IMG/VR virus record: IMGVR_UViG_3300023242_000003
Coordinates: 1-64,000 of that record
Length of the DNA: 64,000 nt
Direction: 5' to 3' (one strand)
DNA from: a virus
Part shown: positions 1 to 64,000 of the stretch, one piece after another
How the letters are laid out: each line of letters opens with the position of its first letter
Position numbering within the stretch: the stretch's first letter is position 1
Made by a program: the position numbers and the translations under genes
The notes under the pieces: model-generated
What the model was told of the DNA's origin: nothing
The model's database searches: none
The model's input: the letters and a program-made list of their open reading frames with translations, nothing else

Positions 1-412
1 CCTCGCAAATGCCCTCAACCGCTAATTCGTCTAAGTCATTTATTGTATTTGCTGGAATTAATTTTTTGTAAATTTCTATCCAAGTGACTGTACCTCCCGC
101 AGCAGTAGTTGCTCCAAGTGCTTTGTCACTTACGAAATTTCTTGTAATGTTTTTGATGCTTTCAATAAAACCAGCACTAATTGTTGTTGCTGATATTGTT
201 GGAGCATAAAGTGTACCCGTCATAGTATCACCCGTTCGTGACACCCTATCCCAACCTATTTGCAATATTGAATCGGTTGATGTTCCAGATGCGTATAATT
301 TAACATCAGAAGTGTTTAACGCTAATTCACCTAATTGTATTTGTCCAGCCGTTGGTATATTTCCAGCGATATTAGAACGTTTAAGTAATAGTGTGTTTTT
401 TCTAGTTACCAT
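1..412 (-). CDS. Tail-fibre-like protein, N-terminal part (runs off left edge)
   Basis: The minus-strand frame starts at ATG 410-412 (MVTRKNTLLLKRSNIAG...) and stays open to base 1, so only about 137 N-terminal residues are visible. The N-terminus has the 'GQIQLGELALNTSD.KLY' pattern, followed by 'RTGDTMTG'. Both are short motifs that recur near the start of phage tail fibres and appendage proteins. The next gene at 735-1745 has a similar 'GGEPIVNTADGIVYF' start, so the two are probably related virion fibre components. Role in host-surface contact is inferred from family; no receptor-binding or enzymatic domain is visible in this fragment. The 60-nt leader carries two palindromes and a phage-type promoter motif. 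Confidence 0.6.
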   Translation of the reverse strand, partial: MVTRKNTLLLKRSNIAGNIPTAGQIQLGELALNTSDVKLYASGTSTDSILQIGWDRVSRTGDTMTGTLYAPTISATTISAGFIESIKNITRNFVSDKALGATTAAGGTVTWIEIYKKLIPANTINDLDELAVEGICE

Positions 413-429
413 ATAAATGGATTATTTAA

Positions 430-445
430 ACTTCTATGTAGAAGT
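430..445. repeat. 16-nt palindrome in fibre-gene leader
   Basis: ACTTCTATGTAGAAGT is a 7-bp perfect inverted repeat with a 2-nt centre. It lies 18 nt upstream of the minus-strand fibre gene start at 412. It may be an operator or a leader hairpin; the function is unknown. Confidence 0.5.
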
Positions 446-458
446 GTTATGTTTTTTT

Positions 459-470
459 GGTTATATAACC
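459..470. repeat. 12-nt perfect palindrome in fibre-gene leader
   Basis: GGTTATATAACC is a perfect palindrome between the promoter-like motif at 473-486 and the fibre gene at 1-412. Its position directly downstream of a putative promoter suits an operator, but this is inference. Confidence 0.45.
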
Positions 471-472
471 AT

Positions 473-486
473 CATATTATAAATAT
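473..486 (-). promoter_or_regulatory. Phage promoter-like motif for the left-edge fibre gene
   Basis: Read on the minus strand this is ATATTTATAATATG, a match to the ATATTTATAATAAAA motif that precedes many genes in this window (for example 9823-9838, 19986-20001). It lies about 60 nt upstream of the gene start. Confidence 0.4.
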
Positions 487-510
487 GTCGTAAATAAAGT
501 TTAGGTGATA

Positions 511-535
511 AAAAAAGGGACCGAAGCCCTTTTTT
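511..535. terminator. Bidirectional intrinsic terminator
   Basis: AAAAAAGGG and CCCTTTTTT form a 9-bp stem around the loop ACCGAAG. The A-tract and T-tract allow termination in both directions. It lies just downstream of the minus-strand endonuclease remnant (537-635) and upstream of the leftmost fibre gene. Confidence 0.7.
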
Positions 536-536
536 G

Positions 537-635
537 TTATATTTTATTTTTAAATTTCCAAATAAAACCACCAGCTGATTTAGCTTTTCCATTACAAACA
601 TTACCAACATTAAAACCGCCATCTAATCCTTTCAT
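537..635 (-). pseudogene. Remnant of a homing endonuclease (NUMOD-type DNA-binding repeat)
   Basis: A 32-codon minus-strand frame reads MKGLDGGFNVGNVCNG followed by KAKSAGGFIWKFKNKI and a stop. The 'VCNGK.KSAGGF.W' pattern is the signature of NUMOD modules, the DNA-binding repeats at the C-terminus of many HNH and GIY-YIG homing endonucleases. No nuclease domain is attached, and an in-frame stop lies a few codons upstream, so this looks like the stump of a deleted free-standing endonuclease gene between two fibre genes. It could instead be a very short translated peptide, but the match is to the tail of a larger protein. Confidence 0.6.
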
Positions 636-734
636 GACGATTTTTTATTTTTAAAACAATAAAAGTATTTTAAAAGTCAATAGTTTCCTCGGTCTAAATA
701 AAATATTAATTATAACTAATTAATAATCAATGTC

Positions 735-1745
735 TTAGTAAATACCCCCATCTAAAATGTCGAACTCAGCTAACACCCTAACGCCATTTGGTGTGGTTAC
801 ATTGGTGCTTCTAATAACAACGTCATTCAATTGTGTAACCCAAGCTCTATTCGCATATCCAGTTGAACCACCATATTCTGCAATTGAAGGTATTTGAGTT
901 GATGTTAAACCTGTAAAGGTATTCATGGTTCTAATATCTAAATTAACATCACCAGCACTAACACCGTTACCATCTTGTATTGTCCAACCAGCACCAATTG
1001 ACGTTGCAGCTGTGTTTCCTGTTGGATTAAAATTAATGGTAATGTTATCATCTTCTACGTATAATTGAGAAGTAAATGCAGAAACGCTAGCACCAAATAC
1101 TGTTAATGAACCGTTAATAACTACATCACCAGTTCCAGACAACCCAGGCGAACCACCACTACCAACTGTTAAACCACCACTACCAACTGATAACGAACCA
1201 TCTGTTGGTAACGACATATTGGTTCCATCAAAGGTTGCTGTGCCAGTAATTAATTTACCAGAAGTTGTTGTGTAAACCAACCTATTAGCTGTTAAATCAG
1301 AAACTGTTAAACCAGTCATTGTGTTTATCAATATTGATAAATCATCTTGACCTTGATTTCTTTTAATTGTAGCAACGTTATTTGAGTATGTAAACCCAGT
1401 TACGTATGTGTCAATACTGCTAATACTTGAAATGTTTGCCAATACAAACCCGTTAGTTGTACCAGATAAAAATTTACCAACTAAACCAGCGCCAGAAACA
1501 CCTTCATATTTAGTAATTCTATTCCTTAATTGTAAATCATAAAGATTAGAACCAGCTTCAAAAAAGTTTGCTATCAAACCAATACCAGCTGGAACCCAGT
1601 TATTTGTAGAGCTTGTTACACCAGAAAAGTAAACAATACCATCTGCTGTATTTACTATTGGTTCACCACCTAATAAAGATGTTGGTAATGGTCGATTAAC
1701 GATGTTACTATTCTTTAATATGTGGGTTGTTATTCTATTTGCCAT
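735..1745 (-). CDS. Tail-fibre/appendage structural protein
   Basis: This 336-residue protein begins MANRITTHILKNSNIVN and carries the 'GGEPIVNTADGIVYFSG' fibre-start pattern (about residues 26-42). The rest is rich in Ser, Thr, Gly and Asn with short beta-type repeats, including SVGSGGLTVGSGGSPG near residues 190-205, as expected of an elongated trimeric fibre. It ends EFDILDGGIY, and the next gene upstream ends ENDILNGGVY, so the two proteins share a short C-terminal signature. It is transcribed leftward with its neighbours at 1790-3782. No enzymatic motif is seen. A virion fibre or fibre-tip role is inferred from composition and context. Confidence 0.65.
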   Translation of the reverse strand: MANRITTHILKNSNIVNRPLPTSLLGGEPIVNTADGIVYFSGVTSSTNNWVPAGIGLIANFFEAGSNLYDLQLRNRITKYEGVSGAGLVGKFLSGTTNGFVLANISSISSIDTYVTGFTYSNNVATIKRNQGQDDLSILINTMTGLTVSDLTANRLVYTTTSGKLITGTATFDGTNMSLPTDGSLSVGSGGLTVGSGGSPGLSGTGDVVINGSLTVFGASVSAFTSQLYVEDDNITINFNPTGNTAATSIGAGWTIQDGNGVSAGDVNLDIRTMNTFTGLTSTQIPSIAEYGGSTGYANRAWVTQLNDVVIRSTNVTTPNGVRVLAEFDILDGGIY

Positions 1746-1789
1746 AATTAATTGTTTTTTTTATTGTTTTATTATAACTATTTAGTTTT

Positions 1790-2188
1790 TTAATATACAC
1801 CACCATTTAAGATATCATTTTCTATGATTGAGTTATTTGCTGTGATAATTCTATTTTCATCTAGAGAGCTTAAACCTAAATCTATTTCTGGTGTGTTTAT
1901 TTTTTGTGTTGATGTCCAAACAGAAGATGCTCCACTAATTGTATTTATATTTCTAAATCTAAGACTTGGTATTCCTAAATCATTCTCACCATCAATAAGT
2001 GGTATTATGTTTTTACTTACTTCTATATTATCCCTTAGAATTATTATTGTTCCATCATCATCACAGCTAATTAACCTATTAGTGTAAATAGCTGTACAAG
2101 CAGATAAAGTAGTGGTGTTTCCAGTTATTTCTAAAGGTTCTAGAATAAATGTTTGGTTAATGTCCGATACGTTGAAAAAATAACTCAT
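1790..2188 (-). CDS. Small fibre-associated structural protein
   Basis: This 132-residue protein starts MSYFFNVSDINQTF. Its start codon overlaps the stop of the 352-residue gene upstream (TAATG-type junction at 2188), which indicates translational coupling. The C-terminus NDILNGGVY matches the EFDILDGGIY end of the 336-residue fibre next to it. The middle repeats short beta-forming stretches such as DLGIPSLRFRNINTISG, similar in style to phage fibre shaft segments. Function is inferred only from the operon and the shared C-terminal tail; the family is not recognised. Confidence 0.5.
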   Translation of the reverse strand: MSYFFNVSDINQTFILEPLEITGNTTTLSACTAIYTNRLISCDDDGTIIILRDNIEVSKNIIPLIDGENDLGIPSLRFRNINTISGASSVWTSTQKINTPEIDLGLSSLDENRIITANNSIIENDILNGGVY

Positions 2189-3246
2189 TATGTTGTGCTA
2201 CCTATTAATTTAAACGAACCTATAATTGCTAGTGGTTTATAAACCCTAACAAAAACCGTATCGTTACTATTAACGATTAAGGGTGTGTTCAAGTTTAAAC
2301 CGTCAAAAACAACTAAGTCGTTAATTTTTATTGTTATTCTACTTATACCTTCAATCTCAATAATATTTGTAAAATTAGCAGAATATTGTGCGATAAAAGA
2401 AAATTGTGTTTCAGCTCTTGGTTTAAAAATAAAAGCGAAAGTTACTGTATTACCTTTTTTAGTTTCTTTAATGATATTATTATCATAAACTTTAGGTTCT
2501 TCAGACTCAATAGTTAATATATTTCTATTCATTGTTGGTATAACTTCATAGTCATCTTCATCTAGTATATATCCCAATAATTTCATTTCGAACAATTGAA
2601 CATAAAACCTTCTATTTTCAAAATCATCTATATTACTTTCATCACCAATTGATTCTAAATGCAATGGCATAGGGTGGCCGTTTACGTTCAAATAACATTG
2701 CTTAGACTGAAAAGCTCTTTGAATTTTTCTATTAAATTTATTTAAGTCTTTCATTTTACTGGTAAAAATTCTTACTTCATAAGTTAAGTCAACAGATGTT
2801 GGTTGTGGTACTTTATATAAATCAACACCACGTCTTACACCATCCCATGTTGGTACTTTCATATAAGTATATGTTCTGTTTCCTGGGATATTCCATAAAC
2901 CAGCTTGATTTTGGCCTTGTTGAATATCTGGTTTTCTAACAACAGTTATAAAAGGCATCTCAATATTTTTATATTTATCAGTAAATTGCCATGTTTTAGT
3001 AAATTCAGTCCATCGTTGTATAGTTAAAAAAATTACTGGTATTTTATCTTCACCAACACTAATTGAAAAACCTTTATCGTTATTCATAAAATCGATAAAA
3101 CTTTGGTCCATATCTTCTTCTAAAACACCTTTAGGTAAAAACGTGCCTTTATCAGCAATACCATCTAGAATTTCTTGTCTTCTTTCTGGACCTATTTTTT
3201 GGTTTTTTATATTTATGTCGGTTATATATCCTTTAGGCATTGCCAT
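2188..3246 (-). CDS. gp15-like tail completion/sheath terminator protein
   Basis: A 352-residue protein. Its central part (about residues 70-235) resembles T4 gp15-type tail terminators. There is a 'P.IFLTIQRW.EF.KTW' segment, a region equivalent to 'MIYEVRIFTS..KDLNKFNRKIQ', and a later 'RRFYVQLFEMKLLGYILDEDD' stretch (quoted in parts) matching the gp15 pattern of a strand pair ending in an acidic turn. T4 gp15 caps the sheath and tube and joins the tail to the neck. About 110 extra C-terminal residues have no counterpart that I recognise. The match is by pattern, not alignment. The neighbouring 173-residue gene is also neck-like, which supports a head-tail joining role. Confidence 0.5.
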   Translation of the reverse strand: MAMPKGYITDINIKNQKIGPERRQEILDGIADKGTFLPKGVLEEDMDQSFIDFMNNDKGFSISVGEDKIPVIFLTIQRWTEFTKTWQFTDKYKNIEMPFITVVRKPDIQQGQNQAGLWNIPGNRTYTYMKVPTWDGVRRGVDLYKVPQPTSVDLTYEVRIFTSKMKDLNKFNRKIQRAFQSKQCYLNVNGHPMPLHLESIGDESNIDDFENRRFYVQLFEMKLLGYILDEDDYEVIPTMNRNILTIESEEPKVYDNNIIKETKKGNTVTFAFIFKPRAETQFSFIAQYSANFTNIIEIEGISRITIKINDLVVFDGLNLNTPLIVNSNDTVFVRVYKPLAIIGSFKLIGSTT

Positions 3247-3260
3247 ATCTTATACTTTAT

Positions 3261-3782
3261 TTATAAACCTCTGAATTCATTAGCGTCAACTGCTGCACAT
3301 TCAACAGTTCTAAAAGCACCTTTGTAACCCATAATAGTATGTTTGTTATCGTAATTTTTAACCCCATCATTAACGATGCTAAAATATCTAATTTCAGTTT
3401 CTGTAACTGGGTAACCTATGTAATCACCATAGCTAAGTGTAGTGTCTAATTCTGACAATTGTGAATCATAAATCCCAAATGTTAAATTTCCATCTTGCAA
3501 ATACCTTAAAATACCATTTTTGTTGTATGTTTTATTTTCTGGTGTTGCCATAATAGGAATCACTTTTAGTTCTACTGGTGGAAAAAATCTAATACCATCT
3601 TTAGATGCTTCACCATAAAGATTATCGTATTCGCTAATATCTCTATTAACTCTATATAATATTATTGTGAAATTGCCATCACCTTCAATCGCTTCCCTAC
3701 CCATAGAAATTTCCAAGTTAAAATCCGATTCGGAAAAAAACTTGTTAACTCGTGTTATGGGTGTGATTTTTTTATTGTCCAT
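3261..3782 (-). CDS. Probable neck/head-tail connector protein (gp14-like pattern)
   Basis: This 173-residue protein begins MDNKKITPITRVNKFFSES. Around residues 40-75 it reads 'ILYRVNRDISEYDNLYGE', then 'RFFPPVELKVI'. Near residue 115 comes 'YGDYIGYPVTETEIRYFSI'. The order resembles T4 gp14 neck proteins (a 'YY.PR....D.LFGED' segment, then a 'GD.I.FP' segment), but the protein is shorter and the match is weak. It is the first gene of a leftward operon behind a clear promoter motif at 3784-3800 and directly upstream of the gp15-like gene. Any neck function is inference. Confidence 0.4.
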   Translation of the reverse strand: MDNKKITPITRVNKFFSESDFNLEISMGREAIEGDGNFTIILYRVNRDISEYDNLYGEASKDGIRFFPPVELKVIPIMATPENKTYNKNGILRYLQDGNLTFGIYDSQLSELDTTLSYGDYIGYPVTETEIRYFSIVNDGVKNYDNKHTIMGYKGAFRTVECAAVDANEFRGL

Positions 3783-3783
3783 G

Positions 3784-3800
3784 GTTTTAATTATAAATAT
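3784..3800 (-). promoter_or_regulatory. Phage promoter-like motif upstream of the neck/tail operon
   Basis: On the minus strand this reads ATATTTATAATTAAAAC, 2-18 nt upstream of the start at 3782. It matches the recurrent motif of this phage. Confidence 0.5.
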
Positions 3801-3892
3801 TTATCTTTTTATTAATAACCACAAACTATTGATTTTTATTTATATTTTATTATCTTTACGTATAATTATACCAGGACTAAAAACAAAAAGAT

Positions 3893-6847
3893 TTGATAAA
3901 TTTAGACGATATACGAGGGCGTTCAGCCATTTCATTGCTTGAGACATATGAAGGGATAAATCCATACATCAAAAAACTAAAAATAGCTTTTTTGAAAAAT
4001 AATAAATTAGCTTTAACTGAAAACCAATCAAAGTACATTACTGAAAACCATGAAAGAGAACCTCTTTTCATTAATAGGATTGTTGGTATAACTCCTTATC
4101 TAGGTGAAGAACTAAAAAAAATGGATGAGTTATCGTTCACACCAGAAAAAGTTTTAATTGAATTTATTCTTGCTGATACAGATAAAACATTTCATATATA
4201 CGGCAAACTAAAACAAAACCAAAAAGAGTCTAAAATGTATTGGTTACCTAAAACACAGCTAACTGATGACCCATATTTTGAACCTAGTAATATAGAAGTA
4301 GATTTTAACCTATATAACGAAGTTTTATCAGAATATGGAAAGAAACTATATCAACACCAAGAAGAAGGTGTTAAATTCCTTCTTTCCAGAAACGGTTGTA
4401 TTTTAGCTGATGATATGGGGTTGGGGAAAGCTTGGTTATCGAGTACTTACATATACACCCCTAAAAATAAGGTTAAAATAGGTACACTTAAAGTAGGTGA
4501 CAAGGTAATTGGTTCTGATGGAAACCCATGTAATGTTACTGGTGTTTTCCCACAAGGGGTTAAAGATTTATATCGTATTACGTTTAATGATGGTTATAGT
4601 GGTTTAGTTTGTAAAGAACATTTATGGACTGTATCGTCAAATAATTCTGGTAATAATTCAAAAAATAGAGAAAATAGGTACATTACACTAAGTACCGAAC
4701 AAATGCTCAATAAAGAATTGGTTATTGAACAAAAAGGGACGGGTTGGAATGAAAAAAGACCATATAAATTAAAGACATATTATAAACATAGTAATGGTCA
4801 AAATAAGTGGCAAATTCCAATTGTCAAACCAATAGAATTTTATAATAATATTGAATTACCGATTGAACCTTATTTATTAGGACTTGGTTTAGGGGATGGT
4901 TATTTTGATAATAGAAATAATATTAAAATAGAATTACACCAAAATGATTTTGAAGAAATATTTAAAAAACTAAATATTAATGAATACGCTGCAACAAATA
5001 ATAATCTAACAGCCTACATTAAATTAAATCATGAATTAATAGATTTAGGTTTAAACAATAAAAAATCAGATACTAAATTTATCCCTAACATCTATAAATA
5101 TTCATCAATTAATGATAGAATAGCTATACTACAAGGTCTCATGGATACTGATGGTCATTGTATTAAATCTAATGCTGGTGTATTTACTGGTACCGAGTAC
5201 TGTAGTGTATCGGAACAACTAACTGATGATGTAGCTGAAATTGTTCATAGTTTAGGTGGTATTGTTAGAAAATCATCTAAGGTTGGTTCTTACAAAAAAG
5301 AGGATGGAACTAGGGTAATATGTAAACGTGCTTTTAGGTTAAATATCAAGATGCCAGAAGGTATTAACCCATTTAGACTTAAAAGAAAAGCTAATTCTTA
5401 TAACTCGCCAAAAAAATATCCAGTTGGTCGATATATTTCTAATATTGAATTAGAAACAAAAGGTGATGCGGTATGTATTTCTGTAGATACTCCAGATAAG
5501 TTATATGTTGTCGAACATGGAATTGTTACACACAATACAACACAATCGATTGTAGCGGCACTAGAAAGTGGTGCTAAAAAAATATTAGTCGTTTGCCCGT
5601 CATCAACAAAAATTAACTGGGAGCGTGAAATTAATGTTTTTTGTGATGACACAACAATTATCGATGGTAAAAAATGGAGTGATGCTAAATTCACTATAAT
5701 TAATTTTGATATTCTTAAAAATTTCCATACTTTATCTTCTGGTAAAAAACCAAAAGAAGGTGAACCAGAAGAAATTTTAAATAGAGAATTGGTAAACGCT
5801 AATTATGATTTATGTATCATTGATGAGGCTCATTATTTAAAAAATAATGAAAGTATTAGAGGTAAAATAATGGTGGAACTTTGTGCTAAGGAAAAAATAG
5901 AGAAGGTTTGGTTGTTAACTGGTACACCCGTCGCAAATAGACCTATGGATTTCTTTAATCTTTTAAAGATTATTAAATCTCCTATCGCAGATAATTGGAA
6001 ACATTATGCTGTAAGGTATTGTGATGCTAGAAAGTTCTTTAGAACGCTTAAGAATGGTCAAAAAAAACAAATATGGCTTACTGATGGTGCTAGTAATTTA
6101 GAAGAACTAGCTAATAAAACCAAAAATACTATTATTAGACGTTTAAAAACTGAAGTGTTAGATATGCCAGATAAAGTAGTGACACCTATGCACCATATGT
6201 TAGATAAAAAAGGTGTTAAACAATATGAATTACTTTGGGAAGAATACTTACAAAAAAGGAAATTAGAGGGTAAGAAAACAGATAATCTACAAAAAGATTT
6301 GGTTGAACTTATTCTACTTAGACAATTTATTGCGCAAGAAGCTATTCCTTATACTATTGAAATGATAGAAAACGCTATTGAAATGGGTCGTAAAGTGATA
6401 GTATTTACTAGTTTTACTGATGAATTAGAAATGATATCTAATCACTTTGGTAAATTGGCGGTTAAACACAACGGCCTAATGACAACATTACAAAAACAAA
6501 AATCAGTTGATTCGTTTCAAAACAACGACAAGGTAAAAGTTTTTGTTGGTAATATAAAATCTGCTGGTGTTGGTATCACACTTACTGAAGCAACTGTGGT
6601 TATTTTTAACTCATTTGATTGGGTTACTGGTAATAACGAACAAGCTGAAGATAGAGCGTATAGAATTGGACAAAAGAATGATGTTAATGTTTATTATCAA
6701 TTATTTGACGACACTATATCAATAAGGATGTGGGAAACTTTAAAACAAAAACAAGAAATAATTAACATAATATTAGGTGTTGAAAATATAACCAAAGAAA
6801 ATGAAACAGATTTATTAACCCAAAAAATATTGAATGGTGATTTATAA
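3893..6847 (+). CDS. SNF2-family helicase interrupted by an intein in the P-loop
   Basis: This 984-residue precursor is a superfamily 2 ATPase. It has motif I DDMGLGK-T (split by the intein), DEAHYLKN (motif II), LTGTPVANRP (motif III), GNIKSAGVGITLTEA (motif V) and EQAEDRAYRIGQ (motif VI), the SWI/SNF2 pattern. After removal of the 369-residue intein the mature protein is about 615 residues. Such helicases remodel protein-DNA complexes or act in replication and recombination (T4 UvsW is a functional relative). The start is TTG at 3893; a stop lies five codons upstream and no ATG fits. The last 71 codons, from 6629, are a diverged copy of a relic at 9340-9552, so the 3' end appears to have been replaced when a nuclease cassette inserted. 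Glutaredoxin was probably the original next gene. Confidence 0.85.
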   Translation: MINLDDIRGRSAISLLETYEGINPYIKKLKIAFLKNNKLALTENQSKYITENHEREPLFINRIVGITPYLGEELKKMDELSFTPEKVLIEFILADTDKTFHIYGKLKQNQKESKMYWLPKTQLTDDPYFEPSNIEVDFNLYNEVLSEYGKKLYQHQEEGVKFLLSRNGCILADDMGLGKAWLSSTYIYTPKNKVKIGTLKVGDKVIGSDGNPCNVTGVFPQGVKDLYRITFNDGYSGLVCKEHLWTVSSNNSGNNSKNRENRYITLSTEQMLNKELVIEQKGTGWNEKRPYKLKTYYKHSNGQNKWQIPIVKPIEFYNNIELPIEPYLLGLGLGDGYFDNRNNIKIELHQNDFEEIFKKLNINEYAATNNNLTAYIKLNHELIDLGLNNKKSDTKFIPNIYKYSSINDRIAILQGLMDTDGHCIKSNAGVFTGTEYCSVSEQLTDDVAEIVHSLGGIVRKSSKVGSYKKEDGTRVICKRAFRLNIKMPEGINPFRLKRKANSYNSPKKYPVGRYISNIELETKGDAVCISVDTPDKLYVVEHGIVTHNTTQSIVAALESGAKKILVVCPSSTKINWEREINVFCDDTTIIDGKKWSDAKFTIINFDILKNFHTLSSGKKPKEGEPEEILNRELVNANYDLCIIDEAHYLKNNESIRGKIMVELCAKEKIEKVWLLTGTPVANRPMDFFNLLKIIKSPIADNWKHYAVRYCDARKFFRTLKNGQKKQIWLTDGASNLEELANKTKNTIIRRLKTEVLDMPDKVVTPMHHMLDKKGVKQYELLWEEYLQKRKLEGKKTDNLQKDLVELILLRQFIAQEAIPYTIEMIENAIEMGRKVIVFTSFTDELEMISNHFGKLAVKHNGLMTTLQKQKSVDSFQNNDKVKVFVGNIKSAGVGITLTEATVVIFNSFDWVTGNNEQAEDRAYRIGQKNDVNVYYQLFDDTISIRMWETLKQKQEIINIILGVENITKENETDLLTQKILNGDL
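4430..5536 (+). mobile_element. Intein (Ala-1 type, LAGLIDADG) in helicase P-loop
   Basis: This is a 369-codon in-frame insertion between GLGK and T of Walker A. It starts AWLSSTYIYTP and ends with VTHN before Thr+1. The canonical N-terminal Cys or Ser is replaced by Ala. Hint-type blocks are present (TLKVGDKVIGSDG, then KEHLWT and VEHGIVTHN), plus two LAGLIDADG motifs: LLGLGLGDG (about residue 143 of the intein) and LQGLMDTDG (about residue 235), both retaining their acidic residues. It is homologous to the PhoH intein at 34035-35129, which sits at the same GK^T site. Confidence 0.9.
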
Positions 6848-6910
6848 TTTTTTTCTTCTAACTTTACTCCTATTCAAATTACCTTCATAATGAACAGTTA
6901 CTAATTTCAT
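6842..6910 (-). other. Possible 22-residue peptide frame between TnpB and helicase
   Basis: The minus-strand frame MKLVTVHYEGNLNRSKVRRK-KL starts at 6910 and its stop (6842-6844) overlaps the helicase 3' end on the other strand. It is basic at the C-terminus. It may be a fragment of a former gene, or it may be chance within a region that could carry the TnpB guide RNA. No function can be assigned. Confidence 0.2.
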
Positions 6911-6936
6911 ATAAAAATATATAAATTTAGTTTTTT

Positions 6937-8103
6937 TTAGTTAGAGAAACTGTAAATTCCTCTATTATAAATATTAATACTTGCATTATAATCAGCATCT
7001 ATTTCATATTTACAACTTGTACATTTGAAGTTCTCGCCTTGGCGAGACTTCTTATCTACATGACCGCAACTAGAACATGTTTGTGAGGTATATGCTGGTG
7101 AAACCTTCACCAACATAATACCGTTATCCTCACATATCCTATTTATTTTATCAATGGTCTTGACATAAGACCATCTTTGTATTTTATTTGTAAAATATTT
7201 CTTACCAGTTTTAACTGATACTAAATCTTCTATTATTATATTATTAACATCTTCGATGTTAATTAAATTACATAACCTATTTATTTCATTATCTCTATGA
7301 TTTAAACTTCGTTTAAATCCATTACTACCTTGTTTACATCTACTTATTTTAGAATATATATCACTTAAATCACCATTAATAACTTGATTATCAGATGTAA
7401 CAATTAATTTTTTATACCCCATATCAATTCCAATGGCTTTGCCATTGGTTTTAATATCTATCTCTTTTTCCCAAATAAGGCTAATATAATAATTATTTTT
7501 TACCTTCTTAATTTGTATATTATTTCTTAATTTAAACGTATTATGTTTAAATGATAATGAATGTTTATGGTGATTAAATGGTATATTTATTTGTAGGGCA
7601 CGAGTGCCCTTTTCATTAAAATAAGGTAATTTAAGATTAATAAAGTTATCAAAATGGGAACCATTTTGTATATTAAAAAATTCATTTGTTAGATTAATAC
7701 TAACATTATTTAGATTAGGTTTAGTGAAATATTTAGTTTTTAATATATTATTTAATGATAGGTCAGAGAATTTAGTTTTACAGAATGAAGAATCAGGATG
7801 ATTCTTCATCATATATGTGTATGTTTTTTTATATGATGAATATCTTTTCTTTTTACTTTTATCTAATTGACTTCTTATAATTTCTGATGCTTGTTTATAT
7901 ATTTCTCTTTTATATTTAGAATGTTTTATTACTTCTGTAGGAAGTAATTTAGATGATAAATTAGGTTTAAGGGGTAATACACCCTCTATTATATAGTTTA
8001 TATATATTTCTAAATCATGTTTATAATCAATAAATACTTGGTCAAGGGAAGCAAGCTTCCCTTGATTAGCATTTGATATAATATGTTTAGATGTTCTAAT
8101 CAT
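6937..8103 (-). CDS. tnpB: TnpB-like RuvC nuclease (IS605/IS607-type accessory protein)
   Basis: This 388-residue protein has the full TnpB C-terminal layout. RuvC-I is AIGIDMGYKK (Asp227) and RuvC-II is NIIIEDL (Glu292). A CxxC...CxxC zinc ribbon (Cys343, 346, 361, 364) follows in SPAYTSQTCSSCG, and RuvC-III is DADYNASINI (Asp371). TnpB proteins are RNA-guided DNA nucleases whose guide RNA arises from the 3' end of the gene and flanking DNA. Here that flank (6936 downward) runs into the antisense of the helicase 3' end. There is no TnpA transposase and no recognisable element ends. The start codon overlaps the stop of a 49-residue RHH gene by one base. The gene is probably used as a homing nuclease by the surrounding cassette; this is inference. 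Confidence 0.85.
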   Translation of the reverse strand: MIRTSKHIISNANQGKLASLDQVFIDYKHDLEIYINYIIEGVLPLKPNLSSKLLPTEVIKHSKYKREIYKQASEIIRSQLDKSKKKRYSSYKKTYTYMMKNHPDSSFCKTKFSDLSLNNILKTKYFTKPNLNNVSINLTNEFFNIQNGSHFDNFINLKLPYFNEKGTRALQINIPFNHHKHSLSFKHNTFKLRNNIQIKKVKNNYYISLIWEKEIDIKTNGKAIGIDMGYKKLIVTSDNQVINGDLSDIYSKISRCKQGSNGFKRSLNHRDNEINRLCNLINIEDVNNIIIEDLVSVKTGKKYFTNKIQRWSYVKTIDKINRICEDNGIMLVKVSPAYTSQTCSSCGHVDKKSRQGENFKCTSCKYEIDADYNASINIYNRGIYSFSN

Positions 8104-8252
8104 TATTTATTTTCTAATTCTTTTAGAATCAGTTTAGTAATTAATTTAGACATACCAATATTGTTTTCCAAACAATATTGTTGCAATTCAGTTTTAGTAG
8201 AATCTGTGATTCTTATAAAAACTCTATTTGTTTTATTTATTTTTGTTCGCAC
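8103..8252 (-). CDS. 49-residue ribbon-helix-helix protein paired with TnpB
   Basis: A GTG at 8250-8252 opens the frame MRTKINKTNRVFIRITDSTK and continues TELQQYCLENNIGMSKLITK to a stop whose last base is the A of the TnpB ATG. The short beta-strand (VFIRI), helix, turn (NIGMS) and second helix fit the Arc/CopG/MetJ ribbon-helix-helix fold of DNA-binding dimers. It probably autoregulates the pair or binds near the target. Another RHH protein of exactly 49 residues precedes the nuclease at 9885-10658, and a longer one precedes the HNH gene. A promoter-like motif ends directly at the start codon, so translation may be leaderless or nearly so. Confidence 0.65.
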   Translation of the reverse strand: MRTKINKTNRVFIRITDSTKTELQQYCLENNIGMSKLITKLILKELENK

Positions 8253-8266
8253 ATTAATAAATATAT
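8253..8266 (-). promoter_or_regulatory. Promoter-like motif of the RHH-TnpB unit
   Basis: The minus strand reads ATATATTTATTAAT directly before the GTG start. The same arrangement (ATATTTATTAAT before ATG) occurs at 9273-9284, so the two units of cassette 1 share a control element. Confidence 0.4.
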
Positions 8267-8332
8267 AGATAAAATGAAAAAGATAAAAAAATATATTTTA
8301 TTTTAAAAATAAGTTTTATCTGAATGATAATA

Positions 8333-8827
8333 TTATATATTTTTATATGTTTTATTAACTACGTTAATAACACCGTTAATAATCCTAGTTGTACCCCACA
8401 TTGGTCTAAGGTTAGATAATGCATTTACAATACTAGGGTGTTCAGTCGTTTCAAAACTACCGACTGGTTTTATGTGGTCAACGTGCCATTCACCATGGTT
8501 TCTCCATGTCATACCCTCAGTAAATAATGCTGTAATATGTTCTTTAAACTCCAAAGCGGAATAACCTAATAAATCTATAGTGTGACCTTCTTTTTTGGTG
8601 TTTAATCTCCATAAAGACATTTTAAGAACACTTCTCCATAAACCAACGTGTTTATTTTTTAACCTATATTCTTGTCTTTTATTTTGGTTTATTTTATTAT
8701 ATTCTTTTTTGTAAATATTTTTACATTCTTTACATTGACAATGATAACCATCTTTACCTAAATTATTAACGTGAAATTCAGCGATTGATTTTTCAAGATT
8801 ACATTTAGTACAAATTTTAGTCTTCAT
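8333..8827 (-). CDS. HNH homing endonuclease
   Basis: This 164-residue protein begins with a treble-clef type zinc finger (CTKCNLEKSIAEFHV, then CQCKECKNIYKKEY) of the kind that precedes many phage HNH nucleases. The HNH core follows as GEWHVDHIKPVGSF, then NALSNLRPMWGTTR, with the expected His-Asp-His and a downstream Asn-Leu-Arg-Pro. HNH proteins make single- or double-strand breaks and often act as free-standing homing endonucleases in phages. The start overlaps the last 11 bases of the RHH gene upstream, so the two are translationally coupled. It lies inside cassette 1 on the strand opposite to the interrupted helicase. Its target is presumably the uninterrupted helicase 3' end, though TnpB could be the cutter instead. 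Confidence 0.8.
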   Translation of the reverse strand: MKTKICTKCNLEKSIAEFHVNNLGKDGYHCQCKECKNIYKKEYNKINQNKRQEYRLKNKHVGLWRSVLKMSLWRLNTKKEGHTIDLLGYSALEFKEHITALFTEGMTWRNHGEWHVDHIKPVGSFETTEHPSIVNALSNLRPMWGTTRIINGVINVVNKTYKNI

Positions 8828-9272
8828 TTACAATTACTGTAAAATCAATATTATATGGTGTTCTATCTTCTAAATAAAATAAAACAGAGCCATAAACCAT
8901 TTTATTATCTTTATTCGTTTTTATTTCTGACACTATAGTTTCAAAACTTAAATTTTCTTTTAATGTTTTTTCTAAAACTGTTTTAAGTGTGTGATTAAAT
9001 TCAAACAGTTCATTTGTTAAAACTTTATTTAAAACCATTTTAGTTAACAATATCTTAATTGATTTTTCTTGTGATAAAAAAATACCATCTGTGATAAAAT
9101 TAATATCATCATTTATAAATTTAATTATTTTATCACTCATTGATAAAGATTCAATTTTACATTTATTTTTAAACTTATTTTTGAGTTCAGAATTTATCCT
9201 AATTTTTATTTCAGTTTCTTTCATTTTATTAAATTTTATCATATTTATTATTTGTGGTAACATTGTACCCAT
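8817..9272 (-). CDS. Ribbon-helix-helix protein with C-terminal extension, paired with HNH nuclease
   Basis: A 151-residue frame from 9272. The segment KETEIKIRINSELKNKFKNK then CKIESLSMSDKIIKFIN has the strand-helix-turn-helix pattern of an RHH domain, with TEIKIRI as the strand and a 'SLSMSDKI' turn. Met17 (at 9224) lies immediately before this domain and is an alternative start, since residues 1-16 are not part of the fold. About 90 C-terminal residues are of unknown fold and may mediate dimer contacts or effector binding. The position directly upstream of and overlapping the HNH gene repeats the arrangement seen with TnpB and with the nuclease at 9885-10658. Confidence 0.55.
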   Translation of the reverse strand: MGTMLPQIINMIKFNKMKETEIKIRINSELKNKFKNKCKIESLSMSDKIIKFINDDINFITDGIFLSQEKSIKILLTKMVLNKVLTNELFEFNHTLKTVLEKTLKENLSFETIVSEIKTNKDNKMVYGSVLFYLEDRTPYNIDFTVIVNED

Positions 9273-9284
9273 ATTAATAAATAT
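9273..9284 (-). promoter_or_regulatory. Promoter-like motif of the RHH-HNH unit
   Basis: The minus strand reads ATATTTATTAAT immediately before ATG 9272. It is a copy of the element before the RHH-TnpB unit. Confidence 0.4.
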
Positions 9285-9339
9285 ACTAATATTTTAAAAA
9301 AGATATAAATATTTACTTTTTATTTAAAATATTTATAAT

Positions 9340-9552
9340 GGGAATAATGAACAAGCAGAAGATAGAGCATTCCGTATTGGTCAAAAAAATGATGTCAATG
9401 TTTACTATCAATTATTTGACGATACTATTTCGAGTAGAATGTGGTCTATGTTAAATAGTAAAAAAGACATCATCAATATAATTATGGGTGATAAAAAATT
9501 AACAGAAGATGAAATAACTGCCTTATTGGTAGATGACTTAATAACAATGTAA
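9340..9552 (+). pseudogene. Displaced 3' end of the SNF2 helicase gene
   Basis: The plus frame reads GNNEQAEDRAFRIGQKNDVN, continues VYYQLFDDTISSRMW and ends LLVDDLITM at TAA 9550-9552. This is the SNF2 motif VI and C-terminus: 30 of the first 31 residues match the active helicase C-terminus (6629-6847), and about 45 of 70 match overall. It has no start codon of its own. It is followed one base later by the glutaredoxin start, so it marks the original helicase-glutaredoxin junction before cassette 1 inserted. No frameshift or stop has yet appeared, which suggests a recent insertion or low mutation rate. Confidence 0.85.
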
Positions 9553-9553
9553 T

Positions 9554-9808
9554 ATGATAACAATTTATAGTTTCCCAGAATGCCCTTATTGCAAGGAATT
9601 AAAAAAGATTTATGATTCACAAGGCATTAAATATCGTGACGTAAACATAAACTTAGAAGAAAATATTAAAGAATGGGATGAAATTTCTGAAGCATCAAAA
9701 GCTGAAGAAGTCCCAGTGATAAAAATAGATAAACAATTATTGGTACCTAATGTTTCCTTCCAATCAATTAGTGAAGCTGTTGAGATAACTAAGAAGTTTT
9801 TAAGTTAA
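9554..9808 (+). CDS. Glutaredoxin (NrdC-like)
   Basis: This 84-residue thioredoxin-fold protein has the redox-active CPYC motif in YSFPECPYCKELKKIY (residues 4-19). It also has the cis-Pro segment EVPVIKID around residues 53-60, the usual glutaredoxin layout and size. T4 NrdC plays the same role, reducing ribonucleotide reductase or other disulfides during phage DNA synthesis. It starts one base after the stop of the displaced helicase tail. Before the cassettes inserted it was probably the middle gene of a helicase-glutaredoxin-neck protein group. The two cassettes lie on either side of it. Confidence 0.9.
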   Translation: MITIYSFPECPYCKELKKIYDSQGIKYRDVNINLEENIKEWDEISEASKAEEVPVIKIDKQLLVPNVSFQSISEAVEITKKFLS

Positions 9809-9822
9809 ATTAAAACTTATTG

Positions 9823-9838
9823 ATATTTATAATAAAAC
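9823..9838 (+). promoter_or_regulatory. Original phage promoter of the neck gene, now orphaned
   Basis: ATATTTATAATAAAAC lies 10 nt before the relic start codon at 9848. It equals the motif at 19986-20001. The active neck gene has its own variant at 10886-10900. Confidence 0.5.
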
Positions 9839-9847
9839 AAATTTATT

Positions 9848-9892
9848 ATGTCAATAACTATAGACGAAAAAGAAAAACTATTCCTTAGATAA
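9848..9892 (+). pseudogene. Orphaned 5' end of the gp13-like neck gene
   Basis: ATG at 9848 opens MSITIDEKEKLF, which aligns with MAISNDERDKLF at the start of the active neck gene (10908), 7 of 12 residues identical. After Phe the frame leaves the neck-gene sequence (LR then stop at 9890) and runs into the 3' end of the minus-strand nuclease gene. It keeps the promoter motif and spacing of a normal gene start, so it is best read as the former start of the neck gene, cut off when cassette 2 inserted. Confidence 0.75.
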
Positions 9893-10658
9893 CATGATTA
9901 AGATATTTAAGGATGTTTTTTCTATATGGAATAATTATTAATTTAATATTATTATCGTTACAATAATTTTCTTTTATTTTATCTCTACTTTTTAATTTAT
10001 TAAAAACCGTTTCACCACCAAACCATTTTATTGGTTTATAATGTTGTTCCCCATGAAATTCGATACATGTGTTATAATCTGGTAAATAAAAATCGAATGG
10101 TAATTTATTAATATTTTTACAATCATTAAATTTATATTGTGGTGAAAAGTTAATTTTTTTAGATTCTAATATATTTCTAATTTCTTTTTCACCTTTTGAT
10201 TCACGACAATTCGGACAACCTTTACCTCTTAAATGTTCATACGGTAATTGTTCGAAATTTCCATGTATAGGACAAATTATATTAATTTTAGTCTTTGAAT
10301 TAATATAATTAACTAATTTATAAATATAAAAATTATAATGTTTTATTATAAATTTATTTATTAATTCATCGTTAGTGATTAATTTAATTTTTAATTTATT
10401 AGTTCTTGCTTTAATACTTTTTATACTTCTATTTAATACTTTAACACAACCATGTATGCCAATTTTACTATAATTCTCAATTAAGAAAATATCATCATTC
10501 TTAACCCATTTTTCTTCCAGAATCAACCCTAATTTAAATGCTTTCATATAAATAGATTTAGTTGTTTTACCTAATTTTTTTACACAATAATCACTACAAT
10601 TAACAGAATAATTATTTTTTAAAAAATCTATTTCATTAGTACTCCACCTATTTGCCAT
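9885..10658 (-). CDS. Vsr/PD-(D/E)XK-type homing endonuclease with DUF723-like zinc modules
   Basis: This 257-residue protein has N-terminal helix-turn-helix-like repeats (residues 1-70, for example KKLGKTTKSIYMKAFKLGL). A DUF723-like 'CPIHGNFEQLPYEHLRGKGC' then 'PNCRES' segment follows (about 130-155), and a C-terminal restriction-like core has LPFDFYLPDYNTCIEFHGEQ then HY. The D...E-x-H pattern with a downstream KLIIIPY strand fits phage homing endonucleases of the Vsr/EDxHD group. It starts immediately after the stop of a 49-residue RHH gene (TAA-ATG) and ends inside the relic of the neck gene start. It is the presumed cutter of uninterrupted neck genes. Confidence 0.8.
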   Translation of the reverse strand: MANRWSTNEIDFLKNNYSVNCSDYCVKKLGKTTKSIYMKAFKLGLILEEKWVKNDDIFLIENYSKIGIHGCVKVLNRSIKSIKARTNKLKIKLITNDELINKFIIKHYNFYIYKLVNYINSKTKINIICPIHGNFEQLPYEHLRGKGCPNCRESKGEKEIRNILESKKINFSPQYKFNDCKNINKLPFDFYLPDYNTCIEFHGEQHYKPIKWFGGETVFNKLKSRDKIKENYCNDNNIKLIIIPYRKNILKYLNHVI

Positions 10659-10808
10659 TTATAATAATTTTTTTTTTAAATCCATTTCTATTAATAATTT
10701 TATTCGTTTTGATAGTGAATAACCGTTTTTATTACAGTATTCATTGTATTCTTCTTTTATTTTTTTATTTATCCTAATATTTAAATAATCGTTGTTTTGT
10801 GTTGACAT
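10659..10808 (-). CDS. 49-residue ribbon-helix-helix protein paired with the Vsr-like nuclease
   Basis: The minus-strand frame MSTQNNDYLNIRINKKIKEE continues YNEYCNKNGYSLSKRIKLLI and ends KKKLL. The YLNIRI strand, first helix, GYSLS turn and second helix match the Arc/CopG ribbon-helix-helix fold. It has the same length (49 residues) and layout as the RHH protein before TnpB. The stop codon abuts the ATG of the nuclease gene, so the pair is translationally coupled. It probably regulates nuclease expression or forms part of DNA targeting; the sequence does not decide between these. Confidence 0.65.
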   Translation of the reverse strand: MSTQNNDYLNIRINKKIKEEYNEYCNKNGYSLSKRIKLLIEMDLKKKLL

Positions 10809-10817
10809 GTCATTACA

Positions 10818-10835
10818 TTTTTAATATAAATATAT
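10818..10835 (-). promoter_or_regulatory. Promoter-like motif of the RHH/Vsr-like nuclease unit
   Basis: The minus strand reads ATATATTTATATTAAAAA, about 10 nt before the RHH start at 10808. It is divergent from the neck-gene promoter at 10886-10900. Confidence 0.4.
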
Positions 10836-10885
10836 GAGTTATGTTAAAAAAAATAAATATTATTGTTTTATTTTATCTGTCAATG

Positions 10886-10900
10886 ATATTTATAGTAAAA
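10886..10900 (+). promoter_or_regulatory. Phage promoter-like motif of the active neck gene
   Basis: ATATTTATAGTAAAA lies 7 nt before ATG 10908. It is followed by AAGGAAC, one of the few purine-rich stretches that could serve as a ribosome-binding site here. Confidence 0.5.
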
Positions 10901-10907
10901 AGGAACT

Positions 10908-12062
10908 ATGGCTATAAGTAATGATGAACGTGATAAGTTATTTCGTCAATTCAGACATTCATTGGGCGCACCAGTGCGTCAAATTGAATTGGAAGATGAG
11001 CAACTTTGTACCCTATTAGAAATTTCAATAGAGGACTATGCTCAATATGTCCAAGAATGGTTAGTTGAACATCAATGGCAATCTTTATTAGGTCAAAATT
11101 TAGACACAACAGATATGGCATTTGCTTTGAGTGTTAGAAACTTTAACTTTATGACCCAATATACTTATGCTTATTCTAAACAAGTTGGTTTACAGTCTAA
11201 TGGTCCGTGGGAGTTAAAAAAAGACTATGTCGAAGTTGAAGCTGGAAGACAAGTTTATGTTATCCCAGCTGGTCGTGAAATTAACGAAGTGCTTTGGATT
11301 ACTCCACCTCCCACGAATAGAGCTTTATTAGCTAATTTTGGTGGTATTGACGCTGGTTTTGGTGGTGGTTTTGGACAAATGGGTGGTGGTGTAGGTACAA
11401 TGGGTGCTGGTGGTGGAAATATGGGTTATTATATTGCACCAGCTTTTGATATATTGCTAACTGCTGCCGATATGAATTTAAAAAATCGTATTGTTAGAAG
11501 TGAATTAGCGCATAAAATAACAGCTGGACCAAACGGAACCAAACTACTTCATTTAATGAGTACTCCTGGTTCAAAATTATCTTTTGGTGGTTCAGCTGGC
11601 GGTTTAGGTACTGGGGTTGGTGGTGCAATGAACATGGCTGGTTGTCAAGTTTGGTATCACTATTACGACACTACACCAGAGAATTTAGGTAAATGTCTTG
11701 ACGACAATCCAGATATTATTAAAATGCCAAATCAAGTACCATTAGCTAGGCTAGATTACGCTGAATTTAACGAACCAACAAAAACACTTATTCGTCAGCT
11801 ATTTATTGCGGAAGCTAAAAGAGCTTTAGGCAGAACTAGAGGTAAGTTTGGTGGGATTGTTGGGCCGCCAGAAGCGGAAAGAACTATGGATTATGAAACA
11901 CTTATCTCAGAAGGTAATGACGAGAAAAAAGCTGTGTTAGAAAGATTGGAAGCTAGACTACTTAGACTTTCATCCACATCGCAATTAGAAAGAGGTGCTA
12001 AAGAAGCAACAGACTTAAATACTTCGATGAAATACAGACCATTAGGGTTTTGGGTTTATTAA
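10908..12062 (+). CDS. gp13: gp13-like neck (head completion) protein
   Basis: This 384-residue protein has an N-terminus (residues 14-45: FRHSLGAPVRQIELEDEQLC then TLLEISIEDYAQY) that matches the 'LGAP...VEL...Q....I..AL..Y' pattern opening T4 gp13. Gp13 forms part of the neck that seals the packaged head and receives the tail. A Gly-rich stretch (residues 144-180, GGIDAGFGGGFGQMGGG and onward) is inserted between otherwise conserved strands, and a second one lies near residue 225. The last part (RPLGFWVY) is hydrophobic. The first 12 codons are a replacement copy brought by cassette 2, and the old start survives at 9848. It converges on the DNA polymerase gene across a terminator. Confidence 0.7.
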   Translation: MAISNDERDKLFRQFRHSLGAPVRQIELEDEQLCTLLEISIEDYAQYVQEWLVEHQWQSLLGQNLDTTDMAFALSVRNFNFMTQYTYAYSKQVGLQSNGPWELKKDYVEVEAGRQVYVIPAGREINEVLWITPPPTNRALLANFGGIDAGFGGGFGQMGGGVGTMGAGGGNMGYYIAPAFDILLTAADMNLKNRIVRSELAHKITAGPNGTKLLHLMSTPGSKLSFGGSAGGLGTGVGGAMNMAGCQVWYHYYDTTPENLGKCLDDNPDIIKMPNQVPLARLDYAEFNEPTKTLIRQLFIAEAKRALGRTRGKFGGIVGPPEAERTMDYETLISEGNDEKKAVLERLEARLLRLSSTSQLERGAKEATDLNTSMKYRPLGFWVY

Positions 12063-12067
12063 AATAA

Positions 12068-12087
12068 AAAGGGGCGTAAGCCCCTTT
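12068..12087. terminator. Bidirectional terminator between neck gene and DNA polymerase
   Basis: AAAGGGGC-GTAA-GCCCCTTT is an 8-bp stem with a tetraloop, flanked by A and T tracts. It serves the convergent genes on both sides. Confidence 0.8.
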
Positions 12088-12094
12088 ATTATTT

Positions 12095-15000
12095 CTAAAA
12101 ACCCCAATCATCTTCTAGCTTTTCTTTTTTAACCTCTACCACTGGTATAGGTGGTTGTAGTTGCTGTAATTCAGATTTATCATCTATTTCGTTTATACTA
12201 GCTAGTTCTTGGTTATCAACATAGTACAGTGTGTCATCAACTACATAACCTTCTGGTACTTCACCATATGTGTCATCAAATTCATCATCTAATTTTAAAT
12301 CTTCATCGTTTCTAACTAAATTACCGTCTTCATCTTCTTCAATTTCATCGTCTTCATCTTCAATCATAACACGCTTTTTTATAACCTCTACTGTCTGTTC
12401 AATAACTACGTTGGACGAATTTTCTTTTACCTTATTAAGTATAAAAACCATGTTTTTATGGTCAACAATGGTTTCGAATTCAGAACCTATTGTTTCTCCA
12501 GTCATTACTTTACACTCGGCTAAATAATCTAACCATTCTTCATATCGATTATCGTTATTTTCTTTACCAACTATTTTGTAGTAGTTATCCCGTTCTACTG
12601 CTTGCTTTTCATACTTAAATATATCATTAAAATAACACAATGGTTCATTCCATTTTCTAGAAATAAGTGAAAACGAATCATCATCTGAAATATCGCATAA
12701 AACTAATATATCTATAGGTAACACACCTTGCATTGATTTTTCTAAATCTTTAAGTTCCAAATGTTTAATTATATCTTCTATCGTTTCTTTTTCAAGAATT
12801 AAACCTTCTATTTTAGCGATACGCATACGTTCGTAGTAATCAACTCTAAGTTCTTCCCATTCAGTTTCTTCCATGTTATTTGGCAACTTATTAACCTTAT
12901 CCCAAAACTTTATTTCTTTATCTTCCATTCGCATTAGGTCTTGGTAAGAATCTTGGTCAGCTTCCTTAAAAGGTATACCAGAAACCAACTCACATTCATT
13001 TCTAGTGAATATTTGTCTTTCCTTTAACTTTTCAGTTATTTTTTTAGTTTCTTTATCTTTTATCTTAACAATATCTAATAGAATATTATCACGTATTTCT
13101 GGGGTAAAACAAACTAATAATGGTTTAACTTTTTTATTAAATGCATCTAAGTAACGAGCAACATTGTACTCATCAGTGAATAATTGGGAATCAATACTTT
13201 CCATTCTAAGTTTTAGTGTTTCAATGTCCTCATCATCTTCTTCCAAAGCAGCAACTGCTTTTTTCAACATTTCGAGTTCTTTAATCAGTTCAAAATCACG
13301 CTCAACAATCTCTGGGTCTATTAATTTACTGTTTAATTGAACCTCTTTCCTAACAACTGGTAATGACATATCTGGATTTTCCAATTTCCAAGCATCAGCT
13401 TGTTTCTTAGTCATTTTATTAATCTCAACTGTTTTTAAGTCACCTTGTGATTTAGTAGTACCAATATTTATGTAATATAAAACATCACCTAAAGTAATAT
13501 TTAAAGCTTCTCTCATGGCCAATTCCATGTGTGCTTGTTTAGGTAATGGGTTACCAGCTTTATTTTTCATCGTAGCTTTTTTCTTGTAATCAGTCATTGA
13601 TAACTTAACTTTAGCTTTAGAAGCTATTTTAACCAAAGGTATTTGGTAATTATAAATTCTATCGACATATTCATAATAATAATTAATGAATGAATGACCA
13701 TCACCGTCTAACAACATACGAATAGATTTACCCAAGAAATCTTCTATGTAAACAGACATTCTTTTAGATTTTACCGAGTTACCTACTAGTTTAATCTTTC
13801 CACCAATATCGTTAGCGTAGTTTTTACGAGCAAAATTAATTGTAGAATTACAAATATCGTCAATATCTAACCCCATACGACCTTCCATATAATTTTCGTT
13901 AAACTCAGCCAACACAGCATCTAGCCCAGATAATTCTTTTCCAGCATCCTCCGTTGTTTTCCAATGGCTACCCTTGGCTATATATTTTATGTCATTAACG
14001 TTGTCTGGAAATGAAAAGTTAAATCCATCGGTATCACCAACTAGTGCACGAAACCCATGTGTTTCAGTAAAGTGTCGAACCATCAAACGTAAATACTGAC
14101 GACCACGACATGTTGTTTCTTCTGCTGAATCAGTATCACCCCAATTAAAAATATAAGGTGCACCGTATGAACCAAACCATGAGTTGGCAAGAATTTTAAG
14201 CGGTAATTGTTTTTTATCGTACAAGTTAGCTAAAGCTTTATGTTCTTGTATTTCTTTTTTAAGTGTTTCTTTTTCTTTGTCTAATAAAGTTTTTTCCTCT
14301 TTAAGTTTTGTTTCTAAATTTTTGTAGATTTTCTTTTCTTTACCGTTTAAGAATTTAAACTTATCACGTGTATCAACCACATAAGTTAACATCCCCTCCA
14401 TCACACCACTAATATCTAATTCTGGGAAAATGTTGTGTGTAAGTTGTGTTTTAGGGTAAAGTGCTGCGTAATCTAGCTTTACCACATTTCTAGCGTATCC
14501 TACTTCTAATAGACGAGAAAGACCACCAGTAAAATCTCTTTTAGTTTGTGTTTCTGGAATAGCTAAACCGTTTTCATAAGACCATGCAGCCATAATAAGT
14601 TTCCATTGACCAGCAGTACCCATTGTTGATGAACGTTGGAATGTTGTTGGTAACATCTTTGCGATAAGAAAACTGGCTTGGTTGAATATATTATCTATTT
14701 GTTCAGTCTCCCAAAGGTCATCACACAAGTATCGTTGTACGATAAATTGACCAGTAGTTTTGATATAATTCTTTTTTAATGGGTTCTTGTCTGTAATTTT
14801 AAACCAATCACCATTTTCATTGTTAAAAGCGTAACTGTTTGCCTTATCAGCCCAAGTTGAATTAATTTTATCACCAGCAACATAAACACGATTAGCTTTA
14901 GCTATCTCAGAATATTGCGTGATGTACTTTAAACCCCATGATTTAATTTCAGTATTAATTGCCATCGCTCTACGTACAGCATGTGAAATATCAATAATGT

Positions 15001-15898
15001 TATAACCATACATATGTGTCTGGTTATAAGCTTCCGTTTCACCACCTAACTTAAGTGTTGATGGTTTACGTTTAATCTTAGAAACTCTATTAAGGGTGAT
15101 AGCTAATTCCGTTATTGGAATAGATAAACGTTCAGCACGTTCAAATAAGAAAGGCCAGTCAAAATTTTCAGAATTATAACCAGTAATTATATCTGGTTTA
15201 ACCATATCAATTACTCTAAAGAATTTCTGGATGGTTTCTCTTTCTGAATCACGTTTTTCGTAGCCGTTAGTTCCTTTAACTTCCATTACTTCTTCTAAAC
15301 CTCGATTATCCCTAACCCCAATTTGAAATATTGCATTTTTGCTAGCGTATAACCCCTCAGTTTCTAAGTCAAATTGAAACCTATGCACATCGTCATAATT
15401 ATCCATCCCTTTAAATAAACGTTTACCTGTTTGAATGAGAAATTGTTCAGTGGGGCTAAAAATAACAAACTCTCGATTGTTGTCTTTACTAAACACATCA
15501 ACCCCACCCTCTTTAAAAAAATTTACTAGGTTATTGTACGATTTTTTACATGTAGCTATGTACTTGTAACCGTTTTCCATACGTAACGGAATGTTTCCTT
15601 CATCATCATCAGTTCTAAGTAACGTGATTTTAACATCGTATTTTCTACATGCTTCGATTATTTTCATACGCTTACCACCGTATAATTTATCAGTTACACT
15701 ATCCTTAAACCATAAAAATGGCTTATAAGGGTGGTCTTCTAACTTTTTGGTTGGGGTAGCGTCTTTGTTGTTGATTACAAGAGTAACCATTGGTTTATCA
15801 TAATTAGCTTCTACCGCTACTATGTATTGTTGTGGGTCGTTACCTTGAAGGAAAGACTCAATAAGTTCATTACTTACTTTTGTTTTTGTTTGACTCAT
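12095..15898 (-). CDS. gp43: Family B replicative DNA polymerase (T4 gp43-like)
   Basis: This 1267-residue protein has a 3'-5' exonuclease with ExoI FQFDLETEG (Asp177, Glu179), ExoII ITGYNSENFDWPF (about 239-251) and ExoIII YNIIDIS (about 299). The polymerase core has motif A VVKLDYAALYPK (Asp476), motif B LKILANSWFGSYG (567-579) and motif C GDTDG (621-625). Motif A departs from the usual DxxSLYPS (AALYPK). It is about 370 residues longer than T4 gp43; the excess is mostly a charged C-terminal region ending EKLEDDWGF. That short acidic-hydrophobic tail is in the place where T4-type polymerases bind the sliding clamp (inference). It is expressed from a Bacteroidetes-type promoter at 15912-15942, as expected of an early gene. 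Confidence 0.93.
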   Translation of the reverse strand: MSQTKTKVSNELIESFLQGNDPQQYIVAVEANYDKPMVTLVINNKDATPTKKLEDHPYKPFLWFKDSVTDKLYGGKRMKIIEACRKYDVKITLLRTDDDEGNIPLRMENGYKYIATCKKSYNNLVNFFKEGGVDVFSKDNNREFVIFSPTEQFLIQTGKRLFKGMDNYDDVHRFQFDLETEGLYASKNAIFQIGVRDNRGLEEVMEVKGTNGYEKRDSERETIQKFFRVIDMVKPDIITGYNSENFDWPFLFERAERLSIPITELAITLNRVSKIKRKPSTLKLGGETEAYNQTHMYGYNIIDISHAVRRAMAINTEIKSWGLKYITQYSEIAKANRVYVAGDKINSTWADKANSYAFNNENGDWFKITDKNPLKKNYIKTTGQFIVQRYLCDDLWETEQIDNIFNQASFLIAKMLPTTFQRSSTMGTAGQWKLIMAAWSYENGLAIPETQTKRDFTGGLSRLLEVGYARNVVKLDYAALYPKTQLTHNIFPELDISGVMEGMLTYVVDTRDKFKFLNGKEKKIYKNLETKLKEEKTLLDKEKETLKKEIQEHKALANLYDKKQLPLKILANSWFGSYGAPYIFNWGDTDSAEETTCRGRQYLRLMVRHFTETHGFRALVGDTDGFNFSFPDNVNDIKYIAKGSHWKTTEDAGKELSGLDAVLAEFNENYMEGRMGLDIDDICNSTINFARKNYANDIGGKIKLVGNSVKSKRMSVYIEDFLGKSIRMLLDGDGHSFINYYYEYVDRIYNYQIPLVKIASKAKVKLSMTDYKKKATMKNKAGNPLPKQAHMELAMREALNITLGDVLYYINIGTTKSQGDLKTVEINKMTKKQADAWKLENPDMSLPVVRKEVQLNSKLIDPEIVERDFELIKELEMLKKAVAALEEDDEDIETLKLRMESIDSQLFTDEYNVARYLDAFNKKVKPLLVCFTPEIRDNILLDIVKIKDKETKKITEKLKERQIFTRNECELVSGIPFKEADQDSYQDLMRMEDKEIKFWDKVNKLPNNMEETEWEELRVDYYERMRIAKIEGLILEKETIEDIIKHLELKDLEKSMQGVLPIDILVLCDISDDDSFSLISRKWNEPLCYFNDIFKYEKQAVERDNYYKIVGKENNDNRYEEWLDYLAECKVMTGETIGSEFETIVDHKNMVFILNKVKENSSNVVIEQTVEVIKKRVMIEDEDDEIEEDEDGNLVRNDEDLKLDDEFDDTYGEVPEGYVVDDTLYYVDNQELASINEIDDKSELQQLQPPIPVVEVKKEKLEDDWGF

Positions 15899-15911
15899 TG
15901 TTATATTTTTA

Positions 15912-15942
15912 CAAAGGTACTAAACAAAAATGAATCTGACAA
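15912..15942 (-). promoter_or_regulatory. Bacteroidetes-type early promoter of DNA polymerase
   Basis: On the minus strand TTG (15940-15942), 20 nt, then TACCTTTG (15912-15919) fits the Bacteroidetes housekeeping consensus TTG-N19/20-TAnnTTTG. It ends 14 nt before the polymerase ATG. Confidence 0.7.
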
Positions 15943-15962
15943 GTAAAAACACTAAATATTTT

Positions 15963-15985
15963 TAACTTTGTATGTTACAAAGTTA
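15963..15985. repeat. Inverted repeat upstream of the DNA polymerase promoter
   Basis: TAACTTTGTA-TGT-TACAAAGTTA is a perfect 10-bp inverted repeat with a 3-nt centre. Each arm also contains a TAnnTTTG element. It could be an operator or a pair of divergent promoter cores just upstream of the polymerase promoter. Confidence 0.55.
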
Positions 15986-16016
15986 CGATTTTAATTTTAA
16001 TATTGCAACTAAACAG

Positions 16017-16391
16017 TTATTTTTTTACACTCCCATCTAAGATATTGATAAATAACTCTTCCCTAATAGGTACGATTAAATTACCAGAACCATCTAAGAA
16101 ATCAATTTCAAATTGACCCACATACCTACCAGCGTGGCTAGTTTGGTTTTGATTAAAGTTGAATGTTAAATAAAATTCATCACCTGTACAATCGGTTCTA
16201 GGTTCTACTTGTTCAATAGTAGCTAATTTTTTAGCAATACGTTTAACACCAGTTATAACATCGGTCATGGTAAAAAATATATTTGCGTTTTGAATTTTAT
16301 AGTTAAATTTTTTAAAATCGTTTCTACCATCATTTATTAATTCTAATTTTAATACTGGTAATGTTGAGTCTTTATTTATGTGAAATTCCAT
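16017..16391 (-). CDS. Small tail/baseplate-associated structural protein
   Basis: This 124-residue protein begins MEFHINKDSTLPVLKLELIN. It then alternates predicted beta strands (NIFFTMTDVITGVKRIA, GRYVGQFEIDFLDGSGN) in the manner of the N-terminal domain of phage receptor-binding or baseplate upper proteins. It ends LFINILDGSVKK, which resembles the DILDGGIY ends of the fibres at 735-2188. It lies in a leftward group with two larger appendage proteins (16478-19947). No catalytic motif is visible; role is inferred from neighbours. Confidence 0.45.
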   Translation of the reverse strand: MEFHINKDSTLPVLKLELINDGRNDFKKFNYKIQNANIFFTMTDVITGVKRIAKKLATIEQVEPRTDCTGDEFYLTFNFNQNQTSHAGRYVGQFEIDFLDGSGNLIVPIREELFINILDGSVKK

Positions 16392-16477
16392 AGTTTTTTT
16401 AATATAATTTTTTATTCTTTATCTATAATATAAAATTGGTTGTCTCCATCACCAAAAATTGTTAAATCAGTTTCAAG

Positions 16478-18211
16478 CTATCTATTGCTTGGTAAACCAT
16501 ATTTCCCACCATCTACTTTACAACTGATATCTATATCGTTAAAAGTTATATCACAAATGTTAAACTTAAACTCTGATATTTCACCGATAAAAGTACCAGC
16601 AAAATTTCTCTCTATGTTTAAACCTAAATCATTAATATCTTGCCCATCAAAAGTCATGTTTTCTAGCAATCCTTGTGAACCACCTCCAATACTTAGATTA
16701 AACGGTACGCCAATTTGTTTGGCGTAATATTCGTCTAATCTTTTAGCTACAAACTCTTCAAAATTATCAAAAACGACTTTTAATCTACAATTAACATAAA
16801 TCATTAAACGCCCTTTTCTTCTATTTTTACATATTAATTCTTGTTCAGTATACGTTTCATTTGCAACAAAACGTATACTTATTTTACTCCATTCATCATC
16901 TTTTACAATACCAGCTGGTGAATAATGTTCATCTATTGTAACACCAGTAACATAAATATCGTCACTACACTGACCAGTTAATTTTAAGCTTCTATAACCA
17001 ATACTACCATCGTCTTTAATTCTAAAACCAACAGCGTTATCAATTATGTCTACATCTTTATCTACTTCATATTTAGGTTCGCTATCACCACTATAAGAAC
17101 AAACTGTTTCACGACCATAACCATCACTAGTTCTATTACCACAACCAGTACATGTTTGATTATCTTTTGCTCTACCATAAACCAAAAATGGGTTAGTATA
17201 ATCTGTTTTTTTTGTTTCTAAACTACTAACAAAAATACCACCACCACTATAAGAACAAACTGTTTCACGACCAAATGGTCGGTTGTCTCTACCCGAACCA
17301 CATTTGTTGCACTTATAATTATCATCAGCTCTACCATAAATCAAAAATTGGTTTGTGATTTTTTCAATTTTTATTTGTGGGGGACTTAAAGGCACCATAA
17401 TACTAGATGGTTCATCTAAAATATCAATAGTTGTTTCTTTAATTGTTGTACAAAAATTTGTTATCGTATCAGTACAACCTGTATCAGATGTGCAATTTAT
17501 TGTGCAGCCTGTATTATTTCCATCAAAAATATTCCAAAATTTATTTTCCGCTCTAGTACCCATGTAAAAGAAAAAACCCTTATTGTTAGGGTATAAGTCA
17601 TTTAAAGTAGTGCCAGTATGCGATATTTCTGTTTTATTTAACCAAAAATCAGCAACCCACGCTTTCTTAGTCCTAGTAGGTAATACTTCATATGTTGAAC
17701 CATCTATTTTATAAAAACCTTGATAAAAACCACCGCTTAGCCTTAATTTAGTCCCAATAGGGGTAGTGTCATTAACCAACTCGATAGGGTAAACAAATTG
17801 GTTGGTTGAACCACTAACTAAATTTAATTTTAATCTAAAATCATTAGCTGGTATTGTTAAGTTAGTCGTATTTAAAATATCTAATAAACCAATATTAGAA
17901 TCATCACCAAACGATTTAACATACCTTAACTTACCATTATCTAACCCAGTTAACCCAAAGGTGGGGAAAGTATAACCACTATTAACCGCACCATCCCAAG
18001 CTGCTAAACTAACAATGGTTTCTATACCAACACTATTTTGATAAATCAAAGGGTTATTAAAATCATACCATACAGCTAAACAGCCGTTAGAATCTAACCC
18101 ACCATAATTTATTTCATCTTGGGAATCATTGGCCAAATAAAAGTCCCAATAATCACTATTGGATAATTTTAGGTCTAGTTTGTTAACGTTAAAATTTTTA
18201 ATATTTCCCAT
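16478..18211 (-). CDS. Virion appendage protein with two Cys-rich repeats
   Basis: A 577-residue protein. The N-terminal part (1-200) and C-terminal part (400-577) are beta-rich, and the C-terminal region carries LamG/jelly-roll-like segments (for example EWSKISIRFVANETY and KGRLMIYVNCRLKVVF). Between them are a Cys cluster (Cys236, 240, 246, 254) and two copies of a 36-residue repeat. These are NQFLIYGRADDNYKCNKCG...GRETVCSYSG (287-323) and NPFLVYGRAKDNQTCTGCG...YGRETVCSYSG (340-375), each with CxxC plus a distal Cys. The repeat may bind metal or form disulfides at the fibre surface. The stop is four bases from the S74 fibre gene frame, indicating an operon. The family is not otherwise recognised. 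Confidence 0.55.
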   Translation of the reverse strand: MGNIKNFNVNKLDLKLSNSDYWDFYLANDSQDEINYGGLDSNGCLAVWYDFNNPLIYQNSVGIETIVSLAAWDGAVNSGYTFPTFGLTGLDNGKLRYVKSFGDDSNIGLLDILNTTNLTIPANDFRLKLNLVSGSTNQFVYPIELVNDTTPIGTKLRLSGGFYQGFYKIDGSTYEVLPTRTKKAWVADFWLNKTEISHTGTTLNDLYPNNKGFFFYMGTRAENKFWNIFDGNNTGCTINCTSDTGCTDTITNFCTTIKETTIDILDEPSSIMVPLSPPQIKIEKITNQFLIYGRADDNYKCNKCGSGRDNRPFGRETVCSYSGGGIFVSSLETKKTDYTNPFLVYGRAKDNQTCTGCGNRTSDGYGRETVCSYSGDSEPKYEVDKDVDIIDNAVGFRIKDDGSIGYRSLKLTGQCSDDIYVTGVTIDEHYSPAGIVKDDEWSKISIRFVANETYTEQELICKNRRKGRLMIYVNCRLKVVFDNFEEFVAKRLDEYYAKQIGVPFNLSIGGGSQGLLENMTFDGQDINDLGLNIERNFAGTFIGEISEFKFNICDITFNDIDISCKVDGGKYGLPSNR

Positions 18212-18213
18212 TT

Positions 18214-19947
18214 TTAAAAGCTTTCTAAGTTAGCACGTTTCCACCCAGTGCTTGTTTTAATATATACGTAATCCTCATCTCTAGTGATGTTACCTAATGT
18301 TCCAAACATATCACTAGACGAAGTTGGTGTGTATTGTGGGATTGTTAATGTGTTAGGTTTGAAACCATTGTTTGTGGTCCAGTTACCTTCTGAATCTGTA
18401 ACTAAATCAGCCGATAAACCAAGACCTTTTGCGTGTAAAACCCTAATTCCACCATCAACCCCTGTTTCTGGTGTACCGTTATAATTCAAATCAATATTAT
18501 TATCTTCAGCTAATATTGTTTGTGTTTCTAAAAAATGATTAGATGTTGTGCCAGAAGTTATCTCTTTAATTGCCTCAACTAACAAAGGTATTACCCCATC
18601 AATATGTAATCCTTTATAACCATCTTCATCTTCATTTGTAAACACCAATAAAGGTTCAACAATTTCTACTTGTTGTGCTATGAAACCTAATTTAATAGCA
18701 TTAGTTCCAGCATTTCTATCTTTCCATTGATAAGTAACCCCTTGAAGGGCTTTTATTTTAGCCAACGCACCAGTCAATGGTGTTATGTTTTCTTTAAGTC
18801 GTTCATCCGAAGTATTGGTAGTAAGATTACCATTGGCATCAATTCTAACATCATTAACAGATGCTTGTGATGAAATTCGCTTAATGTTTAAAAAATCAAC
18901 ATATGTTGTATTTCTTAGGTCCCCAAAAATGTCGTTACCTAAAACGATGGTGTACTCAGCGTCAGCGGTTGAAGCAGAACCATAAACAAATGACATAAAA
19001 CCATTAGCTATAGTTTCAGAACCACCAGCATATGACCCATAACCATTTGCTTGTGTTCTAAACCCTTCAGCATGTGAATAACTACCAGTTGCTTGTGTTT
19101 CAAAACCTTCAGCGTGTGATGATTCACCACTAGCTATTGTGCTTTGACCTTCAGCGTGTGATGATTTTCCACTAGCTATTGTGCCAGAACCTTCAGCATG
19201 TGACGCAAAACCAGAGGTTAAACAATTATTTCCTTCTGTAACAGAATAATCGCCACTACCCACACCACCAGAACCACTCAATACTGCTGAAGAAACCCCA
19301 GTTCCAGCCACCCAAATATTTGACGTTGACCCACTAGTACCGCCAGAACTAGGTAAAAAACCAACCATACCTTCAGAGTCGATACACGTCAACACATAGC
19401 CTACTTGTGGGTCATTTGTAACAATTAATCTATCGGTTCTTGTAATACCAGATACGTCAGCCCATATTGTTCTTCCAGTAAAATCTAAAGTTCCAGCTGA
19501 TAAATAAAACAAGTTGTTAGTTTGTACTGTACCACTATAATTTCCACTACCTAAATCATCCATAGTTAAAACATCTACATCGTATGAAAAACCAGTATAT
19601 GTTAAATTTATTAAATTCTCATCAATTACAGTTGTTGTTTCAGAATAAAAAATAGGGTCAATTGTTTGAGTTGTTGCGGAATTAGTGGGTGTTATTGCAG
19701 ATAAATATGGTTCGCCTAAGACCATAATAGGGTCACCCCAAGTAAAATTTGTTGTTGTGTTATTCCCAGAAAAATCACTTAAAACAAAATAATCTTGAGT
19801 GACACCACTAGTTAAAAGGTTTGGACCTGTTGGTAGATTACCAAAAGGTACTCCAAAATTAGTTGCACCAGACAAAACAGTAGTTGTTACTATGTCTTGT
19901 TTAACTTGTCTATTGTTAGAAAAATCTAATTTTGTTCTAAATGCCAT
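18214..19947 (-). CDS. Tail fibre with SHAEG beta-roll repeats and S74 chaperone domain
   Basis: This 577-residue protein has a fibre N-terminus. Six or so YadA-head-like repeats follow (ASHAEGSGTIASGKSSHAEG and onward, residues 249-320), which form trimeric beta-rolls. An intramolecular chaperone of the peptidase S74 type follows, with the cleavage-site motif SDERLKENI (Ser380) and 'LGFIAQQVE' downstream. S74 domains usually end the protein and cleave themselves off after folding the trimer. Here about 120 more residues follow (ending YIKTSTGWKRANLESF), so the domain is internal. This is probably the main receptor-contacting fibre. A phage promoter motif lies upstream at 19956-19971. Confidence 0.8.
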   Translation of the reverse strand: MAFRTKLDFSNNRQVKQDIVTTTVLSGATNFGVPFGNLPTGPNLLTSGVTQDYFVLSDFSGNNTTTNFTWGDPIMVLGEPYLSAITPTNSATTQTIDPIFYSETTTVIDENLINLTYTGFSYDVDVLTMDDLGSGNYSGTVQTNNLFYLSAGTLDFTGRTIWADVSGITRTDRLIVTNDPQVGYVLTCIDSEGMVGFLPSSGGTSGSTSNIWVAGTGVSSAVLSGSGGVGSGDYSVTEGNNCLTSGFASHAEGSGTIASGKSSHAEGQSTIASGESSHAEGFETQATGSYSHAEGFRTQANGYGSYAGGSETIANGFMSFVYGSASTADAEYTIVLGNDIFGDLRNTTYVDFLNIKRISSQASVNDVRIDANGNLTTNTSDERLKENITPLTGALAKIKALQGVTYQWKDRNAGTNAIKLGFIAQQVEIVEPLLVFTNEDEDGYKGLHIDGVIPLLVEAIKEITSGTTSNHFLETQTILAEDNNIDLNYNGTPETGVDGGIRVLHAKGLGLSADLVTDSEGNWTTNNGFKPNTLTIPQYTPTSSSDMFGTLGNITRDEDYVYIKTSTGWKRANLESF

Positions 19948-19955
19948 ATTTATAG

Positions 19956-19971
19956 GTTTTATTATAAATAT
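19956..19971 (-). promoter_or_regulatory. Phage promoter motif of the fibre operon (leftward)
   Basis: The minus strand reads ATATTTATAATAAAAC, 9 nt before the start at 19947. It diverges from an identical motif on the plus strand at 19986-20001. Confidence 0.6.
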
Positions 19972-19985
19972 TCTACTTTTTGAAT

Positions 19986-20001
19986 ATATTTATAATAAAA
20001 C
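19986..20001 (+). promoter_or_regulatory. Phage promoter motif (rightward)
   Basis: ATATTTATAATAAAAC lies 8 nt before ATG 20010. The two identical divergent copies 14 nt apart make this the best example of the phage motif in the window. Confidence 0.6.
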
Positions 20002-20009
20002 GATAATTT

Positions 20010-20501
20010 ATGGCAACATTTAAAAAGAAACAATTTACTGAATCAGTTGGTGGCGATATTTTTTCTGACGGAAGTGATAGAAACGTTACTAATAACAGTG
20101 AAATAGAAACTGGACCAGTTGAAAAACCATACAACGATAATTCTGATTACGAAAAAGGTAGGGCAACAACAACAGATAAAGTATTTGGTCGTTACAGACA
20201 AAATATTCCATGGTTTGCTGTCTATAGTTTTGGTGGTTCTAGGACTGGTGGTGTAGCTGTTAATTATGGTTTAAGGGAATATGATGTAAAAACCATTGTA
20301 AAAAAGAAAACAGTAGAAGAAAAAATAGAAGATTTGGTTAAAAAAAGTAAAACTTCTGATGTTACAGATAAAAACTATAACCCAAAATTAGCTAAAATGA
20401 TTGACACAATTAATGATATTGATTTAACCGATACTCAAATTGAAGACGTTAAAAAAGCATTGGATAGTAAAAAAAATGAAAATAAACCAAAAAATATTTA
20501 A
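20010..20501 (+). CDS. Virion-associated protein of unknown function
   Basis: A 163-residue protein starting MATFKKKQFTESVGGDIFSD. The middle holds an aromatic and Gly-rich patch (FGRYRQNIPWFAVYSFGG, residues 67-84). The last 65 residues are charged and probably helical. It is the first gene of a tightly spaced rightward run (20010-22500) of small proteins. The gaps are 2-14 nt and the run ends in a terminator, so the genes are probably one late transcript. I do not recognise the family; a structural role is suggested only by its strong phage-type promoter and neighbours. Confidence 0.5.
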   Translation: MATFKKKQFTESVGGDIFSDGSDRNVTNNSEIETGPVEKPYNDNSDYEKGRATTTDKVFGRYRQNIPWFAVYSFGGSRTGGVAVNYGLREYDVKTIVKKKTVEEKIEDLVKKSKTSDVTDKNYNPKLAKMIDTINDIDLTDTQIEDVKKALDSKKNENKPKNI

Positions 20502-20503
20502 CA

Positions 20504-20944
20504 ATGAACAGGAATATAAAAGACAAAGTTTTAACTACTGGTAAAGAAGAGGGTAAAAAACACCAAGCATATGCTATGGAATTATCTAGACTTAAATCAG
20601 CAAAAGAAATTTGTCTTAACACCAAAAATTGTGTTGAATATAACACATTAGGTGGCGATGCTAGATTTAATGAAATTGAAACAGTTGTTGAAAACCCTAA
20701 AAAGGCTGATGAGTTCAGAAGAAAAACTCAAAAAGATACAAACCCTAACAATATGTATCAAGATGAAAAATCACCAACTGATATTAATACACCTAGTGTA
20801 TCTAGGAAAAGCAACCATGATGGTGGTGAAAAACATAAAATATTAAATAACTATCAAGCTTTAAGCGAGGGAATAACAAAAGAAATTTCTGAAATCAGAT
20901 ATTTAATAGAATATATGAATAATAACAAAAAACAAAACTTATAA
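20504..20944 (+). CDS. Hypothetical protein, charged
   Basis: A 146-residue, Lys/Glu/Asn-rich protein starting MNRNIKDKVLTTGKEEGKKH. Residues 20-60 and 110-146 look helical, and the middle (NPNNMYQDEKSPTDINTPS) looks disordered. It begins 2 nt after the stop of the preceding gene and ends 4 nt before the next. No domain recognised. It belongs to the same presumed late operon. Confidence 0.45.
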   Translation: MNRNIKDKVLTTGKEEGKKHQAYAMELSRLKSAKEICLNTKNCVEYNTLGGDARFNEIETVVENPKKADEFRRKTQKDTNPNNMYQDEKSPTDINTPSVSRKSNHDGGEKHKILNNYQALSEGITKEISEIRYLIEYMNNNKKQNL

Positions 20945-20947
20945 CAC

Positions 20948-21406
20948 ATGCCACAAGTTTACAATGGTGGGCAATCCCCACTAGAATTTTATGCAATTAA
21001 TGGTAACTCATTATATCCTGGTTCTGGTAGATTAGCGATAATCAATCATTCAGCTATCGGTACTGGAAAATACGCTTTCCAAGGACCTTACAAAAACCCT
21101 CAAATAACAGGTAATGTAAATGATAAATATAGTGCTACCAATACCAATGCTATCGCTGACCAACAATCACCATATAATGGTAAAGGTACTGGTGACGGTC
21201 TTACTCTAGGTGTTTATGCAGCGCCAAAAAATTATAATGGTGGTAACACTGAAGATATTAATGGTACTTTGGGTGTTTTTGGTTCTGGTAGAAACTCCCA
21301 AATAACACTTAACGTTGGTACTTGGGGTTATGGTCCTTATCAAGTTGCTGGAGCTGATTACACATTACCTAACACCGCTCTTAATATAGGACAAATAATT
21401 ATTTAA
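20948..21406 (+). CDS. Gly/Asn-rich small structural-type protein
   Basis: This 152-residue protein is low in charge and rich in Gly, Asn, Tyr and Thr (for example MPQVYNGGQSPLEFYAINGN and TLGVFGSGRNSQITLNVGTW). That composition is typical of beta-rich virion surface or decoration proteins. There is no signal peptide or membrane segment. It sits in the 20010-22500 operon between two charged proteins. The family is not recognised; virion location is inferred from composition and context. Confidence 0.45.
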   Translation: MPQVYNGGQSPLEFYAINGNSLYPGSGRLAIINHSAIGTGKYAFQGPYKNPQITGNVNDKYSATNTNAIADQQSPYNGKGTGDGLTLGVYAAPKNYNGGNTEDINGTLGVFGSGRNSQITLNVGTWGYGPYQVAGADYTLPNTALNIGQIII

Positions 21407-21415
21407 AAAAAGACA

Positions 21416-21895
21416 ATGAAACTTTACAATCTATTTAAAGAAGTTATATTAGAAGAAATTAACAAAACTCGTCAGATTATTTCTGAGGGTGTAGCTGTTA
21501 ATGATGTTAAGGCTGCTATAGATGGTAAATATAACGTAAACATTTTATATAGAGATTATGAAGGTCAAGAACCTAGTAAAAGATATGTTCAAGTTTACAA
21601 TTTAGCTAAGACTAAAGCGGGTAATGATTGTATAAGAGCTTATCAAATTTTTGGTGGTTCTAAAACAACACCAAAAAGTGGTGCTTGGAAAATATTTAGA
21701 CTAGATAGGATTGAAGGTTGGTATCCAACAAATATGAAATGGCAGAACCCAGTATCTGATATTAATTCAGGTATTCCAACATATAATCAAACAGGTGACA
21801 AAAGTATGTCTGTTGTTAATAAAAAGGTTAACCCAGATACATTTACTAGACAAAGAAGCGATATTAGTCAAGCACCAACAAATAAAGAAATATAA
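21416..21895 (+). CDS. WYL-like domain protein, probably head-targeted
   Basis: A 159-residue protein. The N-terminus MKLYNLFKEVILEEINKTRQ-IISEG is an amphipathic helix ending in I-S-E before G (residues 22-25), which fits the (I/L)xE cleavage rule of T4 gp21-type prohead proteases. T4 internal proteins carry a similar N-terminal capsid-targeting helix (MKTYQEFIAEA). Residues 26-105 (VNDVKAAIDGKYNVNILYRD ... CIRAYQIFGG ... WKIFRLDRIEGW) resemble a WYL domain, a ligand- or nucleic-acid-binding SH3-like fold known from transcription regulators. Taken together it may be a packaged protein delivered with the DNA. Both parts of the assignment are inference. Confidence 0.45.
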   Translation: MKLYNLFKEVILEEINKTRQIISEGVAVNDVKAAIDGKYNVNILYRDYEGQEPSKRYVQVYNLAKTKAGNDCIRAYQIFGGSKTTPKSGAWKIFRLDRIEGWYPTNMKWQNPVSDINSGIPTYNQTGDKSMSVVNKKVNPDTFTRQRSDISQAPTNKEI

Positions 21896-21909
21896 AAATA
21901 AAAAGAAAT

Positions 21910-22500
21910 ATGGAAGCACCAGTACCAGTTAATTTATCCGAATTAAGTGGGATATTAGCAAAATCTAGACAAATAATGTCCAAGGTTGAAAATGAAAAAC
22001 CAGTTAAGGAATCAAGAGATAGTGTTATGAGAGAAAGTTATGGCTCTGGTTATGATGAAAAAGATGAAAGAGAAGCAATCTATGAAAATTATGAAACACA
22101 ACAAAATAGTTTTGACCCAACAAATGTTCAAGATTATACTGAAGAACAAGTTATGAATTCTAAATTACCAGCTAACGTAAAAGAAGCTATGATTAAAAAT
22201 AGAATACCTAGACTTAGTGCTCCACCATCTAAATTTACCGCTGAAGATATTTCTAGAATTACAGGTGCTCCAATTAAAAGACCTACACAATCTAGACCAA
22301 TGGTTAATGAAAACATTCAAAAACCACAACAAAATTCTGAAATGGTTACTATTAGTAAAACAGAATTAAAAGAAATGATTAATGAGGGTATAAATACTTT
22401 CTTCAAACAAGTTTATAATAAAACTATAACCGAGGAAACTATTAAGAAAACAATTAACTTGCTAATCAAAGAAGGTAAAATAACACTAAAAAAGAAATAA
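21910..22500 (+). CDS. Hypothetical virion-associated protein
   Basis: A 196-residue polar protein starting MEAPVPVNLSELSGILAKSR. It has a disordered centre rich in Gln, Asn, Pro and Glu, and a helical C-terminus (TISKTELKEMINEGINTFFK then VYNKTITEETIKKTINLLIK). The C-terminal pattern recurs in small structural proteins of large phages, but I cannot name a family. It is the last gene before a strong terminator at 22508-22531 and shares the short intergenic spacing of the preceding four genes. Confidence 0.45.
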   Translation: MEAPVPVNLSELSGILAKSRQIMSKVENEKPVKESRDSVMRESYGSGYDEKDEREAIYENYETQQNSFDPTNVQDYTEEQVMNSKLPANVKEAMIKNRIPRLSAPPSKFTAEDISRITGAPIKRPTQSRPMVNENIQKPQQNSEMVTISKTELKEMINEGINTFFKQVYNKTITEETIKKTINLLIKEGKITLKKK

Positions 22501-22507
22501 TATTAAT

Positions 22508-22531
22508 AAAAAGACCCATATGGGTCTTTTT
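22508..22531. terminator. Terminator after the 20-22.5 kb operon
   Basis: AAAAAGACCCAT and ATGGGTCTTTTT form a perfect 24-nt palindrome with A/T tracts at its ends. It would stop transcription in either direction. Confidence 0.8.
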
Positions 22532-22626
22532 CTATTTACTAATGTTTTTAATAACTTATATTTGGGTATTAATAAAACTTTATACAAATTAACGAAAATT
22601 AATAAAAAAAAAATAAAATAATAAAA

Positions 22627-23906
22627 ATGAAACAAAATAAAACAAACATCACCCCAGTTGGTCGCAAAATAAAGGTATTAGTAATACCTAGCGACAGAAC
22701 TGGGGTGAGCTGAAAAGTTACTTTAGAAGCACCAACCCACATATTGCGTTAGAAAATAAATACCCATCGGAATTCCATGTTGACGTGGATTACGAACCAC
22801 AGTTAAATAATGACGATTGGTTAAAACAATACGATATCATTCACTATCATAGAACACTTGGCCCATACGAACAAATGGAATCTTTAATTGAAAAATTTAA
22901 TTCTTTGGGGATTGTTTCTATTATGGATTTAGATGATTATTGGGCACCAGGCACACACCACCCAGCATATCATTTAATTAAAAATAATGAAATCGATAAA
23001 AAAATACTTAACAACCTTAAAGTTGCTAAAAATATTACAACGACTACTAATTTATTTGCTGACGAAATAAAAAAATTTAATAAAAATGTTTTTGTTTTAC
23101 CTAATGCCATTGACCCCACAGAAAAACAATTCACACCAAACTTACAAAAATCTGACAGAATTAGAATTGGGTGGTTAGGTGGTTCTTCACATTTAAAAGA
23201 TTTAGAAATACTTAACAATGTTGTTGGTTGTTTAAGAGCGGATGGTTTATTAGATAAAGTACAATTTGTATTATGTGGTTTTGATACTAGAGGTACACAT
23301 ACAATGATTGATAGTATTACTGGTGAACAAAAAACTAGGGCTATTAAACCATTGGAAAGCGTTTGGTATAAATATGAACAGATTTTTACTGATAACTATC
23401 AAACGATTAGTCCAGAGTATAAAGATTTTTTAATGAAATTTACTTTAGATGAGTACCCTAATATTAGTAATGAACCGTATAGACGTGTTTGGACTAAACC
23501 AATTTCTACATATGCTTCAAACTATAATTTATTTGATATTTCTCTAGCACCTTTAGAAGAAAACATATTTAACAAAGTTAAAAGTCAATTAAAAGTAATT
23601 GAAGCTGGTTTTCACCATAAAGCTATTATAGCGCAAAACTTTGGGCCGTATAAAATTGATTTAAAAAATACAATCAAATATGGTGGTGGTTTTGATATGA
23701 CAGCCAACAGTGTATTGGTCGATTCAAATAAAAACCATAAAGATTGGTATTCAGCGATAAAAAAATTGATTCAAAACCCAGAAGTTGTGACAGCATTACA
23801 AGAAAATCTTCACAATACAATTAAAGACATCTACTCTATGGATAAAGTTACCGAACAAAGAAGAACTTTATACTTAGATTTACTAAATAACAAAATAACA
23901 AAATAA
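22627..23906 (+). CDS. GT4-like glycosyltransferase with an interrupted N-terminal reading frame
   Basis: The main frame (open from 22692) gives a GT-B type glycosyltransferase: YFRSTNPHIALENKYPSEFH, YDIIHYHRTL, VSIMDLDDYW, VFVLPNAIDP and RIGWLGGSSHLKD are typical of phage GT4-like enzymes. It has no good start of its own. ATG 22627 in another frame encodes MKQNKTNITPVGRKIKVLVI then PSDRTGVS and meets TGA at 22711-22713. This is the missing N-terminal beta strand ('VLVIPSDRTGV' precedes '.YFRS..P' in such enzymes). Skipping the 8 bases TGAAAAGT at 22711-22718 would join GVS directly to YFRS. The gene is therefore either recently broken or translated through a bypass or frameshift. It belongs to a glycan-modification island. 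Confidence 0.7.
22650..22707. repeat. 58-nt quasi-palindrome at the glycosyltransferase 5' end
   Basis: Outer arms CACCCCAGTT (22650-22659) and AACTGGGGTG (22698-22707) are exact complements. TCGC (22662-22665) pairs with GCGA (22691-22694). An inner AGGTATTA-G-TAATACCT (2273-89 of the 22.6 kb line, i.e. 22673-22689) forms the tip. It ends directly at the AGC codon that precedes the in-frame TGA. It could be a hairpin acting on translation, or the source of a template-switch mutation. Confidence 0.75.
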
Positions 23907-23912
23907 CAAATC

Positions 23913-24389
23913 ATGAGTAAAAAAAACGATTTAAAATTAGTATTTGACTTTATAGCTGAATACTTAACTAGCGATGAAGAGCAAACAGAAGTAAGAAAAG
24001 GTAAGGGTTTATTAATCGAAGATTTTAACCCTAAACTTAACACAGAAATATCTGATGACGTAATAACTAAATTAAAATCACCGATTGATAATATCGGTGC
24101 TGATGCTAGTTATATTAAAAACTTAATGGATAGAGTTGAAACTAAAACAAACGACCAAGCACACATAAACAATCAATTAGCTATTCAACGAAAAGAATTT
24201 GGTGTTGAAATTAAAAAACTTAAAGAAAAAATTTCTGAAGATTTAAAAACAGAAAAACTTAATGAAGAAGGTATTGTTGTTTCTGGTGGTACTATTAATG
24301 TAATCACTGAAAATGGTGTTGAAAAAGTTATTGTTGATGATACAGTTTCTAAAACTACATATGAAAAAAAACCTAAAAAACAATACTAA
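23913..24389 (+). CDS. Hypothetical protein with coiled-coil
   Basis: A 158-residue charged protein starting MSKKNDLKLVFDFIAEYLTS. Residues 60-115 (IDNIGADASYIKNLMDRVET, then FGVEIKKLKEKISEDLKTEK) look like a coiled coil, followed by a small beta stretch (GGTINVITENGVEKVIVDD). The 3' end of the gene forms the left arm of the terminator at 24366-24412, so the end of the coding region does double duty. It starts 7 nt after the glycosyltransferase stop. Family not recognised. Confidence 0.5.
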   Translation: MSKKNDLKLVFDFIAEYLTSDEEQTEVRKGKGLLIEDFNPKLNTEISDDVITKLKSPIDNIGADASYIKNLMDRVETKTNDQAHINNQLAIQRKEFGVEIKKLKEKISEDLKTEKLNEEGIVVSGGTINVITENGVEKVIVDDTVSKTTYEKKPKKQY

Positions 24390-24412
24390 AAGACTTGTTT
24401 TTTAGGTTTTTT
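24366..24412 (+). terminator. Strong terminator overlapping the gene 3' end
   Basis: AAAAAACCTAAAAAACAA (24366-24383) pairs perfectly with TTGTTTTTTAGGTTTTTT (24395-24412), an 18-bp stem with an 11-nt loop. The left arm lies in the last codons of the upstream gene. The right arm supplies the -33 TTG of the next promoter. Confidence 0.8.
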
Positions 24413-24425
24413 GTTCGTATATTTG
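24395..24425 (+). promoter_or_regulatory. Bacteroidetes-type promoter of the HD/dUTPase/IMPDH group
   Basis: TTG (24395-24397), 20 nt, then TATATTTG (24418-24425) fits TTG-N20-TAnnTTTG. It precedes nucleotide-metabolism genes, which are expected to be early. Confidence 0.7.
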
Positions 24426-24460
24426 TAAAAAATATATAACACATTTAAACAAAAAAAACA

Positions 24461-25030
24461 ATGTCTTTAGAACAAGAAAAAATCGTTGCTAACACAAAAA
24501 AATATTTTGATACTGCAACAAAATTAGGTTTCATGAACAATGAGTTGATGACCTTCTTAGGTGAAGCTTTTATCAAAGCGCCAGCATCTACCATGGAATC
24601 ATTACACAACGCTTTTGAAGGTGGTCTTATTGACCATTCATTAAGAGTGGCACAGTATGCTGTGTTAATAAACAAAGCCTTACCAGAATCTGAACAAGTA
24701 GACCAAGCATCTTTGCTTAAGGTTTGTCTGTTACATCAAATAGGTAAGACCAACCTATACACGCCATGTGCTTCTGAATGGCACCGTAAGAATCAAGGTA
24801 AGATGTATGAATTCAATGAGGATTTAGTGTCTATGCGAGTAAGTGAACGTAGTCTTTATTATGCTTTATCCCATGGTATTTTATTCAATGAAGAAGAATA
24901 CGCTGCTATTATTATGTTTGATAAAAAAGATGATAAAATGGCTGAATACCATAATACCATCTTAGGTGAGTTATTAAAAATGGGTAATACGTTTGCTATT
25001 AAACATGAAAAAAACAAAGCTAGTAAATAA
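24461..25030 (+). CDS. HD-domain-like phosphohydrolase with altered HD motif
   Basis: This 189-residue protein has the order expected of HD enzymes: [18 protein letters not shown] (first His, about residue 52), [16 protein letters not shown] (about 85-100) and YALSHGIL (third His region). HD hydrolases act on nucleotides using a metal held by the His-Asp pair. Here the usual LLHDIGK reads LLHQIGK, so the metal-ligand Asp is Gln and activity is doubtful. It leads an early-type group (HD protein, dUTPase, GMPR/IMPDH) behind a host-type promoter and overlaps the dUTPase start by one base (TAATG). A nucleotide-related or regulatory role is likely. Confidence 0.6.
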
Positions 25031-25611
25031 TGGTGATAGTTGAAAAAATGAGAGCAAGACTTTTAGAAGTCGTAGACCCAAACAATCCTTATTCGCAAGA
25101 AGATTTCGATAACGAATTTGCTAGTAATTTGTCAACCATTACTGTTGATGAAGATTATTATAAAATAAAACTAAGCTTTTTAAATAAATCAACCAATGAA
25201 GACCCACAGTACGAAACTGTTGGGTCATCTGGTTTTGATTTAAGGGCTAATTTAATTGGAAAATTAGTAATACCATCTGGTAAAAGAGAAATAGTACCAA
25301 CTGGATTATTTTTTGAAATCCCAGAAAGTTTTGAAATTCAAATAAGACCACGTAGTGGTTTGGCTGCTAAAAACGGGGTGACTGTTTTAAATACACCTGG
25401 AACTATAGATGCGGATTATAGAGGTGAAATAAAAATTATATTAATCAATCTAGGTAGTGAAGATTTTATAGTTAACCATGGTGATAGAATAGCGCAAGGG
25501 GTTGTAGCGGCTGTAAGTGCAAAAAACATTATTAAATTAACAAAGGTTAATGAAATCTCCGTAAATACACAACGTGGTGAAGGTGGTTTCGGTTCAACTG
25601 GTTTAAACTAA
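25030..25611 (+). CDS. dut: dUTP pyrophosphatase (trimeric dUTPase)
   Basis: A 193-residue enzyme. After a 48-residue extension the five conserved motifs appear in order: [10 protein letters not shown] (1), [13 protein letters not shown] (2), [17 protein letters not shown] (3, with the catalytic Asp in TIDADYRG), [10 protein letters not shown] (4) and the C-terminal arm [10 protein letters not shown] (5). It hydrolyses dUTP to dUMP, preventing uracil incorporation and feeding dTMP synthesis. The N-terminal extension is unusual for the family and of unknown use. It is translationally coupled to the HD gene and followed six bases later by the fractured IMPDH/GMPR gene. Confidence 0.95.
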
Positions 25612-25616
25612 ACAAC

Positions 25617-26390
25617 ATGATAAATAAATTTGATTTTAACGATATATTAATTAAACCAAGTAAAACGTCTGATATAAAAAGTAGACAAGATATAAACCCA
25701 AGACGAACATTTTTTTTACCGCTTATAACTGCACCTATGGATACAGTTATAAGTGAGAAAAACAAGTTGATTTACTCTAATCTAAACATAATTACATGTT
25801 TACCTAGAGGTGAAAAAAATAATAGTGATTTTGAATCTTATTCATTGCGAGAAATAGAAGAAGAATTAAACTCTAAACGTTTAAAATCAAATGGATTTTA
25901 TTTAATAGATATAGCTAATGGTCATATGTCAAGATTAATCACCGTCACTAAAAAAATTAAAAGAACTTTACCTAAAGTTACATTAATGGTTGGTAATGTT
26001 GCTAACCCAGAAACTTATGTTGAGCTATCTAACGCTGGTGCCGATTATATTAGGGTTGGTATTGGTAACGGTGGTGGTTGTTTTGTTGGTGAAACAAAAG
26101 TAATAACAAAAGATGGTGAAAAAGACATTAAAGATATTATAATTGATGATTTAGTTTTAACACACACTGGTGAATTTAAACTAGTATCTAGTACTTTAGC
26201 TTATCCAACTAGTGAATCATTAATAAAAATAAATGAAACAATTTCAACTAAAAAACATGAATATTACGTTGTAAATAAAAAATTTTCTAATTTAGTTAAT
26301 GATAATAATATTCATGAATATGCCGAATGGTTAAGTGCCGATTTACTAACTAAAGAATATTTTTTATTGGAATACGTAACTAATGTCTGA
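25617..26390 (+). CDS. IMP dehydrogenase/GMP reductase, N-terminal half fused to split-intein N part
   Basis: Residues 1-154 are the first half of a GuaB/GuaC TIM barrel (FDFNDILIKPSKTSDIKSR, PLITAPMDTVISEKN, VGNVANPETYVELSNAGADY, RVGIGNGGG). At Cys155 the frame becomes a split intein: CFVGETKVITKDGEKDIKDI, then KHEYYVVNKK and NDNNIHEYAEWLSAD. This closely follows the natural IMPDH-1 split intein (pattern CFVPGT...KHEFYV...NEDNIH). The stop at 26388-26390 ends the N precursor. The C half is encoded after a free-standing endonuclease gene. Joined exteins total about 331 residues without CBS domains, closer to GMP reductase than to full IMPDH. Confidence 0.88.
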   Translation: MINKFDFNDILIKPSKTSDIKSRQDINPRRTFFLPLITAPMDTVISEKNKLIYSNLNIITCLPRGEKNNSDFESYSLREIEEELNSKRLKSNGFYLIDIANGHMSRLITVTKKIKRTLPKVTLMVGNVANPETYVELSNAGADYIRVGIGNGGGCFVGETKVITKDGEKDIKDIIIDDLVLTHTGEFKLVSSTLAYPTSESLIKINETISTKKHEYYVVNKKFSNLVNDNNIHEYAEWLSADLLTKEYFLLEYVTNV

Positions 26391-26408
26391 CCTTTTAATT
26401 AGTTCGAC

Positions 26409-26424
26409 ATATTTATAATTAAAG
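26409..26424 (+). promoter_or_regulatory. Phage promoter-like motif inside the fractured gene
   Basis: ATATTTATAATTAAAG lies 2 nt before the endonuclease ATG, between the stop of the N half and the endonuclease. It gives the endonuclease and the C half their own promoter. Confidence 0.45.
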
Positions 26425-26426
26425 AT

Positions 26427-27452
26427 ATGTTAAAAGAAAAATTTAATGAGGGTAATAAATGTTTAGAATGTGGTGTTGTATTTAAAAAAGACACTAATAA
26501 TAAAAATTATTTATCTTTCATAAGTCATTTAAAAAAAGACCATAATATTAGTAATAGTGAATATTATTTAAAACATTATTTGAATAATAAAATAGTTTTA
26601 TGTGGTTGTGGTTGTGGTAAAAAAACTAATTATTTTAAAGGTAAATTTTTAAAATATTATTCTAATCATAAAAATTTTATTACCCCATCTGAAGATACTT
26701 TATTTAAAGTAAATAAATCAAAAAAAGAGTATAATAATATTGACAATTTAATAAAAAAAACTGGTATTAGTTTTGAGACAATAAATAGAACATTCGATGA
26801 GTTTATAAGGTTAGAAAAACCAATTAGTGTTTTGAGTAAAGATTTATTTATAGATTTTAGAACATTAAAAAGTTATTGGTTTAAATTAGGTCTTATTAAA
26901 AATAAAGAAGAATTTAAGCGAATCTCTTTAAAATCTAAAGTTAAGTGGATGGTAAACCCACTTAAACCTAACGATACAATTATCAATATTCTAAATGAAA
27001 ATATTTTAATTTTAAAAAAAGAATTAGAGAGTAAAGAGAAATTAACGTTTAATGATATTATAACAATAATAGGTGTTGATGTTAATAAAAATTTTTTAAG
27101 TTTTTATTTAAAAGAAAAATTATCATATAATGAGATTAAAAAAATAAAATTTATTAAACAAAGTCAGATTGAAATTGAGTTTCAAAACGTTTTAAAATTT
27201 TATTTCGGCAAATCAATTACTGGTTCTTTTGAATTAGATGGTAGAGTTTTCGACTATAAGTTAGGTAATAAAATATTAATAGAGTTAGATGGTGAATATT
27301 GGCACTCTAAAGAAGAAGCTAAAAAAAATGATTTATTAAAAAATAAGATAGCTGAAAAAAATAAATTAATATTAATAAGAGTTAATGATAAAGAGGTTAA
27401 ATCTTTAGGGTTTATTAATAAATTAAAAAAAATATATGATGAATTTAAATAA
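26427..27452 (+). CDS. Free-standing Vsr-like homing endonuclease inside the split-intein locus
   Basis: A 341-residue protein. The N-terminus has zinc-binding modules (CLECGVVFKKDTNNK, HLKKDHN, LCGCGCGKKTNYF). The middle has helix-turn-helix type segments for target recognition (NLIKKTGISFETINRTFDEF, EFKRISLKSKVKW). The C-terminus is a Vsr/MutH-like nuclease core: FELDGRVFDYKLGNKILIEL then DGEYWHSKEEAKKND, with D and E-L-D-G-x-Y-W-H and a final 'KLILIRVNDKEV' strand. The same nuclease family was reported in fractured phage genes with split inteins. It presumably cuts unoccupied IMPDH/GMPR genes so that the split-intein locus spreads. Confidence 0.85.
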   Translation: MLKEKFNEGNKCLECGVVFKKDTNNKNYLSFISHLKKDHNISNSEYYLKHYLNNKIVLCGCGCGKKTNYFKGKFLKYYSNHKNFITPSEDTLFKVNKSKKEYNNIDNLIKKTGISFETINRTFDEFIRLEKPISVLSKDLFIDFRTLKSYWFKLGLIKNKEEFKRISLKSKVKWMVNPLKPNDTIINILNENILILKKELESKEKLTFNDIITIIGVDVNKNFLSFYLKEKLSYNEIKKIKFIKQSQIEIEFQNVLKFYFGKSITGSFELDGRVFDYKLGNKILIELDGEYWHSKEEAKKNDLLKNKIAEKNKLILIRVNDKEVKSLGFINKLKKIYDEFK

Positions 27453-28107
27453 ATATAGGTTAATAGAAATTTCTACTATTGAGGAAATTAATAATGATAA
27501 TTATGAAATGGTTTATGATTTAACTATTGAGGATAATGAGTCATACACAGCTAATAAAAATATAGTTCATAACTGTTCAACAACTGTACATACAGGTGTT
27601 GGTTACCCTATGGGGTCCTTGGTTCAAGAATGTTACGAACTTTCATGTACTTTAGATAAACCAGCCAAAATTGTTGCTGATGGTGGTATGCAGAATTATA
27701 GTGATATAATTAAAGCATTGGCTTTAGGTGCTGATTTTGTTATGATTGGTAGTTTATTTAATAAAGCTATAGAATCATGTGGTGATAACTATTTGTGGAA
27801 ACATATCAAGGTGTCTCAAAATATAGCTGAAAAAGCTTACAAATTAAAAATACCTGTTTATAAAAAATTTAGAGGTATGAGTACTAAAGAAGTTCAAAAG
27901 AAATGGGGTAAAGTTGTTCCAACTACGTCTGAAGGCGTTATTCGATATAGAAAAGTTGAATATACGTTACAACAATGGACAAATAATTTTGAAGATTATT
28001 TGCGTTCAGCCATGAGTTATTCTAACGCTAAAAATTTGATAGATTTTATTGGTAAAGCAGAAATAATAAAAATAACGGATAACGCTTATAACAGATTTAA
28101 AAAATGA
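27436..28107 (+). CDS. IMP dehydrogenase/GMP reductase, C-terminal half preceded by split-intein C part
   Basis: Residues 1-46 form the intein C part (EISTIEEINNDNYEMVYDLT ... NESYTANKNIVHN), ending in His-Asn. Cys47 is both the +1 splice residue and, by alignment with GPGSVCTTR of GuaC, the catalytic Cys. The extein continues CSTTVHTGVGYPMGSLVQEC, IVADGGMQNYSDIIKALALG and ADFVMIGSLF, giving the phosphate-binding loops of the barrel, and ends LIDFIGKAEI...NRFKK. TGVGYP favours GMP reductase over IMPDH. ATG 27436 or 27439 lies within the end of the endonuclease gene. The stop overlaps the next gene (ATGA). Confidence 0.87.
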   Translation: MMNLNKYRLIEISTIEEINNDNYEMVYDLTIEDNESYTANKNIVHNCSTTVHTGVGYPMGSLVQECYELSCTLDKPAKIVADGGMQNYSDIIKALALGADFVMIGSLFNKAIESCGDNYLWKHIKVSQNIAEKAYKLKIPVYKKFRGMSTKEVQKKWGKVVPTTSEGVIRYRKVEYTLQQWTNNFEDYLRSAMSYSNAKNLIDFIGKAEIIKITDNAYNRFKK

Positions 28108-29753
28108 TAACGGTAATATATTGTACTAGAGAAAGTAAACCAGAACATAAAGAACATCTAATTAAGACTTCTGGACTCCATAAACACATCGAGGTAATCG
28201 AAATAATCAATAATGGTGAATCACTAACTCAAATATATAATCGTGGGTTAAAACAAGCTAAAAACGATATCGTTGTGTTTTGTCATGATGACTTAACTGT
28301 TGAAACCAATCAATGGGGTAAAAAACTAATCAAAATGTTTGAAAAAAACCCAGAATTTGGTATTATAGGTGTTGCTGGGTCTAAAAACATGCCAGTATCT
28401 GGTCAGTGGTGGGAAAACCCTAAAAAAATGTATGGTCGTGTCGCACACACACACGAAGGTAAAACTTGGTTATCTGCTTATTCCGATGACTTAGGTCAAA
28501 TACTGGAAGAAGTGGTTGTTTGTGATGGTGTTTGGTTTGCGTTAGACAAAACGAGAATTAAAAAAGAATTTAACGAAAATGTAGAAGGATTTCATTTTTA
28601 CGATGTAACCTTTGCGTTCGAAAATTATTTAGAAGGTGTTAAGATTGGCGTTACCACAGCTATCAGAATCAACCATCAATCTATCGGTATGACTAATGAA
28701 GCTTGGGATAAAAATAGAACTGACTTTTCGGAAACCTACCAAGGACATTTGCCAGCTAACATAAAGAGAGTATTAAGAAAGGGTGAAAAATTAAATGTCC
28801 TTATTGGTTGTTTGAGTTTTGCCAATTTTACTGGTTCCGAACTTTATGTTTTTGAATTAGCTAAACAATTAGTAAAAAAAGGTTGTGAGGTTAGTGTATG
28901 TTCGAATATTGGTATGCCATTGGCTGGTTTAGCTAAATCTATTGGTATTAAAATGTATAGTTTACAAGAACCTCCTGGTTTTAAGTTAGGTGATGGTAAA
29001 TGGTTATTAAAGTCTCCTCAAGGTGATGTAGTTTCACAAGAAAATACGCTATATAATATTTCAAAAATTAATTTTGATATTGTTCACTTAAACCATAAAC
29101 CAGTAACCGAACACTTACTAAGACTGTATCCAAATACGCCAGTTATTTGTTCAATTCATTCAGAAGTTATATCATTAGAAGAACCAGTTATTTCTGAGTC
29201 TATTAAACAATATATTGCTATTAGGCAAGAAATAAAAGACCATATCATAAATTCGTTTGGTGTTCCAGAGGACAAGGTTTGTGTTATTCATAACCCTATC
29301 GATGGTGATAAATTTAAAATCACTAATTCAAACGAAAAACGTGAAAAGAAAAGAATCCTTTTTGTTGGTACAATTGATTACCTTAGAAAAAATACTATAC
29401 AAGAACTTATAAATAAAACCAAAGAAGAAAATCAAGAACTTTGGATTGTTGGTAAGAAAAACGACAAGTATTTAGATGAAACGATAAACAATCAAGAACA
29501 TGTTAGTTATTTTGAACCGACAGCTAATATTGAAAAATTCATTCATCAATGTGATGAAACAGCTGGTATTCTTTTAGGTAGAACAACAATTGAAGGTTGG
29601 ATGTGTGGTAAAGCTGGTTGGATTTATGATGTTGATTCTAGTGGAAATGTTTTAAGTCAAAAACTACACCCTGTTCCAGAAGACATTGTTAAATTTGATA
29701 GTAAGTCAATTACGGCAGAAATAATAGAAGAATACAAAAAAATATTAGAATAA
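28104..29753 (+). CDS. Two-domain glycosyltransferase (GT2-like plus GT4-like)
   Basis: A 549-residue protein. Residues 1-225 are a GT-A domain: MITVIYCTRESKPEHKE, LTQIYNRGLKQAKNDIVVFC then HDDLTVE (the metal-binding Asp pair), and GIIGVAGSKNMPVSGQWW. Residues 229-549 are a GT-B/GT4 domain: LNVLIGCLSFANFTGSELYV, VICSIHSEVISLEEP, VIHNPIDGDKFKI, RILFVGTIDYLRKNT and ILLGRTTIEGWMCGK. Such fusions make two successive sugar transfers. It starts within the stop of the GMPR C half (ATGA), ends within the start of the next glycosyltransferase, and so is part of one translated series. The acceptor (virion protein, DNA or host glycan) is unknown. Confidence 0.8.
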   Translation: MITVIYCTRESKPEHKEHLIKTSGLHKHIEVIEIINNGESLTQIYNRGLKQAKNDIVVFCHDDLTVETNQWGKKLIKMFEKNPEFGIIGVAGSKNMPVSGQWWENPKKMYGRVAHTHEGKTWLSAYSDDLGQILEEVVVCDGVWFALDKTRIKKEFNENVEGFHFYDVTFAFENYLEGVKIGVTTAIRINHQSIGMTNEAWDKNRTDFSETYQGHLPANIKRVLRKGEKLNVLIGCLSFANFTGSELYVFELAKQLVKKGCEVSVCSNIGMPLAGLAKSIGIKMYSLQEPPGFKLGDGKWLLKSPQGDVVSQENTLYNISKINFDIVHLNHKPVTEHLLRLYPNTPVICSIHSEVISLEEPVISESIKQYIAIRQEIKDHIINSFGVPEDKVCVIHNPIDGDKFKITNSNEKREKKRILFVGTIDYLRKNTIQELINKTKEENQELWIVGKKNDKYLDETINNQEHVSYFEPTANIEKFIHQCDETAGILLGRTTIEGWMCGKAGWIYDVDSSGNVLSQKLHPVPEDIVKFDSKSITAEIIEEYKKILE

Positions 29754-30475
29754 TGGAAGGTATTACGGTGATATTGAATGGTTTTAAAAGACCACAATTC
29801 CTAAAACAACAGATTGATACTATAAACAATCAAACGGTTAAACCGAAAGAAATTATGTTATGGCAAAACAACGTAGAAGGTTTTGATTCAGAATTAACAG
29901 ATTCAATCACAACTGCTTCGTGTAATAAAAACTTAGGTGTGTGGGCAAGATTTGCATTTGCACTTAACGCTAAAACAGAATATGTTTGTGTTTTTGATGA
30001 TGACACCATACCAGGTAAAATGTGGTTTGAAAATTGTTTAAACACAATGGAGACGCATGAAGGGTTGTTAGGGACGATTGGTTTGGTTTATAATAACGAA
30101 GACGGTTACTTACCTAATGTTAGACACGGTTGGGATAATCCTAATTTAAAACCCATTAGAGTTGATATAGTTGGTCATGCTTGGTTTTTTAAAAGAGAGT
30201 GGTTATCAACATATTGGAGAGAATTACCACCAGATGGTTTTGATTTCGTAGGTGAAGATATGCACTTTTCATACATGTTACAAAAATACTTAGGTTTAAA
30301 TACGTATGTACCACCTCACCCACCACACGTCCCAGAAATGTGGGGTAGTACAAAGGGATGGGAAATGGGAACCGAAAAAAATGGTTTATCATTGGTGCCA
30401 GCAAATATTAACAAAATGAATGAGTATTACAAACATTTGGTACATAATGGGTTTAATATTATAAATTCAAAGTAA
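29753..30475 (+). CDS. GT2-like glycosyltransferase
   Basis: A 240-residue GT-A fold protein: GITVILNGFKRPQFLKQQID (nucleotide-binding strand-helix), KNLGVWARFAFALNAKTEYV then CVFDDDTIPGKMW with the DDD metal site, and VGHAWFFKREWLS plus FDFVGEDMHFSYML as acceptor-side elements. It overlaps the preceding gene by one base (TAATG) and is followed 11 nt later by a GT-D type gene. One of eight glycan-related genes between 22.6 and 38.8 kb. Confidence 0.8.
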   Translation: MEGITVILNGFKRPQFLKQQIDTINNQTVKPKEIMLWQNNVEGFDSELTDSITTASCNKNLGVWARFAFALNAKTEYVCVFDDDTIPGKMWFENCLNTMETHEGLLGTIGLVYNNEDGYLPNVRHGWDNPNLKPIRVDIVGHAWFFKREWLSTYWRELPPDGFDFVGEDMHFSYMLQKYLGLNTYVPPHPPHVPEMWGSTKGWEMGTEKNGLSLVPANINKMNEYYKHLVHNGFNIINSK

Positions 30476-30485
30476 AAAAAAATAT

Positions 30486-31214
<729 letters not shown>

Positions 31215-31215
31215 A

Positions 31216-31824
31216 ATGGGAAACATTAATTTAGGGTATTATACGGTAACACATGAGACTACTGGTGGTGTGTGTGTAGATGTTGGGTGTAATTTAGGTG
31301 ATTTCACTGACAAATATAAAAAACATTTTAAGAAAATATATTTTATAGAGCCTCAAAAACAATTATTTGATAATCTAATAACAAGGTTTGAGTTAGATGA
31401 AAACATTTACGGTTTTAATTTAGCTGCGTGGTCAATTTCAGATATTGAGTTAGAATTAGTTGGTCATAGTAACAATGACCATGGGTCTGTTGGTGTTAAA
31501 AGCGAATTATTAAATAGTGATTGGGGTGATAATGTTGTGAATAAAGTTAAATCTGTAGATATCAACACATTATTCGGTAAAATAAATGAAAAATATATTG
31601 ACTACATGAAAATTGATTGTGAAAATTCAGAATATGAATTTTTATTAAATAAAGATTTGTCTAATATAGGTTATATTGGGATAGAATTACACAATCAAAT
31701 GGGTATAGGTAAATATACAAGTTTAATTGATTGGATTCAAGTTACGCACGAATTAGTTAATGGTGATTTAACCTACAAGGTTAATTGGAATAATGAAGTA
31801 CTTTTTAAAAATAAAATAAAATGA
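31216..31824 (+). CDS. FkbM-family methyltransferase
   Basis: A 202-residue SAM-dependent methyltransferase with motif I VCVDVGCNLGDFTDKY (residues 15-30), IYFIEPQKQLFDNL (acidic residue for the SAM ribose), 'VNKVKSVDINTLFG' and the FkbM-type DYMKIDCENSEYEFL then IGIELHNQ. FkbM enzymes methylate sugar hydroxyls in glycans and antibiotics. It lies between glycosyltransferases and WecB, so it probably caps or decorates the same glycan. Its start follows an ATAA repeat; its stop overlaps the wecB start. Confidence 0.85.
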   Translation: MGNINLGYYTVTHETTGGVCVDVGCNLGDFTDKYKKHFKKIYFIEPQKQLFDNLITRFELDENIYGFNLAAWSISDIELELVGHSNNDHGSVGVKSELLNSDWGDNVVNKVKSVDINTLFGKINEKYIDYMKIDCENSEYEFLLNKDLSNIGYIGIELHNQMGIGKYTSLIDWIQVTHELVNGDLTYKVNWNNEVLFKNKIK

Positions 31825-32819
31825 TTTTATTAACTTACGGTACTCGACCAGAATTCATCAAAATTAAACCTTTGATTGACGAAATGGAAAAAGAAAATAT
31901 TCCATTTAAAATATTATTTACTGGTCAACATAAAACAATCTCAAACGGTATATTTGATTATTATTTAAGTGGATTAGACTATGGTAAAAATAGATTAGAC
32001 AGTATTATAATGAACTGTATGAATATACCAGATGAGTTTTTAAATGACATAACACACATTTTAGTACAAGGTGATACAACATCAGTTACGGGTTTAGCGT
32101 TATCTGCTTTACATAGACAAATCCCTGTTATCCATTTAGAGGCTGGTTTAAGGACTTATGATACCGAAAACCCATATCCAGAAGAGAACAACAGAAGAAT
32201 CGTTTCTACGATAGCTAAAGTGCATCTATGTCCTACTGAATTAAACCGTAAAAACCTAGAGAGCGAGCATACGTTAGGTGATATCTATGTTGTTGGAAAT
32301 ACTGTGTTGGATAATTTAATCCATTACAAAGACAAATGTGAATACACAGATAAAGTTTTAGTTACGCTTCACAGACGTGAAAACCATGACCAAATCGATT
32401 TATGGTTTAATGAAATCAATAAATTGGCAAAAGAAAACCCAGAACTTGAGTTTATTTTGCCAATTCACCCAAACCCTAATGTTTTAAAACACAAAGATAT
32501 TTTAACGAACGTCACAGTTATCGAACCAATGACACATTCTAATTTATTAGAGTTGTTGGTTAAAACAAAAATAGTAATCACAGATAGTGGGGGTCTTCAA
32601 GAAGAATGTTCTTTCTTTAATAAAAAATGTTTGGTATGTAGAAAAATTACTGAAAGACCAGAATCTATTGGTTTAAGTAGTTATATGGTAATTGAACCTA
32701 GTGATTTAAAACCAAGTTTCGATTCTCAAATAAAGGAATATATTATCGATGTTGAATCACCATATGGGGATGGTGGTTCATCGAAAAAAATAATTGAAAT
32801 TTTTAAAAAAATATTATAA
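31821..32819 (+). CDS. wecB: UDP-N-acetylglucosamine 2-epimerase (WecB-like)
   Basis: This 332-residue GT-B fold epimerase has ILLTYGTRPEFIKIKPLIDE, then LVQGDTTSVTGLALSALHRQ, VIHLEAGLRTYDTENPYPEE, NRRIVSTIAKVHLCPT, VTLHRRENHD and ITDSGGLQEECSFFNKKCLV. All signature segments of WecB/MnaA are present. It interconverts UDP-GlcNAc and UDP-ManNAc. A phage copy suggests that ManNAc-type donor sugar is made for the neighbouring transferases. It overlaps the methyltransferase stop (ATGA) and the next gene (TAATG). Length is slightly below the usual 370 residues, mainly at the C-terminus. Confidence 0.92.
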   Translation: MILLTYGTRPEFIKIKPLIDEMEKENIPFKILFTGQHKTISNGIFDYYLSGLDYGKNRLDSIIMNCMNIPDEFLNDITHILVQGDTTSVTGLALSALHRQIPVIHLEAGLRTYDTENPYPEENNRRIVSTIAKVHLCPTELNRKNLESEHTLGDIYVVGNTVLDNLIHYKDKCEYTDKVLVTLHRRENHDQIDLWFNEINKLAKENPELEFILPIHPNPNVLKHKDILTNVTVIEPMTHSNLLELLVKTKIVITDSGGLQEECSFFNKKCLVCRKITERPESIGLSSYMVIEPSDLKPSFDSQIKEYIIDVESPYGDGGSSKKIIEIFKKIL

Positions 32820-33757
32820 TGGGTATTAAAAAATGGATGGGTATTTTATCGTTATCGTTAAGTAACGTTGAAAAAAATGCTCTTAGTCAAATAGGTGGAG
32901 CGTTAAGTGATGATGTTTCACAATCTTGTAGGTTAACTCAAGGACAATTAGCTGATTCATTAATCAACGGTGAAATAACACAAGAAGTTTTAAATTTAAA
33001 ATGGCGAACATATAAAATACTTAAAGCAAGTGAAGGTGTTACAGCTAAAATTATTGGTTACGATAATGATGGTATGCCAATTACTAAAGTAATAAAACGA
33101 AATAATAAAAAAGCTCTTAAAAAAGTTAAAGTTGATGAAGTAGATACTTTTATTGTTGAAATGGTTATTGATAATAGTGAAATTTCTTCTGGAAGCAATC
33201 AAGTTATGAATAATGAATATGTGAGTATTTACGACCAAGTTAATATAAATCATGGTGATGATGGTGAAATAATTAGTGCTAGCCATGGCGAAATAGATGG
33301 TTTAGAGTACTTTGCGACAAACAAAGCGGGAAAACCTATTAAAATAATTAGAAACGAAGCCTCTAGTTTTTCGATAGAAAACTTTACAAAAAAATTAGTC
33401 GTTAGAAAAATAAGTAAAACAAAAAAAATGTTGGAGTTTTATGTTAGTGTTTATCCAGATGAATATAACAGAACTAGTCGTTTATTTATTAGCGCTATAA
33501 AAAAAGCTATTGAAAACCCACAACATTCTAACATGTTAAATTTTAAATCTGTTGAGTTTGTAACGTATAAATCTTTAGGTGTTTCTGATTTTTTAGAATT
33601 TGAATACGAAATCGAATCTTTTGATAAAATTATAGAGTTTAATGGGTCATATGTTATTAAGTTCATCGCCAACACTATAGTAAACGGTAAAGACATAATG
33701 GAGGGACACAGAGTGGAAGAACTCGATAAAAAATATGCTGATAAAACTAAAAAATAA
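32819..33757 (+). CDS. Hypothetical protein, unknown function
   Basis: A 312-residue protein starting MGIKKWMGILSLSLSNVEKN. The N-terminus is mildly hydrophobic but not a convincing signal peptide. The body alternates Lys-rich and acidic stretches (ISKTKKMLEFYVSVYPDEYN, FLEFEYEIESFDKIIEFNG). No catalytic motif is seen. It is coupled to wecB by a TAATG overlap and precedes a phage promoter motif and phoH. It may be structural or part of the glycan group; I do not recognise the family. Confidence 0.5.
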   Translation: MGIKKWMGILSLSLSNVEKNALSQIGGALSDDVSQSCRLTQGQLADSLINGEITQEVLNLKWRTYKILKASEGVTAKIIGYDNDGMPITKVIKRNNKKALKKVKVDEVDTFIVEMVIDNSEISSGSNQVMNNEYVSIYDQVNINHGDDGEIISASHGEIDGLEYFATNKAGKPIKIIRNEASSFSIENFTKKLVVRKISKTKKMLEFYVSVYPDEYNRTSRLFISAIKKAIENPQHSNMLNFKSVEFVTYKSLGVSDFLEFEYEIESFDKIIEFNGSYVIKFIANTIVNGKDIMEGHRVEELDKKYADKTKK

Positions 33758-33777
33758 AATAATTGATAATATGAGCT

Positions 33778-33794
33778 ATATTTATTAATAAAAC
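33778..33794 (+). promoter_or_regulatory. Phage promoter-like motif of phoH
   Basis: ATATTTATTAATAAAAC lies 6 nt before ATG 33801. It is a variant of the recurrent motif with one extra base. Confidence 0.5.
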
Positions 33795-33800
33795 AAATTT

Positions 33801-35777
33801 ATGTCAAAAAAAGTTTCAACACCGTTAAAAACAACTGCTGCTAAACCAGCTAGAACCACTAGAACTAAAAAAACAGAAACTAACGAAATTGTTTCTTCGG
33901 CACACATAAAACAAGACTTACTTAGCCAGATAAAAATAGATTTAAAACATAAGAATGAGGTTCAGAAAAAACTTACCCAATCAATCAAAAATGGTGATGT
34001 AACTATTTGTACTGGCCCAGCTGGTACTGGTAAAGCCCAACCACTTGATTCATTAATTTTAACCCCAAAAGGGTATGTTAAAATGGGTGATATTAATGTA
34101 GGTGATGAGGTTATTGGGGTTAATGGTACCCCTATATTAGTAGATGGTGTTTACCCACAAGGTGAAAAAGAAATTTATTTAATTTCTTTTTCAGATGGAA
34201 CACAAACTGAGTGTTGTGGTGAACATTTATGGTTTACTCAAACCTATGAAGAGAGGAATAAACGTAAAAGAGTAACTGATGATAATGGGAAACGTATTTA
34301 TATCGGTAAAAATCCAAATAAAGGTTCAGTTAGAAATACGATTGATATTATGAATTCGTTAGTTGTTGGTAAAAAATCACAAAAAGTTAATCACTCAATT
34401 CCAATTGTTAAACAAATTGAATTTAAAACCAAAGAAGTTACTATTGACCCTTATTTATTAGGTTGTTTATTAGGTGATGGTGGTTTTACCACACCAGCAA
34501 TATCCTTAACAACAAATGATGTACAAATTGTTGAAACGATTTCTAATATTTTACCAAAAAATCATATTCTAAAAGAAAAATATGGTCAAAATTATATTAT
34601 AAAGTCGGTTGGGGTTAAAAAAAATGATATAACAGAGTATTTACGTGAAGTTAATTTATTTGGATTAACTTCTTCATACAAATTCATTCCAGAAGAATAT
34701 CTAATTAACGATACTAACACTAGATTAGAAATTTTAAGGGGGTTATTAGACACTGATGGTTCCGTGGATACAAAAACTGGTACACCGTTATTCTATTCTA
34801 CTTCTGAGAAGTTAATAGATGGAGTAACCTTTATAGTACAATCACTTGGTGGTATAGTTAAAAAAACACAAAAAATAGGTAAATATAGAAAACTAAATGG
34901 TGAGGTAAAAGAATGTAAGGTTATTTATTCGCTACATATTAACTTACCACTAGGGGTAATACCATTTAAATTAGATAGGAAAATAAATCTAATGAAACAA
35001 AGAGTTAAATATTTTCCTATTCGGTATATTAAAAATGTTGAACTAATAGGTAAGAAAAAGGCTCAATGTATTTCTGTAAATGACGAAAACCATTTATATT
35101 TAACAAATGATTGTATTGTAACGCACAACACCTTATTAAGTGTTGCTGAGGCGTTAATCTTATTAAAAACTCACCCAGAAATTTATTATGAAATCAAACT
35201 AGTTAAATCAATCATTCAACTTAAAGATGAGGATTTAGGTACTTTACCTGGTGATGAAAGAGATAAATTAAAATTTATTATGATGTCTTTCTTTGATGCT
35301 TTCTATAAACTAATAGGTGAAGAACTAACTAATAAATTGTTAGATGCTGGTTACATAAAAATGGAGGTTTTTGGTTCTATTCGTGGTAGGTCACTATCAA
35401 ACTGTATCGTGTTATTTGATGAATTTCAAAACGTTACCGATAACAACGGAAAAACACTTCTTACTCGTTTCTCTGAAAACACCAAAGTAATAGCTCTAGG
35501 TGATAGTAATCAAGTAGATTTAAAAAAACCAGAATCTAGTTGTTTAGGTGAGTTAGTCAGAATGGCTAAATTACACCCAGAAGAAGGTGTTAATGTGGTT
35601 GAATTTACTGAAAATGAAGTTGTTAGACATAGGTTAACAAAATATTTTATAAACATTTTTGAACATAAAGACTACAAAAAAATTACGGTACCAAAACCAT
35701 CATCAAGTAGAATAATTAAAAAATCTGGTTTTTTTAGTTTTTTAAACTTTTTAAAAAAAAAAATAGATAATTTATAA
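33801..35777 (+). CDS. phoH: PhoH-like ATPase interrupted by an intein in the P-loop
   Basis: A 658-residue precursor. Exteins: VTICTGPAGTGK (residues 67-78) joined to TLLSVAEALILL, then GSIRGRSLSNCIVLFDEFQN (Walker B), ENTKVIALGDSNQVDLKKPE and FTENEVVRH. These are the PhoH motifs, giving a mature protein of about 293 residues. PhoH proteins are RNA/DNA-stimulated ATPases, very common in phages of marine and freshwater bacteria; their exact phage role is unsettled. The N-terminal 40 residues (TTAAKPARTTRTKKTE) are a basic disordered tail. Splicing must occur before the P-loop can bind ATP, since the intein sits between Lys and Thr of GKT. Confidence 0.9.
   Translation: MSKKVSTPLKTTAAKPARTTRTKKTETNEIVSSAHIKQDLLSQIKIDLKHKNEVQKKLTQSIKNGDVTICTGPAGTGKAQPLDSLILTPKGYVKMGDINVGDEVIGVNGTPILVDGVYPQGEKEIYLISFSDGTQTECCGEHLWFTQTYEERNKRKRVTDDNGKRIYIGKNPNKGSVRNTIDIMNSLVVGKKSQKVNHSIPIVKQIEFKTKEVTIDPYLLGCLLGDGGFTTPAISLTTNDVQIVETISNILPKNHILKEKYGQNYIIKSVGVKKNDITEYLREVNLFGLTSSYKFIPEEYLINDTNTRLEILRGLLDTDGSVDTKTGTPLFYSTSEKLIDGVTFIVQSLGGIVKKTQKIGKYRKLNGEVKECKVIYSLHINLPLGVIPFKLDRKINLMKQRVKYFPIRYIKNVELIGKKKAQCISVNDENHLYLTNDCIVTHNTLLSVAEALILLKTHPEIYYEIKLVKSIIQLKDEDLGTLPGDERDKLKFIMMSFFDAFYKLIGEELTNKLLDAGYIKMEVFGSIRGRSLSNCIVLFDEFQNVTDNNGKTLLTRFSENTKVIALGDSNQVDLKKPESSCLGELVRMAKLHPEEGVNVVEFTENEVVRHRLTKYFINIFEHKDYKKITVPKPSSSRIIKKSGFFSFLNFLKKKIDNL
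34035..35129 (+). mobile_element. Intein (Ala-1 type, LAGLIDADG) in PhoH P-loop
   Basis: A 365-codon insertion starting AQPLDSLILTPKGYVKMGD and ending CIVTHN before Thr+1. Two LAGLIDADG motifs, LLGCLLGDG and LRGLLDTDG, keep their acidic residues. The segment GVYPQGEKEIYLISFSDG matches GVFPQGVKDLYRITFNDG of the helicase intein, so the two inteins are homologues at the same GK^T site. Confidence 0.9.
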
Positions 35778-35819
35778 AATTTACTTTACTTATTGATGAC
35801 TATCCCGTAAATTGGTATC

Positions 35820-36428
35820 ATGAAAATAGGTATAAGTATAAATGAGGTTTTAAGAGATTTTATCGGCCAATTGGTTTACACATATGATAAGTATATTGGC
35901 GAAACTAATTTAACAGAAGAAGACGTTACTAATTTTAATTTAATAGAACATTTTAAATTCGATAACGTTAACAAACTTAATTCGTTTCTATATTTAGAAG
36001 CACCTCTAGAAATTTTTGGTCATGCTGACCAAATGTCTGATGGTTTAATTAACCATTTTAATAATTTTATTATGGATATTGTCGATGATGATGAACACCA
36101 AGTTGAATTGGTGAGTCGTGAAATCGATAAAAGTATCCCGTCTACCTATTTCTTCTTATCTAAAACCAGCTGTAGAATCGGAAACATTAGATTCGTTAAA
36201 CAAAACTCTGATGAATGGGGTGATTGTGACGTATTAATCACCGCCAACCCAGTAGCTTTAGAAAATAAACCTTCTGGTAAAATAAGCGTGAAGGTCAACG
36301 CATCTTACAATAAAAAAGTTGCTTCTGATTATCAGATTGACTCAATTTTGGATTTTATTAACGATGAAGAACTTAGAAATAGGATTTTAACAACGACAAC
36401 AATAACAACAACTTACGAAGAAATTTAA
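35820..36428 (+). CDS. HAD-like protein lacking catalytic aspartates
   Basis: A 202-residue protein. It resembles phage HAD-superfamily 5'-nucleotidase-like proteins: a first strand KIGISINEVLRDFIGQLVYT and a late GDCDVLITANPVALENKPSG then KISVKVNASYNKK equivalent to the motif III/IV region. The nucleophile motif DxDxT is replaced by ISINE, so it is unlikely to be an active phosphatase. It might keep a binding or structural role. It starts 43 nt after phoH, and a short gap separates it from the 117-residue gene that follows. Confidence 0.45.
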   Translation: MKIGISINEVLRDFIGQLVYTYDKYIGETNLTEEDVTNFNLIEHFKFDNVNKLNSFLYLEAPLEIFGHADQMSDGLINHFNNFIMDIVDDDEHQVELVSREIDKSIPSTYFFLSKTSCRIGNIRFVKQNSDEWGDCDVLITANPVALENKPSGKISVKVNASYNKKVASDYQIDSILDFINDEELRNRILTTTTITTTYEEI

Positions 36429-36432
36429 AAAT

Positions 36433-36786
36433 ATGATTGAATTTGGAGGAATAATCTATCAACTAGATTTAGATGCTTTAAACGAAGCGATTAAAATAAA
36501 AGGTCAAAACTCTAAAGACATTGTTGAAAGAGTTGAAAAAACTTATACTAACGAAAAAGGTGAAGTTACTGGTGGTGAAATATTAGAAACGTTTAGAGGT
36601 CGTTTTCCTCTTTTAGATTCTAATAAATACGAAATAATAAGAATGTTAATTGATATTCTTATGGATGACGTAGATGAAGAACCAGACGATTCATTAGGTA
36701 TTGAAAGAGCTTTAAGTAAAAAACCAGTATCGTATAGAATAGCATTCAACACGCTAAAAAATTATAAAATATTAAAAGAAATATAA
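36433..36786 (+). CDS. Hypothetical protein
   Basis: A 117-residue acidic protein starting MIEFGGIIYQLDLDALNEAI. The middle (EILETFRGRFPLLDSNKYEI then IRMLIDILMDDVDEEPDDSL) and a helical end (SYRIAFNTLKNYKILKEI) show no known motif. It is tightly spaced between the HAD-like gene and a glycosyltransferase. Function unknown. Confidence 0.5.
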   Translation: MIEFGGIIYQLDLDALNEAIKIKGQNSKDIVERVEKTYTNEKGEVTGGEILETFRGRFPLLDSNKYEIIRMLIDILMDDVDEEPDDSLGIERALSKKPVSYRIAFNTLKNYKILKEI

Positions 36787-36805
36787 CAACCCAAAAACAA
36801 AAAAA

Positions 36806-37954
36806 ATGGAAGGACAAACAAAACAAATTGAAGAACAAATCGATAACGTTACCAAAGTAATCAAAAATTTAAAAAATAAAGATTTTAATGTTTATTTCTT
36901 TACTCTAGACACTAAAGGTAACCCTACAGCTGGTATCGCAAATATCTATGAGCATGTTAAAATGCTTAATGAATTAGGTTATAATGCCGCTATTCTACAC
37001 GAAAAAAACGATTATAAATTAAAAGCCGATGAAAATGGTCAAGGAATTAGTGAATGGTTAGGTGAAGAATATGCTTCATTACCACACATTTCAATTGAAG
37101 GGCAGAATTTAAATATTAGTCCAGCTGATATTATTGTCATACCAGAAATATTTTCAAATGTTATGGACCAAGTAAAAGGGTTCCCATGTAAAAAAGTTGT
37201 TTTCTCGCAAAGTTATGATTACTTATTGGAGTTATTACCTATCGGTAAAAGATGGAACACTGATTATGGTTTTAATGATGTAATAACGACTTCAGAAAAA
37301 CAAGCTGATTATTTAAAATCACTATTCCCATCAATCAACACACAAGTTGTACCAGTATCAATACCCTCTTATTTTAAAGATAGTGATAAACCTAAAATCC
37401 CAGTTGTGTCAATCCTTACCAGAAACCAAGGTGATGCGGCTAAAATTGCAAAATCATTTTATTTACAATACCCAATTTATAAATGGGTTACTTTTAAAGA
37501 ATTAAGGGGTTTGCCTAGACAACAATTCGCCACTGAATTAGCTAAATCTTGTTTAGCTGTATGGGTTGATGATACTTCTGGTTTTGGAACATTCCCTTTA
37601 GAAGCTATTGAGTGTAACACAACGGTTATCGGTAAAATGCCTAATCTTATCCCAGAATGGATGGAAACTAAAGATGAAGAAGGTAATTTAGTTATCAATA
37701 ATAATGGTGTTTGGACAAACACAACTATGAATATTCCAGAATTAATTGCAACCTATTTAAAAGTTTGGTTAGAAGACTCCGTACCAACTGATTTGATTGA
37801 GGGAATTAAAGGCTCACAAGGTTTATACACAGAAGAAAAACAAAAAGATGCGTTATCTAAAGCGTATGATACTTTAACGAATAACAGAATCCTAGAAGTT
37901 CAAAATTCTTTAGCTAAATTAGAAGAAGCTAAAACACAAACAACTAACGTTTAA
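36806..37954 (+). CDS. GT-B/GT4-like glycosyltransferase
   Basis: A 382-residue protein with a two-domain GT-B layout. Residues 28-190: FNVYFFTLDTKGNPTAGIAN, IYEHVKMLNELGYNAAILHE and KKVVFSQSYDYLLELLPIGK. From residue 195: IPVVSILTRNQGDAAKIAKS, WVDDTSGFGTFPLEAIECNT (Glu in the donor-binding 'FPLEAIEC' motif) and VIGKMPNLIPEW. The C-terminus is a coiled helix. It is followed 25 nt later by a GT2 enzyme and adds to the glycan-modification genes upstream. Confidence 0.65.
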   Translation: MEGQTKQIEEQIDNVTKVIKNLKNKDFNVYFFTLDTKGNPTAGIANIYEHVKMLNELGYNAAILHEKNDYKLKADENGQGISEWLGEEYASLPHISIEGQNLNISPADIIVIPEIFSNVMDQVKGFPCKKVVFSQSYDYLLELLPIGKRWNTDYGFNDVITTSEKQADYLKSLFPSINTQVVPVSIPSYFKDSDKPKIPVVSILTRNQGDAAKIAKSFYLQYPIYKWVTFKELRGLPRQQFATELAKSCLAVWVDDTSGFGTFPLEAIECNTTVIGKMPNLIPEWMETKDEEGNLVINNNGVWTNTTMNIPELIATYLKVWLEDSVPTDLIEGIKGSQGLYTEEKQKDALSKAYDTLTNNRILEVQNSLAKLEEAKTQTTNV

Positions 37955-37979
37955 TTAAATATAAAATAAAAAAAGAAAA

Positions 37980-38777
37980 ATGGAAAAACAAACACAAATA
38001 AGCGTTATCCTTCCAGTTCATGATTTGAACGAAGTAACAAAACCTATGTTTCAAAACGCAATCCAAAGCGTTACAAACCAAACAGTGCAACCAGACAAAT
38101 TAATTATTGTTGTACCTAAAGGAAGTGAAACAGCAAAATACATCAAATCTTTTGATTTTGGTGAAAATAAAAAATTAGTAGTTATCGCTGAAAATGATGG
38201 TGCTACTGATTTTGCCTCGCAAGTTAATTACGGTGTTTCCGTTACCAAAACAGAATGGTTCTCTATCTTAGAATTCGATGATGAATATGCTAAGATTTGG
38301 TTCAAAAATGTTGTTGAATACATAGATGCACATAGCAACGTTGATTTATTTTTACCAATTGTAATTGATGTAGATTCAGTAGGAAACTTTATTGGTTTTA
38401 CCAACGAAGCAGTTTGGGCCAACAGTTTTTCAGATGAGTTAGGTATTTTAGATAACAATGCATTATTAACCTATCAAAACTTTAATATTGATGGAATGGT
38501 TATTAAAAAATCTACTTATGAAGAATTTGGTGGGTTTAAACCTAGTATTAAATTAACGTTTATCTATGAGTTTTTATTACGTATGACATTCAAGGATGTT
38601 AGGGTAATGGTTGTACCTAGATTTGGTTACAAACACGTAAACCAAAGACCAGGTTCTTTATTCTCATACTACAAAGAAACTCTAGACCCAATTGAAGCTA
38701 AGTGGTGGTTATCAACAGCAAAAAAAGAATACTATTTTCCAAAAGATAGACAGATAACATACGATTCACAAAGTTAA
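37980..38777 (+). CDS. GT2-family glycosyltransferase
   Basis: A 265-residue GT-A enzyme: ISVILPVHDLNEVTKPMFQN, AIQSVTNQTVQPDKLIIVVP, then GVSVTKTEWFSILEFDDEYA with the E-F-D-D metal site, and FNIDGMVIKKSTYEEFGGF plus FIYEFLLRMTFKDVRVMVVP. Typical of family 2 transferases that add hexoses to glycans. It is next to the GT-B gene and directly upstream of the sigma-factor gene (4-nt gap), so glycosylation and late regulation genes share a transcript. Confidence 0.8.
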   Translation: MEKQTQISVILPVHDLNEVTKPMFQNAIQSVTNQTVQPDKLIIVVPKGSETAKYIKSFDFGENKKLVVIAENDGATDFASQVNYGVSVTKTEWFSILEFDDEYAKIWFKNVVEYIDAHSNVDLFLPIVIDVDSVGNFIGFTNEAVWANSFSDELGILDNNALLTYQNFNIDGMVIKKSTYEEFGGFKPSIKLTFIYEFLLRMTFKDVRVMVVPRFGYKHVNQRPGSLFSYYKETLDPIEAKWWLSTAKKEYYFPKDRQITYDSQS

Positions 38778-38780
38778 TAA

Positions 38781-39509
38781 ATGATTATAAAAAGAGGGCG
38801 TAAAAGAAAAAATGATATGTACTTTGGTCCAGAGGAAGAAGAAGCGGTCGTTAAATTTTTAGAGTCAGATAGTGAAACAGAAAGAAATGTTATTTTTAAT
38901 GAATGGTTAAAAGCGCCATTAGATAAGATGATTGAATCAATTATCAGAAGGTATAAATTATATAGAAAGGGTGAAACTTTTGAAGAACTTCATGGTGACA
39001 CCGTTTCTTTTCTGATAACTAAAGTGCATAAATTTGAAACTGGAAGAGGGAAAAAAGCTTATTCGTATTTTGGAACAATAGCCAAGAATTATATTCTTGG
39101 GTTATTAATAAAAGATGAAAAATACATGAAACAGACATCATCTTATGAAGATATGTCGTCAAGTATAGAGGAAAGGTCAGATATGACTTATGTTATTGAT
39201 GGTGATGAGCTTATGATGGATAATTTTTTAAAAAAATTATCTAGTGGTATCCAAGAAGAAATGAACGATGAAAACCAACCACAAAAAAAGAAATTAAATG
39301 ATAATGAAAGAAAAGTGGGGTTAGCTCTTATCGAAATTCTAGAAAACTGGGAAACAGCGTTTGAATCTATGGACGGTGGTTCTAAATATAATAAAAATTC
39401 TGTTTTAGAAACCATGAGAAATTACACCAACTTATCGACAAAAGATATTAGATTGGCTATGAAAAGATATAAAGAGCTTTATGAGTTATTAAAACACCAT
39501 GGTTTATAG
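38781..39509 (+). CDS. gp55: Late sigma factor, T4 gp55-like
   Basis: A 242-residue protein: YFGPEEEEAVVKFLESDSET, RNVIFNEWLKAPLDKMIESI then IRRYKLYRKGETFEELHGDT, and KKAYSYFGTIAKNYILGLLI. The order of helices and the 'KAYSYF.T..KNY' segment match region 2 of phage gp55-type sigma factors, which direct RNA polymerase to late promoters with help of the sliding clamp. T4 gp55 reads TATAAATA; the frequent ATATTTATAATA motif in this window is a natural candidate for its target (inference). The C-terminal 100 residues are variable and acidic. Confidence 0.6.
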   Translation: MIIKRGRKRKNDMYFGPEEEEAVVKFLESDSETERNVIFNEWLKAPLDKMIESIIRRYKLYRKGETFEELHGDTVSFLITKVHKFETGRGKKAYSYFGTIAKNYILGLLIKDEKYMKQTSSYEDMSSSIEERSDMTYVIDGDELMMDNFLKKLSSGIQEEMNDENQPQKKKLNDNERKVGLALIEILENWETAFESMDGGSKYNKNSVLETMRNYTNLSTKDIRLAMKRYKELYELLKHHGL

Positions 39510-39537
39510 AATTATTACGATAAAACCAAACTAACAG

Positions 39538-39553
39538 GTATTTATAGTAAAAC
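39538..39553 (+). promoter_or_regulatory. Phage promoter-like motif
   Basis: GTATTTATAGTAAAAC lies 7 nt before ATG 39561, a close match to the recurrent motif. Confidence 0.5.
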
Positions 39554-39560
39554 AAAAATC

Positions 39561-39947
39561 ATGGGAAGAAAGAAAAAACAAGAAGTTAAAGTAAATAACA
39601 ATGAATCGCTAGAGGGTTTAATGCAAGAAACCTATAACGATGCGTGTCTACAAATAAATGACGCTCAAAAAACAATCAATGAATTGTCAGCTAGCGCTAC
39701 CCCAGTAGATATTGATGATTTAACTAAAGTAGCTAAAGAAAAAGGTGGTTTATTAAAAATAAAAGATTCAGCTATTAGGATAAAATTAGAATTGGCTAAA
39801 CTACAAAGCGATATCATCAAAAATAGAGGTGATGCTGAGGGTGCTATTTCTGAAAGAAGTAACGGTTCCGCATCTCTTAGTGATTTTAAAACTATTCGTG
39901 AAATGTTGAAAAACAAAGGAATTGAAGAAGAAGAAGAAAACAAATAA
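39561..39947 (+). CDS. Small helical protein, possible small terminase subunit
   Basis: A 128-residue protein: MGRKKKQEVKVNNNESLEGL, then helices NDACLQINDAQKTINELSAS, DDLTKVAKEKGGLLKIKDSA and IRIKLELAKLQSDIIKNRGD, and an acidic end EEEEENK. The size, central helical hairpin and charged tail resemble T4 gp16-type small terminase subunits, which form the DNA-recognition ring of the packaging motor. However, no motif is diagnostic and the gene is far from the large subunit. It has its own phage-type promoter and precedes baseplate-type genes. Treat the terminase idea as a hypothesis. Confidence 0.35.
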   Translation: MGRKKKQEVKVNNNESLEGLMQETYNDACLQINDAQKTINELSASATPVDIDDLTKVAKEKGGLLKIKDSAIRIKLELAKLQSDIIKNRGDAEGAISERSNGSASLSDFKTIREMLKNKGIEEEEENK

Positions 39948-39996
39948 TAAATTAAACCCACTAACGTTTAGAAATTAGTTTTAATAAAAAAACATT

Positions 39997-41418
39997 ATGA
40001 GTGTCTTAAATAAAAAAAGAAAAATCTTTGGAAATATTGCTGCCGCTAAGACTTTGACAGAATCGATGCCAAATTTAAAACTAAGCTCATCGTTTCCTTC
40101 GGTTAATAACAATGGGGATAGCATAACTTTCCTAACTGACCTAATCCAATCTTTGATTGGGTATGCTGCGTTAATAAAAGCATTGGTTGACACTCTAACC
40201 CACTCAATCGAAGAAATAGAAGTGGAGGTTAAAAAAGCACTTAAAACAGAATTAAAAAGTATTGTTAGTTGCGGTATAGACCCTAGTTTACCAGCCTTTA
40301 TTAAATCAAACACCACTACTGGTATAGTGATTGAAGTTAAAAAGATTGATTTTTTAGACCTAATGAAAGTTGACCCAACTAGTGTGTCTGGTAAATTAAT
40401 GTATGACGACCCAACAGCTGGTCTGGCTTCAACAGACTTCAATACTTTTTTATATGCGGTTATACAAGATGATGGAAACACCCATACGTGGCAAAACATT
40501 ATTGATTTTAAATTTGTTTCATTAGACCCTAATGGTGTCAACCCTAATAACTCGCTTATTATAAAAGCAAACCCAAGTTTTGATACAAAAACGCTTAATG
40601 ATTTAAACAATAATTTTGTTGATAGTCTTAACTTATTTAATTCTCAAGGGTTAATCAATAAAATAATCGATATTGTTTTTGGTTCTATATCATTTAGTTT
40701 AGGTAAAAGTAGTAAACAATTAGAAGCCGAGGCGAAGATTAATAATGTAGTCGATAAAATAGTCAATACAGATGAAGGTCAAACTATTGGTGATAATTAT
40801 TTTACTTTTGACAACCAAGAAATTTCTAAAATACAAAATGACGTTGATAATAGAAAAAAAGGTATTGTAAAAATTAAATCAGCAACAACATTCGATGCCT
40901 CAATACCCGAAACTAATTTAACTAATTTTAATAATGATATGGGCACTGCGGTTACGGTTCAACAAAAAAAAGAAGTTTTAAATAGTCACTTGGATAAAAT
41001 GGCTGACAAAACAACAATTAATTCGCCAAACCCACAAGATAAACAAACGATTAAATTAAATTTTATTCAAGGAATTATTAGTACTTTGATTAAAGGGATT
41101 GTAAGCGTTATTTTATCACCAAAGGTTGTTCTTATTTTTTTAGTTAATTTTAAAATAGTATACGGCCCAACAGTAACTTATACTGATGGTGTTGATTTTA
41201 TTAAAAAAAACAAAGCTTTAGTTAAAAATATAATAAAAAGAATAACAACTATGATTATTGAAATGTTATTGGCAATTGCGTTGAAAAGAATAGCGGAATT
41301 AATTGGTGAGGCACAAATAAAAAAACAAATTGATGTGTTAAAAAATAAAACCACTCAACTGCTAAGTTTAGTGGGCGTTTCGCAAGAAGCGATTAGAAGA
41401 ATAAAAGGTTTAGGATAA
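39997..41418 (+). CDS. Large structural protein, possibly baseplate
   Basis: A 473-residue protein starting MSVLNKKRKIFGNIAAAKTL. Residues 40-90 are helical (TFLTDLIQSLIGYAALIKAL). The C-terminal third holds hydrophobic segments (GIISTLIKGIVSVILSPKVV, then LIFLVNFKIVYG and MIIEMLLAIALKRIAELIG) that could be buried or membrane-active helices. It is coupled to the next gene (TAATG) and followed by a gp5-like OB-fold protein, so a baseplate or tape-related role is plausible. Family not recognised. Confidence 0.45.
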   Translation: MSVLNKKRKIFGNIAAAKTLTESMPNLKLSSSFPSVNNNGDSITFLTDLIQSLIGYAALIKALVDTLTHSIEEIEVEVKKALKTELKSIVSCGIDPSLPAFIKSNTTTGIVIEVKKIDFLDLMKVDPTSVSGKLMYDDPTAGLASTDFNTFLYAVIQDDGNTHTWQNIIDFKFVSLDPNGVNPNNSLIIKANPSFDTKTLNDLNNNFVDSLNLFNSQGLINKIIDIVFGSISFSLGKSSKQLEAEAKINNVVDKIVNTDEGQTIGDNYFTFDNQEISKIQNDVDNRKKGIVKIKSATTFDASIPETNLTNFNNDMGTAVTVQQKKEVLNSHLDKMADKTTINSPNPQDKQTIKLNFIQGIISTLIKGIVSVILSPKVVLIFLVNFKIVYGPTVTYTDGVDFIKKNKALVKNIIKRITTMIIEMLLAIALKRIAELIGEAQIKKQIDVLKNKTTQLLSLVGVSQEAIRRIKGLG

Positions 41419-41870
41419 TGGCGTTTAATATAGATAAAAAAGAAGAAATAAAATCGATTAATTCTAGTTTCAATCTAGGTAGTATAAGTGGTGTTTTGAA
41501 CCTTATTTTATCTGCTTTTTCAATACCAGATGAACCTGTTGTTCCATTACCACCACCACTTATATTGATTGGCGCTAAACTAAGACCTGGTGTTTCGGCA
41601 AGTGCAGTTGCTTCTAGAATAATTTCTAGGCAATCAGAAGCTGGAAGACAAGTCGGTGATGTGTTTGCTGATGGTCCTAATAACGAAGAAGCCATGGAAC
41701 TTATTCGAATCGAAGAAATAATCAATGCCGTTTTAACCGAAGCTAAAATAGAGGTTGTAATCCCACCAGGCGTATCCGTTACCACTATTGGTGTTGGTAA
41801 CTTAGGCGCACCAGTTATTTCAAAAGGTGCAACAACTACAATGGGTATAGGTGACGGTGTAATTAGATAA
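41418..41870 (+). CDS. Small structural protein next to baseplate genes
   Basis: A 150-residue protein starting MAFNIDKKEEIKSINSSFNL. It has a Pro-rich centre (IPDEPVVPLPPPLILIGAKL) and a C-terminal beta-rich tail (VVIPPGVSVTTIGVGNLGAP then VISKGATTTMGIGDGVIR). The tail resembles the short repeating strands of spike-tip or PAAR-like proteins but lacks their PAAR motifs. It overlaps the preceding gene by one base and precedes a small coiled-coil gene and the OB-fold hub-like gene. Function inferred from context only. Confidence 0.45.
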   Translation: MAFNIDKKEEIKSINSSFNLGSISGVLNLILSAFSIPDEPVVPLPPPLILIGAKLRPGVSASAVASRIISRQSEAGRQVGDVFADGPNNEEAMELIRIEEIINAVLTEAKIEVVIPPGVSVTTIGVGNLGAPVISKGATTTMGIGDGVIR

Positions 41871-41881
41871 AACATAAAAAT

Positions 41882-42061
41882 ATGTATGAAGATTTAAAAG
41901 AAAAATCAAACAATGAAATTTTGTTTGAGATAAAACAAATGGAGGCAGACCACGAAGCTATCAAATTAAAAATGTTGCAAGACTATGATAAATTGGTTGA
42001 AATAGAAAAAAAATTTGATGTTGCAAATAAACTAATACTAAAGAGATTAAAAGGGGAATAA
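41882..42061 (+). CDS. 59-residue coiled-coil protein
   Basis: ATG 41882 opens MYEDLKEKSNNEILFEIKQM, continues EADHEAIKLKMLQDYDKLVE and ends RLKGE at TAA 42059-42061. The heptad-like pattern predicts one long coiled coil. It is 11 nt after the preceding stop and one base before the next start, so it is a real operon member between baseplate-type genes. It may act as an assembly chaperone; this is a guess from size and context. Confidence 0.6.
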   Translation: MYEDLKEKSNNEILFEIKQMEADHEAIKLKMLQDYDKLVEIEKKFDVANKLILKRLKGE

Positions 42062-42062
42062 T

Positions 42063-43040
42063 ATGTATTTTTTTGAAGGTACTAATAAATTAAATAGAGG
42101 CGAAAAAAGCGGATACGAAAACGTAAGTAGTTTTAAGTATTTAAAATATGGTGAAGTTATTTCTATCACAGATGAATTTGGTTTAGGTAGAATAAAAGTT
42201 AGGGTAAAAGGTTCCCAATCAGTTGGGGGTGATGATGGTATATTAAATGCTGATTTACCTTACGCTACACCTATGTTACCTAAATTTTTATCAACATACC
42301 CAAAAATAGGTGAAGCGGTTTGGGTTTTTGTTTTAGACAAAACCAAACAACAAGTTGATAGATTATATATTGGTCCAATAATCTCACAATTAGATAAATT
42401 AAATAGAGATAGCGGGTTAACAACAGCATTGGCTGGTTTCAGTTTTGGACCAATAGCTCCAAAAGTAAATATTGATACAATACCACAACTTAAAGGTGTA
42501 TTTCCAGATTTAGAAGATATATCTATTCAAGGTAGGTTTAACACAGATATAACTCAGAAAAAAAATGAGATAGTTCTTAGGGCTGGTAAATTTGAAAACA
42601 CACCAGTATCGGCAAAAAACCCGTTTCCGTTTCAATTTAACACTAAAACTCAAGCGTTTATCCAAATTAAAAACGATGTTACGATAAATAAAGAAACACG
42701 TGAAAAGGGTACAATCACAAATATTGTCGCTAATAAAATTAATTTAATAACACATAAAGATGGTAGTCCTAGATTTAACGTAACTGACCAAAATAATTTG
42801 GTTAGTGAAGCCGAAATGATTAAAATTTTAGAAGAAGCACACCAGTTACCTTTTGGTGATGTTTTGATTGAATACCTTAAATTATTAAAAGAAGCTTTAT
42901 TTTCTCACGTCCATAACGGTAATGGAAACCCAGCAACCGATTTAACAGCGTCTGGTAATAAACAAGCATTAGCTACTTTTAAATCTAAAGCCGAAGACTT
43001 AGAAAAATCAATGTTATCTAAAAACATTCGCATTAATTAA
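42063..43040 (+). CDS. OB-fold baseplate hub/spike protein (gp5-like N-terminal domain)
   Basis: A 325-residue protein. Residues 30-110 form an OB-fold: YGEVISITDEFGLGRIKVRV, then DLPYATPMLPKFLSTYPKIG and EAVWVFVLDKTKQQVDRLYI. This is the pattern of T4 gp5 and VgrG-like baseplate spikes, in which the OB-fold sits above the needle. There is no lysozyme domain. The C-terminus has a helix (FGDVLIEYLKLLKEALF) and SHVHNGNGNPATDL, a short motif common at the end of such phage baseplate proteins. Its gene order (coiled-coil protein before, DNRLRE-like protein after) fits a baseplate operon. Confidence 0.6.
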   Translation: MYFFEGTNKLNRGEKSGYENVSSFKYLKYGEVISITDEFGLGRIKVRVKGSQSVGGDDGILNADLPYATPMLPKFLSTYPKIGEAVWVFVLDKTKQQVDRLYIGPIISQLDKLNRDSGLTTALAGFSFGPIAPKVNIDTIPQLKGVFPDLEDISIQGRFNTDITQKKNEIVLRAGKFENTPVSAKNPFPFQFNTKTQAFIQIKNDVTINKETREKGTITNIVANKINLITHKDGSPRFNVTDQNNLVSEAEMIKILEEAHQLPFGDVLIEYLKLLKEALFSHVHNGNGNPATDLTASGNKQALATFKSKAEDLEKSMLSKNIRIN

Positions 43041-43049
43041 TCTTCTTAG

Positions 43050-43066
43050 ATATTTATTAATAAAAG
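43050..43066 (+). promoter_or_regulatory. Phage promoter-like motif
   Basis: ATATTTATTAATAAAAG lies 5 nt before ATG 43072 and matches the phoH variant at 33778. Confidence 0.5.
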
Positions 43067-43071
43067 ATAAA

Positions 43072-44478
43072 ATGGTAATACGAACATACTTCGATAAGAG
43101 CAACACTATCGTCAGCAATACTAACGTTAACACTGGGTTAAACCCAGTAACTGAACTATTCTATGGTGGCACTGACAGTCAACAACGATATAGTAGATTT
43201 TTATTATACTTCGATGAAACTCGAATTAAAGAATTGTATACTGGCGATACATTTACGGATTTAACAAAATTAAAACATACTCTTAGAATGACCAATACTG
43301 GTTCATTTGATAAAGAATTATTAAACAAAAATATGGGTTCAAAAGATAGAACAGCATCTTTTGATTTAATTGCTTTCAAGATTAATCAACCATGGGATAA
43401 CGGTGTTGGTTATGATTATGAGATACCCATATTAACTAACGGTGACGCATCATTTAATAATGGTGTTTCAAACTGGGTGAATGCAAGAACAGGTGTTGAA
43501 TGGGCTAATGGGACTGGGGTTTATTCTGGTTCACCTTCTGGCATTACTGTTTCTACACAACATTTTGATAAAGGAAACGAAAATATTGAAATGGATATAA
43601 GTGATTTCGTTAACGGAGTATTAACTGGTGATACTAATCATGGTTTAGGTATAGCATATTCTAGAGCTTACGAAGCAATAAACACTACCGAATTACAATA
43701 TGTTGGTTTCTTCACAAATAATACTCAAACATTCTACGAACCATTTATCGAAACAACTTATTCTAATCACATTAAAGATGATAGGAATGATTTTTATTTG
43801 GATAAGAACAACAAATTATTTTTATATGTAAATTTAGCTGGTAACCCACATAACTTAGATTTTAAACCAACAGTAGATATATACGATAATAACGATGTTT
43901 TATTTTCTGGTTTTTCGGATACTGAAGTAAATCATGTAACCAAAGGAGTTTACTCAATAGATTTATTGGTGCCAACCACTACTGAAAATATAGAAACCAT
44001 GTATACTGATACTTGGTCTAATATATATATTGATGGTGTTGCTAGACCAGATATTTCATTGGATTTTGTCGTTAAAGACTCTTTAGGGTATTATAACATC
44101 GGTAACACTGATTATCTACCCAAAAAAGTTGGGTTGACTGTTTCTGGTGTTAAACATAATGAAAAAATTAAACGTGGTGATATAAGAAAAATTTTAGTTT
44201 CTGCTAGAATACCTTATACTGTTGAACAAAATCAAAAAATAAGTGATTTAGAATATAGGTTATATGTTAAAGAAGGTTCAGCTGAATTAACCGTTATAGA
44301 TTTTCAACCAGTTGAAGCCACCCCAAACAATTATTATTTTTTAATAGATACTAGTAGTCTTATACCAAATATTTATTATTTAGATATAAAAGTTACATCT
44401 AACCTAGATGTGACTACGATTAAAGAAAATATTAAATTTGAGATTGTCAATCAAGTTGACCTTAGAAATTCTCAATAA
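43072..44478 (+). CDS. Beta-rich baseplate/appendage structural protein
   Basis: A 468-residue protein starting MVIRTYFDKSNTIVSNTNVN. The first 230 residues resemble a DNRLRE-type jelly-roll: SRFLLYFDETRIKELY, KLKHTLRMTNTG, then INQPWDNGVGYDYEIP and FDKGNENIEMDISDFVNGVL. Further Ig-like strands follow (LFLYVNLAGNPHNLDFKP, KKVGLTVSGVKHNEKI). Proteins of this layout are found in phage and bacterial surface structures as carbohydrate-binding or connecting modules. No enzymatic motif. It is placed after the OB-fold protein, so baseplate or proximal tail fibre connection is likely. Confidence 0.5.
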   Translation: MVIRTYFDKSNTIVSNTNVNTGLNPVTELFYGGTDSQQRYSRFLLYFDETRIKELYTGDTFTDLTKLKHTLRMTNTGSFDKELLNKNMGSKDRTASFDLIAFKINQPWDNGVGYDYEIPILTNGDASFNNGVSNWVNARTGVEWANGTGVYSGSPSGITVSTQHFDKGNENIEMDISDFVNGVLTGDTNHGLGIAYSRAYEAINTTELQYVGFFTNNTQTFYEPFIETTYSNHIKDDRNDFYLDKNNKLFLYVNLAGNPHNLDFKPTVDIYDNNDVLFSGFSDTEVNHVTKGVYSIDLLVPTTTENIETMYTDTWSNIYIDGVARPDISLDFVVKDSLGYYNIGNTDYLPKKVGLTVSGVKHNEKIKRGDIRKILVSARIPYTVEQNQKISDLEYRLYVKEGSAELTVIDFQPVEATPNNYYFLIDTSSLIPNIYYLDIKVTSNLDVTTIKENIKFEIVNQVDLRNSQ

Positions 44479-44482
44479 AAGC

Positions 44483-44512
44483 TTGACAAAAAATAATTTT
44501 GTCGTATATTTA
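44483..44512 (+). promoter_or_regulatory. Hairpin plus host-like promoter before the zinc-ribbon gene
   Basis: GACAAAA (44485-44491) can pair with TTTTGTC (44497-44503). The same stretch gives TTG (44483-44485), 19 nt, TATATTTA (44505-44512), one base from the Bacteroidetes -7 consensus TAnnTTTG, and also overlaps the phage motif. A 107-nt leader follows before ATG 44620. Confidence 0.45.
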
Positions 44513-44514
44513 TT

Positions 44515-44527
44515 ATTACGTTAACTC
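44515..44527. repeat. 13-bp inverted repeat, left copy
   Basis: ATTACGTTAACTC is the exact reverse complement of GAGTTAACGTAAT at 45540-45552. The two copies flank the zinc-ribbon gene. Confidence 0.6.
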
Positions 44528-44619
44528 ACGTATTAGTTTCGAGTCATTATTTGACTTTAGAGTTGTTAAAGCAACAAAGAAATTAGTACAATAATAACAA
44601 CTATTAAAAGTTAAATAAA

Positions 44620-45528
44620 ATGAAAAAACAAATGATTAGTGGTCCGTCTAAAACGGTACCAACAGCAAACATTGCTGTAAACAAAAGTAGAATAAAAGTC
44701 TACAACAAAGAAGGCGAAATGCCATCCTATTATCTTCAAAGCGGACAAGAGTTCCAAATTGAAATCTTTAACCCAACAACAGAAGTTGTGTTGGCAAAAA
44801 TCACACTAAATAATAAATCCTTATCTCAAGGTGGGTTGGTATTAAATCCTGGCCAGAGAATATTCTTAGACCGTTACTTAGACGTTGCTAAAAAATTCTT
44901 GTTCGATACTTACGAAGTGTCAAACACTAGCGAAGTAAAAAAAGCCATAGAAAACAATGGTGACGTTAAGGTAGAATTTTTTAAAGAAAAAGTACAACAA
45001 TACTATGGTGGCATACTAAAAAGACAAGGAAGCCGCACAATATTCGGTGGTCCAACGTTTACCACAAACACTGGTGGTTATGTTCACTATAGTACAACTA
45101 ATGATATTGATGGTATGGGTTCTTTTACTTCACTAAATAGTAATTTTATCGGGTTAACGGCTCTTAATAGTTCAAGTATTGCCACGACAGATTCGATAGA
45201 TTTGTTAGCTCTAGGTGATGTAACTTACACACAAAGAACTGTACCCATCAAAGATAGTAAATTAAAACCGCTATCTAGTATTACTCGTTCAGCAAAAATA
45301 ATTGAAACTGGTAGAGTTGAACAAGGTTCTAGTTCTGACCAAAAATTTAAAACGGTAAACAAAGAATTTGATTACTTTGCTTTCCATGTGGTAGAATATA
45401 AACTTCTTCCAGTATCACAAAAAATAAACACAGTCGAAGATTTAAACGTTAAAGTTTACTGTACAAACTGTGGTGCAAAATTAGGTAAAGGACATAATTT
45501 CTGTTCTAGCTGTGGTACAAAAGCTTAA
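44620..45528 (+). CDS. Virion-type protein with C-terminal zinc ribbon
   Basis: A 302-residue protein starting MKKQMISGPSKTVPTANIAV. Residues 25-110 are beta-rich (YYLQSGQEFQIEIFNPTTEV, VLAKITLNNKSLSQGGLVLN). The middle is Ser/Thr/Gly-rich, and residues 270-302 are a classic zinc ribbon (VYCTNCGAKLGKGHNFCSSC then GTKA: CxxC-x11-CxxC). Such ribbons usually mediate protein or nucleic-acid contacts. The gene stands alone with its own promoter, 107-nt leader and terminator, and is flanked by a 13-bp inverted repeat. This isolation suggests separate, high-level control, as for an abundant decoration protein. Function not established. Confidence 0.5.
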   Translation: MKKQMISGPSKTVPTANIAVNKSRIKVYNKEGEMPSYYLQSGQEFQIEIFNPTTEVVLAKITLNNKSLSQGGLVLNPGQRIFLDRYLDVAKKFLFDTYEVSNTSEVKKAIENNGDVKVEFFKEKVQQYYGGILKRQGSRTIFGGPTFTTNTGGYVHYSTTNDIDGMGSFTSLNSNFIGLTALNSSSIATTDSIDLLALGDVTYTQRTVPIKDSKLKPLSSITRSAKIIETGRVEQGSSSDQKFKTVNKEFDYFAFHVVEYKLLPVSQKINTVEDLNVKVYCTNCGAKLGKGHNFCSSCGTKA

Positions 45529-45539
45529 ATAAAATATAA

Positions 45540-45552
45540 GAGTTAACGTAAT
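45540..45552. repeat. 13-bp inverted repeat, right copy
   Basis: GAGTTAACGTAAT is the exact complement of the left copy at 44515-44527. It lies between the zinc-ribbon gene stop and its terminator. Confidence 0.6.
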
Positions 45553-45584
45553 AAAAAAAGCCTAGGTAATTCTAGGCTTTTTTT
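45553..45584. terminator. Bidirectional terminator between convergent genes
   Basis: AAAAAAAGCCTAG-GTAATT-CTAGGCTTTTTTT gives a 13-bp stem with a 6-nt loop. It separates the rightward zinc-ribbon gene from the leftward nuclease gene. Confidence 0.85.
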
Positions 45585-45586
45585 AT

Positions 45587-46234
45587 TTAATCTAGTTTAA
45601 TTATCGTTTTGTTTAGTTTGAATACGTCATTTAATTCTTTTACTGTAGTTTTGGTTATTAACCCATTTATATTAGAACCAATCCAACAGAATACTTTTTC
45701 ATCAATATAAACGACTTTGAAGAACGACATAGGGATTGGTATTTTTGATTTACCCATGTATGTGGTCTTTTTACCGTCATAGATGACTCCTGTGACAATA
45801 ATAGCGTCTTTCTTGTACTTGGCTATAGAATCTTCAACAGAACGTTCTATTTGGGCCCATTTACCTCTATTAAAAGCTGCTAGTTGTGGCGCTGCATTAA
45901 ATAAACTAAAAGACCTATGGTTTAATTCATTATTATAAGAAGTAATATGTGATGGTGTTAAGTGTCCAATATCATAACCAGTTCTTAAATAATAATCTTT
46001 TGTATATTTTCCTTTGTAGGTGTCTTGAAACCATCTATTGTCTCTTTCTTTATCTAATTTTAAAAAGTCAGAATAAGTTATCACATGTTTAGAGGCTAAA
46101 GCGCATGTGTCTTTTGTTAGATATAAAGTAATATCTCCATGTGAGATGGTTAATTTATTATCTATCGTAATTGTTTGACCAATCGAAACTATGGATACCA
46201 GACCTAACCCCAATATTAATAATTTTTTAACCAT
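45587..46234 (-). CDS. Secreted DNA/RNA non-specific endonuclease
   Basis: A 215-residue protein. A signal peptide (MVKKLLILGLGLVSIVSIGQ, with cleavage near T/I 21-23) is followed by a nuclease of the EndA/NucA family: RTGYDIGHLTPSHIT (the DRGH motif as D-I-G-H, general-base His) and LFNAAPQLAAFNRGKWAQIE with the Mg-binding Asn in NAAPQ and later FNRGKW. The residues needed for catalysis appear present except that Arg of DRGH is Ile. Export to the periplasm suggests it degrades extracellular or competing DNA, or helps lysis. A secreted nuclease is unusual for a T4-like phage. It is the last gene of the leftward head cluster and has its own start region. Confidence 0.8.
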   Translation of the reverse strand: MVKKLLILGLGLVSIVSIGQTITIDNKLTISHGDITLYLTKDTCALASKHVITYSDFLKLDKERDNRWFQDTYKGKYTKDYYLRTGYDIGHLTPSHITSYNNELNHRSFSLFNAAPQLAAFNRGKWAQIERSVEDSIAKYKKDAIIVTGVIYDGKKTTYMGKSKIPIPMSFFKVVYIDEKVFCWIGSNINGLITKTTVKELNDVFKLNKTIIKLD

Positions 46235-46308
46235 AACTTTTTTATTATAATGAGTAACTATAAATAATAAAGTAAAAACTACATTAACTATTGGTTTTTT
46301 AAGTTATT

Positions 46309-46857
46309 TTAAAGTTCTATTCTATTAAATTTATTATCAAAAAACGGTATGTCACCAATACTTGCTTTAAATTCATTAAAAATATCGGGTTCATGCGTTT
46401 TAAGGTATTCAATCATATTACTACCTATTTTTGAGTTATCGGTAGAATCTCTAATACCTAAAATATACTTGCTTAACCCGTTAAGTGGTCCAATTAAGAA
46501 TTCTTCGGATTCAACATAATTATTTCTTGTTACCGATGATTTACTTGGGGCTTTTCCACCATAATAATCGTAAGGGATTAATTTATTACCATAATCTCGT
46601 TTAATTAAATCACCATCTAAAATTAATTGAGCATCACCAAATACAACATCTTTATTCCTAGTAAAAGACACCCCAGTATATTTTCTATCCTCTTTATTAA
46701 ATTTTGTTTTTATTGTTTGAGTAGTTCTAGCTTCAATCTTATTAATTGATAACATATTCATAACTGCATCGATGTGGGATGAATGGTATATTAAATTTCT
46801 ACCCCTAAATGGTGAATTAAAATTCTCTCTTAATAATTTTTTAATTAATGTTTTCAT
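46309..46857 (-). CDS. Probable head-targeted protein, ADP-ribosyltransferase-like features
   Basis: A 182-residue protein. The N-terminus MKTLIKKLLRENFNSPFRGR resembles capsid-targeting helices of T4 internal proteins, with L-R-E (9-11) as a possible prohead-protease site. The rest has NLIYHSSHIDAVMNMLSINK, then YTGVSFTRNKDVVFGDAQLI and LDGDLIKRDYGNKLIPYDYY, and a late VESEEFLIGPLNGLSKYI. A 'YH.....A..ML', a Ser-x-Thr/Arg strand and a late E-x-E type segment recall the ART fold, and T4 packages the ADP-ribosyltransferase Alt in its head. The order fits, but the match is weak and no NAD site can be proven from the sequence. Located next to the capsid gene. Confidence 0.35.
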   Translation of the reverse strand: MKTLIKKLLRENFNSPFRGRNLIYHSSHIDAVMNMLSINKIEARTTQTIKTKFNKEDRKYTGVSFTRNKDVVFGDAQLILDGDLIKRDYGNKLIPYDYYGGKAPSKSSVTRNNYVESEEFLIGPLNGLSKYILGIRDSTDNSKIGSNMIEYLKTHEPDIFNEFKASIGDIPFFDNKFNRIEL

Positions 46858-46903
46858 ATAAATATAAATATATGATATTCAGTAATAGTTAAATATATAA
46901 AAT

Positions 46904-46934
46904 AAAAAAGGCTACCGTTATGGTAGCCTTTTTT
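46904..46934. terminator. Terminator downstream of the major capsid gene
   Basis: AAAAAAGGCTACC-GTTAT-GGTAGCCTTTTTT forms a 13-bp stem with a 5-nt loop, extended by flanking A/T pairs. It follows the leftward capsid gene. Confidence 0.85.
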
Positions 46935-46954
46935 ATTTTATAGCGTTAATTAGA

Positions 46955-48781
46955 TTATCTTAATTCTCTTACGTCAAATGTAGGTACACCGTCTACTCTT
47001 ACGTGACCGTAAAAACGGTTGTTCACAACTTTCTTAGCGTAACGTGTCATGATACCTTTAACTGGCGCAAAGTTGAACGGGTTGTACATCGTTGGCGTTA
47101 ATTGTAATGGTACGTATGGAGCGTAGATATAACCAGTATCAAGTAAAGATTTACCTTTGTGACCAATGATTACTGAGTAAGATGGCGCATAAGGGTCTCT
47201 GTATACTTGGAAACGTCCAGATAATGAACCGATTCTTTCGATACCCATGTTATATTGGTCTTGCTCTGGGTTAGCATCACTTACGTGGAAGTATTCTAAA
47301 TCATCAAAGATAGCAGAGATTTCAGAAGAAACTACGATAAAGTTAGCACCACCTCTAAGAGTAGATTTGTGGATTTGAGCAGAAACTTGGGTTAATCTAG
47401 TGATTAAAGTTTGGTTCCAGTCTTTTTGTGTGTATGGGCTAGCAGCTGAAGAAGCACTTCTCCATCCGTTATAGTCCCAACGTAATTGCCATGCAGCAGC
47501 TTTACGGATATCTCTAAGGATTTCACGGTCAATCTCAGCAGCAACTTGTTCTGATAACATAGCTGTTAATTCAGCTTCAGCATCAATGTTGTGGAATGCA
47601 CTAACGTCTTGAGCAAGCTCTGGAGACCAAGTAGCACGTAATTTTCTTTCTTCAACAACAACAACAACTTCGTCTAATCTGAAAGATACTTCTCCCATTT
47701 CAGTTTCAAGTTCTAATGTTGCATATCTTGCCCATGCAGATGTAAAAGTAAATGCAGATACAGTAGAAGCAGAAGCACCAACGTAACCATCATAAGTTGT
47801 AGTTCCAGCAGCAGCAGCAGTTCCAGCAGCAGTTGTTCCTACAGGGTGACGTAAGTCTAATTCTAAGAAACATACACCAGTTCCATCAGTTAATGCGTTA
47901 GAACCAGATACGATACCTTTACCATATTGTTGGGTAACAAGACGGAAAGGAATTTCTTTACCAGCAGCAATAATTGTGTTTGCGTCTCTATCTAAGATAG
48001 CGTTAGTAGACAATACGTGTAATGAAGCTAAGAAAGATTCAGTATCCATTTGGTTACCATCAGCACCTGTCATTACTTCTCTACCGTTAGTTGTTAAACC
48101 AGCTGAGAAACCAGAAATACCAACAATGATACCTCTTAATGAACCATCAGTTGCAGTTGGTAAAGTAGCACTAGGAGCAGCAATAGCGAAAGCACCGTCA
48201 ACACCCATAGTGTAAACTTGATTAGCACCAGCAACAATTGTTAAAGTACCTTTTGAGTTATCAAATAAACCATCGTTATAGAATGCATCGTATAAGTTTT
48301 TTCCGATGAATTGAGTAACTGCACAGTTAGTTTGGTCGATACAAGATGGAACACCACCGTTCATTGCTGTATGAGCAGAGAAAGTAGTACCATAAGCACC
48401 ACCAGTAGCATAATTATCACCAGCTACACCAGCAGCATCTACACGAGATGAAGTTTGTGGTACGAAGTAAAATAATTTACCGATTGGCATGTTCATAGCT
48501 TGTACAGACACGATGTCGTTAGCTAATAATTTAGAGAATACTCTACGTACAATTGGGAATACAACTGTTTCGAAAGAACCAGAAGATTGTGTAGTAGTAC
48601 CTTCACTTAATAATGTAGATGCTTGGTTTTCATATAACTGAGCAATGTTTTCTTTAACGTGTCCTTTTAGACCGTCTAGGAATCCTAATGAATCCCATTT
48701 AGATTGTGTTTCTTTACGGATAGCCTTCATGTGGTTTAATCCGATGTTACCAACCTGTCCAGATGCTAATAAATGTGACAT
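46955..48781 (-). CDS. gp23: Major capsid protein (T4 gp23-like)
   Basis: This 608-residue protein opens MSHLLASGQVGNIGLNHMKA. Residues 68-110 (GSFETVVFPIVRRVFSKLLA then NDIVSVQAMNMPIGKLFYFV) are the gp23 N-arm signature. The C-terminal part has DVSAFHNIDAEAELTAMLSE then QVAAEIDREILRDIRKAAAW and 'YIYAPYVPLQLTPTMYNPFN'. T4 gp23 loses about 65 residues to the prohead protease; here L-S-E before G at 58-61 (STLLSEGTTT) is at the matching place. A variable Ala/Thr-rich insertion (TTAAGTAAAAGTTTYDG, about residues 310-330) is probably the exposed loop. The base composition is slightly less AT-rich than neighbours, as usual for the most highly expressed gene. Confidence 0.93.
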   Translation of the reverse strand: MSHLLASGQVGNIGLNHMKAIRKETQSKWDSLGFLDGLKGHVKENIAQLYENQASTLLSEGTTTQSSGSFETVVFPIVRRVFSKLLANDIVSVQAMNMPIGKLFYFVPQTSSRVDAAGVAGDNYATGGAYGTTFSAHTAMNGGVPSCIDQTNCAVTQFIGKNLYDAFYNDGLFDNSKGTLTIVAGANQVYTMGVDGAFAIAAPSATLPTATDGSLRGIIVGISGFSAGLTTNGREVMTGADGNQMDTESFLASLHVLSTNAILDRDANTIIAAGKEIPFRLVTQQYGKGIVSGSNALTDGTGVCFLELDLRHPVGTTAAGTAAAAGTTTYDGYVGASASTVSAFTFTSAWARYATLELETEMGEVSFRLDEVVVVVEERKLRATWSPELAQDVSAFHNIDAEAELTAMLSEQVAAEIDREILRDIRKAAAWQLRWDYNGWRSASSAASPYTQKDWNQTLITRLTQVSAQIHKSTLRGGANFIVVSSEISAIFDDLEYFHVSDANPEQDQYNMGIERIGSLSGRFQVYRDPYAPSYSVIIGHKGKSLLDTGYIYAPYVPLQLTPTMYNPFNFAPVKGIMTRYAKKVVNNRFYGHVRVDGVPTFDVRELR

Positions 48782-48817
48782 AATTTGTTTTTGTTTTATT
48801 TTTTATTGTTAGGGTTA

Positions 48818-49984
48818 TTATCTTTTTTCAACTCTGTTAATCAAATCCATGATTCTCTTCGTTGAAGGGTCAACATAAGCAGTGCTTTCATTTAATTGTT
48901 TTGAAGTACTAGTAGTTGCCTCTTTAATAATTTTACGCTCAATCGATTCGTTGATTGGTTTTCTTGTATCCAATTCGTTAGCGATTGTTTTGTAAAGTTT
49001 TTTTGATTCTTTAAGGTTAGAAACCTCTTCATCAAATCTTTTTATAATATTTTGTTTTTCACCTTTTGTAGTTGAATGTTCCATTAACAATTTAGTTACA
49101 TATGTAAGGTTAGAATTAAACACCACAGTTTCTACTAACTTAGTTCTAAATTCTTTAAGAGCAGCTCTGAATTCTTCGTTCTCCCCTTTAAGTTTTCTAG
49201 CTTCAATCAATAAACTATTATATTTTTTTGTTGTTTCAAAAACTAATTGTTTCGCTTTTGTAGATTCGTTTACCGATTTAGGGTTTTCTGGAGCTCCGAT
49301 AGAACCAGGTCCTCTTTTGTTACGGTGAGTACCTTGACTCATTCCCGTACCAACGCCAATTTTTTCTTCGATTGCCTCAATCTCTTCTTCTTCTTCTTCT
49401 TCTTCATCAGCTGGTACTAAGTCATCTGGCGTTTCTGATTCATCATTATCATCATCCATCTCAATTTCGTATTCAACATCGTCAGTTCCTTCTAAATCTT
49501 CACCACCCATTTCAGCTGGTTCTAATTCTAATTCTTCTTCCTCTGCTCCTACACCATCAAGTTTAACTACGTATTCACCTGGTTCAGCGATATTCATGTG
49601 GATTTCATCACCCACGATTTCGATTTCGTCTTCGCCACTTAATTTTTTATAAATTGCGATTACTTCATCATCCGATGCTTCGGTCATATCCATTTCTTCT
49701 CCACCTAACACGTCTGTGTCCATTCCTAATTCAGAGCCCATTTCTGGTCCCTCTTTTGGGGTTTCAATGTCGCCTAAGCTATCGTCTTCTTCACCACCCA
49801 TTTCAGCTGGTTCCAATTCCAATTCTTCTTCTTCATAAACCTCGTATAGAGATTCTTTCACCACACCATTAATTTCTTCTTTAGCAACGCTACGAAGTAT
49901 TTCTTTAGTGTTGGCATTAAGAGCGTTTTGAATATTTTTGATATCCAATAATGCTTCTTCAATTATAGATTTTTTATCTGCCAT
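48818..49984 (-). CDS. gp22: Prohead scaffold/core protein (T4 gp22-like)
   Basis: Start chosen at ATG 49982-49984 (MADKKSIIEEALLDIKNIQN); a frame to 50041 exists but adds only a Lys/Ile-rich leader. The 388-residue protein is very acidic (long Glu/Asp runs near residues 60-220) and has a helical C-terminal half (YNSLLIEARKLKGENEEFRA). It lies between the protease and the capsid gene, the place of gp22 in T4, where the core is degraded by gp21 after assembly. Several possible (I/L)xE cleavage sites are present (INESIE, LNESTA, LLIEAR), which fits a protein that is cut into small peptides. The repeated 'ELELEPAEMGGE' blocks (about 55-66 and 167-178) are an internal duplication. Confidence 0.75.
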   Translation of the reverse strand: MADKKSIIEEALLDIKNIQNALNANTKEILRSVAKEEINGVVKESLYEVYEEEELELEPAEMGGEEDDSLGDIETPKEGPEMGSELGMDTDVLGGEEMDMTEASDDEVIAIYKKLSGEDEIEIVGDEIHMNIAEPGEYVVKLDGVGAEEEELELEPAEMGGEDLEGTDDVEYEIEMDDDNDESETPDDLVPADEEEEEEEEIEAIEEKIGVGTGMSQGTHRNKRGPGSIGAPENPKSVNESTKAKQLVFETTKKYNSLLIEARKLKGENEEFRAALKEFRTKLVETVVFNSNLTYVTKLLMEHSTTKGEKQNIIKRFDEEVSNLKESKKLYKTIANELDTRKPINESIERKIIKEATTSTSKQLNESTAYVDPSTKRIMDLINRVEKR

Positions 49985-50106
49985 TTTTTTTTTTATCTTT
50001 TTTAGTTTTATTTTATAGATAAAGAATGAGATAGAACTCATTTGTTAATAAATATACGTTATTTCATTAAAAATCATTTTTTCAATAAAAATGATTAAAA
50101 AAAATC

Positions 50107-51984
50107 TTATTCAGATAAAAATTTATCTAAATCGTTTAATAGGTTTTCTTTTATTAATGGTTTCTTGGTTTCTTTGTTCTCAACATAAGGTTTCATTTCT
50201 TCTCTACTTCTACCAATCCATGCGTCTGGGGTAGAAGGGGCTGTAACTACATCCCAACAAATAATTTCAAAATCTTCTTGAACTATTTGTTCACCATTTT
50301 CCCCTTCAACTAACGAACCAACACCTCTAGAGGAAACACCAATCTTAATTCTATTTCTTAATAAGTTAGCCACTTCATCTCCTTTTGTTGACACTATACC
50401 GTAGTTAATAAAACCAGGTGTCATCAAAATTTCCATTTTACCCATAAGTGTGTGACCTTCCCACCATGTCTCAACAATATTATGTGAAATTCTATCACCA
50501 GCAATAATAGATGAATTTCCATTCCAACAAGTTTTACCATTATCTCTAACATAGAACACGTGATTAGGTACATCAACACAATAAACATTATCGTTATACT
50601 CAACTAATTCCGTTTTTAACGTTCTTTTATCTAAATAAATACCTTTTGTTTTTGAAATATGTAATCTATTCATTGGGTTTGAATGACCTTTTTTAATTAC
50701 TCTATTTTCAAACATTCTATCATAATTTCGTTCCTCAATTCTTAAATTAGATGAGTACCCAATTTTTAATATAATTTCTTGTAAATCATTTATTAATTTT
50801 TTAGAAGTACTAAAAACTTCTCGATATTTACCATCTCTAACTCGTCCATCCCCCAAAACAAACCAATCTAAAAAATCAGATAATAAGTTATCACTCAATC
50901 CTTTTAATTCAGTTGGTATAAATTTATCTTGTGATTTACCAAATTGTTTTAAATAATTATGTAATCTAGCATCATTTATTTTAAAATCTACTTTACCATC
51001 TGAATAGATTATTTCTTTAAAACTTAACGGTAATAATTGTAATAATTCCCTTATCAGTATTTTACCATTTTCTTTTTTCTGTGTTATTTTACAAACATAA
51101 CCACTATCAGATGATTCAAAACCATATTCTGTTTCACCATTTTCAGTTATTCTAGATATTCTTTTTTTTGTTTTGTTAACCACAACACAACCATCGGCTA
51201 AATAAACACCCATAAATTTGACCCATAAATCCATTGGTATCTCAATATCACTCATCAATTCTAATTTTTTACTGTATGAGGTATTAAAAGCTATTTCATT
51301 TTCATCTAGACCTTTAATAGTAAAAAATTTTTTATCGTCACCAACCCACTTACCAAGTTTAGGTATATACATTTTATCAATACCTTTAATCTTGTGTTCG
51401 TGTATGTCTGTGGCGGTAATAAAACTCCCATTACCGTTTCTATCTATAACCCAAAATTTATGGTTAGGTGTGACCATTAAGTCAATTGACCTACCTTTTA
51501 TTGAAATCATATTACCGTTGTAGTGCTTAACTATTTTTTTTGTTATAGTTTTTAGCTCTATTTGGTTTGAAATTGGGTTTAAAGTATATACTTCTTCAGT
51601 TGAAGAAATATCTTTAATATATTTCCACCCATCTTTAGTTAAAATTTCAGCACTTTGTCGGTGACATTCTGGGTGGTCTAATTCACCAACTGCTCTTCTT
51701 TCTCTAATTGCTTCTTGATATAGTCTGTCTTGGCTTTTAAGTATCGCTTCTCGATAGATTCTACCGTTACGATTAAGAATACCAAATTTTTGTAAAACCA
51801 CATAAACGATAAGTGGTTCCATTATAGCTAGTTTGCCACCTGTATCTAATTTTTTTATCTCATTGATAAAAAGTTGGTTTCTCGGTTCTTCTGGGGAGAT
51901 ATATCCAGCATCGTGCTCGATTAGCCCACCCCAACCGCTCTCACCACGTTTAAGTATTCTAAAGTCTTTATAATTTATGTCCAT
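50107..51984 (-). CDS. gp21: Prohead protease (T4 gp21-like) interrupted by an intein at the catalytic His
   Basis: A 625-residue precursor. Exteins: FGILNRNGRIYREAILKSQD and RERRAVGELDHPE (residues 95-106), joined after splicing to SSIIAGDRISHNIVETWWEG, then KIGVSSRGVGSL and IICWDVVTAPSTPDAWIG. These are the hallmarks of gp21-type proteases (catalytic His in GELDHP, Ser in GVSSRG). The mature protein is about 241 residues. The enzyme matures the prohead by cutting capsid, core and internal proteins after (I/L)xE. The intein sits two residues after the catalytic His, so no activity is possible until splicing. It starts the leftward block protease-scaffold-capsid. Confidence 0.9.
   Translation of the reverse strand: MDINYKDFRILKRGESGWGGLIEHDAGYISPEEPRNQLFINEIKKLDTGGKLAIMEPLIVYVVLQKFGILNRNGRIYREAILKSQDRLYQEAIRERRAVGELDHPECHRQSAEILTKDGWKYIKDISSTEEVYTLNPISNQIELKTITKKIVKHYNGNMISIKGRSIDLMVTPNHKFWVIDRNGNGSFITATDIHEHKIKGIDKMYIPKLGKWVGDDKKFFTIKGLDENEIAFNTSYSKKLELMSDIEIPMDLWVKFMGVYLADGCVVVNKTKKRISRITENGETEYGFESSDSGYVCKITQKKENGKILIRELLQLLPLSFKEIIYSDGKVDFKINDARLHNYLKQFGKSQDKFIPTELKGLSDNLLSDFLDWFVLGDGRVRDGKYREVFSTSKKLINDLQEIILKIGYSSNLRIEERNYDRMFENRVIKKGHSNPMNRLHISKTKGIYLDKRTLKTELVEYNDNVYCVDVPNHVFYVRDNGKTCWNGNSSIIAGDRISHNIVETWWEGHTLMGKMEILMTPGFINYGIVSTKGDEVANLLRNRIKIGVSSRGVGSLVEGENGEQIVQEDFEIICWDVVTAPSTPDAWIGRSREEMKPYVENKETKKPLIKENLLNDLDKFLSE
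50515..51666 (-). mobile_element. Intein (LAGLIDADG) in prohead protease
   Basis: A 384-codon insertion from Cys107 (CHRQSAEILTKDGWKYI) to Asn490 (KTCWNGN) before Ser+1. The penultimate residue is Gly rather than the usual His. LAGLIDADG motifs FMGVYLADG and LDWFVLGDG both keep an Asp. Block B is 'VTPNHKFWVID'. The insertion is within GELDHPE^SSIIAG at the active site. Confidence 0.9.
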
Positions 51985-52024
51985 ATTTATGTGTTATGTA
52001 TATAAATATGTCAGTAAAATAAAA

Positions 52025-52052
52025 AAACCCTTAGTAGAGCTACTAAGGGTTT
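52025..52052. terminator. Terminator upstream of the protease block
   Basis: AAACCCTTAGTAG-AG-CTACTAAGGGTTT gives a 13-bp perfect stem with A/T ends. It separates the leftward 147-residue gene from the protease gene. Confidence 0.8.
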
Positions 52053-52056
52053 AAGT

Positions 52057-52500
52057 TTATATTTTTTTTCTGTGAAAATTAAACGTTTTGTTGTCATCGA
52101 AAACGTGTTTAATTATAATTGGTGTAATCTCATCTAGGTTTTTTTTCATTTGTTTTGAATTAGCTGGAACCTTTTCTTGTAGATATAGAGTTATTTCACA
52201 ACTCATAAAACTACGTTTACCATATCTAATACCAGACTCCCTAATATCTAAATCGACAATTGTATTTTGTTTTACAAAATTATTGTTTGGGTGGTTCTGG
52301 AAATAATTATAAATAACTTGTTTTGTTTTTTTATGTATATCTCTTATTACTCTAGAGTAATTTTTTTCTTCATCACTAAGTGGCTCTACCCATGCCGAAA
52401 TGTTGATGTAAATCGCTTTTGGTGTTTTATTGTTTACACTTCCAAAAACTACGTTGTAGTTTTTAAAGTCGTTCATTTTAATTTCTTTTCCCGTTTTCAT
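52057..52500 (-). CDS. Hypothetical early protein
   Basis: A 147-residue protein. It starts MKTGKEIKMNDFKNYNVVFG; Met9 is an alternative start. The body has one clear beta-rich core (PKAIYINISAWVEPLSDEEK, RSFMSCEITLYLQEKVPANS) and helical ends. No known motif. It is preceded by a Bacteroidetes-type promoter (52520-52550) and followed by a terminator (52025-52052), so it forms a single-gene early unit within the otherwise late head cluster. That placement suggests a host-takeover or regulatory role, but nothing in the sequence proves it. Confidence 0.55.
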   Translation of the reverse strand: MKTGKEIKMNDFKNYNVVFGSVNNKTPKAIYINISAWVEPLSDEEKNYSRVIRDIHKKTKQVIYNYFQNHPNNNFVKQNTIVDLDIRESGIRYGKRSFMSCEITLYLQEKVPANSKQMKKNLDEITPIIIKHVFDDNKTFNFHRKKI

Positions 52501-52519
52501 GTGTTGTTTTTTTTATTTA

Positions 52520-52550
52520 CAAATATAAACATTTTTTACCAGGAAGTCAA
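52520..52550 (-). promoter_or_regulatory. Bacteroidetes-type promoter
   Basis: On the minus strand TTG (52548-52550), 20 nt, TATATTTG (52520-52527). It has the same 20-nt spacing as the promoters at 15912 and 24395, and ends 19 nt before ATG 52500. Confidence 0.7.
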
Positions 52551-52559
52551 ACTTTAAAA

Positions 52560-52898
52560 TTAACGTAATTTACCCCAAATTACTATAACAATACCAATAG
52601 CTATTTGAACAAAAGAAATAATTGCTATAGCCGATGTAATTAACCCTTTTTGTTTATAGATTTCATCTTTACCTTCTTTCATCTGTGAAGGTGACCAAAC
52701 GTCATTTACTTTTTCAATCCATCTTGAAGTAGTCTCAAGATTTTTTTCAAGGTTTTTAACGTTACTAAGCTTTAGATTCATCTCATTAAGTTTTGTATCA
52801 AAATCAGAACGCATTTTTTCGTGGTTGTCATTTAAACGTTCTAATTCTTTTAGAACTAGTTTACTATAATCACCCCAATTATTTTTTTCTTCTATCAT
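52560..52898 (-). CDS. Coiled-coil protein with one C-terminal membrane segment
   Basis: A 112-residue protein. Residues 12-60 are a coiled coil (LKELERLNDNHEKMRSDFDT, KLNEMNLKLSNVKNLEKNLE). A 'WIEKVNDVWSPSQMKEGKDE' linker and a transmembrane helix (ITSAIAIISFVQIAIGIVIV, 88-108) follow, then the end WGKLR. The layout (soluble coiled coil, short linker, C-terminal anchor) is seen in small phage membrane proteins near lysis or tail genes. It could be a holin-like or membrane-anchored assembly protein. No direct evidence favours one role. Confidence 0.5.
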   Translation of the reverse strand: MIEEKNNWGDYSKLVLKELERLNDNHEKMRSDFDTKLNEMNLKLSNVKNLEKNLETTSRWIEKVNDVWSPSQMKEGKDEIYKQKGLITSAIAIISFVQIAIGIVIVIWGKLR

Positions 52899-52912
52899 TA
52901 TTTTAGTTTATT

Positions 52913-53143
52913 TTAATTTATTTTAATATTGTCTAAAATGTTAGTGATGTTTATGCACATATTTTCATAACATTTCATCTTAGCTTTGATTGTTTTTAAA
53001 CTGATAATTTCTTTTTTACTACTATCTAAAACGTTTTTTAAATTTAAGAACATTCCTTTATATCCATCATTGTTTTGTTTGCTGCAAATTTCATGAGTTA
53101 ATTTTCTCAATTTTAATATGTTTTCACTTGGAACTGTTGTCAT
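52913..53143 (-). CDS. Small hypothetical protein
   Basis: A 76-residue helical protein starting MTTVPSENILKLRKLTHEIC. Two Cys residues (about 20 and 58) and several Lys are present, with no motif recognised. It lies between the membrane-anchored protein and the 254-residue gene with short gaps, suggesting one transcript. Confidence 0.45.
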   Translation of the reverse strand: MTTVPSENILKLRKLTHEICSKQNNDGYKGMFLNLKNVLDSSKKEIISLKTIKAKMKCYENMCINITNILDNIKIN

Positions 53144-53170
53144 TTATTTATATTTTAAAACTATATTATT

Positions 53171-53935
53171 TTATTTTAAACTAACTCTCAACTCAAGTAA
53201 CTTAGAAATATTTTTAATAAAATCCTCATTTACTTCTTGTTTATCGTTTAATAATTTGTCTTTTACACGTAATAATTTGTCTTTAGCTTCTAAACTTGAT
53301 TCAACTAATTTTTCGTTGATTAAATCGATACATTCTCTAAGAGTTGTTAAATAAAGTTCTTTCTTTTTTTTATCATCTGATTCAAATAAAACTTTAATAA
53401 ATTGTTTTTCTGTCTCATCCAAGTCAACATATTTTTCGTTATACTTATCAACCATTATTGTAGTTAACATACTATTAGGTAAATCAATACTTTCCTTAAT
53501 TTCTTTTTCTTTATTGTTTTTCATAAAATCAATAATGTTAGCTGTTGCTTCAACAATCTCATTAATGTTTTTAGAATTTTTTTCGGTGAATATAAGTGTT
53601 GTGATATTTTCGTGTAGTATCTGGTTAGGGTAACTAACTTCTTCAACATCTAATATCGGTTTAGCCAATAAAAAATTTGCTTCTAATAATTCTCTTTTTG
53701 AAAACTTATTTAAAAGAGCTATGTTTTCTTGTAAAAACAAATTAGCTTTAAATTCATTTGTTTCTACTTTGTTTTCTATATTGTTGTAAACCATGAACTG
53801 AGTTTTTAAAGACTCATTTTCTTTGATTGTTTTAATGTATTTTTTGAATGTTTGTTTATTTTTTGTATCTATAGATAACAATCCTTCTACTAAAATTCCA
53901 TTAAATGCGTTTGTGATTTTACCAAAATTTTGCAT
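53171..53935 (-). CDS. Helical prohead-core candidate
   Basis: A 254-residue almost entirely helical, charged protein starting MQNFGKITNAFNGILVEGLL. L-V-E before G at residues 15-18 fits the gp21-type cleavage rule (I/L)xE. The gene lies between portal and protease, where T4 has core genes 67 and 68. A role in the prohead core is therefore possible, but there is no sequence match I can name. A phage promoter motif is upstream at 53943-53960. Confidence 0.45.
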   Translation of the reverse strand: MQNFGKITNAFNGILVEGLLSIDTKNKQTFKKYIKTIKENESLKTQFMVYNNIENKVETNEFKANLFLQENIALLNKFSKRELLEANFLLAKPILDVEEVSYPNQILHENITTLIFTEKNSKNINEIVEATANIIDFMKNNKEKEIKESIDLPNSMLTTIMVDKYNEKYVDLDETEKQFIKVLFESDDKKKKELYLTTLRECIDLINEKLVESSLEAKDKLLRVKDKLLNDKQEVNEDFIKNISKLLELRVSLK

Positions 53936-53942
53936 AAGTTTA

Positions 53943-53960
53943 GTTTTTAATAATAAATAT
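53943..53960 (-). promoter_or_regulatory. Phage promoter-like motif
   Basis: The minus strand reads ATATTTATTATTAAAAAC, 8 nt before ATG 53935. It is a match to the recurrent motif. Confidence 0.5.
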
Positions 53961-53981
53961 TATAGTTTTAAGTAAAAAGTC

Positions 53982-56900
53982 TTATTCGTCCAACATTTTA
54001 TCAATATCATTAATCATACTATTAACTGTTTGATTAACCTTTACTGTTTTGTCGTATATTTTAACTTTTTCAGTTGATTTATTTTTTTCGCTAGGTTTAA
54101 CTGATTCAACTAAAGCATCAACCCATTTGTTTTGATATTTTTTAGTTCTTTCATTAAGTTTTTTAGATAAAATAATTTTTTCTTCTTTTAATAATTTATC
54201 AACCCTTTTTAAAGATTCAGCAACGGTTTGTGGTTCGGTATCCGTAGTTTCTTCAGCTCCAGCTAAAGCTTCTGCTCCAGCTTCTAATTCAGCTCCAGCT
54301 TCTTCTTCTTCGCCACCAGCTTCTTCAGCTTCACCAAAATCTAAATCTTCACCACCAGCTCCACCACCACCGAATGAACCACCTAGACCACCACTGCCAC
54401 CACCTACGGCATCAGCGTCAGCTTCACCAGCACCACCACCACCAGCCATTGCCGCTTTAAAATCACCATAGATTCTATCAACTGTGTCAAACATTCCCGT
54501 GTGTTTGATAACATTGGCCGTATTTTGTAGTTCAGCAGACGCTGCTTTTTCCATACGTTGTTCAAGTAAATCTGATTTTATTTCATCATCAGACCAACCC
54601 ATAATATCTCTGTGTGCACGAGTCCATGACATAGTACCAAAACCATTACCAATATCAGATACAGCATCTTTAAGTAATGTAACTTTTTGTTGCATGTGTT
54701 CGATTTTAAGCATTTCGGCTTGAGTAGAAGGATTATTCAATGTAAGGGTAAAGTTGTCTAAATCTTCTTCAAACCCTAGAATATATAAGTGAATAATGGC
54801 AATCTTGTTAAGTTCTTGTAACATTGATTGTTGTATACGGTTAATTGTTCTAGAAAAACGAATATCTTGTATTGCTAAGTTTTTACCATCACCAGTTGCT
54901 TCCTCAAACCCTAAAAAAGGTTTTGGAACACGTAATGCAGTAAATAAATTTCTTTGCAAGTACTCAATATCTGCAATTTGGTCCAAATTAGATGCCCCAG
55001 GCAAAGTATCAATAGGGTTAGGTGCGTCTTCAGTTCTTACTGGAATAAAGAAATCTTGGTCGTTAGCTAATTGATTATAACGTAAATCTATTTGCCCTGT
55101 TTGTGGGTCAGTAATAGGCATACGTTTAAATCTATCAGCAATTGTATTTACATACGCCTCAACATCAGCATCGTCAATATTACCAACATAAATCTTATAT
55201 ACACGTCTTTCTGGCGCTCTTGTCACACGATAAACGAGCATTGAGTCTTCTGAAAGGATAAGTTGTTTCCATATACGTCTAGCCTTCTCTAACACAGAAT
55301 TATGTACAACGATACCATTTGCATAGAAATTATGATTATCATTTTCAACATATATATCGTATGTTTCGTGTTCACCACTTTCCTCAATTGATTTAATCGG
55401 TTCTAAAATAAAATCGTTAGTTAACCTATTACCAATTAAATCATATTTATTTTTTTGTCTTACACTACTATCATAAAAATAAAAATAAAAACTTTCTTGT
55501 TGTGTTTTAAATCTCCTATCACCAATACCAGAACCCTTACGAAGTCTACTACATATTTTACCAGATTTCAAACCCAAAGATTGAACTAAAATTTTAATAT
55601 CGTTAATAAGTTCTTCATTTGACAGTTCGATAGAATATCTTAGACAATCTGATTTATCTATAAATAACGAACCATCAGCGTCAATAATACCATTCAAGAA
55701 AGCTTGTCTTACCTCCATAGAAGAAGTATAAACCCATTTAGGTATTCTTTTACTATAAACATCACCTATGAAACCCATATCTCTAAGAATTATTGATAAA
55801 GTTTTAGAATTACAGATACCTTGTGCCATACCATTATCACCACCAGAAAATTTAATATCTCTACCAGTAATTTGATTCATATATTTAATATATTTTTTGT
55901 TTATTGATTTATGTTCTGATAAGGCTATAAAAACTGAATCATTGTGAACCCAACCATCACCTATTAAATAACCGAAAAATTCTGCAAATTTAGTGTCAAC
56001 AAAATCGGGTATCAACCCAACATTATTCCAAAACCCATTTTTGTTTGATTCTGGTTTATTTTTAATTATTGGAACGTTAACATTATTTAGATTAATTTTA
56101 TCAACAACCAATAAATCACCTACTTTAAAATCTAGCGTATTTTTATAATCGAATTTATTTAATTCGGTATTATAATACATTATCTTATGTTCTTTAGATG
56201 CGTCTATAAAATTATGTTTGGTACTAAGTTTATAAGTTTTTTTATTACCAGAATTAACAGTATCCAATACTTTTGACAATACTTTAACTTGATTTATCTC
56301 ATCAAATGAATAAACCATATCACCAATAACAATATCTTTTATCTCCTTATACCCCTCACTTGTCTCAACTCTAGAATTATATTTTAAACACGTACCATAA
56401 GGTAAACGTCTATCATCACCTAATAAACGGAAATGTGCAATTTGCCAAGAATTAAATTCAACATCATTACTTCTCCAGTAAAACTTAACTTTATCATTAG
56501 TTTCTTGACCATCAGTCATTTCTCTACCAGATATCATGTCAAATAACCCAGCTTCTCTACGTTCCATTTCATAATTAGGCATTTGTTTAGCACCTAATAT
56601 ACCATGTGAATCGTTTATATTCAAGAATACGAAGTTATCACCGTATTTACACGTATTTCTAGTCCACATTGGAAGCGAAGTGTGTAAATCTAAACGATTA
56701 AAAAATAAGTCTTCAAGTATTCCTTTAACTCGTTTACTGTCAGAATAAATGTTAAGAACTCTACCGTGTTCATTAACCGTAGTTGATTCTTCCATCATCA
56801 CATCTAAGGCAGCCGCAATTGTTGGGTAAAACTCCATAGCTTCAAAATCAGAATATGAACCAATACGTGTTGTTTCATAATTTATTGATTGTTGAAACAA

Positions 56901-57113
56901 ACCACTTTCTACTTTTTTCCAAAGACCACCTAGGTATTTGTTTTGCTGGGCTTGTAATTTAGCTTTTTCAAATTCAGCTTTGTTATTCGTTTTAAGTAAC
57001 TCTCCGTTACCCAAGTTATATCGTTGAGTTGGTTGTTTTTGTGTTAGCGTGTTAGAATCTGGACTAAGTACTTGACCTAATCTTTGAAATAACGTTAAAT
57101 TTTTATTTGCCAT
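53982..57113 (-). CDS. gp20: Portal vertex protein (T4 gp20-like) interrupted by an intein
   Basis: A 1043-residue precursor. Exteins: NYETTRIGSYSDFEAMEFYP (portal arm), then IAAALDVMMEESTTVNEHGR, TRNTCKYGDNFVFLNI and RLPYGT joined to SVLEKARRIWKQLILSEDSM, LVYRVTRAPERRVYKIYVGN and RTINRIQQSMLQELNKIAII. These are characteristic of T4-type portals, giving a mature protein of about 679 residues. The C-terminal part (about residues 890-960 of the precursor) is Gly/Ala/Glu-rich and ends in a charged tail. The portal forms the ring through which terminase packages DNA. It is downstream of terminase in the leftward head cluster. Confidence 0.9.
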   Translation of the reverse strand: MANKNLTLFQRLGQVLSPDSNTLTQKQPTQRYNLGNGELLKTNNKAEFEKAKLQAQQNKYLGGLWKKVESGLFQQSINYETTRIGSYSDFEAMEFYPTIAAALDVMMEESTTVNEHGRVLNIYSDSKRVKGILEDLFFNRLDLHTSLPMWTRNTCKYGDNFVFLNINDSHGILGAKQMPNYEMERREAGLFDMISGREMTDGQETNDKVKFYWRSNDVEFNSWQIAHFRLLGDDRRLPYGTCLKYNSRVETSEGYKEIKDIVIGDMVYSFDEINQVKVLSKVLDTVNSGNKKTYKLSTKHNFIDASKEHKIMYYNTELNKFDYKNTLDFKVGDLLVVDKINLNNVNVPIIKNKPESNKNGFWNNVGLIPDFVDTKFAEFFGYLIGDGWVHNDSVFIALSEHKSINKKYIKYMNQITGRDIKFSGGDNGMAQGICNSKTLSIILRDMGFIGDVYSKRIPKWVYTSSMEVRQAFLNGIIDADGSLFIDKSDCLRYSIELSNEELINDIKILVQSLGLKSGKICSRLRKGSGIGDRRFKTQQESFYFYFYDSSVRQKNKYDLIGNRLTNDFILEPIKSIEESGEHETYDIYVENDNHNFYANGIVVHNSVLEKARRIWKQLILSEDSMLVYRVTRAPERRVYKIYVGNIDDADVEAYVNTIADRFKRMPITDPQTGQIDLRYNQLANDQDFFIPVRTEDAPNPIDTLPGASNLDQIADIEYLQRNLFTALRVPKPFLGFEEATGDGKNLAIQDIRFSRTINRIQQSMLQELNKIAIIHLYILGFEEDLDNFTLTLNNPSTQAEMLKIEHMQQKVTLLKDAVSDIGNGFGTMSWTRAHRDIMGWSDDEIKSDLLEQRMEKAASAELQNTANVIKHTGMFDTVDRIYGDFKAAMAGGGGAGEADADAVGGGSGGLGGSFGGGGAGGEDLDFGEAEEAGGEEEEAGAELEAGAEALAGAEETTDTEPQTVAESLKRVDKLLKEEKIILSKKLNERTKKYQNKWVDALVESVKPSEKNKSTEKVKIYDKTVKVNQTVNSMINDIDKMLDE
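55299..56390 (-). mobile_element. Intein (LAGLIDADG) in portal protein
   Basis: A 364-codon insertion from Cys242 (CLKYNSRVETSEGYKEIKDI) to Asn605 (NGIVVHN) before Ser+1. The motifs FFGYLIGDG and LNGIIDADG are intact. It interrupts LPYGT^SVLEKARR, one of the most conserved portal segments. Confidence 0.9.
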
Positions 57114-57161
57114 AAGTTTTTTATAAAGTATAATTAATTTTTTTAAAAATTAAATAGTTTG

Positions 57162-60100
57162 TTAATGTTTTCTCACACCACCAAACAACCAAGAATATTG
57201 CCCTCTAGGGTCTTGTGTGTTTCTATAGGCTGTGTGTTGTTGGTTTATTTTAGTGACAGTTTTACCTGTTTCTTTATCTACTGTTGTTATTGTTGGTTTT
57301 GTTGGGTTGGAAGGCATATTAGCACCACTTATCCAACTATTTAAAATAGCTTTGTTTTGTTTTTCAAGTCTCTCCAAGTTTTTAAACGAGTGTTCAATAA
57401 CCCATAAAGCCATACCCATAGACATAAGTAAATCATCATGGTAGCCTTCCATATGGTCTGGTCTACCATTTTTATAGACAAACGTTTTCATTTCAGAAAC
57501 CATTCTAGATGAACGAATTTTAACACCGTTGGTTCTAATTTTATATTCTAAATTTGAAATCATAGGTAAACGAACACCAGTGGCGTGGAAACCTGGAATT
57601 TTATTCTGTTTATCGTATTGAGATAACTCTCTCTGTCTAGCTGAAAGAATTTTACCGTTGGTGTTGTCATAATGTAATAATTTGTAATCAAATTCCATAA
57701 GTTTTAACACTGTTGATACACCCATACCGCCAGTCACATCGACAACTGTATACGCTTTATACCTTTCACCGTATTCTTCCACAATTTGAGCCAATAAATC
57801 TGGTTGTATTTTACCTTGATACTCCATGACTTGTTCCATTGTTGTAAAATCAAGAATAACTATTGTTGAACTGTCTTCTCCATCACCTCTTGATACATCG
57901 ACACCCATCACATATTGATGACCTTCTTGTGGTTCTTCCCAAACCCATATTTCATTTTCTCCACCAAAAGTGATTGCTGGTTCTTTAACGTTATTTTTTT
58001 CTTGGAATTCGATATATTCTTCACTAATCACGTTACCACCAGAACCAATAAATGATACATCTAACTCTTGAGCAATCATCTTGGCATCGTTATTCAGACC
58101 CATAGACATTTCCTCATACCATGATGAAGTTGGTTTCCAAGCGTCATCTAAACGTTTCTGGTACGACTCAAAAGTAAATTCAACCTCAACCTCAACCAAA
58201 TCATCTTTTAACCATCTTAAATCTTTGTTGTAACGTAAATCCTCGTACCATTTCATTTCAATAATATTGAAGTTATTCTTTTTGGTTTTTGCTTGGTCGT
58301 ATGTTTTATAGTATAATGAATCCATACCATTGGGTGTTTGATGACCTAATATACCATTATAAATAACGGAATGACACCAAAAATCATTAGTTTCAGGTAA
58401 TGAAACATCATATGTTTTGTTTTTAAGTTTTTCTAATTTAGTTATTGGAACCCATTTTGAATCTTTAAAATTAATTTTATCAATTGAATATCTGGATAAA
58501 TCAAGATTTAAAACATTAATAAAATAATCTATAAATTCATTAAAAATATTTACTGATAAATTAGCTGTTTTGTTTTTATTAGAAATTCTAATTTTATTAA
58601 CTAGTAAACCAGTGTTAGATAATTTTTTAACTAATTTATGTTCGTTTATGATATTTCTAATTATATTCTTACCGTTTGGTATTATTCTATATCTATTATT
58701 ATATGATACTAATTTATTTTGGTCTCTTTTTATTTGTTTCCTATTAAATCTAAAACCAATGGTATCGTAATATTTATCCGCATCAATAGATGTTGATGAA
58801 AGTCTATAATATTGACTACTAACTTTAACTTTTTTAGTTGGTGGTGTTATTCCTTCTGAATAATCAGTTAATATACCAAGATTTAAAAATAAAAACCTTA
58901 TTTGTTGAATTAATTTTTTAGAGGACAAATTTATACCTATCCTACCTCTAATATTATCAGAATAACCATCACCATCCATAATACCTTGTAGCATAGCAAT
59001 AATATTTTCACGCCCCATTTCAAGTAAACGTTTAGGTATTAATTTATTTGGGGCTTTTAAGGTTAAATCAAACCCCAAATACTCTAATAAACCACCTAAA
59101 TATTTAGATGAAATTTTATAGTGTAAATTATCGTGTGATGAATAATTAAACCCAGCATTAGATATGTATGTACTAACATCATCGCCACATGTTATCGTAA
59201 TATCACAACCAACAATAATACCATCAATATTTTTTGGTTTATAACAAGACCCTTCTGATAAATATAAACCAATTAGGTAAGCTAAATCAGTATTTATTTT
59301 ATCATAAACTATTTTTGGTTTATGTTCTCTATTTGAAAACTCATAGGTAAAATCAATAGTATCGTTATTACCAAAAATATTAAACGAATGTTGTACATTA
59401 ACATAATCACCAATTTCTAATTCACTAACCGTAAACCAATCATATTTATTTTTTTTATTTGAATAAGACCACAATTTATGTGTTTCAGTTGACTCAAGTT
59501 CTGAATTAGTAGTTGTTAATTTTATAGTTTCTTGAAAACCATTATTAACAATTAAATTTGATTTCCTAGATATATTATTTCCTCTAATATTATAATCTTT
59601 AACATAATAACCTAAATTAGGTATATCTGGTTCATTATAATTAATAATGTCTTTCATTTGTTGTAAACCAGTGTCAGTAAAAATAAAAGTATCTTCAGTA
59701 ACACAAGAAATTAAGGTCGCTCGACCCCCAGTATTATGACTTATAATACCGTTTGAAATAAATGAATTTGTTTCTGGTACATGTAAATCATAAGTATAAT
59801 CTTCTGACTCAGTTATAGAAATAATTTCATCAATATAAAATAATTCTTGTCTTTTTAATTGTTCAGTTAATGATAATAAAAAACTATTATTTGGTAATAA
59901 GTTTAATAAACGCTTTAATGATTCGACACTTAATCTATTTAAGTCTGATTCCCAAAATCTTTCTAAAAATCTAACTTTAGTTTTAACTATATTATTTATT
60001 TGTAAAACTTCTAAAATTTCTTTATTACTTACATTAACAAATCTTGAGTTTTGTTTCTTATTTAATAAAAATTCTTTATTATTTTGTTTTCTATCTAATC

Positions 60101-61622
60101 TGAAACCAATTTCGTCATAAAATTTAATTGCATAATTTGAATATATTTTTAAGTTGTAAATTTTACAAATACGTTTTTTATTTTTTAATATTGATGATTT
60201 AGATGTTTTTTGTTCTTCATATTTAACATGTGATATAATACCAAAATTAAATAATAAAGTTTGTAGAGTTTGAATTAGTTTTTTAGATGTACTTGAATAT
60301 TTAATATCTTTTATAGTACTCATACCATCACCATCGAACATACCTTGTAAAAATGCTTTAATGACATATTTAGGCATCTTTAATAAAGCTAAAGGTATTT
60401 CTTTATCCCTAGCGTTATGTTTATCCAATCCAAACATTTTAAACCATTCAATTAATTCAGTTGAGTGAAATTGATAATGTCGGTCATCAACTTTTTTAAA
60501 TGCGTTACCTAAACAAGCTTTATCTGTTAATAGAAAATTTGTTATATAATCGTCAATATTTGTGATGGTAATACCTCTTGAATTAAAATTACCCTTAGCT
60601 ACGAATAAACCTAATAAATAAGAAAAATCTAAATTGTCACTAAGCTTTTTAGGTATTGTGATATTTTTATTATTTTTGGTTTTATTGAAAACAAAATTTA
60701 CTTCACTATTATCACTAAAACAATTTTGACCATATTGAATTATTGGTTTGTCACCAATTTTTAAATCGTTCATACGAACCCAATTTTCAGTTCCATTCCT
60801 ATCAATTAAGATAGGATGCTTCCAACTCCCCTCTAATTCAACACCTAATTTAGTTTTTATTTTAAATGTTTGACCATATTCACTAACAAAAGTTTGAGTT
60901 GCATCAACAATATCACCATCTTTATTACAAACTTTATGTGGTAACTCCAAATCAGTAAAACCTATTTTATCTTTTTCAGAAACTAATTCATTAAGTTGAA
61001 TTAAACCATTTTCAGTTAAAATTAACGAATCTTTTGTTAAGCATCCTAATGCAGTAAGTGCGGCACCAAATACTTGAGCCCCGTTATCAATATATGCCGC
61101 CTCATCCATGATAAGGAATGTCGGTGTAAATCCACGCAATGCATCTTTAGATGTAGCTACGGCCTTTACACGACTACCATTAGGTAATCTAATTTCTTTC
61201 TTGGAATCGGTTAAAAAAATAGTTTTACCCTCATTTTTTTTGTTCCCGTAATACTCAGTACCCCAAATCCATCTAGGTAATTGATTTAAAAAGTCTTTAA
61301 TTTTTTCCAAGAACTCAAAAGCTAAGTCTTGTTTATTGGCAATGATAAGTATATTCTCTGGGTTGTCGGCATCAGCCCAACCCACTTTGATAGACATATA
61401 TGCCGCTGTAGTAGTTGATACACCAGCTTGTCTAGGTTTTGTTACGATATTAAATCTATGTTTTTCATATGCGAGTATGATTTCCTTTTGCCTAGGAAAC
61501 AACTTAAAAGGAACGAAACCCTCTTGTGTTTTATCAAATGTTTCCAAATACGTCTCAATAGCGTATGATGTATCCATTAAACCCTTGGTGTATTCCTTAA
61601 GCATCTCAGTTGTGGTTAACAT
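57162..61622 (-). CDS. terL: Large terminase subunit (T4 gp17-like) with two inteins
   Basis: A 1486-residue precursor. Exteins: VPFKLFPRQKEIILAYEKHR, NIVTKPRQAGVST (Walker A-type), PTFLIMDEAAYIDNGAQVFG (Walker B), the coupling motif TGGRATLIS joined to TPNGMDSLYYKTYDQAKTKK, and the nuclease part VMGVDVSRGDGEDSSTIVIL, YTVVDVTGGMGVST and HDDLLMSMGMALWV. The mature protein is about 593 residues. It is the ATP-driven packaging motor and headful nuclease. The inteins flank a 9-residue extein inside the ATPase coupling region. It is the first gene after the 439-residue gene and has its own promoter motif. Confidence 0.93.
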   Translation of the reverse strand: MLTTTEMLKEYTKGLMDTSYAIETYLETFDKTQEGFVPFKLFPRQKEIILAYEKHRFNIVTKPRQAGVSTTTAAYMSIKVGWADADNPENILIIANKQDLAFEFLEKIKDFLNQLPRWIWGTEYYGNKKNEGKTIFLTDSKKEIRLPNGSRVKAVATSKDALRGFTPTFLIMDEAAYIDNGAQVFGAALTALGCLTKDSLILTENGLIQLNELVSEKDKIGFTDLELPHKVCNKDGDIVDATQTFVSEYGQTFKIKTKLGVELEGSWKHPILIDRNGTENWVRMNDLKIGDKPIIQYGQNCFSDNSEVNFVFNKTKNNKNITIPKKLSDNLDFSYLLGLFVAKGNFNSRGITITNIDDYITNFLLTDKACLGNAFKKVDDRHYQFHSTELIEWFKMFGLDKHNARDKEIPLALLKMPKYVIKAFLQGMFDGDGMSTIKDIKYSSTSKKLIQTLQTLLFNFGIISHVKYEEQKTSKSSILKNKKRICKIYNLKIYSNYAIKFYDEIGFRLDRKQNNKEFLLNKKQNSRFVNVSNKEILEVLQINNIVKTKVRFLERFWESDLNRLSVESLKRLLNLLPNNSFLLSLTEQLKRQELFYIDEIISITESEDYTYDLHVPETNSFISNGIISHNTGGRATLISCVTEDTFIFTDTGLQQMKDIINYNEPDIPNLGYYVKDYNIRGNNISRKSNLIVNNGFQETIKLTTTNSELESTETHKLWSYSNKKNKYDWFTVSELEIGDYVNVQHSFNIFGNNDTIDFTYEFSNREHKPKIVYDKINTDLAYLIGLYLSEGSCYKPKNIDGIIVGCDITITCGDDVSTYISNAGFNYSSHDNLHYKISSKYLGGLLEYLGFDLTLKAPNKLIPKRLLEMGRENIIAMLQGIMDGDGYSDNIRGRIGINLSSKKLIQQIRFLFLNLGILTDYSEGITPPTKKVKVSSQYYRLSSTSIDADKYYDTIGFRFNRKQIKRDQNKLVSYNNRYRIIPNGKNIIRNIINEHKLVKKLSNTGLLVNKIRISNKNKTANLSVNIFNEFIDYFINVLNLDLSRYSIDKINFKDSKWVPITKLEKLKNKTYDVSLPETNDFWCHSVIYNGILGHQTPNGMDSLYYKTYDQAKTKKNNFNIIEMKWYEDLRYNKDLRWLKDDLVEVEVEFTFESYQKRLDDAWKPTSSWYEEMSMGLNNDAKMIAQELDVSFIGSGGNVISEEYIEFQEKNNVKEPAITFGGENEIWVWEEPQEGHQYVMGVDVSRGDGEDSSTIVILDFTTMEQVMEYQGKIQPDLLAQIVEEYGERYKAYTVVDVTGGMGVSTVLKLMEFDYKLLHYDNTNGKILSARQRELSQYDKQNKIPGFHATGVRLPMISNLEYKIRTNGVKIRSSRMVSEMKTFVYKNGRPDHMEGYHDDLLMSMGMALWVIEHSFKNLERLEKQNKAILNSWISGANMPSNPTKPTITTVDKETGKTVTKINQQHTAYRNTQDPRGQYSWLFGGVRKH
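58338..59705 (-). mobile_element. Terminase intein 2 (ends in Gln)
   Basis: A 456-codon insertion from Cys640 (CVTEDTFIFTDTGLQQMKDI) to Gln1095 (YNGILGHQ) before Thr+1. The last residue is Gln where Asn is usual. LAGLIDADG motifs LIGLYLSEG and LQGIMDGDG keep acidic residues. It interrupts LIS^TPNG of the terminase. Confidence 0.88.
59733..61043 (-). mobile_element. Terminase intein 1 (probably nuclease-impaired)
   Basis: A 437-codon insertion from Cys194 (CLTKDSLILTENGLIQLNEL) to Asn630 (SNGIISHN) before Thr+1. The first LAGLIDADG motif is LLGLFVAKG, with Lys where the catalytic acid should be; the second, LQGMFDGDG, is intact. Splicing residues are all present. Confidence 0.88.
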
Positions 61623-61625
61623 ATT

Positions 61626-61643
61626 GTTTTTACTAATAAATAT
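61626..61643 (-). promoter_or_regulatory. Phage promoter-like motif of terminase
   Basis: The minus strand reads ATATTTATTAGTAAAAAC, 4 nt before ATG 61622. It is a match to the recurrent motif. Confidence 0.45.
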
Positions 61644-61677
61644 GGTGAAATAAAGTAAAATGTCTTATGTTAAAAGA

Positions 61678-61700
61678 CAAAGGCCCCAAACGGAGCCCTT
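61678..61700 (-). terminator. Terminator after the 439-residue gene
   Basis: On the minus strand AAGGGCTCC-GTTT-GGGGCCTTT pairs with two G-T pairs and is followed by TT. It lies 26 nt downstream of the stop at 61726. Confidence 0.6.
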
Positions 61701-61725
61701 AATCAAATATTATTTGTTCAAAATC

Positions 61726-63045
61726 TTAAAATAATTCCCCAAAATCAAAACCTTCTTCATTATCTTCTTCATTATTTGCATCGTCACTACCTTTAAGACC
61801 CATAAGTTCTTCAAAATCAAAACCTTCAACCTCTTCTTCCGAATCACGGTAGTTTTCTTCACCATAATTACTTATTTCATTCATTGTTTCATTAAACTCA
61901 TCTTCTTGTAAATCAGCTTTAACTTCTTTAACTATCCCTTTTATTATGGCTTTACCCTCTTTAGTCCCACCCATAACTTCTCTCATTTTTATGTTGAACT
62001 CATCAACTGGTAAACTAGCCATTTCAGAATAAATATGGTGTTTTAAGTCAAAATCTTCGGAATCAATTGCGTCAGTAAACTTACCCCATAACGCTGGACC
62101 TATTCTCATATCCCATGGTTCGGCCGATAAAAAATCGGCTTTATTTATTACAAATTCACCAGTTTTTTTATCTTTAGGTAAACCGTGTGCTGAAAGTAAT
62201 TCCATAACACCTTTTACCAATTCATGTATAAGTACTGGAAAAACCATTGCTTGTACATGTATAATAGCTTTTGGGTTAGATTGTGTTGGGAATTGAACCC
62301 TAACAACACCTCCAGTAGTACCATTTTCCATTTCAGGTATAACATAATACATATAATCAGCAGCCGCCATCATCTTAGCATATTTGCTAGCTAATCTAGG
62401 CTCCATCGCAGTTAATTCTTCGTCAACCATGTGGAACATATGGTTACATTTTTTAGCGGCACCTTGGGTCATTGCGTTAAGGAAACGTCTTTTATAAACT
62501 TCTTTATTTGCTTTAACCATATCTTCATGGTTATTAAACTCCATTTCAGTAGTCATTGGTTTAGGGTTTTTCTTAGTACCAACTAGACTAATTCTAGGTG
62601 TTAATTCAGCGTGTATTTCAACAATGTCTTCACCCATATCGTATTCTTCTCTAATCATTCTAACAGCTAAATCTTCTAACTTTTTTTTGTGTTTAGATTC
62701 TAACGACATAGATTCATTTACTAGCGGCATCATTTCACCAACTAATTTACTATTGTCAATACTGTCACAGTCAAATGCTCTTTTATATCTAGTGGCTACC
62801 TCGTTAAAACGTTCACCCATTATTTTTTGGTCAAAAGAAGCTTCATCACCTTCTGGAAACACAGGGTGTTTTCCTAAAGAATGTTTACGTTCAGCTAGTT
62901 CACTTTCCAATTGAGGGTGCATTCTTTCGTTAAGCCCATCTGGATATACAACACTTTCATTAAGTTTTGGTTTCTCAGGCTTTGCTGCTTTAGCTAACTT
63001 AGCTTTTCTTAAAGCTTCTTCTGCTATTTTTTTATAATCTGCCAT
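61726..63045 (-). CDS. Head-associated protein of large T4-like phages, unknown function
   Basis: A 439-residue protein. The N-terminus MADYKKIAEEALRKAKLAKA is a charged helix, and KPKLNESVVYPDGLNERMHP contains L-N-E before S, a possible prohead-protease site. A well-ordered middle follows (RKHSLGKHPVFPEGDEASFD, AIIHVQAMVFPVLIHELVKG then VMELLSAHGLPKD). The last 50 residues are very acidic and hold two copies of a short motif, EGFDFEELMG and EGFDFGELF. The position upstream of terminase and overlap by one base with the next virion-type gene suggest a head or packaging role. The family is not one I can name. Confidence 0.5.
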   Translation of the reverse strand: MADYKKIAEEALRKAKLAKAAKPEKPKLNESVVYPDGLNERMHPQLESELAERKHSLGKHPVFPEGDEASFDQKIMGERFNEVATRYKRAFDCDSIDNSKLVGEMMPLVNESMSLESKHKKKLEDLAVRMIREEYDMGEDIVEIHAELTPRISLVGTKKNPKPMTTEMEFNNHEDMVKANKEVYKRRFLNAMTQGAAKKCNHMFHMVDEELTAMEPRLASKYAKMMAAADYMYYVIPEMENGTTGGVVRVQFPTQSNPKAIIHVQAMVFPVLIHELVKGVMELLSAHGLPKDKKTGEFVINKADFLSAEPWDMRIGPALWGKFTDAIDSEDFDLKHHIYSEMASLPVDEFNIKMREVMGGTKEGKAIIKGIVKEVKADLQEDEFNETMNEISNYGEENYRDSEEEVEGFDFEELMGLKGSDDANNEEDNEEGFDFGELF

Positions 63046-64000
63046 TATTTAATATCTTTTGCTTTGATTGTTTTTATTACTTTCTTTTTCCTCAACGATT
63101 CTAATAATTGATTTTTGGTAATTCTTTTCGTTTCAGCTAGTGCTGCTGGTTCTTCTGCACCATCTTTAGCTATATCTTTAAACGAAGCCATCAACGTACT
63201 TAATTTATTCAAAGGAACCCCAATTTCGTTGGCCATTGCTTGTAAGAATTGAACTTGTTCTATCGGTTTATCTAGTTTTGACAAAGCTATACTAAACTTA
63301 TCTTTTATTAATTTAGATAATTTTTTAACGTCAGCTTGCAGTTTAGAAGTATCGGTACCATTACCCATATCTTCGGTTTCAACTATATCTTTTTTAAAAT
63401 AATCACCTAATCTAAATTTTTTAAGTGTCCTAGCATCCATATAATCTTCACCATCACCTAATTTTTGACCAGAAGTCATCATTTCTTTAGTGGTTTTAAA
63501 TCTAGCTGTTACTTTACCATTATCTATGTTAACAAAGAAATGCTTATGCCCCTCTAAATCTCTGAGATTAAGGTAGTCAATAAAACCTTCCTTATCGTGG
63601 TATTCTCTTTCATCGTCAGCAAAGCCGTAACCTTCTTCTTCAATTGGCATACTTTTACATTCTTTTTCTAACATTGGCTTTGCCACTCTAGATTCAAATT
63701 CTTCAATTGAATGAATCATATTTTCACCAGCATCGTTCATGTCGTCATGACAGAAAACTGCCATTACAATTTGTTTAGATTTGTCAATACCTCTAATCAT
63801 TTGATATCTTTTATCTGCAATAGTAAATGATTGTGAAACTTTACCTGTTTTTGAATCCTTAACGTTAGAAAGATATTTGATAGTTGCTTGGTCTTTTGGT
63901 TCTATCACTGCGTTGTCTTCTTTCAAAGAAGAATTGAATAAATGGGCAAATTCAGCGCTTGGACGAAAAGTTGCATCTTGACCTTTTAAATCTTTAAGGG
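63045..64000 (-). CDS. Virion-type protein, 5' part beyond the right edge
   Basis: The frame from the stop at 63045 is open to the last base. TTG 63924-63926 could start a 293-residue product, but the frame continues upstream without a stop (...QDATFRPSAEFAHLFNSSLK-EDNAV). The true start is therefore probably outside the window. The visible part has a beta-rich region (SFTIADKRYQMIRGIDKSKQ, IVMAVFCHDDMNDAG, GHKHFFVNIDNGKVTARFKT) and a helical C-terminus (LQADVKKLSKLIKDKFSIAL). No catalytic motif. It overlaps the next gene (stop/ATG at 63045), so the two are coupled and probably act together in the head or packaging. Confidence 0.5.
   Translation of the reverse strand, partial: LKDLKGQDATFRPSAEFAHLFNSSLKEDNAVIEPKDQATIKYLSNVKDSKTGKVSQSFTIADKRYQMIRGIDKSKQIVMAVFCHDDMNDAGENMIHSIEEFESRVAKPMLEKECKSMPIEEEGYGFADDEREYHDKEGFIDYLNLRDLEGHKHFFVNIDNGKVTARFKTTKEMMTSGQKLGDGEDYMDARTLKKFRLGDYFKKDIVETEDMGNGTDTSKLQADVKKLSKLIKDKFSIALSKLDKPIEQVQFLQAMANEIGVPLNKLSTLMASFKDIAKDGAEEPAALAETKRITKNQLLESLRKKKVIKTIKAKDIK

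What the first reader, a model, noticed from the sequence alone, without database searches (positions are those of the whole stretch)
9848..10943. Second rescue cassette, at the 5' end of the neck gene
Directly seen: MSITIDEKEKLF with a normal phage promoter motif at 9823-9883, then 1 kb of minus-strand nuclease and RHH genes, then promoter motif and MAISNDERDKLF continuing into the 384-residue neck protein. The old start is truncated after Phe12. The insertion has thus been repaired by supplying a new promoter and first codons, the mirror image of cassette 1 where a 3' end was supplied. Two independent insertions on either side of one 255-bp gene, both with duplicated gene ends, make chance unlikely.
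Basis: partly seen in the sequence, partly recalled or inferred. Interest (0 to 1): 0.9.

Follow-up and report, generated by a model that had tools for sequence, protein, structure and literature searches.

The report
Selfish nuclease replaced a gene's beginning
In this phage a selfish DNA-cutting gene sits inside the start of an essential virus-particle gene, and the insertion carries a new promoter and first 12 codons so that the gene stays whole while its old start lies dead next to it; sister phages show that the same trick recurs at other genes, at either end.

Summary
A sister phage, L002 (about 95-97% identical DNA around this locus), lacks the nuclease. There glutaredoxin, its 39-bp spacer and ATGTCAGTAACTATAGAAGAAAAAGAAAAATTATTT run straight into neck codon 13. 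The window's fragment 9848-9884 is therefore the native start, cut off at codon 12/13. The working start (10884-10943) is foreign: 24/36 bases match L002, against 32/36 for the relic, 281/294 for the flank upstream and 141/144 just downstream. The insert is an RHH gene plus a Vsr/EDxHD-like nuclease of a homing family. No group I intron or other Rfam RNA is present. Related cassettes with duplicated gene ends occur at the helicase 3' end, glutaredoxin 3' and 5' ends, neck 3' end, a 5'-3' exonuclease 5' end and Pth2-like 5' ends. Breakpoints are shared within three families, and the cassette-borne helicase ends of six phages form one clade (99/98). This is the phage counterpart of fungal mitochondrial mobile ORFs that carry foreign gene ends. 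I found no phage description in the papers I could search. Cutting and resistance are inferred, and the neck-5' cassette itself is known from this phage only.

The parts
9823..9847 (+). native neck promoter motif and leader, now driving only the truncated fragment
   Evidence: TATTTATA motif; 9554-9847 matches L002 281/294
9848..9884 (+). relic: native neck codons 1-12 plus first base of codon 13 (MSITIDEKEKLF), followed by cassette sequence and a stop
   Evidence: 32/36 bases match the intact start of L002
9885..10658 (-). EDxHD/Vsr-like homing endonuclease, 257 aa; stop codon abuts the relic
   Evidence: phrog_9084 'homing endonuclease' E=2e-34, phrog_559 E=6e-51; conserved E157, D189, E200, Q205, H206; C-terminal domain modelled at pLDDT about 90, Vsr (1vsr) among the top fold matches, prob 0.90 but E 0.13
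10659..10808 (-). RHH (Arc/RelB-like) 49-aa protein, in operon with the nuclease
   Evidence: phrog_582 Arc-like repressor E=4e-4; RHH directly upstream of the nuclease also in L112/L113, L133, L136
10826..10833 (-). TATTTATA promoter-like motif of the RHH-nuclease operon, on the minus strand
   Evidence: sequence read directly
10884..10943 (+). supplied (foreign) promoter motif and neck codons 1-12 (MAISNDERDKLF)
   Evidence: 24/36 bases match L002 versus 141/144 just downstream; start not found in any other viral contig
10944..12062 (+). native body of the neck (head-tail adaptor) gene
   Evidence: phrog_211 head-tail adaptor E=7e-7; codons 13-60 98% identical to L002
9554..9808 (+). glutaredoxin gene between the two cassettes
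   Evidence: PF00462 E=3e-12
6635..6847 (+). cassette 1: supplied helicase 3' end (last 70 codons)
   Evidence: clade of six supplied ends, 99/98
8333..8827 (-). cassette 1: HNH / endonuclease VII-like nuclease
   Evidence: phrog_1035 E=3e-21
8817..9272 (-). cassette 1: RHH partner of the HNH gene
   Evidence: phrog_228 Arc-like E=2e-4
9331..9552 (+). cassette 1: relic of the native helicase 3' end
   Evidence: 65% identical to the supplied end; groups with natives

Best explanation
A free-standing homing endonuclease with an RHH partner invaded the neck gene by cutting it in the coding sequence at codons 12/13. The break was repaired by copying from a donor that carried the nuclease next to its own, diverged neck 5' end. 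The neck-body side of the break was used for homologous priming. Copying ran through the donor's codons 12 to 1, its promoter, the RHH gene and the nuclease, and was then joined to the other broken end. The neck gene was therefore never lost: it received a new promoter and start, and the old start was left as a relic ending at the cut. Shown here: the relic is native, the new start is foreign, break and join are at the same codon, the gene body next to the join is unconverted, and similar cassettes recur at other gene ends with shared breakpoints. Inferred: the cutting itself, the donor, the one-sided copying, and the idea that the diverged new end protects the nuclease-bearing allele from being cut again.
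For: L002 joins the relic-type sequence directly to codon 13. New start 24/36, relic 32/36, body 141/144 to L002. Nuclease family and conserved residues, Vsr-like fold match (weak E). Same pattern in relatives: helicase 3' (window, L002 without nuclease, L004, L017, L056), glutaredoxin 3' (L008, L024, L056, L065), glutaredoxin 5' (L026/L027), neck 3' (L002, L047, L048, L092), exonuclease 5' (L082, L100), Pth2-like 5' (L097, L107), and others. Breakpoints agree within families in independent lineages. Supplied helicase ends are one clade 99/98, relics lie among natives. Nuclease clades match target sites: glx3 and exo5 each 100. Duplicated ends at nuclease edges 8/64 versus 0/108 control genes, Fisher p = 3e-4. 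No intron RNA.
Against: Only one phage has the neck-5' cassette (the second record is 100% identical), so co-travel of this particular end with this nuclease is not shown. The orientation is unlike the other cassettes: elsewhere the nuclease stop side adjoins the supplied end, here it adjoins the relic. No biochemical proof of cutting. The donor allele was not found.
Confidence: 0.8

Rival explanations
1. Pre-built mobile cassette: nuclease plus gene end are a stable unit that inserts as such, as in fungal mitochondrial mobile ORFs, rather than a product of one-sided repair from an ordinary neighbouring allele. (A variant of the best explanation, differing in history.)
For: Supplied helicase ends from six phages form one clade while relics follow the host phage. 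glx-3' supplied ends share a distinct tail. Nuclease ORFs overlap the supplied gene ends in several 3' cassettes.
Against: For the neck-5' case there is no second instance; the very short foreign tract (up to codon 12 or 13) fits both readings.
Confidence: 0.45
2. Spliced element: the stretch 9885-10943 is an intron, and the 9848 start is the true first exon.
For: The fragment is in frame with codon 13 and would rejoin exactly.
Against: No group I intron or any other Rfam family, even at E up to 1; a complete start with its own promoter motif is present; the same arrangement at gene 3' ends does not need splicing.
Confidence: 0.04
3. Local duplication of the neck 5' end within the phage, unrelated to the nuclease.
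For: Two copies of one gene end lie about 1 kb apart.
Against: The copies share only 23/36 bases while flanks are 96-98% identical to the sister; duplicated ends sit at nuclease edges in 8/64 loci versus 0/108 for control genes.
Confidence: 0.05
4. Assembly chimera joining two phage strains.
For: Metagenome-derived sequence.
Against: A second record is identical across both cassettes; the same architecture recurs in many contigs.
Confidence: 0.03

Closest known systems
Fungal mitochondrial mobile ORFs carrying foreign gene ends (Allomyces macrogynus atp6; Glomus atp6, atp9, cox2, nad3; PMC3630166)
   Same: Endonuclease ORF inserted near a gene end; foreign end fused to the gene; native end left as a relic that matches uninterrupted relatives better than the foreign copy does.
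   Different: Those described are LAGLIDADG or GIY-YIG and replace C-terminal ends in organelles. Here a phage, an EDxHD-like nuclease with RHH partner, and a 5' end together with its promoter.
[quoted passage not shown]
   Same: A gene fragment plus mobile element exchanges part of a host gene.
   Different: Discussed as predicted introns within mitochondrial genes; not phage; no promoter and start replacement described in the passages read.
T4 intronless homing by seg/mob free-standing endonucleases (PMC2988022)
   Same: Free-standing phage endonuclease next to conserved genes; mobility by break and repair.
   Different: There the cut lies hundreds to thousands of bp from the nuclease gene, with flanking co-conversion; where genes are hit (mobE in nrdA, mobA in gene 60) they are split. 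Here the gene end is replaced and the relic ends at the presumed cut. The review holds no word beginning with 'duplicat'.
EDxHD/Vsr-like homing endonucleases (I-Bth0305I type, own knowledge; family listed in the abstract of PMC6083498)
   Same: Vsr-like nuclease domain and conserved residues.
   Different: No sequence match to any solved structure; the window protein has an N-terminal half that differs from the zinc-finger arrays of its relatives.

Membership tests
EDxHD / Vsr-like homing endonuclease | conserved acidic and histidine catalytic residues in a Vsr-like domain | tested here: met
   E157, D189, E200, Q205, H206 kept in all 11 aligned relatives; phrog_9084 E=2e-34; Vsr among top fold matches, but E only 0.13
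EDxHD / Vsr-like homing endonuclease | sequence-specific cleavage of the uninterrupted allele | not testable with these tools
   needs purified protein
mobile ORF with foreign gene end (Allomyces/Glomus type) | relic end is closer to uninterrupted relatives than the functional end | tested here: met
   32/36 versus 24/36 to L002; helicase class relic-native 74% versus supplied-native 59%
mobile ORF with foreign gene end (Allomyces/Glomus type) | foreign end in frame with the native gene body | tested here: met
   384-aa ORF 10908-12062
mobile ORF with foreign gene end (Allomyces/Glomus type) | gene end travels with the nuclease between genomes | tested here: inconclusive
   met for the helicase cassette; neck-5' cassette seen in one phage only
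group I intron / intein | self-splicing RNA or intein domains around the insertion | tested here: not met
   no Rfam match at E up to 1; the relic runs into a stop two codons later and the nuclease has no intein domain match
T4-type intronless homing with long co-conversion | cut site far from the nuclease gene, flanking sequence co-converted | tested here: not met
   foreign tract ends at codon 12/13; of the next 144 bases 141 are identical to the sister

The most novel reading that the evidence does not exclude
A clade of phage EDxHD-like nucleases generally spreads by end replacement: each targets a conserved coding motif near one end of a gene and carries a diverged, cut-resistant copy of that end (with promoter if 5'), so essential genes can be invaded without an intron or intein; relics mark the cut sites, and permanent hybrid genes remain after the nuclease is lost.
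Probability: 0.55. Interest if true: 0.75.

Novelty: new variant of a known kind. Interest (0 to 1): 0.62.

Why it matters
Free-standing homing nucleases must avoid destroying the conserved genes they target. Introns and inteins solve this by splicing; here the solution is a spare gene end. It explains hybrid gene ends in phages, predicts each nuclease's cut site from the relic boundary, and offers many nuclease/target pairs to test. It also shows how the promoter and start codons of an essential structural gene can be exchanged between phages in one step.

Tried and rejected
Intron reading: no Rfam hit. Donor of the new start by degenerate pattern: only the same phage. Second neck scan for another neck-5' cassette: none. 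PDB sequence search of the nuclease: none. Cultured phages with related nucleases (five records): no clear gene-end duplication; Lactococcus phage AM1 shows only a similar stretch of about 80 bp with stop codons on either side of one nuclease. Helicase insertions in L005, L024 and L029 looked like cassettes in the map but are inteins. L035/L036 and L058 have nucleases between glutaredoxin and neck without a visible relic. A rule 'nuclease stop adjoins the supplied end' fits the other cassettes I examined but not the window's cassette 2; I saw no remnant of a glutaredoxin 3' end in 10809-10883 that would explain this.

Full report
What is there. The window is the first 64 kb of a 99,591-base virus record. 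The break lies after the first base of codon 13; the nuclease stop codon begins at the next base. A promoter-like TATTTATA motif lies upstream of both neck starts and, on the minus strand, upstream of the RHH gene; in the window it is strongly enriched upstream of long ORFs (11 of 56 against 0.74 expected). A second record, L001, is identical over 15,152 bases.

The native state. 80 relatives of the neck gene were fetched and mapped. Most, all those without an insertion at this junction, have glutaredoxin, a spacer of usually about 37 bp and neck without interruption. The decisive one is L002: helicase and polymerase regions are about 95% identical to the window in DNA, and its uninterrupted neck start is of the relic type. 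Window 9331-9882 aligns to L002 at 96.6%. Identity to L002 is 281/294 for glutaredoxin plus spacer, 32/36 for the relic, 24/36 for the new start and 141/144 for codons 13-60. So the relic is native, the new start is foreign, and the foreign tract stops at the codon where the relic breaks. Further inside, the neck gene shows patchy identity to L002 (67-90% between about positions 181 and 840), which I did not explain.

The nuclease. It matches PHROG families of homing endonucleases, keeps conserved acidic and histidine residues of its family, and its well-modelled C-terminal domain resembles Vsr and PvuRts1I, though with weak E-values. Relatives carry arrays of CapR/DUF723/DUF4379 zinc-finger units. 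RHH genes overlap or adjoin the nuclease start in three other lineages (L112/L113, L133, L136); the RHH protein may control nuclease expression (inference).

It recurs. The same neighbourhood in other phages holds other cassettes: helicase 3' end with HNH + RHH (window, L004, L017, L031, L056/57/61); glutaredoxin 3' end with an EDxHD-like nuclease (L008, L024, L056, L065); glutaredoxin 5' end, where the HNH ORF starts with the relic codons MVRIYSIPE (L026/L027); neck 3' end (L002, L047, L048, L092). A profile scan added a 5'-3' exonuclease 5' end (L082, L100), Pth2-like 5' ends (L097, L107), a 62-aa gene 5' end (L130), and 3' ends of an acetyltransferase-like gene (L153) and a structural-looking gene (L101). 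L094 has a 12-residue match at a 3' end, too short to lean on. In a uniform test, duplicated gene ends at the nuclease edges were found in 8 of 64 nuclease loci and 0 of 108 control genes (two of the eight look like the same phage, and 7/63 gives p = 7e-4). Short relics escape this test. The control set was drawn from the same loci, and six control genes gave hits away from their edges.

Breakpoints and history. In three families the relic begins at the same codon in independent lineages: helicase (GN|NEQ), neck 3' (Q|LERG), glutaredoxin 3' (L|TKKF). The exonuclease relics end at the same motif in L082 and L100. The supplied helicase ends of six phages are one clade with support 99/98, while relics nest among native ends; mean identities are supplied-supplied 75%, relic-native 74%, supplied-relic in one phage 59%. 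Nuclease clades follow their target site. Cassettes erode: L002 kept the helicase end and relic but has no nuclease there; L031 kept the nuclease but has no visible relic.

How it works. The simplest account is a cut at codon 12/13, repair primed from the neck body against a donor with a diverged start, copying through the new start, promoter, RHH and nuclease, and joining to the other broken end. This gives an intact gene, a relic ending at the cut and no conversion of the adjoining body. The copying direction, the donor and resistance of the new allele are inferred. Whether cassette 2 is a standing mobile unit or a single capture cannot be told from one phage; its nuclease orientation is opposite to that of the other cassettes.

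What is known. Fungal mitochondria show the same principle (PMC3630166; PMC7315562). The T4 review (PMC2988022) describes distant cut sites, co-conversion and split genes. The survey of phage nucleases (PMC10448857) mentions no gene-end duplication in the passages searched. Subscription journals are mostly missing from the library, so absence there is weak evidence. I therefore call it a new variant of a known kind.

Noticed in passing
window 6937-8252: A TnpB with RuvC-like motifs and its own 49-aa RHH gene sits inside cassette 1, between the supplied helicase end and the HNH gene; it is absent from the same cassette in L004, L017 and L056.
   Followed up: partly
window 25617-28107: An IMP dehydrogenase-like gene appears split: an N part ending in intein-like sequence, a separate nuclease-like ORF (26427-27452), and a C part starting with intein-like sequence. 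Looks like a fractured gene with a split intein.
   Followed up: no
window 3893-6847, 33801-35777, 50107-51984, 53982-57113, 57162-61622: Intein-like insertions in helicase, PhoH-like, prohead protease-like, portal-like and terminase-like genes (two in the last).
   Followed up: no
record position 77525-77623 (outside the window), L171 / L233: A 33-residue C-terminal piece of the same nuclease family is fused in frame to another ORF next to an acetyltransferase-like gene; the homologous gene in L153 carries a complete 3'-end cassette. Probably a dead cassette.
   Followed up: partly
L026 6093-6704, L027: An HNH nuclease ORF starts with the relic codons of glutaredoxin (MVRIYSIPE), so the old start may now drive the nuclease.
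   Followed up: partly
L041 and L043, 7001-7468: An extra ORF resembling the N-terminal part of neck lies between glutaredoxin and neck; possibly a paralogue rather than a relic.
   Followed up: no
window 10908-12062 against L002: The middle of the neck gene (about positions 181-840) is only 67-90% identical to L002 although both ends of the native part are 93-98%; may be another exchange tract.
   Followed up: no
L237 (Lactococcus phage AM1) 2323-2400 and 3929-4006: A similar stretch of about 80 bp lies on both sides of an EDxHD-type nuclease plus a small ORF.
   Followed up: no
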